A stretch of 34,036 nucleotides of DNA from Bacteroidota bacterium (GTDB lineage: Bacteria > Bacteroidota > Bacteroidia > Bacteroidales > F082), in assembly GCA_009773165.1 (NCBI GenBank), contig WOUZ01000022.1, positions 1 through 34,036 on the forward strand. The letters are read 5' to 3'. The notes below the pieces were generated by a model, which searched no databases, had not been told where the DNA came from, and worked only from the letters and a program-made list of their open reading frames with translations. The translations under genes were made by a program, and so were the position numbers. Of this stretch, positions 1 through 34,036 are shown piece after piece. How positions within the stretch are numbered: position 1 is the first letter of the stretch; each line of letters begins with the position of its first letter.

Positions 1-582
1 GGTTTCATTGCCAAGGTCGGCGCCGCTTACCGGACTAACAAGGCTTTGTACCCCGATGTCGTTGGTATAGGTGATGCCTGGTACCAGGTATCCGGCGATA
101 TTCCAGTTGTAGTCAAGGCTCGGGGCTAACACGTGAAGCTGATCCCATACAACGCCATCGGTGGAAATCCAGTCTCCGTTGGTTACGTGTGGGCCTGCAT
201 CACTGCCGGCAGGATAGGTGCCACCCGTATGGGTAACCTGATAGCCGATCCACAGGTCTTGACCTGTGATGTCTACCTGGTTGCTCAGGGTGATCAGGTT
301 CCATGACATACCCGTGGGGGTGATGGTTTGCTCGTGTAACAGCGCTCCCGGTGAGGTGGCACTGCCTGCTCCGTATACTTTCAATACACATGGACTTGGT
401 ACATCATTGATGTAGATCTCCATCTGATCGAGTTTCATGCCTGCATACTGACCCATCGTTGCCGCTGGGAAATAGGCTGCTACCTGGAAGGTGCCGCCGC
501 TGGTCAGTCCTATAGCGTCGTTGTTAACTCCATTATCGTAACGGATCACTTCGTCGCGCGTCTGGTTGGGGCTCTTGGTGCC
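1..582 (-). pseudogene. Frameshifted 3' continuation of the large secreted protein, running off the window
   Basis: In the frame starting at 582 the minus strand is open for 194 codons down to base 1 with no stop. It begins GTKSPNQTRDEVIRYDNG and continues with a beta-sandwich-like sequence containing TGMSWNLITLSNQVDITG and DLWIGYQVTHTGGTYPAG, a style common in Bacteroidetes adhesin repeats. The upstream frame reads VDKAPRAPTRRATK and then stops, so one base change in about 575-600 would join the two halves. It has no start or signal peptide of its own. The C-terminus, where a T9SS sorting domain is expected, lies outside the window. A real mutation or a one-base assembly error would both explain it; no slippery heptamer suggesting programmed frameshifting is seen. 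Confidence 0.75.
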
Positions 583-3500
583 TTGTCAACGAGGCCGTCG
601 GCTGCCATGCGCTCGTATAAACGGGCATAGTCTTCCGGGGTGTTGACTTGGGTTTTGCTTGCTGATGTGTTAACGGCTAAGTCCCAGGTGAGGTCGCCGC
701 CACCAGTGTTGGTGACAGTTACTACTTGGGTGGTTAACATCGATGGAGGAACAAGGTGGGTCTCAGTCAGACTCATTGGGTCGACAGTGATAACCGGGTT
801 GGTGGCCTGAGCCGGATCGATTGTTACATCGTCAACATACCAACCGTGGGCGTCGCTGCCTTCGTAGCGGAACGCTACATAAATGGTTTGTCCTGCATAG
901 GCGCTGAGGTCGATGATTTCTTCCGTCCAGGCTGAAGGATTTGGAACAGCTGATACAGTCCATACTTCAACGAAATCGCCACTTGTTGGGTTGCCGCTAC
1001 CGGTACTTACCAACACGCTGTTTTTTCCGTAATAGGTAGGGAAGCTGTTGTAATCCCAGAATTTCATCTCGATGCCGCTACCGGAAGGGAGAGGTATCAT
1101 TGGGGTTACAAGCCATCCGTTTTCTGTTTGAGTAGCTGGGCCATAGTTATGGAATGCCGATTTGGCTCCTCCTGTGGTATGGTTTTGTGCTACAGAGCTA
1201 ACCCAGACAGGGCTGAGGCCATCCACATTGTACACATCCCATGAACCAGGGAAGTCGCCTTCAAAGGTTTCTGCAAACGGGAAGCTACCAATATTGCTGA
1301 AGATGGTGACACTGGTTTCAACGGCAACTGACTCACCAGGGTAAGGTTGTCCGTATACAGCTGTCACACCATACGTATAAGTACCTGCGACGAGCGGGCT
1401 GTCGAGATAAGTTAACACGTCAGCAGTTGTATTGCCAACTAATGTTCCATTACGATAGATGTTATATCCAAGTAGTTCGCCGTTGACAGGGCCTCCGCCA
1501 CCGCCGCCTGTCGTTCCTTCGATAAGGAATGGCAGACCTTGTGCGGGTGTTCCGGTACCTGTGTCAAGAAAATCAACCCATGTGCTGGAGCTGCCAAGGA
1601 ATTGTTTGGCGTTGCCTGTCACGGTTTGACCATTGATGGTAATAGGAGGAGCCCATGGTCCGCTTGCCAGGCTGCCAGCAAGGGTATAGTCGACCCAGTA
1701 TGTTCCTGGTTCAAGAACGAGTCCAGGGGTAGCACAGGTGACACTCATCACAGGCCTTGTTGTTCCAACGGCTGTTTGGCTGTATCTATAGGCATTTGTC
1801 CATGCTGTAGAAGCCATCATGTTGCTTGTCATATCACCATATATAATTTGTCCGCCGGCTGCAGGATCGCCATTCCAGATCTGCAGGTAACCTCCTGTCA
1901 GGGTGCTGGTGGTGGTGCTACCGGTTTGGTAGGTATAGAAAGTGAAGCTTTCCACTGTCCATGTTTCACCTACAACAAAGTCATCGGCCATACGGTTACC
2001 GGCAGTAAACTGAATGCCAGCTCCGAGGGTATTCATACCAAGGCTTGTGTTTTGAAGCACACTTCCGTCAGCACCATTAGGGCCTCCGCCGGGAGCATTG
2101 ATAAACGGTCCGTTATTATATAAGGTACTCCTTGTTTCAAGGCTTTTACTGCCTTTTGGAACGAAAATACCTTCATCACGACCTTCGGTGATCAAATCAG
2201 CCTGTGGTTGATTTAGGTTAGAACGATAAGCGGCGCTATTGTCCTCACCAAAACCGGCTGGTTTTTTATTGTTGAGAATTGGGGCTGCCCAGTTAAGCTG
2301 AGCTGACATTCCAGCATCAACAGCAGTGAGGTTGCGAGGCTCGGGATATTCGATATCGACCGCTTCGGTAACTGTAACATTTCTAACGAAAAGGTCATAA
2401 TCAATTGTACCAGCAGTAGAAACCGTCATCTCGCCGTAGAAACCGAGCATTACGCGGCCTGAATAGGCTGATAAATCGAGGATAACATGATCTCCGGTAT
2501 TTGAGATTGGGGTAGTTTCGTTCCACCATTTCAATACATTAGTCGTTGACCAGGTTAATCCACCATCTGTTGAAATAACGACAGCAAATTTTTGTTCAGG
2601 GGCAAGGGTAACTGGAGTAGTAGCATTCCAGAATGTAAGCGCAAGATCAAATTCTAACTGATAGCCCTGTGAGCCATCACCAAGGTTAATTGGTGGGGAC
2701 ATCAGCCAGTGTCTGCGTGATGTGCCGTAAAGATTGATTTTAGCACTATTTGGGTCAATTAGATCAGGATTATTACCGAATTGGTCATGAACCCATATTG
2801 CGTCAGCAGTAGGTAAAACCGGTTCTGTTCCAAAGAGTCCTTTAAACTTTCTCCAATCCAACGGAGGGAAAGTACCTACAAAGTCGAACATAAATCCGGG
2901 TTGGATAGTGGCATCATATCCACTTCCAAGTAAAGGAATTGTATTCAGCGCTTTCGTACCAATATTATCCTGGATATTCAAGGAGGCAACATAAGCTCTT
3001 GCCTGGAGAGGACTGAATCGTAAATTGAAAGTGTAAGTCTGACCGGTAGATAGGGCTATTGGCCAGGTTTGTGTACCTGGATATACAATAGTGAATGAAG
3101 CAGCATCAGCACCGGTGATAGTGATATCACCCTGGTTGATTGTCATAACACCAGCACCTGTATTAGAAATCTGAAGCGTGTTGGAAGCAGTTTCATTGAT
3201 AAAGACAGTGGTGCCAAAATTGACTTCAGTTTTATTAGCTGTAAAGACAGGAAGTACAGGAACAGCTTCGTAGAAAATGTCATCTATATATAAGGTGCGA
3301 CTTGCTACAGATGGAGCAAATTTGAATGCCACATATGCAGTTGCAGGGAATGTAATCCCTGAACCCAGGAAAGATACATTGTATTGAGTATAAGTACCTG
3401 TAACACCAATAGTTCCGACAGAAACGAAAGTAGCCGGGTCGTAATTATTGGTCATATAACCAACAAGAACGTTGGCGGTATGCGTAGCAGAAGACATTTT

Positions 3501-4592
3501 GGCTGCAAAGCGCACCCATGAGTTTGCAAAGTTCACAGCAGCAGGTGAAATCAACATAACTGTTGCACCTACATCTGTTGAATTGAATAAACGTGCGTGG
3601 TTAGGAGGTGAAATTGGTGTGCCAATGTTACGGACATCCACCACGGCAGCTGTAGCTGTTGATTGCACAATTTTTGACCATGCATTTGGCAACCATCCAG
3701 CAGGAATAGGATCAACCCCATCAAAATTTTGTGAGAAAGTGTTTGATGCGAGGTATCCGGTACCACTAACAGGAACGACAACTGTTGGAGTTGTTGTATT
3801 ATTATAGGTGATAGTGAGATCAGCAGAGGCAGCACCAACAGCAGATGGATTGAAGACAACATTTACCACTTTGGTAACACCAAAAGGAATGGTGAGCGGA
3901 TAGGTATCGCCTGCACTCAGTTGAACTGAGAAATTTGCTGCGTTGGCTCCTGAGAAAGCAAAACCGCCATTAGCAATTAAGAGATCAGCTACACCATCAT
4001 TTCTGATAGAAAGGCTTGCTGATTTTGTATCAAAAGCAGGAACAGCATAACCAACGTTTAGTGGATTAGGAGTTACCACAATTGCCGGTTCCAAAGGAAC
4101 AGCTACTGCAGAGAAATTAATCACCATGTCGGTAAAGTCAGGAGCAGGATAGGTACCTGCAATCATGAAATAGGAACCAGCATCCAGGGCAAACTGTGGA
4201 ACAGTTGCACCGGTAGATCCTCCGGCAAATGCAAGTCTGGGCGCAGGAGTTGTTGCATTAGGACATGTTGCAACAAAAATCAATCCTGTCCACTGACCGG
4301 CAATTGAAGCATTAATAAAGCTTTTTTGCGCCAAAGTGAATTGGAAAACAATGTCATACCCATTCAAGTAACTTGAGGATGGTACAATCATTGTACTTGT
4401 GTAGTCGTTACCATAAGCCTGGGAGTTAATTGCATAATTAACAAGAGGAGTGGCAACAGGATCTACGACAAGCGGATTTTCGCACGTTGACCCGGGGGGT
4501 TGTGCGAACGCATTCAGACTCAAGCCCAATACGATGATTAAGGTCGTAAAAAAGGCAAAAAGTCCATTGGAGAAGGTAGTTTTTTCTCTCAT
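546..4592 (-). CDS. Large secreted multidomain adhesin-like protein, upstream part of a frameshifted gene
   Basis: This is a secreted protein of about 1348 residues in the open frame. I chose the Met at 4592 over an in-frame Met 18 codons upstream because it begins a classic signal peptide: a basic start, a hydrophobic core and an AFA|Q signal peptidase site. Visible domains, by rough residue: two choice-of-anchor-D-like beta domains (about 170-282 and 450-560), choice-of-anchor-J/MAM-like domains (about 282-447, 560-750 and 1100-1265), a fibronectin III domain split by a large insertion (about 750-770 and 1040-1085), a poly-Gly linker, and a final anchor-D/BACON-like start. Such architectures are typical of Bacteroidetes T9SS cargo and gingipain-type adhesins. 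The stop at 546-548 looks premature: reading continues in another frame to the window edge. The function is inferred as surface or secreted adhesion or substrate binding; no catalytic motif is visible. Confidence 0.85.
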   Translation of the reverse strand: MREKTTFSNGLFAFFTTLIIVLGLSLNAFAQPPGSTCENPLVVDPVATPLVNYAINSQAYGNDYTSTMIVPSSSYLNGYDIVFQFTLAQKSFINASIAGQWTGLIFVATCPNATTPAPRLAFAGGSTGATVPQFALDAGSYFMIAGTYPAPDFTDMVINFSAVAVPLEPAIVVTPNPLNVGYAVPAFDTKSASLSIRNDGVADLLIANGGFAFSGANAANFSVQLSAGDTYPLTIPFGVTKVVNVVFNPSAVGAASADLTITYNNTTTPTVVVPVSGTGYLASNTFSQNFDGVDPIPAGWLPNAWSKIVQSTATAAVVDVRNIGTPISPPNHARLFNSTDVGATVMLISPAAVNFANSWVRFAAKMSSATHTANVLVGYMTNNYDPATFVSVGTIGVTGTYTQYNVSFLGSGITFPATAYVAFKFAPSVASRTLYIDDIFYEAVPVLPVFTANKTEVNFGTTVFINETASNTLQISNTGAGVMTINQGDITITGADAASFTIVYPGTQTWPIALSTGQTYTFNLRFSPLQARAYVASLNIQDNIGTKALNTIPLLGSGYDATIQPGFMFDFVGTFPPLDWRKFKGLFGTEPVLPTADAIWVHDQFGNNPDLIDPNSAKINLYGTSRRHWLMSPPINLGDGSQGYQLEFDLALTFWNATTPVTLAPEQKFAVVISTDGGLTWSTTNVLKWWNETTPISNTGDHVILDLSAYSGRVMLGFYGEMTVSTAGTIDYDLFVRNVTVTEAVDIEYPEPRNLTAVDAGMSAQLNWAAPILNNKKPAGFGEDNSAAYRSNLNQPQADLITEGRDEGIFVPKGSKSLETRSTLYNNGPFINAPGGGPNGADGSVLQNTSLGMNTLGAGIQFTAGNRMADDFVVGETWTVESFTFYTYQTGSTTTSTLTGGYLQIWNGDPAAGGQIIYGDMTSNMMASTAWTNAYRYSQTAVGTTRPVMSVTCATPGLVLEPGTYWVDYTLAGSLASGPWAPPITINGQTVTGNAKQFLGSSSTWVDFLDTGTGTPAQGLPFLIEGTTGGGGGGPVNGELLGYNIYRNGTLVGNTTADVLTYLDSPLVAGTYTYGVTAVYGQPYPGESVAVETSVTIFSNIGSFPFAETFEGDFPGSWDVYNVDGLSPVWVSSVAQNHTTGGAKSAFHNYGPATQTENGWLVTPMIPLPSGSGIEMKFWDYNSFPTYYGKNSVLVSTGSGNPTSGDFVEVWTVSAVPNPSAWTEEIIDLSAYAGQTIYVAFRYEGSDAHGWYVDDVTIDPAQATNPVITVDPMSLTETHLVPPSMLTTQVVTVTNTGGGDLTWDLAVNTSASKTQVNTPEDYARLYERMAADGLVDKAPRAPTRRATK

Positions 4593-4668
4593 AATGAAAC
4601 TGTTTTGGTTAAAAATAATTACTTTAATTTGCCCTGACAGTGGCACTGTAATAACAAATTGTAAAGTA

Positions 4669-4701
4669 CAAATATAAAATTTCTAGTAATAAAAAAACAA
4701 A
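4669..4701 (-). promoter_or_regulatory. Bacteroidetes-type promoter for the large secreted protein
   Basis: Read on the minus strand, there is a TTTG (4701-4698), a 21-base spacer and TATATTTG (4676-4669), matching the TTTG / TAnnTTTG sigma-ABfr consensus of this phylum. Transcription would begin near 4662, leaving a 5' UTR of about 70 bases before the Met at 4592. This supports the shorter start choice only weakly, since both candidate Mets lie downstream. Confidence 0.6.
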
Positions 4702-4884
4702 ACAGTCAGATTTTTTATCTTAAATATTTGACTATTGTTCATTTAAAGGTATCAACAAACCATTATTCGGCAAAAAAAATGCTTTAGTTATTTTAAAGAG
4801 ACGGGCGATGGATTTAAAAATCAGCAATTTGCAAAAAACAATGCAAGTTGCACTAATCGTATCGGATGAATACTTTAAATTACG

Positions 4885-4892
4885 TATTTTTG
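4885..4892 (+). promoter_or_regulatory. Candidate -7 element (TATTTTTG) of the FG-GAP protein gene
   Basis: TATTTTTG fits TAnnTTTG exactly and sits 22 bases before the start codon at 4915, giving a very short leader. No good TTTG lies 19-21 bases upstream, so the -33 element is weak or absent. Confidence 0.4.
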
Positions 4893-4914
4893 ACCATCTA
4901 AAAAGATTTTTATT

Positions 4915-7900
4915 ATGAAAAAGATTTACACTTTGATCATAACAAGCCTAATGGTGATTCTCTCCATGATTGGTAACAAATCAAATGCCCAGGCCTTTAC
5001 GGAGGTACCTCAAACCTTTGCACCCACCTATTACGGTGCCGCTGTGTGGGCAGATTACGACAAAGATGGTTTTCTGGATTTCTTTGTAAACGGCTGGAAA
5101 TCGACAGGCGGAAGCTCTTCAGCTCCTTCAGCTTATCTTTATCATAACAACGGGAACAATACATTTTCTGAAGTAGCTAACACCATTCAGCCTTTAGGGG
5201 CAGCATCAGCGGCATGGGGCGATATGAATAATGACGGATTTCCTGATCTTGTTGTTGGTGGAAATGCAGGAAGTTCTGTTTACTCCACGCGTGTTTACCG
5301 CAACAATGGCAATGGTAGTTTTACAGATATACAGGGTGGTTTTATTGGATTAATTACACCGGCATTTGCATGGGCTGATCTTAACAATGACGGATTTCAG
5401 GATTTAATTGTTGTTGGTGGAGACGCCGCATCAGATGGACAGACGAAGGTATATCTGAACAACAAAAATGAAACATTCACAGAAACAGCTACAGGAATGG
5501 TGAATCTCACCAATGGTGCAGTTGCAACTGGAGATATTAACAATGACGGACTTGTAGATATTGTTATTTCGGGTCGTTTTGATTCCTTTGATTACAGATC
5601 AGCAATTTACATCAATCAGGGAGGTGCTGTTTTTACACAATTACCTGCAGCTCTTGAATCTGCAAGGTACTCTTCCTTAAGTATATACGACTATTCCGGT
5701 GATGGTTTTGCCGATATTCTTCTGGCTGGCGGCAATAATAGTGAAGTTTTGCATACCTCTTTGTACAAGAACATCAATGGCACCGATTTTCAGTTTATTC
5801 CTACGCCAATGACAGGAGTCATTCAGGGAAGTGTAGCCTGGGGAGACATGAACAATGATGGCCTTTCAGATGTGTTGCTCACCGGTTCCAATGTTTCGAC
5901 AGGAGCTACACGGGTAACCGAAATATATACAAATCAGGGCAATGACACTTTTGTGAAATTTACTGCCTTTAACTTCGATGGATTGCGCCGGTCAACAGCA
6001 CAATGGGGTGATTATAATAATGATGGGAAACTTGATGTTCTTGTGACCGGTTACAGAAACGTAAGCGACTACATAACAAAGATTTACACCAATAATACAG
6101 TCAATGCCAACACCCAACCCAGCCCACCTTCCAATCTGGTGTCGAATGTTGCAGGCGGAAGTGCCGTGTTGAGCTGGACGGCTGGTTCGGATGCTCAAAC
6201 CAATGTTAATTCGCTTACCTATAATGTTCGGATCGGTAGCAGCCCGGGGGCTTCGGATGTTGTTACCTCTATCGCAAACAGCACGAATGGAAAACGATTT
6301 TTGCCTAGAAACGGCAATGCAGGTATGACAGAGTCCTTCAATATAAGTGGTCTGGATTACGGCACCTATTACTGGAGTGTGCAAAGTATTGATGGCGCAT
6401 TTGACGGATCGGCCTTTGCAGCAGAGCAGGTTTTTGTGGTTAGTGATTTGTTAACAGCAACATTCCAGGTCACGTCAAGTGGTCAGCCATTAGCAGGTGC
6501 AACAGTTTCAGTAGGTTCACAACAAATAAGTACCAACGAAAACGGCATCGCAATTTTCAATCTTGCACCGGGATCATACACCTATACTATTACACATCCG
6601 TTTCATGCACCTTTCAGTGGTAATTTTGCCATATCCGATCAAAGCGTCAGCATTCCTGTTGAAATGGTTGCTTTACCTGCTTTCGATCTCAGCTTTGTAG
6701 TAACTGGCCCTCAGGGTCCGGTTGAAAATGCACTGATTGAAATTGCCGGGGAAGTGATTACAACCGATGCAAGCGGGATTGCAACCCTATTTATCTTGGC
6801 CGGGACACATCCTTATTACCTTTATGCCGAAGGTTACAATCAGATTTGGGGCGAGGTTACCGTGAATGCTACCACCACCTACCCTATTCAGGCAATACCT
6901 ATTGCCATTCAGGATCTTCCTTATTCTGAATACTTTACCAGCACATCGCAACCTATTCACTGGTTAAATTTTGATGAAACATCAACGGGCTACAGTTGGT
7001 TTTTTGATCAGGGGCGAGCTATTATTGATAGCGATGCTGCCGGTCAGGGCGTGAATGTAAAAGCATCGCTGATTAGTCCGCCTTTTAATACTACAGGCTT
7101 AACTTCGGCTGTTGTTCTGACCTTTGATCACTTCTTCAATCAGGCAGGGGCGAACAACACCGGAACTGTTTTTTATTCTATTGACGGACAGGAATGGGTA
7201 TCGCTTGTAGTTTTCACTCAAGTAACCGGAACAATCAATGATTTTGAAACAGAAGAAATCATTTTGAGTGATGTCGGGCCTTTAGGAAATGAAATTCGCT
7301 TCAAGTTCTCCTACGACGATGGCAATAACTGGTCGGAGCAATGGATGATTGATGAAGTAACTGTATCAACAACAATAGCTTATCAGATGACCATGAGCAA
7401 TTTGTTGCAACCAGCTTATAGTCAGACCCCATTGATTCACTTTGAGCCATTTAATTTTGGAGCCCGCGGACAAAACACCGGAGCGTTGGCAATCAACGAT
7501 GTTTCCCTAAATATCTATGATGGCTCAGGCGATGTTGCCAATAGTATCATCGTTCCATTCTTCCCTGTTGGCGGACAGTACGACTTTGTTGCCAGCCCCT
7601 CTTTCATGCCCGTGACGGCAGGATCGTACTTTTTCACGCATCATTTTGTTGCACCGGGCATTGATTTATCAGGCCCCACTAATCTTGCCATGTTAAAGAT
7701 TGATATCACAGATTCAATTTTTGCAACCGATTTTGACGAAACGGCAGGCGGCTTTGCGTTAGCTGACGGTATTTTTGCAGGCAATAAATTCAAACTCCTT
7801 ACAAATGATGACTTTACGTCCTTCACAATTGGCTGGAATCAAATTACAAGTGTTACAAGCTTTTCGGCAGATTTATATTCAATCCATCCAACAACACAGG

Positions 7901-8415
7901 TTGCCACCCTTGTTACACACATCAATCCTATAGAAGTTGATCCCTCCTCCTCGATGCAACTGGTAACCTATCCCCTTTCGGAGGAAGTAAGTCTCAGTGC
8001 CGGATATTACGCCCTTGTTCTTCGGAAAGAGGGAGCAGCTCAGCCCCTTATAAGTTATGATGGAGCTGACAATGGTAAATATTGGGTTTTAAATGGCAGC
8101 ATACTCAATCCGGTAAGTGATGCCGTGGTGGGAAATCTTATGGTGAGGATGAACGTTGGAGATTTGGGCGTTTCAATTTCTGAAAACACAGCGATTTCAT
8201 TGCAACTATACCCTAATCCGATCACTGATTATGCCATCATCAGGAATAATGCTTCAACCCTTATACATGGAGATATCTTTGACATCAACGGAAAACTACT
8301 TCGAAGCATAGATCTTATTCCGGGTGATAATGTGTTATCAACAAGCGACTTACAAAACGGATTCTACTACCTGAAGACAGATAAGGGGCCCTTGCGGTTT
8401 ATTGTAAACAGATAA
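4915..8415 (+). CDS. FG-GAP/VCBS beta-propeller surface protein with T9SS type A sorting domain
   Basis: This 1166-residue secreted protein starts with a signal peptide (MKKIYTLIITSLMVIL..., cleavage near SNA|Q, residue 25). Residues 45-395 hold seven FG-GAP/VCBS repeats, each with an Asp-rich calcium loop of the DxxxDGxxD kind (near 47, 103, 155, 207, 259, 311 and 366), which predicts a complete seven-bladed integrin-alpha-like propeller. A fibronectin III-like domain (about 402-505) follows, then two carboxypeptidase-regulatory-like beta domains (about 513-585 and 590-660), a choice-of-anchor-J-like domain (about 668-820) and another beta region. The last 75 residues (LQLYPNPITDYAII... to FIVNR) are a type A T9SS C-terminal domain, so the protein should cross the outer membrane by T9SS and be anchored or released. 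The role is probably adhesion or glycan binding; no enzyme domain is seen. Confidence 0.92.
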   Translation: MKKIYTLIITSLMVILSMIGNKSNAQAFTEVPQTFAPTYYGAAVWADYDKDGFLDFFVNGWKSTGGSSSAPSAYLYHNNGNNTFSEVANTIQPLGAASAAWGDMNNDGFPDLVVGGNAGSSVYSTRVYRNNGNGSFTDIQGGFIGLITPAFAWADLNNDGFQDLIVVGGDAASDGQTKVYLNNKNETFTETATGMVNLTNGAVATGDINNDGLVDIVISGRFDSFDYRSAIYINQGGAVFTQLPAALESARYSSLSIYDYSGDGFADILLAGGNNSEVLHTSLYKNINGTDFQFIPTPMTGVIQGSVAWGDMNNDGLSDVLLTGSNVSTGATRVTEIYTNQGNDTFVKFTAFNFDGLRRSTAQWGDYNNDGKLDVLVTGYRNVSDYITKIYTNNTVNANTQPSPPSNLVSNVAGGSAVLSWTAGSDAQTNVNSLTYNVRIGSSPGASDVVTSIANSTNGKRFLPRNGNAGMTESFNISGLDYGTYYWSVQSIDGAFDGSAFAAEQVFVVSDLLTATFQVTSSGQPLAGATVSVGSQQISTNENGIAIFNLAPGSYTYTITHPFHAPFSGNFAISDQSVSIPVEMVALPAFDLSFVVTGPQGPVENALIEIAGEVITTDASGIATLFILAGTHPYYLYAEGYNQIWGEVTVNATTTYPIQAIPIAIQDLPYSEYFTSTSQPIHWLNFDETSTGYSWFFDQGRAIIDSDAAGQGVNVKASLISPPFNTTGLTSAVVLTFDHFFNQAGANNTGTVFYSIDGQEWVSLVVFTQVTGTINDFETEEIILSDVGPLGNEIRFKFSYDDGNNWSEQWMIDEVTVSTTIAYQMTMSNLLQPAYSQTPLIHFEPFNFGARGQNTGALAINDVSLNIYDGSGDVANSIIVPFFPVGGQYDFVASPSFMPVTAGSYFFTHHFVAPGIDLSGPTNLAMLKIDITDSIFATDFDETAGGFALADGIFAGNKFKLLTNDDFTSFTIGWNQITSVTSFSADLYSIHPTTQVATLVTHINPIEVDPSSSMQLVTYPLSEEVSLSAGYYALVLRKEGAAQPLISYDGADNGKYWVLNGSILNPVSDAVVGNLMVRMNVGDLGVSISENTAISLQLYPNPITDYAIIRNNASTLIHGDIFDINGKLLRSIDLIPGDNVLSTSDLQNGFYYLKTDKGPLRFIVNR

Positions 8416-8468
8416 CCGCGCTCAGGCAACCGGCCTTCGAGAAATGGATTGAAGGCAAGAAACCACCT

Positions 8469-8510
8469 AAGATACTTCCATAACATAATCATTGTTATGG
8501 AAGTATCTTT
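8469..8510 (+). terminator. Strong hairpin after the FG-GAP gene
   Basis: A perfect 17-bp stem, AAGATACTTCCATAACA (8469-8485) pairing with 8493-8509, encloses a 7-base loop. It lies 53 bases after the stop codon. Only a short T run (8508-8510) follows, so termination may be partial or bidirectional. Confidence 0.65.
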
Positions 8511-8523
8511 ATATGTACATTTG
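8491..8523 (+). promoter_or_regulatory. Promoter of the EamA permease gene, overlapping the upstream terminator
   Basis: TACATTTG (8516-8523) matches TAnnTTTG. ATTG (8491-8494) lies 21 bases upstream as a near -33 match and is inside the loop and right arm of the preceding hairpin. The start codon is at 8540, so the leader is only about 10 bases. Confidence 0.5.
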
Positions 8524-8539
8524 CAGCCACTTTTAAACT

Positions 8540-9445
8540 ATGAATCAAAAAATTATCTCCTGGGCTATTATTGTTGCACTTGTGCTGACGTGGGGAAGTT
8601 CATTTATTTTGATAAAAAGAGGGCTTGAACATTTTTCAGCTGTTGAAGTAGGCGCTTTACGTGTTGTCATTACCTTTTTAAGTTTACTCCCCTTTGCCCT
8701 TCTTGCCTTAAAAAAAATTCAGAAAAAAGACCTCCTCTGGCTTGGCATCTCAGGTATTGTGGGCAGTTTGATACCTGCGTTTCTTTTTGCCATTGCTCAA
8801 ACGGGCATTGACAGTGCGACGGCAGGTTTATTGAATTCACTCACGCCGCTTTTCACGTTGATTATCGGATACTTCCTTTTTGGTCTGGCAGCCGGGAAAA
8901 GAAATGTTCTCGGAGTTTTTGTTGGGTTGATAGGTGCAATAGGGCTTATTTACGTGAGTGGAGGCAATAACTTCAGCTTCAATCTAAAATACTCCTCACT
9001 TATCGTACTTGCTACTGTTTTTTATGCCATTAATGTTAACCTCATCAAAGCGAAGTTAAAGCATATCAGTTCGTTAAATATCACCTCACTTACTTTTTTT
9101 ATTGCCGGAATCATTGCAAGTTTTATACTTTTTGGTGCAACTGATGTGGTGAGTCAACTAAAAACAGACCCGGGAGCTTTGAAAGGATTGTTTTTTATTT
9201 CCATTCTGGCTGTTGTGGGCACAGCGGCTGCAATGATAGCTTTTAACTACCTGATCAAGATAAGCAGTCCGATTTTTGCTTCATCCGTAACCTATCTTAT
9301 CCCGCTCATCGCGATGGCATGGGGATTCACCGACGGAGAATATTTTTCGCTATGGCATGCAGTTTGGACGCTGATGATCATTGGAGGTGTGATATTGGTC
9401 AACTCCAAAAGGAGGCTACAAGTCAAGCCGGGGAAGGCTTTGTAA
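8540..9445 (+). CDS. EamA/DMT-family permease
   Basis: This is a 301-residue inner-membrane protein with about ten hydrophobic helices. Two EamA halves are visible: the first opens with LVLTWGSSFILIKRGLEHFSA and the second starts near residue 150. The sequences TWGSSF, LNSLTPLFTLIIGYFLFG and the second-half YLIPLIAMAWGF are family signatures. The length fits the usual 290-310. DMT permeases export or import small metabolites such as amino acids or nucleosides; the substrate cannot be told from sequence. It is followed by its own spacer and the rplU promoter, so it appears to be monocistronic. Confidence 0.9.
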   Translation: MNQKIISWAIIVALVLTWGSSFILIKRGLEHFSAVEVGALRVVITFLSLLPFALLALKKIQKKDLLWLGISGIVGSLIPAFLFAIAQTGIDSATAGLLNSLTPLFTLIIGYFLFGLAAGKRNVLGVFVGLIGAIGLIYVSGGNNFSFNLKYSSLIVLATVFYAINVNLIKAKLKHISSLNITSLTFFIAGIIASFILFGATDVVSQLKTDPGALKGLFFISILAVVGTAAAMIAFNYLIKISSPIFASSVTYLIPLIAMAWGFTDGEYFSLWHAVWTLMIIGGVILVNSKRRLQVKPGKAL

Positions 9446-9473
9446 GTGGTTGATATTTTTTTGGAAAGAAAGT

Positions 9474-9502
9474 TTTGTAAATCAATTTTTTTTGTATTTT
9501 TG
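9474..9502 (+). promoter_or_regulatory. Promoter of rplU-rpmA
   Basis: TTTG (9474-9477) and TATTTTTG (9495-9502) are separated by 17 bases, slightly short of the usual 19-21. The expected leader to the rplU start at 9544 is about 35 bases. Confidence 0.5.
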
Positions 9503-9543
9503 CCGTCCGATTTTGGGTCTAATCACAAGATTTGTAAAATATT

Positions 9544-9855
9544 ATGTACGCAATAGTTGACATCGCAGGACAGCAGTTCAAGGTTCGCAAAGGACAACAA
9601 GTTTTTGTTCACCGTCTTGAAGGAGAAGAAGGTAGCAGCATTTCTTTTGAAAAAGTAATGTTGATTGACAACGAAGGCCAGATAACAGTGGGAGCTCCCC
9701 TTGTTAGCGGCGCTAAAGTTGACGCAAAAATTGTTGCACACCTCAAGGGCGACAAAGTAACCGTTTTCAAGAAGAAAAGGAGAAAAGGTTTTCAAAAGTC
9801 AAACGGACACCGTCAATACCTGAGTAAGGTTTTGATTGAAAACATCAGCGAGTAA
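9544..9855 (+). CDS. rplU: 50S ribosomal protein L21
   Basis: This 103-residue protein has the full L21 pattern: MYAIVDIAGQQFKVRKGQ at the start, then a beta-barrel region (VMLIDNEGQITVGAPLV) and the basic 23S rRNA-binding stretch KKKRRKGFQKSNGHRQ near residues 77-92. The length is normal. It is a structural protein of the large subunit. rpmA follows 21 bases downstream, the usual bacterial rplU-rpmA pair, and a shared promoter lies upstream. Confidence 0.98.
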   Translation: MYAIVDIAGQQFKVRKGQQVFVHRLEGEEGSSISFEKVMLIDNEGQITVGAPLVSGAKVDAKIVAHLKGDKVTVFKKKRRKGFQKSNGHRQYLSKVLIENISE

Positions 9856-9876
9856 TAACCGAAAAACCGATAAACA

Positions 9877-10137
9877 ATGGCACATAAAAAAGGAGCGGGT
9901 AGTTCGAATAACGGTCGTGAATCAGAAAGTAAACGACTGGGAGTTAAAATTTATGGCGGACAATTTGCCAAATCAGGCAATATTATCATTCGTCAGCGTG
10001 GGACAAAACACCACCCGGGAAACAATGTTGGAATAGGTAAAGATCATACCATTTTTGCACTTGTTGACGGTAAAGTTGAGTTTCGTAAGAAAATTGACAA
10101 CAGGTCATACGTCTCAATCATTCCTTCAGAAGCATAA
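9877..10137 (+). CDS. rpmA: 50S ribosomal protein L27
   Basis: This 86-residue L27 begins [16 protein letters not shown], with the [26 protein letters not shown] and KDHTIFAL signatures. In the ribosome its N-terminus reaches the peptidyl transferase centre. It starts directly at the mature-type MAHKKG end, without the cleaved N-terminal extension known in Firmicutes. It is the second gene of the rplU operon and is followed 43 bases later by a terminator. Confidence 0.98.
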
Positions 10138-10180
10138 AAAACGCTTCTTCGTTGGCTCTTATGCCAATCAAAAATATATC

Positions 10181-10212
10181 AAACCTGCCGATCAATCGCG
10201 CAGGTTTTTTTT
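10181..10212 (+). terminator. Rho-independent terminator of rplU-rpmA
   Basis: AAACCTGC (10181-10188) pairs with GCAGGTTT (10200-10207) and the run of eight T bases ends at 10212. The loop can form a small inner CGAT/ATCG pairing. Confidence 0.85.
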
Positions 10213-10357
10213 GTTTTTGTCTATATGAATTTTTCATTGAGCATCTTTTTGGAAAGAAGGCCTTTAAAAAAATACATCAATTCATAACATTCTTCGCGCT
10301 TTCAACTCGTTCTCAAGCATTAAAAAATACTATCAAAACTGCTCCTGACTTCGACAC

Positions 10358-10431
10358 GCGTCACCCAATAAAAACATATTCGTTTATATATTAGAGTGTT
10401 ATATATTTCATTTTTTCTGTTAGGGTGACGC
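10358..10431. repeat. Nine-base inverted repeat GCGTCACCC / GGGTGACGC
   Basis: GCGTCACCC (10358-10366) is repeated inverted at 10423-10431 around an AT-rich 56-base spacer. The core GGTGACGCA also occurs directly at 10424, 10613 and 11102. The right arm sits 27 bases before the transposase-like fragment, so it may be part of an old element end. This is an inference only. Confidence 0.4.
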
Positions 10432-10458
10432 AAAGAAAAAATAGTCATACCTTTATGT

Positions 10459-10617
10459 ATGTTTGTGCGCAAAAAGAAAAACCGCTCAGGGACTACAAGT
10501 GTGATAGTCATTAACAAGAGCGGAGGTGTATTCCATACTTCGAAAATTAAAAAAAGATTTGTTTGTAACGAAATGACATTTAGTGTGTTAAAGCTTTTGT
10601 ACCACCGATCTCGGTGA
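10459..10617 (+). pseudogene. Transposase N-terminal remnant, IS1634/IS4-like
   Basis: An ATG at 10459 opens a 52-codon frame beginning MFVRKKKNRSGTTSVIVINK. This closely resembles, from memory, the N-terminus of IS1634-type (IS4-superfamily) transposases of Bacteroidetes, which are about 500 residues or more. After residue 27 the similarity fades, and a TGA at 10615 ends the frame. No DDE-domain sequence follows in any frame I examined, so this is a remnant. It would have no activity. The identification rests on one short conserved motif; a small unrelated ORF is the alternative. Confidence 0.55.
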
Positions 10618-10620
10618 CGC

Positions 10621-10660
10621 AAGCCTCAACCATGACAAAGAATGGCTGCTTGAGGCTTTT
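10621..10660 (+). terminator. Terminator-like hairpin
   Basis: AAGCCTCAA (10621-10629) pairs with TTGAGGCTT (10650-10658), followed by TT. The loop is 20 bases and the T run is short. It lies just after the transposase remnant and may be its relic terminator. Confidence 0.45.
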
Positions 10661-10853
10661 CACTTCGATTTTTTCGCTGATGCAGCGATGCCGCAGACTT
10701 CTTGTTAAATTGTGGAATGAATTTGATGGTGGTGGGCACACATGGCTTGCTACCACTGCAAGATGATACTGATGAATAACTTCGGTTACTAAGATTCACA
10801 TCTATCCGGATGGGCTATACCGGCAATAAGCATCACTAAAGGTTCGTTTTCTT

Positions 10854-10877
10854 GTACTTTCCCTTGATGGAAAGTAC
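10854..10877. repeat. REP-like palindrome
   Basis: GTACTTTCC (10854-10862) and GGAAAGTAC (10869-10877) form a perfect 9-bp hairpin with a 6-base loop. Similar CTTGTACTTTC...GAAAGTAC hairpins are, as I recall, dispersed in intergenic regions of Bacteroidetes. There is no T run, so it is not an intrinsic terminator. Confidence 0.5.
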
Positions 10878-10891
10878 CAAAGATCATCAAA

Positions 10892-10922
10892 AGGTGACAG
10901 GTGACAGGGTGACGAGTGACAA
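10892..10922 (+). repeat. Short GTGACAG heptamer tract
   Basis: Four to five imperfect 7-base units (GGTGACA, GGTGACA, GGGTGAC, GAGTGAC). The length and composition match the larger tracts further right, with the G-rich strand on plus. Confidence 0.6.
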
Positions 10923-11122
10923 GGCTGCCTTGCCGGATTTTCTGTTGTTTTTTTATTCACCCGACCGCTGCCCCGTGGGGCGCACGAGGCTCACGCACCC
11001 ATCCCGGTGATGTTGGGAAGTGTTTTATGGATATGTGATTCCCAAAAAGTCTTTGAATCCAGAGGTAATGATTCGATTAGGCCTTTGGCATTTCGGTTTT
11101 AGGTGACGCATTGTGGAAGTCA

Positions 11123-11210
11123 GGAAAAAAAAGGAACGGATAAAACACTTATCCACGGCACTACAGTATTTGATATAACTGTTTAAACCGGACTGGTTTT
11201 ATCCGTTCCT
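11123..11210 (-). terminator. Terminator of the oxidase/NO reductase operon
   Basis: On the minus strand a 15-bp perfect stem, AGGAACGGATAAAAC (11210-11196) pairing with 11146-11132, is followed at once by a run of eight T bases (11131-11124). The 49-base loop is long for an intrinsic terminator, but internal pairing is possible. It lies 42 bases after the subunit I stop. Confidence 0.75.
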
Positions 11211-11251
11211 GTAATTCAACTAAAATTTGCTTCCTGCAACATCTATTTTAT

Positions 11252-12877
11252 TTATGCTTTAGGTATCAAATCTTCAGTTTTAATTGCTGGTGCTTTAAAA
11301 ATACCCAGCAATCCGTTTATCCCCACCGTCATAATAACATTATAAAGAAAAGCCAGAAAAGCAATTAACAGCAATGCTCCTGAAATTGCGGCCAACACCA
11401 TATACGGCATAAACTCACCATTTATATACAAAGTGCGTCTGAGCATACCATGTAGTCCGGCCATTCCCATAAAGGCACCCATTCCGATACCTCCAATGAG
11501 GTGGGCCCAGAAATGTATATTTGTTAATTTCTGACTATAAAGTTTTGCTCCGTTGGTAAGTATTGGCAGCAGGAAATAAATGGCAGAATACAAGGTCATA
11601 CTTAAACCAATAAGTATCGCAACATGAACATGTGGGCCAATAATCCATTGCGTGTTGTGTAAAATACGGTTCAAGCCAAGGTCGGCCTGCATAATACCAG
11701 CTGGTACGGCGAGTGCAAATCCTAGTAAACCTCCTAAAAGGAATTTCAGCGGATTCGACATTTTCAGCGGACGGGCACTCCATAAAGTAGCCAGTGTTAT
11801 AAAAAAGGCAAGTCCCTGAGTGATAAGCTCGAAAGCGGTTACCATTTCGCCTGATACAACTTTTAACCAGCCGGGTTGAGCCTGATCACTCATCAGGTGA
11901 TGCGACCAAACAGTCCATGACACTATCAGTTCAATAAGCAAGGCTGCACGTGCCCAGTTCTCCATAAATAACTTTTTCCCTGTGATCAAAGTGGCAAGCA
12001 AATACCAGGTACCTGCCACAAATATCAGTACTAAACCATCTGCAATAAGATCGAGACCCCACCAGAACCAGTTTTTGTATAAAAGGGCGTCTACAGCAGT
12101 TTCTTTCAGATCAAATCCCAGCAATGCGCCAACCATATAAACCAGAATCAGCACGCCCGTAAAAAGTATAATGGCCGCATTTAAAGCAACATCAACTGTT
12201 CCACGTGCAATAGCAGCAACAGGAAGTGAAACCAGATGCTCTTGCCGGTTTTTCTTTTTTGAAAACAGGTTTTTAAACCCGCTGTATCCGAGTGCCGATC
12301 CCAATAACGCAGAGGCCGGCTGTTTCTTCCAACCATTGGGAGTATATAGTATTGTTTTGAAAATATTTATAACAAACAGTGCGGTTCCAACCATCACAAT
12401 GGCAATGCCAAGGATAAAAAAAGTACCACCGACAACACTGAATTGGGTAAAATCGGCAGGCAATGGCCAATATAATGTGTATAAAGGCGCATAATGGGAT
12501 ATAAATCCGGCAGCCCAAAAAATGAAGGTTCCGATGGCTATGCACCAGAACGTCCAGTTGGCCATTTTGATGCTCCATAAGGGTTTGTTCATCAAAAAAG
12601 GAACAAGAAACAGAAAAGCACCAAAAACAATTAAATAGGTAGAACCAAAAATTCCTACCAATGGGTGCGCTGTAAGTATGGCAAAATACTGATTAGTAGT
12701 TACAGCCTCAATAGGGCTGACAGCATACATTCTCATAATCATTCCCTCTATTACAACAAGACCGTAATAAAGCAGACCGACTACCACAAAACGCAGTGTT
12801 ATCTTTTGCAAGGGAGTTAGTGATGTGTGTTTAAACAATCCCTGTTCTCCATTCATTAATGTATTTATATAGCTCAT
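11252..12877 (-). CDS. Divergent heme-copper oxidase subunit I, NO reductase-like
   Basis: This 541-residue protein has about 12-14 membrane helices and belongs to the heme-copper oxidase superfamily. Candidate ligands are H71 (helix II, TAHPLVG; low-spin heme), H326-H327 (WSHHLM; active-site metal) and H416 and H418 (GPHVHVA; active-site and low-spin hemes). The helix VI ligand is not His: in place of HPEVY (oxidases) or HLWVEG (cNOR/qNOR) it reads WWGLDLIADG, with D276 and D280 at the NorB His and Glu positions. The cross-linked Tyr of oxygen-reducing enzymes is also absent. This points to an NO reductase-like or otherwise atypical enzyme in the inner membrane. It is second in an operon 29 bases after subunit II, beside an NsrR-like regulator that supports an NO role. 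The exact substrate remains inferred. Confidence 0.85.
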   Translation of the reverse strand: MSYINTLMNGEQGLFKHTSLTPLQKITLRFVVVGLLYYGLVVIEGMIMRMYAVSPIEAVTTNQYFAILTAHPLVGIFGSTYLIVFGAFLFLVPFLMNKPLWSIKMANWTFWCIAIGTFIFWAAGFISHYAPLYTLYWPLPADFTQFSVVGGTFFILGIAIVMVGTALFVINIFKTILYTPNGWKKQPASALLGSALGYSGFKNLFSKKKNRQEHLVSLPVAAIARGTVDVALNAAIILFTGVLILVYMVGALLGFDLKETAVDALLYKNWFWWGLDLIADGLVLIFVAGTWYLLATLITGKKLFMENWARAALLIELIVSWTVWSHHLMSDQAQPGWLKVVSGEMVTAFELITQGLAFFITLATLWSARPLKMSNPLKFLLGGLLGFALAVPAGIMQADLGLNRILHNTQWIIGPHVHVAILIGLSMTLYSAIYFLLPILTNGAKLYSQKLTNIHFWAHLIGGIGMGAFMGMAGLHGMLRRTLYINGEFMPYMVLAAISGALLLIAFLAFLYNVIMTVGINGLLGIFKAPAIKTEDLIPKA

Positions 12878-12906
12878 ATTAACAAGTTTTTTGTTTTTTC
12901 TTAAAA

Positions 12907-13452
12907 TTAATCAGTTACTTCCACTACATCCTTTTCGACCATAAATACACCATCCGGTCCAGAGTATTCCGTTGAACGGATTGAATAAACACCAGGCCTG
13001 TCGAATTGCCACAGGATATCGTTGTTGTGGCCAGGCAAAACCTGCATCTGGAAAACCATCGTGTTATCGTTACGAAACAGGCCAAATCCATAGGTAAGAT
13101 CACCTGAAGTAACATTGAATAACACTTTGTCGTTCGTTTTAATCATCATTTTTTCAGCCGGAAGCTGAAATTTGTGATTCTGAACACTGATGTCGAAAAC
13201 CTTATCGGCTTTAATGTCTGCCCTTTCCATATCCATTGGTTTCCACGGGATGGTATGCAGAGTTACCATGTGGATTGATACGCCAAGAAGGATGAGGAAT
13301 CCTACAAAAGTGTAAAAGAAGGCCGGTTTCACTTTCGAAGGGCCATGTGTTGTTACACGATATCCGAACCAGGCCATCAATAGTATGATTGCCAGCGCGT
13401 AAAAAGTGTAAATTAATGTTTGTCCGAATAGGACGGTGTTCGAGTCTACCAT
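12907..13452 (-). CDS. COX2-like cupredoxin subunit lacking the CuA site
   Basis: This 181-residue protein has two N-terminal membrane helices (about 12-30 and 43-62) and a periplasmic cupredoxin domain. The CuA motif CxExCGxxHxxM aligns exactly with STEYSGPDGVFM (residues 160-171). Both Cys are Ser and the His is Gly, while Glu, Gly and Met remain. The upstream CuA His is Tyr (TSGDLTYGF, Y121). The domain therefore should not bind CuA, as in quinol-oxidising family members, so electrons probably do not come from cytochrome c through CuA. It is the partner of the downstream subunit I (29-base gap) and is first in the pair. The start MVDSNTVLF follows an A-rich leader. Confidence 0.85.
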   Translation of the reverse strand: MVDSNTVLFGQTLIYTFYALAIILLMAWFGYRVTTHGPSKVKPAFFYTFVGFLILLGVSIHMVTLHTIPWKPMDMERADIKADKVFDISVQNHKFQLPAEKMMIKTNDKVLFNVTSGDLTYGFGLFRNDNTMVFQMQVLPGHNNDILWQFDRPGVYSIRSTEYSGPDGVFMVEKDVVEVTD

Positions 13453-13492
13453 AATTTCTCGTTTTTTTTAATGATTTAATAATTTAGGTACT

Positions 13493-13522
13493 ACATATAT
13501 TAATTATAGCCAGCTAATATGT
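13493..13522. promoter_or_regulatory. Imperfect inverted repeat upstream of the oxidase operon
   Basis: ACATATATTA (13493-13502) and TAATATGT (13515-13522) form an imperfect palindrome in the 104-base gap between the regulator stop and the subunit II start. It is a candidate operator for the Rrf2 regulator, but no family consensus for this phylum was available to compare, and no clean TAnnTTTG promoter is visible in the gap. Confidence 0.3.
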
Positions 13523-13556
13523 GTTTCATTAGAAAAGTTTATCAAAGAGCGATTAT

Positions 13557-13952
13557 TTATAAAAGCAAATCTGCCAGGGTGGTGGTTTTAATTGTTTCGA
13601 GAAATGCCTGCTTTGGTTTTTCCCAAATGTGATGCAAGGCGCAAGGTTTATCAACCGGGCAAACTGAGTTTCCCAATACACAGCCTTCAAATGATTGTAA
13701 ATCTTCAACCGAATTGATAATTTCGGAAAAATAGATGGTTTCAATTGGCCGGGCAAATACATATCCGCCACTCCTGCCACGTGTAGCATTGATAAAACCA
13801 CTTTTCGACAAATCAGTTAACAGACGCATGAGGTAGCGCTTTGGTATTTCAAGTTCCTCGTAAAGACTTTGAGCCGAAAACTGAGTTTCGTTATTCAACG
13901 CCATATAGGTAAGTATCCTTAAGGCGTATTCCGATGTTTTACTTATAAACAT
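13557..13952 (-). CDS. Rrf2-family regulator, NsrR-like [Fe-S] NO sensor
   Basis: This 131-residue Rrf2 protein has a winged helix N-terminus (SEYALRILTYMALN, then PKRYLMRLLTDLSKSGFINATRGRSGGYVFAR). Three cysteines occur in CVLGNSVCPVDKPCALH (residues about 91-105; C-x6-C-x5-C), the cluster-ligand arrangement of NsrR, where spacing varies between species. NsrR binds an iron-sulfur cluster that NO destroys, relieving repression of NO-detoxification genes. Here it lies 104 bases upstream of, and on the same strand as, an NO reductase-like pair, which fits that job well. IscR-type sensing is the alternative but there is no isc or suf gene nearby. Autoregulation is suggested by a palindrome just upstream of its start. 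Confidence 0.85.
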   Translation of the reverse strand: MFISKTSEYALRILTYMALNNETQFSAQSLYEELEIPKRYLMRLLTDLSKSGFINATRGRSGGYVFARPIETIYFSEIINSVEDLQSFEGCVLGNSVCPVDKPCALHHIWEKPKQAFLETIKTTTLADLLL

Positions 13953-13957
13953 AAATT

Positions 13958-13989
13958 AATACTTACAGGTATTATATTGTGCAAATATA
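13958..13989 (-). promoter_or_regulatory. Promoter and candidate operator of the Rrf2 gene
   Basis: Read on minus, TATATTTG (13989-13982) matches TAnnTTTG. Between it and the start codon lies AATACTTACAGGTATT (13958-13973), a palindrome of AATAC/GTATT arms where a repressor would block transcription. No good -33 TTTG is present. Confidence 0.45.
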
Positions 13990-14041
13990 TACCAATATTG
14001 AAAGTATTGATCTAAAAGTGAAATATTTATTTTTAAAATGA

Positions 14042-14130
14042 CCGGAAGCCGGAAGCCGGAAGCCGGAGATCAGAGGTCGGAAGTCGGAGGACTAAGAGAC
14101 TGAGTGACGGAGAGAGGGGGTTTGGAGAGG
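14042..14130 (+). repeat. Imperfect 7/8-mer purine-rich tract 1
   Basis: The tract opens with four GGAAGCC-type units, passes to GGTCGGA/AGTCGGA units and ends in GACTGAGTGACGGAGA octamers. The purine-rich strand is plus. It lies 90 bases upstream of the Rrf2 gene start. The following 300 bases to 14430 are AT-rich, with no gene and no clear promoter. Confidence 0.8.
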
Positions 14131-14430
14131 AAATTATTTTGATACAAAAAGGTCAGGTGCATTTGGTGGATGAATAAAAAACAATTTTACTTTTGGGATC
14201 CAATGTTAAATAACAAAGTTATGCCGGAAAGCTGTATTTTGACTTCGACAACAATTTCACACCACAATATGAGATTTATTTGAACTGTTCATGTTATTTG
14301 CTTAGAGATTAGTGGAGTTGTAGTTAATTTTAGAATAACCGCTAAATTTTGAGTGTGTAATTGTTGGAAGAATGTTTAAAGAATAACATAGCAATTTTGA
14401 AATGATCATAATAAATTTAAAAATTAAAAT

Positions 14431-14898
14431 ATGAAATATACCAAGAGTAAGAGATTGCAATCAAATCGGCTTCTATTTTTAGGGGTTCTATTAATTTTAT
14501 TGGGATTATTCATTGGTTTATTCATTCCAATGATGACAAATCCCAGAATGGGGCTTACAGCTCATCTGGAAGGTGTTATGAATGGTATGTTATTGGTTAT
14601 TCTGGGACTTATTTGGAACAGAATAATATTAAATGACAGATGGTTAACTTATACATTTTGGCTAACACTCTATGGTTCTTTCGCAAATTTTGTGGCTGTT
14701 TTTATTGCAGCTTTAACAGGAGCAGGAAAAATGATGCCCATAGCAGGAGGTAAAGAAGGTACAGCTGTTATTGAAGGACTTATTTCATTCTTACTTATAA
14801 CACTTGCACTTGCAATGATTTTTGTTTGTATAGTTATTTTGACCGGACTTTATAGAAATCTAAACCAGGCTATTGACAATGACCAAAACAATAAATAG
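14431..14898 (+). CDS. Hydroxylaminobenzene mutase-like membrane protein
   Basis: This 155-residue protein has four hydrophobic helices. The stretch NPRMGLTAHLEGVMNGMLL (about 37-55) and the later FWLTLYGSFANF and GAGKMMPIAGG match my memory of the HabA/HabB hydroxylaminobenzene mutase family, which rearranges hydroxylaminobenzene to 2-aminophenol. The true substrate in relatives outside nitroarene degraders is unclear, and no other nitroarene gene is nearby. It is a single gene, followed about 70 bases later by structured element A, which may end its transcript. The ATG follows an A-rich leader, with no Shine-Dalgarno, normal for this phylum. Confidence 0.65.
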   Translation: MKYTKSKRLQSNRLLFLGVLLILLGLFIGLFIPMMTNPRMGLTAHLEGVMNGMLLVILGLIWNRIILNDRWLTYTFWLTLYGSFANFVAVFIAALTGAGKMMPIAGGKEGTAVIEGLISFLLITLALAMIFVCIVILTGLYRNLNQAIDNDQNNK

Positions 14899-14965
14899 AC
14901 TTCTTAAGAAGATGGTTTTGGATGCAATATTGAGATATTAATTGAAACATGGAAAGCTATTAGGT

Positions 14966-15036
14966 AACGCCAAGTCGAATTACCGAAGAGAAGCGAAAAA
15001 AGAGCCATTATGCTGATAAGGGGTAATGGTTTTTTG
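14966..15036 (+). ncRNA. Structured intergenic element, copy A
   Basis: The element reads AACGCCAAGTCGAAT, then stem ATTACC (14979-14984) pairing with GGTAAT (15022-15027) around a conserved loop containing GAAAAAAGAGCCATTAT and CTGATAAGG. An alternative and incompatible hairpin, CCATTA (15005-15010) with TAATGG (15024-15029), is followed by T6 (15030-15035) and looks like an intrinsic terminator. A second copy lies at 16243. It could be a terminator-type repeat, or an RNA switch with two folds. The rest of 14899-15313 is AT-rich with no gene seen. Confidence 0.5.
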
Positions 15037-15313
15037 GTATGTTTACTTTTGAGTGAAAAACCGCAGTGACTAATCTGCTTTAAACGGAAAATTATATGTT
15101 TTTGGAATAGCAGGCTTAGGGTGGAAGTTCTGTTAAAGTTTTAAACACTAAAAAGTCCGGTGGATGGCTTAAATATCTTTTTTTTTTAAATTTACGCGAA
15201 AATATGAATTTCACCCATTAACCCAAGTGAAATATTTACGCAAAAGTGCGGGTATTCACGTGTTAGCCACCAGGCAAGAAAAAATCCTGCGACCAAGATA
15301 AATAAGAGAAAAT

Positions 15314-15883
15314 ATGAAAGTACGAGAAAGCGGAATGCCTGAGTAAAAATTATGGAATGACTTTTTTGATACGGACTTGATTTTATCTGAATTGCTGATT
15401 GATTCCCGGATAAATGATTTAGTTGAGATAGGAAGTGGATATGGAACATTTACGATACCAACTGCTCAATTACTGAAAGGAAAATTGTTTGCCTTTGACA
15501 TCGAAAAGGATATGATTGATTATTTATCCAAAAAACTATCAAATCATAAAATTGACAATATAATCCTGGAGCAAAGAGATATTTTGACCCAAACTACTGG
15601 GTTAGCTGATAATTCGGTTGATTATGTAATGCTTTTTAATATTCTTCATCATGATTCACCGAAAGACTTTTTAAATGAGTCATTTCGGATTTTAAAACAA
15701 AACGGCAAACTTGGGATTATTCATTGGCGAAGCGATATTTCAACTCCACGAGGACCTGACTTGAATATAAGACCTAAACCTGAGCATATAATTGATATGA
15801 TTGACAATAAAAGATTTAATATTGCAAAAAAACCTTTTATTTTGGAGCCTTATCATTACGGTTTAGTAATTTCAAAAATTTAA
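15314..15883 (+). pseudogene. Class I SAM methyltransferase with an early in-frame stop
   Basis: The frame from ATG 15314 reads MKVRESGMPE, then TAA (15344-15346), then KLWNDFFDTDLILSELL and on to 15883. MKVRESGMPE followed by a W-x-x-FFD segment is the recognised start of a methyltransferase family, so the stop interrupts codon 11 of a gene of about 189 codons. Downstream are motif I (VEIGSGYGTFTIPTA), the acidic motif II (FAFDIEKD) and a motif IV/VI region (DYVMLFNILHH). An alternative TTG start at 15377 would give a 168-residue product that keeps the SAM site but loses the N-terminal cap. It lies 11 bases before a DsrE-like gene. Substrate unknown. Confidence 0.75.
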
Positions 15884-15894
15884 ATATACAGAAT

Positions 15895-16215
15895 ATGAAA
15901 ATTGGAATCATTATAGAAACAAAAGAATATGAAAAAGCATGGAATGCTTTTCGATTTGCAGTAACAGCAAAAAAACAAAATCATGAAGTGAAGGTTTTTT
16001 TGATGGGAGAAGCTGTTGAATGTGAAGGGCTAACACATGAAAAATACAACGTTGACGAGCAATTAAAATCATTTGTAGCTATTGGCGGCGAAATACTTGC
16101 TTGTGGCACTTGTTTAAAATCAAGACAACTAAACGAAACCGATGCTTGTCCAATTTCTACAATGATTGATTGTGTAAATCTTGTTGTTTGGGCGGACAAA
16201 ACAGTAACTTTTTAA
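15895..16215 (+). CDS. DsrE/DsrF-like small sulfur-relay family protein
   Basis: This 106-residue cytosolic protein has the DsrE-like Rossmann-type pattern: MKIGIIIETKEYEKAWNAFRFA, VKVFLMGEAVEC and a late Cys-rich segment GGEILACGTCLKSRQLNETDACP (about 65-87), ending NLVVWADKTVTF. The CGTC cysteines resemble the active Cys region of sulfur-relay relatives, which carry sulfane sulfur. It is 11 bases after the methyltransferase frame, so the two were probably an operon. The real donor or acceptor is unknown. Confidence 0.8.
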   Translation: MKIGIIIETKEYEKAWNAFRFAVTAKKQNHEVKVFLMGEAVECEGLTHEKYNVDEQLKSFVAIGGEILACGTCLKSRQLNETDACPISTMIDCVNLVVWADKTVTF

Positions 16216-16242
16216 TGGAAAAGAAAAGAATGCCATTTAATT

Positions 16243-16307
16243 AACACCAAGTCGAATAGCCAAAAACCCTTGAAAAAGAGCCATTATTCTGATGAGGGTT
16301 TAGGGCT
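16243..16307 (+). ncRNA. Structured intergenic element, copy B
   Basis: The element begins AACACCAAGTCGAAT like copy A. Its stems differ but still pair: AGCC (16258-16261) with GGCT (16304-16307), and AAACCCT (16264-16270) with AGGGTTT (16295-16301). The loop keeps GAAAAAGAGCCATTAT and CTGATGAGG. It lies 27 bases after the DsrE-like stop. There is no T run, so simple termination is less likely than in copy A. Confidence 0.5.
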
Positions 16308-16371
16308 GATTTGAGGATTTGAGGATTTGACCCGAAACTTTTGGGTTTGAGGATTTATGATTTGAGGATTT
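16308..16371 (+). repeat. GATTTGAG octamer tract
   Basis: Imperfect direct units GATTTGAG, about five copies, interrupted by CCCGAAACTTTTGGG, which can form a small hairpin. It directly abuts structured element B. Same polarity as the purine tracts. Confidence 0.65.
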
Positions 16372-16425
16372 TAAAGATTTATATGTGTGTTTGAAGAATA
16401 GTCCTTGCAATGGCTTGGTGACATT

Positions 16426-16626
16426 TGGGACTTTTGGGACTGAGTGACTTAGAGACTAAGAGACTAAGAGACTGGGTGGCGGAGAGAGGGGGAGAGACGA
16501 GTCAGTTGCAAGGTCAGAGGTCGGAGGTCGGAGGTCAGTGGTCGGAGGACTGAGAGACTGATTATTTTGACTTTAGCGACTTGAATGAGGTAGGCGAATT
16601 GAGCGGGTTTAGCGAGGTGGGTATGG
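16426..16626 (+). repeat. Imperfect 7/8-mer purine-rich tract 2
   Basis: GACTGAGT / GACTAAGA octamers are followed by GGTCGGA heptamers (dense to about 16560), then a more decayed part. The purine strand is plus. It lies between the DsrE-like gene and a SpoIIAA-like gene on the other strand; no gene is supported in 16216-16679. Confidence 0.75.
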
Positions 16627-16679
16627 TTCGTGATCATTAAAACATGGGTTTGGAGTGGTGTCTGAGAATTTGGCAATTA

Positions 16680-17054
16680 CTACAGTAAAAAATTGATGGC
16701 AGATTCCAAGGTTGTGAACGTTTTAATGTGAAAATCCAGTTTTTTACTTGCTGTTGTTTCGTACATCAATGAAAATAAGGTTTCGTTGGGTCCATCAACA
16801 ATAACTGCATTTCGCTTGTCCTTCAGAATGTCCTTCAAGGATATGAGAAATGAATCAACAATGGGTATATCTTTGGTGGTGAATGCAAATTTGGCGTCCC
16901 GGTAATCACTGATCAGATTGTAGTTTTCACGACTAAATTCAGGCATGAGGATGAGTTGCTCCCAGGCTCGTCGTACGTCTTGCCGTTCGATTGTGCCTGA
17001 ATGCCTGTAGTGAATGTACTTTTTTTCGTGGTTAATTTCAAAAGAGTGATTCAT
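16680..17054 (-). CDS. SpoIIAA/STAS-like small cytosolic protein
   Basis: This 124-residue protein has no signal or membrane segment. The pattern YIHYRHSGTIERQDVRRAWEQL, then NLISDYRDAKFAFT and late FHIKTFTTLESAINFLL, resembles short SpoIIAA-like/STAS-type proteins common in Bacteroidetes, in which an alternating alpha-beta fold ends in a helix. No phospho-acceptor Ser can be assigned with confidence. It stands alone between two repeat tracts, reads minus, and has no operon partner. Confidence 0.7.
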   Translation of the reverse strand: MNHSFEINHEKKYIHYRHSGTIERQDVRRAWEQLILMPEFSRENYNLISDYRDAKFAFTTKDIPIVDSFLISLKDILKDKRNAVIVDGPNETLFSLMYETTASKKLDFHIKTFTTLESAINFLL

Positions 17055-17330
17055 AGCTTGAAATGGTTTGAGGTTACAATATTACTTGTCAATAGGCTCG
17101 ACATGGTTGAAGACTCATCCAAAGAAGAATCACTCAATAGTATGTCTCACAGCCGTAGAGTTATGTTATCAGGTTTAAAAATGTCATTTCTGTTTGAAGT
17201 TAAGAAAAGATCGCTAATACAACTAATTACACAAATAAAATCCTTACCAAGGAACAAATTGGGGTAAAAGTATGAAATAGCGTGGTTATTTCTTCAAAAT
17301 AAATTTTTGTTTTCTTTTTCAAACGAGCTT

Positions 17331-17386
17331 GGTGGAGGGGGTAGCGACTTGGGAGACTGTGAGAGGGGGTGACTGAGGGACGGAAG
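17331..17386 (+). repeat. Imperfect 7/8-mer purine-rich tract 3
   Basis: A short, decayed tract of GACTTGGGA, GACTGTGAGAGG and GACTGAGG units; the purine strand is plus. It lies in the 379-base gap between two minus-strand genes (17055-17433), which is otherwise AT-rich and empty. Confidence 0.6.
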
Positions 17387-17433
17387 ATTCAAGTTATAAA
17401 GAATTCATTAGCGAAACGGGAGCTTAACAAGGT

Positions 17434-18192
17434 TTAGACTTTTGAGGGTTTAGCATGACAGTTATTCTTTACGGTCCATGTGATATTTTGCCATCCTTGG
17501 CCAATTACTTCGTTAAGCGTGCCATAGTTTTCATTTACAAAAAAGATGCTGTCCAGATTAGTCAAATCGTTTCTGGTTATTTTGCGTTCGATAAATGTTT
17601 GGTCTTTTAAAGAAATGATTATCAATTGAATGGATTTTTTAGAATCAGTCCAATGAGATTGAAAATCAAAAAATGATTTGTAAAGGTTGGTAAAAATGCT
17701 TCCATATTTTTTATTACAAAGTTTGCCGCTATCAGCATTGTCGAGCATGTGAATGTATACTCCATCTTTTTTTTCATGAATTAATTTAAAAATGTCACGA
17801 GCTATGGTTTTTAAGTACATATTCTTGTGTTTAAATACAATGTTAAGGATCCGGGAGTAAATGCCCCGTTTCCTTTCGAAAATGCACAAATCTATATATG
17901 CGGCTACGCCATCGATATCTAATTTAAAATCTTCGGGTGATTTACCAAAAATGAATTTAACGAGAGTTGGGGTTTCAATTGAATAAAAAAGATGAGGAAA
18001 TAACTTTTGAAATTCTTCGGTAAACAAATGGCGGAACTCGAGTTCCGATATTTTATTTTTTAATAAGGTACCATCGCTTTTAGTGAGTATGGGTATAATG
18101 AGTTTTTCGGAGGATATGCCTCCATTCTTTTCAAAATTTAACGATGATAAACGAGTTAAAACATTTGTGGTTGTTTGTATAATATCTATCAT
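17434..18192 (-). CDS. Unknown protein, possible degenerate PD-(D/E)XK-like fold
   Basis: This 252-residue cytosolic protein was not recognised by family. The central region GVAAYIDLCIFERKRGIYSRILNIVFKHKN (about 94-123), followed by ARDIFKLIHEKKDGVYIHMLDNADSG, has the layout of a PD-(D/E)XK nuclease-like core: Asp in one strand, a gap, then a hydrophobic strand ending in K, then a helix with D and K. The Glu of the ExK motif is not there (IVFK), so any nuclease activity is doubtful. It is AT-rich, isolated between two repeat tracts and on minus, and has no partner gene. Confidence 0.65.
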   Translation of the reverse strand: MIDIIQTTTNVLTRLSSLNFEKNGGISSEKLIIPILTKSDGTLLKNKISELEFRHLFTEEFQKLFPHLFYSIETPTLVKFIFGKSPEDFKLDIDGVAAYIDLCIFERKRGIYSRILNIVFKHKNMYLKTIARDIFKLIHEKKDGVYIHMLDNADSGKLCNKKYGSIFTNLYKSFFDFQSHWTDSKKSIQLIIISLKDQTFIERKITRNDLTNLDSIFFVNENYGTLNEVIGQGWQNITWTVKNNCHAKPSKV

Positions 18193-18433
18193 ACTATCAA
18201 TGTTTTATAATATTTGTTTATGATATATGACGTGATTATAATGCTTAAAAAATGGCAGCCCCCGTTGATAAAATGACAACAAAGCAGGAATCGAATCCCT
18301 ATGATGTTGATCCGCTATAACAGGAATTTGATGCACATTAAAAGAGCATTGAGAGTTAATGACGCCATATAGATTGTTTTATGTTGTGTACCACAAATAT
18401 GAAGATTATTTTTGAAAGTATGATTAAAAAGAT

Positions 18434-18464
18434 TTTGCTTAGGTACGCGAAATGTTTATTTTTG
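18434..18464 (+). promoter_or_regulatory. Perfect-match promoter of a candidate small RNA
   Basis: TTTG (18434-18437), a 19-base spacer and TATTTTTG (18457-18464) match the Bacteroidetes consensus exactly. It is the best promoter in the window, and no protein gene follows it. Transcription should start near 18470. Confidence 0.7.
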
Positions 18465-18469
18465 TGGTA

Positions 18470-18598
18470 GCAAAGCAGCAATGAGGCCGTTGTTCCCAAC
18501 TTCGCGCCAGTGATATCACAAGCATCTCCGATCATCCTGGGTTTAGCCTTAACATTGCAAAAAAAAAGCTCTGGCAAATGTGTCAGGGCTTTTTGTTT
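18470..18598 (+). ncRNA. Candidate small RNA of about 130 nt
   Basis: The stretch lies between a consensus promoter and an intrinsic terminator. It has a long-range stem, GCAATGAGGC (18478-18487) pairing with GCCT (18546-18549) and CATTGC (18553-18558) around a 3-base bulge. Inside are CCCA/TGGG and a GTGATATCAC palindrome. No ORF of convincing length starts in it on the plus strand. It does not look like SRP RNA, tmRNA, RNase P or tRNA. The rest of 18193-19077 holds repeats, with no other gene supported. Confidence 0.6.
18563..18594 (+). terminator. Intrinsic terminator of the small RNA
   Basis: AAAAAGCTCTG (18563-18573) pairs with CAGGGCTTTTT (18584-18594) with one G-T wobble and a 10-base loop. 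The T run is part of the right arm. On minus it could also act, given the A run upstream. Confidence 0.7.
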
Positions 18599-18610
18599 GG
18601 GATATTTTTA

Positions 18611-18810
18611 GACGAAGGGAGTTGAGGGACTGAGAGACTTTAGAGACTTGAGTGACTGAGGGACTGAGAGACGGGTTGGAGGTCGGAGGTCGAGTCAGTC
18701 GGAAGTCGGAGGTCGGAGGAGGGAGAGACTGAGAGACTTGAGACTTGAGAGACTGAGGGACTGTTTGACTTAGAGACTGAGCGAATTAAGCAAATGATAG
18801 ACTGAGAGGT
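18611..18810 (+). repeat. Imperfect 7/8-mer purine-rich tract 4
   Basis: GACTGAGA/GACTTGAG octamers and GGTCGGA/AGTCGGA heptamers alternate in blocks. The purine strand is plus. It starts 16 bases after the small RNA terminator. Confidence 0.85.
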
Positions 18811-18941
18811 GTTGATATTAAGTGTTTCGCTGTAATGTTGATGATCCAATCGGGTGGGTGGGGTGGTTCAAAAAAGAGGTTGAGTTCCTGACTATAGTAA
18901 CGGTAATAATTGATTGTGCAAATTTAGGCTAAAGATAAATA

Positions 18942-18973
18942 CTTGACTTTTAGTTATTAATACCATACATTTG
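18942..18973 (+). promoter_or_regulatory. Promoter of the outer-membrane protein gene
   Basis: CTTG (18942-18945), a 20-base spacer and TACATTTG (18966-18973). The expected start near 18980 gives a leader of about 100 bases before the ATG at 19078. Confidence 0.45.
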
Positions 18974-19077
18974 GCGCGATTGTTTTAAAAAAAAGCAGTT
19001 CAAAATATTTTAAGAGTGTAAAAATGCACTTAAATAGAGATTAAGGTACTTTATTACTAATTTTAAAATGTAAAACC

Positions 19078-20085
19078 ATGAAAATTAAATTTACCATCAG
19101 CCTATTTTTTTTAATTTGTTTTAGTGTGCTTAAAGTATTTGCTCAGGAAAGTACACCGACTTCAGCAGTGGATACACTAAAGACCCATATTATTACGAAA
19201 AATGACCGGACAACCTTTGTTGGAAAGATCATCTCGCAGGACTTACGTGAGGTTTTGATCGAGACAAAGGAATTAGGGTTAATTGCCATACCAAAGCATG
19301 AAATCCGGGAAATACGTGAGGTCGGAGAACGGGAACTGAATGTTAAAGGAGACTATGTACCCGGAGAAGTTTTTGCAACCCGCTATTTTATCACTACTAA
19401 CGGACTCGCAATCGCCAAGGGTGAGAACTATATGATATGGAATATTTTTGGTCCTGATGTGCAGTTTGGTGTGGGCGAAAATTTTGGACTAGGGGTAATG
19501 ACATCATGGCTGGGATCGCCCATCATCGGGACAGCAAAATACAGCATCCCCTTTAATAAAACCACAAGCATGGCAATCGGATTGCTGGCGGGTACTGATA
19601 CCTGGTATGGAACTGGTTTTGCATTGATACTACCATATGTTGCATTTACTGTAGGCGACAGGGTGGCAAATCTCACATTTTCTGCTGGTTACGGTGCTGT
19701 TGGATATAAAGTAGAACAATACAATTATTTAACAGGACAATCATCCAAAGAAAGGGAGAGTGAGGGTCGGATGCTCCTGTCTTTCGCCGGAATGTTTAAA
19801 GTAGGTAAGTCAATCAGCATTGTTTTTGATACGTTTATCGTGCCCGGGGGTAATAAATACCAGACCACCGAATGGTATGAATATCTTAATCCTATTACAG
19901 GTTTCATTGAATCAAGGGAGCGAACTGTTACCAAGAAGCGAGAAGGATTTGCACTCATACTTCCGGGACTCAGGTTTCAAACGAGTCCCAATAAAGCTTT
20001 TCAGTTCGGCTTTGCAGGCGTTTTCGCTGGTGGTGGAGCAGTTCCTGTGCCAATTCCAATGATACAGTTTTTCCAAAAGATATAA
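19078..20085 (+). CDS. Secreted outer-membrane beta-barrel-like protein with N-terminal SH3/LSm-like domain
   Basis: This 335-residue protein begins with a signal peptide (MKIKFTISLFFLICFSVLKVFA|Q). Residues about 36-85 (HIITKNDRTTFVGKIISQDLREVLIETKELGLIAIPKHEI) form a small beta domain seen at the start of many Bacteroidetes envelope proteins. The rest alternates Gly/aromatic beta strands (GVGENFGLGVMTSWLG, YGTGFALILPYVAFTVG, FSAGYGAVGYKVE), as expected of an outer-membrane barrel, and ends IQFFQKI. No enzyme motif is seen and the specific role is unknown. It is monocistronic and flanked by repeat tracts on both sides. Confidence 0.8.
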   Translation: MKIKFTISLFFLICFSVLKVFAQESTPTSAVDTLKTHIITKNDRTTFVGKIISQDLREVLIETKELGLIAIPKHEIREIREVGERELNVKGDYVPGEVFATRYFITTNGLAIAKGENYMIWNIFGPDVQFGVGENFGLGVMTSWLGSPIIGTAKYSIPFNKTTSMAIGLLAGTDTWYGTGFALILPYVAFTVGDRVANLTFSAGYGAVGYKVEQYNYLTGQSSKERESEGRMLLSFAGMFKVGKSISIVFDTFIVPGGNKYQTTEWYEYLNPITGFIESRERTVTKKREGFALILPGLRFQTSPNKAFQFGFAGVFAGGGAVPVPIPMIQFFQKI

Positions 20086-20126
20086 AGGTGAGAACTAATT
20101 CTTAATAGCAATTCAGGTTAATTGTT

Positions 20127-20293
20127 GTCGGAGATCAGAGGACGGAGGTCGGTGGACTGAGAGACGGAGGGAGGGAGAGACTGAGAGACAGAGAGATCAG
20201 AGGTCGGAGGTCGGACGGACTGAGAGACTGAGAGACTGAGAGACTTGAGGGACTGAGAGACGGAGGTCGGAGGTCAGAGGAAGGGACTGAGAG
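20127..20293 (+). repeat. Imperfect 7/8-mer purine-rich tract 5
   Basis: GGTCGGA heptamers with GACTGAGA octamers (three in a row near 20219-20242). The purine strand is plus. It fills the space between the barrel gene stop and the shared terminator. Confidence 0.85.
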
Positions 20294-20297
20294 TAAT

Positions 20298-20330
20298 AAA
20301 AAAGGCCGAAGGGTTAAGTTCAGCCTTTTT
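20298..20330. terminator. Bidirectional terminator
   Basis: AAAAAGGC (20299-20306) pairs with GCCTTTTT (20323-20330). On minus the transcript ends in TTTTTTATTA; on plus in TTTTTC. It can serve both the small minus gene at 20361 and the plus gene ending at 20085. Confidence 0.75.
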
Positions 20331-20360
20331 CTTCCATCATTTTATCTTCTCAGCGTGACA

Positions 20361-20477
20361 TCATTGCCCAATTTTGGTGTCGTCACGCTCCTCAATAAAT
20401 GGAGCGTTTTTAATGGCATGTATAACCGCTACAATACCAAAAGCTGAAAAGATAACTAAAACAATAAGTGCGATCAT
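20361..20477 (-). CDS. 38-residue single-helix membrane peptide
   Basis: The minus frame from ATG 20477 reads MIALIVLVIFSAFGIVAVIH followed by a charged tail (AIKNAPFIEERDDTKIGQ) and TGA. It has one hydrophobic helix (residues 1-20) and a polar C-terminus. An upstream in-frame TGA limits extension. A -7 element lies about 50 bases upstream and a terminator 31 bases downstream, which together make a compact transcription unit. No family was recognised. Small membrane peptides may be regulators or toxins, but nothing here shows which. Confidence 0.5.
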   Translation of the reverse strand: MIALIVLVIFSAFGIVAVIHAIKNAPFIEERDDTKIGQ

Positions 20478-20525
20478 GACAGCATTTTTTTTAGAACGTT
20501 TAGTCAATCACGTTAATTGATGTTT

Positions 20526-20533
20526 CAAAAATA
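20526..20533 (-). promoter_or_regulatory. Candidate -7 element of the 38-residue peptide gene
   Basis: TATTTTTG on minus matches TAnnTTTG. No TTTG is found at the proper -33 distance. The 480-base gap 20478-20963 otherwise holds only AT-rich DNA and tract 6. Confidence 0.4.
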
Positions 20534-20720
20534 ATTTAATATTTGACATATGTCGTATTTCTCATAATTAATTTTAACATTATGTTATTTATTTTTAACA
20601 TTTAACATTTTGTCATGAAAATGAATGAGTTATTTGAATCAAAGGGGTTCCTTATTTTATTTTGAATTGATCTTGAGCATATTCTTTGGTTAATTATTGA
20701 TGCGTATCAAATGAGAAACA

Positions 20721-20961
20721 GGGACGGAGGTCAGAGGTCGGAGGTCGGAGGTCGGTGGACTGAGAGACGGAGGGAGGGAGAGACGGAGGGAGGGAGAGAC
20801 AGAGGGAGGGAGAGACTGAGAGACGGAGGTCGGAGGTCGGAAGTCGGAGGTCGGAAGTCGGAGGGACTGAGTGACGGAGAGACTGAGAGACTGAGTGACG
20901 GAGAGCCTGAGAGACTGAGAGACTTAGAGACAGAGAGAAGGGGAAGTCGGAGGTCGGAGGG
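20721..20961 (+). repeat. Imperfect 7/8-mer purine-rich tract 6
   Basis: GGAGGTC heptamers, GACGGAGGGAGGGAGA units and GACTGAGA octamers over about 240 bases; the purine strand is plus. It ends two bases before the stop codon of the restriction-modification gene. A plus-strand frame open through it is just repeat-encoded (RSEVGG-type peptides). Confidence 0.9.
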
Positions 20962-20963
20962 TT

Positions 20964-23900
20964 TTACTCGATCTTAAACTGGTCGATTTGGTTCATTATT
21001 CGGTGTGTTTCGTTTAGGGCGACGATGATTTTTTGGTAATGCTGAATATCCTCAAACTCTAAATTGCGTTCTTTCCGGTCTTTCAACCACTTTTGAGCAG
21101 GCTGATAACCGCCAATGTAAAAGTTCCAGGCTACTTCCGGCACATTGGCAAAATACTGTGTTTCGTTGATAAAAACTTTGCCATCCATGTATTGAACTTT
21201 ACTTACAACATTGTTTCCATCAACAGGATATTGCGTTATAAACTTGTTTACGACTGGGCTCTCAAGCAAATGTATCAGCCGTACCTCACCACCCAGCTTT
21301 ACCAATTGCCAGAAGGTGTCTATATCTTTTGGATATGGCACTCTCGGAAAATCAATCTTTAAGAACTCTTTGTATTTCTCACGGTATGTTGGTGAATGTA
21401 AAACGGCATAGATGTAATCTAATATGTCAATTGGAGCAAAGGTGTTTTCGGTTGTTTCTTTTTCGTTGGTGAATGTCAAGCTTAATTTTTCAGCTATTTG
21501 ATTAACAATTTCTGCGTTTAGGTTTGGAGTTCTTTCTGTTAATTGTCCGATTGTTTGTTGGGCGGTTACAGTAGGGTAAATGTATAAAGGAAAAGCACAT
21601 GGCCCCCCACGTCTAAACATATTAGTATCAGTAAAGCAATTTGTGATGTAAACACAATCAAAAAAGTTTAGATTTGCTGCTTGTGGCTGTGCAACTAAAA
21701 TAAGACCAATATTTTCCTTTTTTAAATGATAAATTGTTTTCTCTCTTGCTCTGCCTAAAAGTTTTGTGTCATAATAAATGTAACCATTATCAAAAGGCCG
21801 ATAAGAGTATTTGCAAACTTTTGAATTGTCAAATTGTTGACTGAGTTTAATAATGTTCTTTTCTAACACTTCTCGACTATCAGAAACAAAGTTTACGTCA
21901 TCATGTGTTTTAATACCACTTGTTTTGAATGGCATTAATTTTATCAACTCAAAGCCTTTTGAATAGTCCTTTTCTTCAATAAAATCTTTTGGGATAAAAA
22001 AATAATTTGGTGCATTTACAAATATTTCTCTATATCCCACACCTTTAATGTCATTTTCAAAAAGGAATTCATATTTCATCTCTCTTTTACCGAATAAATC
22101 AAAATGAAATACTTTACCTAATTCGTTTGCTTTTTTCTTTCCGGTTTTTACGAAAATATTGATTGAAACACCTTGCATAATATCAAAGACATTTTCATCA
22201 GTACTACCATCGTGTGCGGTTTCTTTTTTTGTGCTATTTCCGTGAAGGTCTATTGTAAATATTTTATCAAAAGTTTTAAGTAAATTCCAACGCATACCTC
22301 TACAAATTGAAGCATCTAAAAAGGTATGTGGATTAATAAAAGATAATATACCGCTTCCATTTTTTTCTATGTAATACTGTCCATATCTTATGAATTTGTA
22401 TTCATCAGCATTAATGGCTTTTGAGTTTTTTTCTTTTAATTTCACATCAGTACCCGGTTCTTTTTTATAATCTTCCATCAAGCTCATTATCCATTCGCCT
22501 TTATTGGCACTTTCACCGCTGTACGGTGGATTTCCAATAATACACATTACAGGCGTATCACGTTTTATGTGGTTGGCTTCGTTGGCTTCGGTGCTGAGCC
22601 AATTGGCAAACAAAGTGCCCGTGTCGGGGTGGTGTTCTTCGAGGCTATTGGTTAAATAAACCCTGAAACGCTGGTCTTTGGTGGGTTTGTAACCTGTTTC
22701 GGTGAGTAACAAATCCAATTTTAAATGAGCCATGGCATAACTTGCCATCAACAACTCAAAGCCATTGAGGCGTGGTAACAAATGCGTTTCAACATAATTG
22801 CTCCAGATACCTTGCTGCCCTTGAAAGGTTGCATGAATGTGTTTGATTACTTCGGCTAAAAATGTGCCTGTTCCGGTTGCCGGATCGAGTATCTGAACTT
22901 TGTGTACTTCCTGTTCGATCATTTTACCCTGTACACTTACCTTAATTTTGGTTTTACTTGTGTCGGCAAGACCTTGCGGTAAATCAAATTCAGATTTTAA
23001 TAGATCGTCAACGGCGCGAACGATGAAATTAACTACCGGAGCAGGTGTGTACCAAACGCCACGTGCTTTGCGCAATTTGGGGTCGTACTCGCTCAGGAAG
23101 GTTTCATAAAAATGGATGATGGGGTCTTCCATTTTGGTGCTTTTTCCGTAGTTTTTCAAAATCTCATCCACATTGCAGGCAAGGAAAATATTTACCAAAT
23201 CGTCAACAATCCACTTGATACGGTCATCAACATCAAGTCCTGCAATGTATCCAAACAGTTTTTTAAGAAATGGATTTGATTTTGGTATGAGTTCGTATGC
23301 TTCCTGCCGGCTGAAAGTTGGCAACGTAGCATCATGCGAACGCGCTGCAAACATTCCGTAAGCAATGGTTTGAGCGTACACATCGGCAAAGCCTTTGGGT
23401 GTAATATCGTGTATCAGGATTTGTTTAAAGGCATGCATTTGGTCTTTCAGCGTGCTGTCTTCGCTGTTGTCTTCATCGCTTGTTAAAGCTTTTTCAATAA
23501 CCTCGGAAAGAAGACGGGCTTTACCTGCCATCATTTCAGCCAGTTTCTTGCTGCTTGTGATGGTTTGCCCAATGTGTGTGCAGAAATCTTTGAGAAAATT
23601 GGTAAAAGTCAAAAAGTTTTCAGGCAGGGGCTTGATGCCTTTCGGTGTTAACTCAGCAATAGTGACTCTGCTAACCAACCGGCCATCGCGGTACAACAGA
23701 AAATTAATATAGTCTGTAAAAATTAGGTTATCGAGAGAATCCTTGTAGCGGTCGAACTGCTCTTTGTTGCCAACTTTTTTTAGACCTTCGAGGTCTTTAT
23801 CACCAATGTCTTTAGCTTCGATAAAACCGACCGGGATATCTTTCCGTGTGAGGATATAGTCAGGAGCACCGCAAGATTGCCTTTTAGGTTCGTTGGTAGC

Positions 23901-24020
23901 CCTGATAGTTGGCACCATGCTTTCGATAAGTTGCTGCAAATCGCCCCTGAAGGTATGCTCGGTAGCGTTACCTAACTTATAACGCTTGTTGATTGTATCA
24001 ATGTATTGGTCGACGGTCAT
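20964..24020 (-). CDS. Fused type IIG-like restriction-modification enzyme (N6-adenine methylase)
   Basis: This 1018-residue enzyme combines cleavage and methylation. The N-terminal nuclease core is PD-(D/E)XK: GAPDYIL (D54) and FIEAKD (E68-x-K70). Residues about 150-310 are a helical connector. The methylase has motif X (GVWYTPAPVVNFIV, 321-334), motif I (LDPATGTGTFL, 378-388) and motif IV NPPY (497-500), typical of gamma-class N6-adenine methyltransferases. The C-terminal 400 residues should carry target recognition; IDILDYIYAVLHSPTYREKY resembles the type ISP C-terminal region. No helicase domain is present, unlike type ISP enzymes such as LlaBIII at about 1.6 kb of residues, so a type IIG label fits better. 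It has no partner gene and is bracketed by repeat tracts. It probably defends against foreign DNA. Confidence 0.9.
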   Translation of the reverse strand: MTVDQYIDTINKRYKLGNATEHTFRGDLQQLIESMVPTIRATNEPKRQSCGAPDYILTRKDIPVGFIEAKDIGDKDLEGLKKVGNKEQFDRYKDSLDNLIFTDYINFLLYRDGRLVSRVTIAELTPKGIKPLPENFLTFTNFLKDFCTHIGQTITSSKKLAEMMAGKARLLSEVIEKALTSDEDNSEDSTLKDQMHAFKQILIHDITPKGFADVYAQTIAYGMFAARSHDATLPTFSRQEAYELIPKSNPFLKKLFGYIAGLDVDDRIKWIVDDLVNIFLACNVDEILKNYGKSTKMEDPIIHFYETFLSEYDPKLRKARGVWYTPAPVVNFIVRAVDDLLKSEFDLPQGLADTSKTKIKVSVQGKMIEQEVHKVQILDPATGTGTFLAEVIKHIHATFQGQQGIWSNYVETHLLPRLNGFELLMASYAMAHLKLDLLLTETGYKPTKDQRFRVYLTNSLEEHHPDTGTLFANWLSTEANEANHIKRDTPVMCIIGNPPYSGESANKGEWIMSLMEDYKKEPGTDVKLKEKNSKAINADEYKFIRYGQYYIEKNGSGILSFINPHTFLDASICRGMRWNLLKTFDKIFTIDLHGNSTKKETAHDGSTDENVFDIMQGVSINIFVKTGKKKANELGKVFHFDLFGKREMKYEFLFENDIKGVGYREIFVNAPNYFFIPKDFIEEKDYSKGFELIKLMPFKTSGIKTHDDVNFVSDSREVLEKNIIKLSQQFDNSKVCKYSYRPFDNGYIYYDTKLLGRAREKTIYHLKKENIGLILVAQPQAANLNFFDCVYITNCFTDTNMFRRGGPCAFPLYIYPTVTAQQTIGQLTERTPNLNAEIVNQIAEKLSLTFTNEKETTENTFAPIDILDYIYAVLHSPTYREKYKEFLKIDFPRVPYPKDIDTFWQLVKLGGEVRLIHLLESPVVNKFITQYPVDGNNVVSKVQYMDGKVFINETQYFANVPEVAWNFYIGGYQPAQKWLKDRKERNLEFEDIQHYQKIIVALNETHRIMNQIDQFKIE

Positions 24021-24135
24021 GGAATAGAGATAGTAATTTGGCTGTAAATTTATTGATTTTGTAGAAGTAATCTTTTGTTTTCTTTAGATAAGATGATTAC
24101 CGCATAAATAAATCATAATGAGTTGAGGATATTAA

Positions 24136-24400
24136 CGGAGGTCGGAGGTCGGAGGGCGGAAGTCGGGGGTCGGAAGTCGGAGGTCGGAGGTCAGAGGTCA
24201 GAGGTCGGAAGTCGGAGATCGGAGTCGGAAGTCGGAGGTCTGAGGTCGGAGATCAGAGATCGGAGGTTAGAAGTCGGAGGTCTGAGGACTGAGAGACGGA
24301 GTGACGGAGGGAGAGAGAGGGAGGGATCAGAGGTCGGAGGGCGGAGTTCGGAAGTCGGAGATCTGAGGTCAGAAGTCAGAAGTCTGTCAGAGGTCGTGGG
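24136..24400 (+). repeat. Imperfect 7/8-mer purine-rich tract 7
   Basis: This is the longest tract, about 265 bases, mostly RGTCRGA heptamers (GGTCGGA, AGTCGGA, GGTCAGA), with a GACTGAGAGACGGAGTGACGGAGGGAG block. The purine strand is plus. It lies 115 bases upstream of the restriction-modification gene and 310 bases before the kinase operon. Its long plus-strand open frame is an artefact of the repeat. Confidence 0.9.
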
Positions 24401-24495
24401 TTTGTCTATTCACTTTATTATTCATTGTTTAAATCAATTTGGTAATTAAACTCCAAAATCTGATTAATTTATTCGTATAAATGAAGTAACTGATT

Positions 24496-24503
24496 TATAT
24501 TTG
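24496..24503 (+). promoter_or_regulatory. Candidate promoter of the kinase operon
   Basis: TATATTTG matches TAnnTTTG. TTCG (24472-24475) is a 3-of-4 -33 match with a 20-base spacer. It would give a leader of about 200 bases before the start at 24713, in which I see no known riboswitch. Confidence 0.4.
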
Positions 24504-24712
24504 TTTCGCTAAAAAGAGCACGCATGAAAAACGGTCCTCAATCATGTTTGATAAATCAAAAATTTAATTGAAAGACTCAATTTGCATCGCTATTGATGGA
24601 ATTAAGAGTGGTGTTGCTCATGTAAAAAACATCACTTAAATATAAAGTAATCGTGTTATTGGTACATAGCCCTTCGTTATAGCTAAATGAAAAAACGATA
24701 AAAGACAAAGCA

Positions 24713-27700
24713 ATGAATAGTGTCGAAAATTTTCCGGAATGGATTATCGAAAAGTGGCAGGAGATCGCTAATTTGATCGCCGATTTACTTGATGTTCCAG
24801 CGGCTTTAATTATGAAGAACGAGAATGAATACATGGAAGTATTTCTTTCAAGCGACTCCCAGAATAATCCATATAATGTTGGAAATAAAGAAAAATCATA
24901 TGGTACGTATTGTGAAGCCGTAATAAAAACTCAACAAAAATTATCTGTTACAAATGCAACAAAAGATATAATCTGGAATGAAAATCCTGGCATAAAGCTC
25001 GGAATGATTGCATATTTGGGATTTCCAATAAATTTCCCCGACAATCGACCTTTCGGCACGCTTTGCGTTCTTACAAATAAGGAGAGAGAATTTACATTGC
25101 ATGAAGAAAAACTACTGCTTCAATTTAAAAATGTTATAGAATTGGATTTGGTTTTACTTCAAACTTTTGACCTTAAAACCAAAGAATTTACCAAAACTCT
25201 TAAGGAACAGCAATCACACCAATTAGATAAAGATATTGAGTTTGAAAAAGCCAAAGAAAAAGCAGTAATAGCTTTACAGGAATCACATCAGTTGCTAAAA
25301 AGCACTTTCGATAGCCTGCAAGATGCTGTTTTTATTATTGACGCAAAGACTTCAACAATCACTGATTGTAATAATGCTGCAGCAGAAATATTTGGTTATA
25401 GCCGTCAGGAAATAGTGGGAAACTCGACGGAATTCCTCCATATTAATAAGGAAGCACTTGAAGAATTTCGCAAACAGCTTTATAGCGCTATTGCAGACAA
25501 AGGATTTCTATTTCTGCCCAGTTTCACAATGAGGCGAAGAGATGGTAATGTCTTTCCAACTGAACACACTGTCGTGCAGCTTTTGGATGAACAAGGAGCA
25601 CGAATTGGGTGGGTGAGTGTTGTAAAAGATATTACCACTGAGAAAAAGCATGACAATCTCATTCAAAATACGCTTGATATATATGAAAAGTCGGAACATT
25701 TAACAACTGAAGAGATTTTAAATTATTCAATTGAATTAGGTATTCAGCTTACAAACAGCGAAATAGGTTTTTTCCATTTTGTAAACTATGACCAGGAAAC
25801 TATTTCATTACAGACATGGTCGGCTAAAACAATGGAAATTTGTAATGTTCCCAAATTGGATACGCATTACCCAATTAGTAAAGCCGGAGTTTGGGTAGAT
25901 TGTTTTTATCAAAAAAAGCCTGTTTTCCACAACGATTATTCGAGTTTAACGCATAAAAAAGGCATGCCTGAAGGTCATGCAGCTTTAACAAGGGTATTAT
26001 CGGTTCCGGTTATTATCAAAAATAAAGTAGTAGCTATTTTTGGTGTAGGAAATAAGAAATTGGATTACGATAAAACAGACGCAGATTTTTTGTCCTTGTT
26101 TGCAGAAAATGTCTGGAATGTTGTCAGAAGAAAAAATGCTGAAATCGATAGAGTTAAAGCAAAAGAAATAGCTGAAGAAAGTGAAAACCGGTATCGTGGA
26201 TTAATCAGTAATATCAATGCGGGCGTTGTTGTTCATGCTGCTGACACTTCTGTTCTTATGAGTAACAGACGGGCAAATGAACTTTTAGGTTTAAGCGAAG
26301 AGCAGATAAAAGGGAAAGCCGCCATTGATCCTCATTGGAAATTTATTGATGAAGACAACATGCCAATTCCTCTTGACAATTATCCGGTAATGCGTATAAA
26401 AAAGAGCAAAGAACCAATAAATAATCAAATGGTTGGAGTTTGTCGTAGCTCAGACGATGTTGTTTGGTTAATGGCAAACGGATTTCCGGTTTTTGGTGAT
26501 ACTGACGAGCTATCTGAAATTGTAATAAGTTTTATCGATATCACCAAGCGAAAGTTGGGGGAGGAAAAGCTTAAAGAAAGTGAATTGAAATACCGATCTC
26601 TTATAGAAAGCTCAAGTGATGCCATTTTTTGTGTTGATGAAAATGGAGAATACAAGTTTACAAATCATCTGTTTGCATCAACTTTTGGAAAAACTCCTGA
26701 ATATTTTATTGGAAAAACCTTTTGGGATGTATACGATAAAGAACACGCGGATTATCGCTATGAAGCAACCAAACGATTATTTCGAACTGGAAAAACCGAA
26801 TCATCGGAGGTTGAGGTTCCTTTGCCTGATAAAACATTGTATTATCTTGCCACAACCAATCCGATTAAAGATGAATCGGGTCAGGTATTATTAAACCTTA
26901 TTCATGCTACCGACATAACTAAGCTCAAACAGATTGAGCACATGCTTCAAGAAAAAAGCGAAGAAATAGCAGCACAGAACGAAGAAATGGCTGTTCAAAA
27001 CGAAGAACTCTATCAAACAAATCTGAAACTCATTGCAGCAAAAGAGAAAGCAGAAAAAAGCGAACAGAAATTAAAATCAATTTTAGAAAACCTGCAAGAT
27101 GCTCTTTTTCAGGCTGATATAAAGGGTAACTTCACTTATGTCAATTCACGGGCAGCACGCATGTATGGATATTCGGAGAATGAATTACTTGGACTGCCGG
27201 CTTCAAAATTGTATGAAGATGCTATTGAACGTGATAAATTGATAGTAAACTTACGAAAAGAAGGAAAAGTATTTGACTGGACGGGTAAAGGCTTGAGAAA
27301 AGACGGCTCATGGTTTTGGGTTTCAATGAATGTGAAATTTATTATTGATAATCAAGGAAACATCACAGGAACTGAGGGTATCGTAAGAGATATAACGGAA
27401 CGCAAAAATGCTGAAGCAGAGCTTATTATTGCCAAAGAAAGAGCCATAGCAAGCGAAGAACGATTTAAGCTTGCCATGAATGCATCCCATGATGGATTAT
27501 TCGACTGGAATCTTGAAACCAACGAAATCTACTACTCAGTGGGATGGAAGAAAATGCTTGGATATGAGGATCATGAGCTTCCAAATGATTTTTCTATTTG
27601 GGAAAAAACAACTGAACCGCATGATGCTAAGAAATCATGGGATCTCCAGCAAAAGCTTATTTCGAAGCAAATTGATCGTTTTGTGATGGAATTTAAGATG

Positions 27701-30289
27701 AAACATAAAGATGGTCATTGGGTTGATATCCTATCGCGGGCAGAAGCCATTTTCAACAACAGTGGAAAAGCAGTTAGATTTGTTGGCACCCACACCGATA
27801 TAACTGAACGTAAACAGGTAGAGGATGAAATTCGTCTTCATAGTGAAATCATGAAGAATCTAAGTGAAGGCGTTTACCTGATAGGACTTGATGATGGACT
27901 AATCAAGTATACTAATCCTAAATTTGAGAAGATGTTTGGATATAACGAAGGTGAAATGATTGGGAAGGAAGTTTCGATTGTAAATGCTCCAACCGAAAAA
28001 GAGCCTGAAGAAACAAAGCATGAAATAATCGACATCTTGAAAAAGACAGGGGAATGGCAAGGGGAAGTCAATAACATAAAAAAGGACGGAACCCATTTCT
28101 TGTGTTATGCAAACGTGTCTTTACATGACCACCCAATATATGGAAGGGTTATTATATCTGTCCACACCGACATCTCCGATCGCAAGCAAGCTGAAGAATC
28201 ATTGAAAGAATCAGAATTGAAGTTCAGGGCCTTATTCGAAAAAGGTCCGATTGGTGTTGCTTATCACCGTATGATCTATGATGCTGCCGGAAAACCTGTA
28301 GATTACTTCTTTCTCGACGCTAACGAGGCATATCAAGAACTTACAGGTGTTGATCCGATTGGTAAATTGGTTACAGAGGCATTGCCGGGTATTGAAAATG
28401 ATCCATCTGACTGGATTGGTGTTTTTGGTAAAGTCGCACGTTTTGGCGAGACAATTCGCTTTGAAAGCTACTTAGAGTCCAACCAGCGTTGGTATGATTG
28501 TGTTGCTTATCAATATAAGCCGGATCATTTTGTCGCTGCATTTTTAGAAATTACAAAACGCAAGCAAGCAGAGATAAGACTTCAGGAAATAAACGAAAAT
28601 CTAAAAAGTAATTATGCAGAAATTGAATTTAATAATGAACGTCTCGAAAGCTTATTAAAAATTTCTCAGTACTCGTCGAACTCAGTACAGGAATTACTGG
28701 ACTTTGCCTTGGAAGAAGCTATTTTATTAACGAAGAGTAAAATCGGCTACATTTATTTTTATCACGAAGACACAAAGCAATTCATTCTTAATACCTGGTC
28801 GAAGGAGGTCATGCACGAGTGTCAGGTTATGGATCCTGAAACCGTGTATGATTTGGATAAAACAGGTTGTTGGGGTGAAGCTGTAAGACAACGTAAGCCA
28901 ATCATTTTGAATGAATATCAGGAAGAAAGTTCGTTAAAAAGAGGTACTCCTGAGGGCCACGTGCAGCTTAAGAAATTTCTTACAATACCGGTTATTATTG
29001 ATAATGTAATTGTTGCTGTTTGCGGAGTGGCAAACAAAGAAGCAGATTACGATAATTCGGATGTTCGCCAGTTAACCCTGTTAATGGATAGTGTATGGAA
29101 AATCTCTGAACGCATTACCATGGTAAAGGAATTAACGTCAGCCAAAGAGAAGGCCGAAGAGAGCGACCGCCTGAAATCAGCTTTCCTTGCTAATATGTCG
29201 CACGAAATCCGAACACCGATGAATGGTATAATGGGTTTTGCTGAATTGTTGACCGAACCCGATCTCACCGGAGCTGAGCAGCAGAAATGTATCGATATGA
29301 TAGGGAAAAGCGGGAAACGTATGCTCAATATCATCAATGATATCGTTGATATCTCAAAGCTGGAAGCAGGTTTGATGAAACCCGATATGAAAGAAGCAAA
29401 AATTAACGAGCAAACCGAGTATATTTATGCGTTTTTCAAACCTGAAGTTGAAGCCAAAGGGATCAGGTTTTCCTATAATAATGGATTACAAGGTGATCAA
29501 GCAATCATTATGACAGACCGTGAAAAACTGTATGCCATACTCACCAATCTGGTAAAGAATGCTATCAAATACACTAAGGAAGGAGCTATCGAATTTGGTT
29601 ATCATTTGAAAAGATCTAACGAAACCATCGAACTCGAGTTTTATGTCAAAGACACCGGAATCGGTATTCCGACAGACAGGCAGGAAGCTATCTTTGAGCG
29701 CTTTATTCAGGCTGATATTGAAGATAGAATGGCCTATCAGGGGGCAGGGCTTGGATTGGCTATCACCAAAGCTTATGTGGAAATGCTTGGTGGTAGAATC
29801 TGGGTTGAAAGTGAGGAGGGTAAAGGTTCCATATTTTATTTTACTTTGCCGTATTCAACAATAACATCCTTAATAAATACCGTTGACAGGGAGCTTTTAC
29901 TTAGCGGCAACAGCATAAATTCCAGGAAACTCAACATACTCATAGCCGAAGATGATGAGGTGTCGGAAATATTGCTAACTGGATACGTGAAGATGTTTAG
30001 CAAAGAAGTATTTGAAGCACGGACAGGAATCGAAGTTGTTGAAATATGCCGCGATCATCCCGAAATTGATTTGATACTCATGGATATTCGCATGCCGGGA
30101 ATAAATGGATACGAGGCCACACGTCAAATCAGGCAGTTTAACAAAGAAGTTGTCATTATTGCCCAAACTGCTTTTGGGCTGTCGGGCGACAGGGAAAAAG
30201 CGATTGCAGCAGGTTGCAACGATTATTTATCAAAACCCATTAAGAAAGCTGAATTGCTGACATTAATTCAAGTATACTTCAATAAATAA
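24713..30289 (+). CDS. Cytosolic multi-PAS/GAF hybrid histidine kinase
   Basis: This 1858-residue sensor has no signal peptide or membrane helix, so it should sense cytosolic cues. Domain order: GAF (about 10-150), PAS (193-312), GAF (325-470), six PAS domains (490-615, 623-738, 785-898, 915-1035, 1043-1157, 1168-1287), with a coiled coil at about 740-785, GAF (1313-1470), HisKA, HATPase and receiver. The phospho-accepting His is H1497 (FLANMSHEIRTP). N box NLVKNAIKY (N1616), DTGIGIP (1647) and GAGLGL (1677) bind ATP. The receiver keeps D1791 (LMDIRMP) and K1841. No DNA-binding output is present, so the signal must pass to another protein by phosphotransfer. The next kinase starts 10 bases later. 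Confidence 0.95.
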   Translation: MNSVENFPEWIIEKWQEIANLIADLLDVPAALIMKNENEYMEVFLSSDSQNNPYNVGNKEKSYGTYCEAVIKTQQKLSVTNATKDIIWNENPGIKLGMIAYLGFPINFPDNRPFGTLCVLTNKEREFTLHEEKLLLQFKNVIELDLVLLQTFDLKTKEFTKTLKEQQSHQLDKDIEFEKAKEKAVIALQESHQLLKSTFDSLQDAVFIIDAKTSTITDCNNAAAEIFGYSRQEIVGNSTEFLHINKEALEEFRKQLYSAIADKGFLFLPSFTMRRRDGNVFPTEHTVVQLLDEQGARIGWVSVVKDITTEKKHDNLIQNTLDIYEKSEHLTTEEILNYSIELGIQLTNSEIGFFHFVNYDQETISLQTWSAKTMEICNVPKLDTHYPISKAGVWVDCFYQKKPVFHNDYSSLTHKKGMPEGHAALTRVLSVPVIIKNKVVAIFGVGNKKLDYDKTDADFLSLFAENVWNVVRRKNAEIDRVKAKEIAEESENRYRGLISNINAGVVVHAADTSVLMSNRRANELLGLSEEQIKGKAAIDPHWKFIDEDNMPIPLDNYPVMRIKKSKEPINNQMVGVCRSSDDVVWLMANGFPVFGDTDELSEIVISFIDITKRKLGEEKLKESELKYRSLIESSSDAIFCVDENGEYKFTNHLFASTFGKTPEYFIGKTFWDVYDKEHADYRYEATKRLFRTGKTESSEVEVPLPDKTLYYLATTNPIKDESGQVLLNLIHATDITKLKQIEHMLQEKSEEIAAQNEEMAVQNEELYQTNLKLIAAKEKAEKSEQKLKSILENLQDALFQADIKGNFTYVNSRAARMYGYSENELLGLPASKLYEDAIERDKLIVNLRKEGKVFDWTGKGLRKDGSWFWVSMNVKFIIDNQGNITGTEGIVRDITERKNAEAELIIAKERAIASEERFKLAMNASHDGLFDWNLETNEIYYSVGWKKMLGYEDHELPNDFSIWEKTTEPHDAKKSWDLQQKLISKQIDRFVMEFKMKHKDGHWVDILSRAEAIFNNSGKAVRFVGTHTDITERKQVEDEIRLHSEIMKNLSEGVYLIGLDDGLIKYTNPKFEKMFGYNEGEMIGKEVSIVNAPTEKEPEETKHEIIDILKKTGEWQGEVNNIKKDGTHFLCYANVSLHDHPIYGRVIISVHTDISDRKQAEESLKESELKFRALFEKGPIGVAYHRMIYDAAGKPVDYFFLDANEAYQELTGVDPIGKLVTEALPGIENDPSDWIGVFGKVARFGETIRFESYLESNQRWYDCVAYQYKPDHFVAAFLEITKRKQAEIRLQEINENLKSNYAEIEFNNERLESLLKISQYSSNSVQELLDFALEEAILLTKSKIGYIYFYHEDTKQFILNTWSKEVMHECQVMDPETVYDLDKTGCWGEAVRQRKPIILNEYQEESSLKRGTPEGHVQLKKFLTIPVIIDNVIVAVCGVANKEADYDNSDVRQLTLLMDSVWKISERITMVKELTSAKEKAEESDRLKSAFLANMSHEIRTPMNGIMGFAELLTEPDLTGAEQQKCIDMIGKSGKRMLNIINDIVDISKLEAGLMKPDMKEAKINEQTEYIYAFFKPEVEAKGIRFSYNNGLQGDQAIIMTDREKLYAILTNLVKNAIKYTKEGAIEFGYHLKRSNETIELEFYVKDTGIGIPTDRQEAIFERFIQADIEDRMAYQGAGLGLAITKAYVEMLGGRIWVESEEGKGSIFYFTLPYSTITSLINTVDRELLLSGNSINSRKLNILIAEDDEVSEILLTGYVKMFSKEVFEARTGIEVVEICRDHPEIDLILMDIRMPGINGYEATRQIRQFNKEVVIIAQTAFGLSGDREKAIAAGCNDYLSKPIKKAELLTLIQVYFNK

Positions 30290-30298
30290 GTAACGAAT

Positions 30299-33200
30299 AT
30301 GGTGAACCATGAAGCTAAAACAAAAGAACAACTCATAATAGAGTTGGAAGCATTGAAGCAAAATTACAATTCATTGAAGGTATCGTATGAAAGCGATTTG
30401 GCCAAAAGCAAGCAAAACGAAATTGATTTGCAAATCAGTGAAGCGCAGAAAAGGGCCATCCTTAACGGCATCACATCGAATATCGCCTTTGTTGATAAAG
30501 ATTTGAATATTATCTGGGCAAACAAAACGGCGGCTCAATCGGTCAATAAAAATCCAGATGAAATGATTGGCTGCACTTGCCACCATTTTTGGGCCGATCC
30601 TGCAAAATCTTGCGAAAATTGTCCTTCAGTAAAAGCGCTTAAAACAAAAAAATCAGAACACATTTTAAAGTACACGTCTGATGGAAAAGTTTGGGTCGAA
30701 TGTGGCGAACCCGTTTTTGATGTTGACGGGAATATAATAGGCGTTGTTGAAATTGCAACCGATATTACTGATCTGAAAAGCGCTGAAGAAACCATTAGTA
30801 AAAGTGAAGAAAAATTTCGCTCGCTTTATGTCAATATGATTGACGGTTCTGCTTTGCACACACTTATTTTTAACGACGAGGGAGTTGCGGAAGACTATCG
30901 GATTATTGATGTTAATCCGGCATTTGAGAATATGCTTGAAATTTCGAGGGAAGCTATTGTAGGCAAAACAAGCAGGGAAGCTTACGGAGCTGACAAACCC
31001 CCTTATTTTGAAATTTATTCAAGGGTAGCCCTAACCGGGGAACCAGAGGTTTTCGAAACCTATTTTGCACTGCTCGGCAAGCATTTTTCTATTTCGGTAT
31101 ATTGTCCTGCCAGGGGCAGTTTTGCCACCATTTTCGAAAACATCACCAACCGCAAAAAAACAGAAAACGATTTAAGTACTATTCTTACCAAATACAAGGT
31201 ACTTTTCGAAATTTTACCCATAGGCATTACAATTTCTGATGCTTCAGGTAATATTGTAGAAACAAATCAAATTGCAGAAACCCTTTTAGGCATTTCGCAC
31301 GAAGAGCAGGAAAAACGTAAAATTGACGGACAGGTTTGGCAGATCGTCAAACCCGATGGCTCACCAATGTCAGCTTCTGAATTTGCCAGCGTCCAGGCCC
31401 TTGAAAAAAAACAGGCCGTAACCAATGTAGAGATGGGAATTGTTAAAGGCAATAACCATGTCACATGGCTCAACGTTTCTGCTTCTCCAGTTCCTCTCGA
31501 TGGTTATGGAGTTGCCATTGTTTACAACGATATAACAGAACATAAAGAGGCTGAAAAGGAAAAGGAAAGAATTCAAAAATTGCTCGAAGATTCACAAAAG
31601 GTAGGTAAAATTGGCGGATGGGAATTCCATATTGATACACTGGAACTTAAATGGACCAGGGAGATGTATAACATTCATGAAGTTGATTTAAGCTTTAAAC
31701 CAAGCGTTAATCAACGGACCAATTTTTATACCCCTGAGTCTGTTCCTGCTGTTAATAATGCTATACATCGTGCAATAGAATATGGCGAACCGTATGATCT
31801 TGATTCGGAAATTATTACCGCAAAAGGTAACCGGCGATCAGTAAAAGCCATTGGCAAACCAGATTTGGAAAATCGAAGAATATTTGGCCTTTTTCAGGAT
31901 GTAACCGAACGCAAACGAACGGAAAAATCTTTGCAGGAGAGCGAAGAAAAATACCGCATATTAGTCGAAAACTCGCTCGTGGGTGTTGTTCAAACCAAAT
32001 TGAACGGCGAAGTATTATATGTGAATGCAGCATTTGTCAAAATGTACGAAGCCACATCGGCTGAAGAATTCATTGGCAAAACCATGACTGGAGTATATAA
32101 ATACAGCCACGACCGCGACGAGGTGCTGCGCTTGCTCAGAAAAGACGGGCGGGTAGACAATTTTGAAGTGGTCGGACTGACCACAAAGGGAAACGAAAAA
32201 ACACGCTTATTAAGCGCTAAAATTTCGGGCGAAGTCATCAACGGTTTGGTGTTTGATATTACCGAACGCAAACTTACTGAGCAAGCTCTCAAAACAAGTG
32301 AAGGAAAATACCGCAACCTCTTCGAAAAAGCACAGGTTGCAATGTTCCGGACACGAATGGATGGCTCGAAAATACTTGACGTCAACGAAAAATTACTTCA
32401 AACACTTGGATACTCCTACGAAGAAATGGTGGAAACTCCTTCAATCATCCGTTATAACAATTTGGAGCAACGAAAAGAATTGATTGAACTTCTCCAAAAA
32501 ACCGAGTCAGTTGCGAATTTTGAAGTTGAAATACTGAAAAAAAATCACTCAGTTATTACGGTGCTCATGTCGGTTACAAGTTATCCTGACGAAGGTATTT
32601 TAGAAGGTTCGTTTATAGATATAACAGGCAGAAAACTAGCAGAAGAAGCCTTGCAAAAAAGTGAAGCTGAACTTCGCGAACTCAATGCTACCAAGGATAA
32701 ATTCTTCTCAATTATTGCACACGACCTGCGCAGCCCTTTCAATAGTTTTTTGAACTTCACACAAATTATGGCCGAAGATTTACCGACTTTGACCATGACC
32801 CAAATTCAGGAAATTGCAGTGACCATGAGCAAATCGGCCACCAACCTTTACCGATTGCTCGAAAATTTGCTGCAATGGTCGCAAATACAACAAGGTGGAA
32901 TCCCTTTTAATCCTAAAGAAGTTCAATTAGGTTTAATTGTAAATGAAAGTTTAGAAATGATTCAGACAGCTGGCCAAAGTAAAGAAATTGAATTAATCAC
33001 GGCTATACCTGATGGCTTAAATGTTTTTGCTGATACGAATCTACTTCAGACAGTTGTGCGGAACTTAGTTTCAAATGCCGTAAAGTATACACCCAAAGGA
33101 GGAAAAGTGACTGTTGTGGCTAGAGCATCGGATGAAAAAAATGTTGAGATTTCGATTCATGACACTGGTATCGGGATGAGCAAGGCGATGATTGAAAATC

Positions 33201-33802
33201 TGTTTCGCATCGATATTCCAACAGGAAGAAAGGGCACAGAAGGCGAACCAAGCACCGGTCTTGGTTTAATTCTTTGTAAGGAATTTATCGAAAAACAAGG
33301 AGGTAAAATATGGGTAGAAAGCGAAGAAAATAAAGGATCTGCATTTTACTTCAGCTTACCACACGCTACACAACCGGCTGAAGAAACCATTAACCCCCAA
33401 CCTTCACCTTCAGAAAAAAGCAACGACGTTAGAAAACTAAAGATTCTGATTGCCGAAGATGACGATGTTTCAGAAATGTTGATTGAAAGTTTCATCAAAA
33501 CGTTTAGCAAAGATGTACTAAAAGCACGAACAGGACTTGAGGCCGTTAATGCGTGCCGCGAAAATCCTGACCTGGACCTAATACTTATGGATATCCGTAT
33601 GCCTGAAATGAATGGTTACGAGACTACAAAGCAAATCCGGCAATTTAACAAAGATGTTATAATTATTGCCCAAACTGCCTATGTATTGCCAGGTGACAGG
33701 GAAAAAGCAATTAAATCGGGATGTAACGATTATATAACAAAACCTATAAGCAAAGCTGAATTACAGGCAGTGATACATACGTATTTTGGGGAAAAAGTAT
33801 AG
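30299..33802 (+). CDS. Cytosolic multi-PAS hybrid histidine kinase, paralogous to its neighbour
   Basis: This 1167-residue protein starts with a coiled coil (about 5-50), then six PAS-like domains (55-160, 168-288, 295-415, 425-540, 548-657, 667-780), HisKA with H808 (FFSIIAHDLRSPF), HATPase (N-box NLVSNAVKY, DTGIGM, TGLGL) and a receiver with D1098 and K1148. It lacks membrane helices. The first PAS holds a Cys/His group, GCTCHHFW (C92, C94, H95, H96) and SCENCPS (C105, C108), which could bind metal or respond to redox state. Its receiver is very like that of the preceding kinase, suggesting duplication. A 9-base intergenic gap indicates an operon. Cross-phosphorylation between the pair is plausible but not shown. 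Confidence 0.95.
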   Translation: MVNHEAKTKEQLIIELEALKQNYNSLKVSYESDLAKSKQNEIDLQISEAQKRAILNGITSNIAFVDKDLNIIWANKTAAQSVNKNPDEMIGCTCHHFWADPAKSCENCPSVKALKTKKSEHILKYTSDGKVWVECGEPVFDVDGNIIGVVEIATDITDLKSAEETISKSEEKFRSLYVNMIDGSALHTLIFNDEGVAEDYRIIDVNPAFENMLEISREAIVGKTSREAYGADKPPYFEIYSRVALTGEPEVFETYFALLGKHFSISVYCPARGSFATIFENITNRKKTENDLSTILTKYKVLFEILPIGITISDASGNIVETNQIAETLLGISHEEQEKRKIDGQVWQIVKPDGSPMSASEFASVQALEKKQAVTNVEMGIVKGNNHVTWLNVSASPVPLDGYGVAIVYNDITEHKEAEKEKERIQKLLEDSQKVGKIGGWEFHIDTLELKWTREMYNIHEVDLSFKPSVNQRTNFYTPESVPAVNNAIHRAIEYGEPYDLDSEIITAKGNRRSVKAIGKPDLENRRIFGLFQDVTERKRTEKSLQESEEKYRILVENSLVGVVQTKLNGEVLYVNAAFVKMYEATSAEEFIGKTMTGVYKYSHDRDEVLRLLRKDGRVDNFEVVGLTTKGNEKTRLLSAKISGEVINGLVFDITERKLTEQALKTSEGKYRNLFEKAQVAMFRTRMDGSKILDVNEKLLQTLGYSYEEMVETPSIIRYNNLEQRKELIELLQKTESVANFEVEILKKNHSVITVLMSVTSYPDEGILEGSFIDITGRKLAEEALQKSEAELRELNATKDKFFSIIAHDLRSPFNSFLNFTQIMAEDLPTLTMTQIQEIAVTMSKSATNLYRLLENLLQWSQIQQGGIPFNPKEVQLGLIVNESLEMIQTAGQSKEIELITAIPDGLNVFADTNLLQTVVRNLVSNAVKYTPKGGKVTVVARASDEKNVEISIHDTGIGMSKAMIENLFRIDIPTGRKGTEGEPSTGLGLILCKEFIEKQGGKIWVESEENKGSAFYFSLPHATQPAEETINPQPSPSEKSNDVRKLKILIAEDDDVSEMLIESFIKTFSKDVLKARTGLEAVNACRENPDLDLILMDIRMPEMNGYETTKQIRQFNKDVIIIAQTAYVLPGDREKAIKSGCNDYITKPISKAELQAVIHTYFGEKV

Positions 33803-33943
33803 TTTAGGGGTTGAGGAGGTTTAGAGGTTTAGAGGTGGTTTAGGGGTTGAGGAGGTTTAGGGGTTTAGAAGAGTTGATTTGTTGATTTGTTGAGGGATGG
33901 TTTAGGGGTTTAGTGGTTAATGGTTAGTGGTTAATGGTTGTAG
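33803..33943 (+). repeat. GGTTTAG heptamer tract
   Basis: Starting at the kinase stop codon are imperfect GGTTTAG/GGTTGAG units, a TTGATTTG pair, then GGTTAATG octamers. It is the same size class and polarity as the purine tracts but of different unit sequence. The last 93 bases of the window show no gene. Confidence 0.8.
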
Positions 33944-34036
33944 GTGCCTAAATAGCGTTGACCGTTTTTGAGCGAGATTTAACGTTGAATTTTGCTTTTA
34001 TATTCCATAGCTACATTGGAGCTAGAGGATTGTTTC

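Follow-up and report, generated by a model that had tools for sequence, protein, structure and literature searches.

The window, which is the whole of contig C24 (34,036 bases) of a draft genome of 4.38 Mb in 40 contigs (G000; contigs given below without a genome prefix belong to it), contains tracts of tandem 7- and 8-mers that are periodic beyond chance, are clustered on this contig and have units but no copied unit order in common; in one empty/filled pair of prophage loci of the same genome the junction falls within such a tract. We lean towards regarding the tracts as degenerate simple-sequence repeats that have grown by slippage in tolerant spacers and that sometimes serve as junctions, and not as a dedicated cassette system. 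The units, a limited set of G/A-rich 7- and 8-mers (RGARRTC, GACTGAGA and related ones), would grow and mutate by replication slippage and tandem duplication. The growth would take place in long, little-constrained spacers, many of which lie in the accessory neighbourhoods of this genome and also hold palindromic repeats and the dispersed elements X, Y and Z. A tract withstands being cut and is internally repetitive; for this reason single-gene blocks would sometimes be joined or inserted there, and some block boundaries would lie in tracts. We infer that slippage is the motor and that tolerance, not function, is the reason for the presence of the tracts. Counted in favour of slippage growth were the shuffle tests, the duplications inside tracts, a Markov test of unit order, the clustering on the window, the control stretches, the recurrence across the phylum and the prophage junction.

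Periodicity was assessed with TRF and by shuffling. At a TRF score of at least 40 the window holds ten arrays of period 7/8, compared with a mean of 0.05 (maximum 2) in 60 dinucleotide shuffles; at a score of at least 50 there are nine, and none in the shuffles. The original prediction listed seven purine-rich tracts. Six of these (Table 1) consist of tandem 7- or 8-mer units beyond chance, with a period-7/8 self-match above that of all 1000 dinucleotide shuffles of their own sequence. The seventh, at 17331, is purine-rich with a periodicity no higher than that of its own shuffles, and TRF reports no array there. Arrays of GATTTGAG and of GTTTAGAG/TTAATGG are also present (Table 1). On the rplU/T9SS side a single array reaches a score of at least 40 (10893-10921, period 15 and 7), flanked by two aligned parts of a dispersed repeat. 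On the plus strand G exceeds C in each of the ten arrays, and the flanking genes point both ways. No Rfam family was found in the window at gathering scores.

Table 1. Tracts, genes and dispersed elements of the window, with positions counted from its first base.
Feature	Position	Strand	Remarks
Tract 1	14042-14117	+	CCGGAAG, then GGAGGTC/GACTGAGA units; element X directly 3'; TRF; 0/1000 shuffles reach its periodicity
Element X	14118-14360	+	Dispersed leader-like element of ~250 bp; start coincides with tract edge; precedes ORF; 18 copies compared in the genus
155-aa ORF between X and Y	14431-14898	+	Without Pfam family
Element Y	14965-15050	+	Dispersed; just 3' of stop codon; terminator-like hairpin; similarity to C26 runs to 15185
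Second copy of Y	16240-16307	+	3' of DsrE-like gene
GATTTGAG 8-mer array	16308-16330	+	TRF
Tract 2 (7/8-mer)	16438-16555	+	TRF; shuffle test run on 16426-16563
SpoIIAA-like gene	16680-17054	-	Under Pfam cutoff
Claimed tract 3	17331-17386	+	Purine-rich; 97/1000 shuffles reach its periodicity
252-aa protein	17434-18192	-	Without Pfam or PADLOC family
Tract 4 (7/8-mer)	18611-18808	+	TRF and shuffle test
335-aa protein	19078-20085	+	Without Pfam family; barrel-like in the original prediction; homologues in other neighbourhoods where looked at
Tract 5 (7/8-mer)	20127-20292	+	63-bp higher-order repeat inside; TRF and shuffle test
Block between two tracts	20298-20716	.	Terminator-like at its start; short ORF on the minus strand; 83% copy at G000:C21:307175-307599
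Tract 6 (7/8-mer)	20721-20960	+	99-bp higher-order repeat inside; TRF and shuffle test
Single-protein restriction-modification enzyme	20964-24020	-	Type ISP C-terminal domain; PADLOC REase_MTase_IIG
Tract 7 (7/8-mer), longest	24136-24400	+	TRF and shuffle test
PAS kinase upstream region and first codons	24405-24816	+	90% copy at G000:C26:113694-114108; homology starts 10 nt from tract 7
GTTTAGAG and TTAATGG arrays	33802-33939	+	Contig end; TRF

Tracts of this family occur at many loci in the genome and in its relatives, as do simple-sequence repeats, and they are concentrated on the window: with one mismatch allowed, 19 of the 32 matches to GGAGGTCGGAGGTCGG in the genome lie on this contig, which makes up 0.8% of it. 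Strict matches fall on 12 contigs among the matches listed (65 of the 70 own-genome heptamer matches), and the contigs of at least 100 kb and known length (3.33 Mb) have four tract loci among the matches listed, one on C1 and three on C26. No period-7/8 tract was present in 80 kb of control sequence (four stretches, from contigs with no strict hit), compared with 36 in 207 kb selected for tracts and 28 in 290 kb fetched otherwise, mostly for dispersed repeats; two of the control contigs, C2 and C3, have a period-7/8 array in other stretches (L139 and L132, respectively). Three successive RGARRTC units with one mismatch were present in 26 of 61 relatives (own genome included) and in 23 of the 37 belonging to the same family, compared with 13 of 61 for the pattern read backwards; the octamer with one mismatch was present in 6 of 61 relatives (control, 1 of 61). 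Because the one-mismatch heptamer control also matches this often, we relied on the count without mismatch, which gave 22 of 395 Bacteroidota genomes across the phylum (own genome included) and 5 of 395 for the backward-read control (hand count). Given this recurrence, no local machinery is needed to account for the tracts.

Two observations bear on whether the tracts were copied or grown. Higher-order duplications of 63, 99, 24 and 21 bp were found by TRF within tracts, as expected from slippage or unequal exchange. The pairwise similarity of 13 tracts of the genome was compared with that of Markov-generated tracts with the same units, and the mean z was 0.06, −0.29 and −0.33 for orders 6, 8 and 10, respectively; the best single pair had a z of 3.3 at order 6. 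Dispersal of tracts by copying was set aside on the basis of this test, as there was on average no long-range unit order beyond the common repertoire, and the tracts therefore look locally grown, not copied. A common repertoire together with local growth would explain the resemblance between tracts, and whole-tract copying is not needed.

Tandem heptamers are known from other lineages. The STRR heptamers of cyanobacteria are tandem, intergenic, present at many loci and thought to be slippage-grown. The long simple-sequence repeats of prokaryotes include, as here, tandem intergenic heptamers at many loci, and they are thought to grow by slippage (Mrazek 2007, as cited in PMC4679880). The tracts of the window differ from both groups in that they mix 7- and 8-mers, are strongly degenerate and crowd by genes with unconserved neighbours where tested. 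The GGGAATC heptamers of Xanthomonas and Nostoc are likewise a G-rich family located in spacers and on both genome strands; in the account consulted they have three G per unit, a preference for four units and more conserved loci (PMC4692102). In contrast, the units in the window (GGAGGTC, GACTGAGA and similar) have mostly GG pairs, with GGG in some only, and the arrays count up to 33 units by TRF and occupy non-conserved loci, so that neither the three G per unit nor the conserved placement of the GGGNATC class is seen here. The TAACTGA repeats of Beggiatoaceae and five Bacteroidetes are also intergenic heptamer direct repeats of unknown role, but as described they have one exact unit and are mostly placed just upstream of start codons (PMC4679880), neither of which applies to the present tracts. 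Among the open-access titles and abstract openings listed by the literature searches, which include heptamer repeats of other lineages, none names tracts of this kind.

The tracts had been predicted to lie between single accessory genes, and as far as tested this is borne out by the lack of conservation of their neighbours. A 19.6-kb search, scored for the best eight candidates in each of 37 genomes, gave no match spanning two genes on either side of a tract. In the stretches fetched around homologues of the restriction enzyme, the 335-aa protein and the SpoIIAA-like gene no neighbour matched; the nine stretches in which the 335-aa protein has named relatives contained no strict tract, and the closest (L009) had no neighbour in common with the window. 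The order of rplU-rpmA-EamA and of the T9SS cargo genes is kept in same-genus genomes, and on the rplU side the homology to same-genus relatives ends at most 3 bases from the rpmA stop codon. Conserved adjacency was recorded for 0 of 7 tract-bearing spacers versus 4 of 7 others (Fisher P 0.035), in a hand-filled table that includes the weak 17331 spacer, combines different taxonomic levels and uses the best eight candidates per genome.

Four prophage-like loci of the genome (on C5, C7, C22 and C37) each contain a small-terminase-like gene, terL and a common divergent gene; a portal-like match in C37 is under its curated cutoff. Behind terL lie a tract, element X, cargo and element Y. In C7 the tract is interrupted by a kinase-like gene of 534 aa, located between terL and X and similar by BLASTP to the PAS kinases of the window. 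Positions 1404-2723 and 2725-3023 of C22 align to 6827-5505 and 3472-3165 of C7, with an insert of about 2 kb in the latter, and the two pieces abut in C22 at 2723/2725, within the tract of this empty copy. The corresponding pieces meet at 9261-9264 in C37, again within the tract; in C5 the flanks leave a gap of 83 nt and the right piece begins 17 nt past the tract. The left remnant of the tract in C7 is periodic (0 of 2000 mononucleotide shuffles reach its level), while the right remnant is short, and its periodicity over 92 nt is not significant (396 of 2000). The C7/C22 pair is one good case of the gain or loss of a gene at a tract, with some uncertainty as to the exact joint within the repeat.

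This pair supports the recombination patches of the original prediction. On that view tracts of the same direction would serve as dispersed direct repeats for the gain, loss or exchange of single-gene blocks. The single direction of all ten arrays in the window agrees with such a role, as does element X, which has three different left neighbours (terL, Rrf2 and a PAS kinase) with the switch located in the tract. The short right remnant in C7 and the gap in C5, where the right flank begins beyond the tract, do not. A count of homology ends, related to the strain-level check proposed at the time, gave a slight excess at tracts: in the tract-bearing spacers 69 of 301 ends lie within 12 nt of a tract, where 59.5 are expected from uniform placement (P 0.084), the ends not being independent and many deriving from dispersed palindromic repeats. 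The own-genome part of the count was 56 of 225 against 44.7 expected (P 0.029). A tract was here any period-7/8/14-16 array, and chains shorter than 100 bases, ends within 150 bases of the end of a stretch and HSPs located mostly in tracts were dropped. One break lies away from tracts: the synteny of C26 with G005 and G003 ends 284 nt from the nearest one.

The 419-bp block at 20298-20716 is 83% identical to a C21 segment that follows a gene read from its translation as SlyD-like, and its ends lie 6 and 7 nt from the tracts on its two sides; the chance of this per end is 0.50 in so tract-rich a spacer. The SpoIIAA-like block has an 87% DNA match to G003:C282 beginning at 16567, at a distance of 12 nt from tract 2, and the G003 copy has, by eye, a different repeat array on the tract side. 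C28 and G006 have a stretch of 75 bp in common (97%), one end of which is the start of a tract in G000, with no tract there in G006; the other end is at no tract. Overall, the observation behind the prediction is real for six of the seven tracts, and the patch idea is backed by a single good case and, overall, by a weak signal: the prophage junction, the switch of neighbours at X, the 20298-20716 block and the clustering of 19 of 32 matches are to be set against the weak enrichment of ends, the C26 break and tracts that have units, not unit order, in common. We consider it possible but doubtful that the tracts act generally as patches. Growth where insertions are tolerated, the other alternative named in the prediction, is at least as well supported, and it is this that we prefer; the C7 and 20298-20716 junctions suggest that more than tolerance is involved.

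An extension of these ideas, speculative and in our opinion unlikely, is that the tracts are landing pads, which would open or stall in replication and capture single-gene DNA, after which the split tract would regrow on both sides. Neighbourhoods would in this way become chains of single genes on same-direction tracts, a cassette-like economy without integrase, with genes moving between prophage cargo slots and the chromosome. If the turnover of single genes is indeed marked or promoted by tracts, the entry sites of accessory genes in Bacteroidota could be predicted from a simple sequence feature; since the heptamer family is present in 22 of the 395 sampled genomes, the question can probably be addressed in a cultured relative.

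The segment 14118-15050 appears to be a worn relative of the integron-like gene units in the cargo slot of the prophages, and the common tract-X-gene-Y unit provides a concrete link between these slots and the chromosomal gene neighbourhood. Element X was found in 7 of 173 family genomes, six of them in this genus and two of the 7 by 32-35 bases only (best four candidates per genome). In 18 of 18 compared copies, a set that left out three weak matches and the two of 32-35 bases, the next same-strand ORF begins 2-257 nt after X, a figure that refers to same-strand ORFs only and comes without a control. The cargo of these units is unrelated (MFS, RND efflux, FGE-sulfatase, choloylglycine hydrolase, HsdM). 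By eye, the X copies that lie behind a tract are without the upstream part common to tract-free copies, so that in the window, C26 and the prophages tract and X are probably inherited together; their common boundary would then represent one event, not six.

Integron cassettes are bounded by the consensus GTTRRRY / RYYYAAC, and to our knowledge tracts such as these are no part of integrons. The core site is G|TTRRRY, and both integrons and attC clusters have been described from phages (PMC9892861); complete integrons in Bacteroidetes were, by the account of the authors of IntegronFinder, first reported in their second survey only (PMC9024848). Like the X-gene-Y units, integron cassettes and attC clusters without integrase comprise single genes with diverse cargo and are also phage-borne, as far as these two sources describe them (PMC9892861, PMC9024848). 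A possible further likeness is the complementarity of the arms in some units: X often ends in a ACAATCGTT-like core, and several genes are then followed by the complement of the post-X sequence. Complementarity at 9 or more of 10 positions was found in 5 of 18 own pairs and, for comparison, in 5 of the 306 cross pairs (P 0.0001 by permutation), in a test made after the pattern had been seen in some units and with start anchors picked by eye. The unit in the window reaches 7 of 10, which is below this level. The X-gene-Y units differ from integron cassettes in that both X and Y ends are conserved, no integrase was seen and the window copy is worn. Two attC-like sites (in G005 and G007) fold weakly better than their shuffles (z of −1.48 and −1.69), the integron integrase motif was absent from 845 ORFs (at least 120 codons) of the fetched stretches, and the X and Y patterns had no match in viral contigs. 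It could be argued from the ORFs behind X, the complementary arms and the unrelated cargo that the single-gene units that really move are cassettes of the integron type, with the tract as the left border of one platform lineage (tract-X-genes-Y) in prophages and chromosome. With the post hoc arm test, the 7 of 10 in the window, the weak folds and the absence of the integrase motif from these ORFs on the other side, and as such cassettes account for at most one of the six tracts, we rate this quite unlikely. Slippage growth in tolerant spacers remains our preferred reading of the six tracts.

The G-richness of the ten arrays on one strand counts against local growth alone, unless the strand bias is linked to replication. 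Tract orientation equals the sign of the local GC skew in 11 of 12 G000 stretches (hand count, masked skew), of which four are paralogous prophages, two are on one contig and three have a predicted ORF overlapping the tract. The two agree in 12 of 18 same-genus stretches and in 13 of 24 stretches of other genera (hand counts), the latter being what was left of 38 after three two-strand stretches, eight with tracts wholly in predicted ORFs and three without a detected tract had been dropped. A replication-polarity rule for the tract strand was rejected, being strong in G000, loose in the genus and failing in other genera, and the tie between strand bias and GC skew is at most a genus tendency.

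The strand bias in the genus would also be in line with a function of the tracts as DNA signals, such as marks for replication or packaging that are read by strand, as would their position 3' of terL in four of four G000 prophage loci and the degenerate tract-like sequence that is seen by eye 3' of terL in G005 and G016. We consider this very improbable: the tract detector finds nothing behind terL in G005, G016 and G027 (in G027 there is none by eye either), and orientation is untied to skew in other genera. The reading as a phage-packaging site in particular was put low because this terL, found in 6 of 81 genomes (own genome included), is rarer than the tracts, which 26 of 61 relatives have (control, 13 of 61). 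The best match of terL to named phages is 40%; in viral contigs it has five distant relatives (34-43%), and in one of the three that were scanned a short tract-like hit lies at a distance of about 9.6 kb from terL.

The single-protein restriction-modification enzyme of the window was flanked on both sides by tracts, i.e. the imperfect G-rich 7/8-mer repeat arrays that lie in spacers between accessory genes. It matched the Type ISP C-terminal domain at 2.8e-76 and PADLOC REase_MTase_IIG at 1101 bits. In a compared genome (G003; L174:5015-7247), an HsdM gene was preceded, 221 nt upstream, by element X, the dispersed leader-like element of ∼250 bp, and restriction-modification genes are thus also among those behind X.

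Large PAS-domain sensor kinases or similar genes repeatedly adjoined the tracts (window 24713-33802 and the fetched stretches L027, L028, L023 and L020); the upstream region of one PAS kinase has a 90% identical duplicate in contig C26. L020 is, together with L024, L019 and L029, one of four related prophage-like loci, each of which has a cargo slot 3' of terL. Genes for an MFS transporter, an operon for RND efflux and a kinase-like gene are among the cargo of these loci.

Features of the window and their positions
Feature	Position	Basis
Dispersed repeat	10342-11035	Sequence comparison
COX1-family oxidase and 181-aa partner	11252-13452	
Single-protein restriction-modification enzyme	20964-24020	Type ISP C-terminal domain; PADLOC REase_MTase_IIG

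Copies of the dispersed repeat (93–97%) were found in contigs C39, C28 and C20, at or near contig ends, and copies of its short core (about 10847-10886) in G001, G007 and G008. A palindrome-rich repeat (L026:9836-9903, e.g. CAGTGTAGTTTGCAACTACACTG), for which the genome has 11 additional matches, stands immediately ahead of a tract. In contig C13 (L021:9941-11147), a 7-mer tract is adjoined by longer-unit arrays (21, 28, 42, 43 and 93 bp).

The oxidase and its partner were matched only distantly (29–32%) in same-genus genomes; DNA 69% identical to this region occurs in G043, a member of another family.
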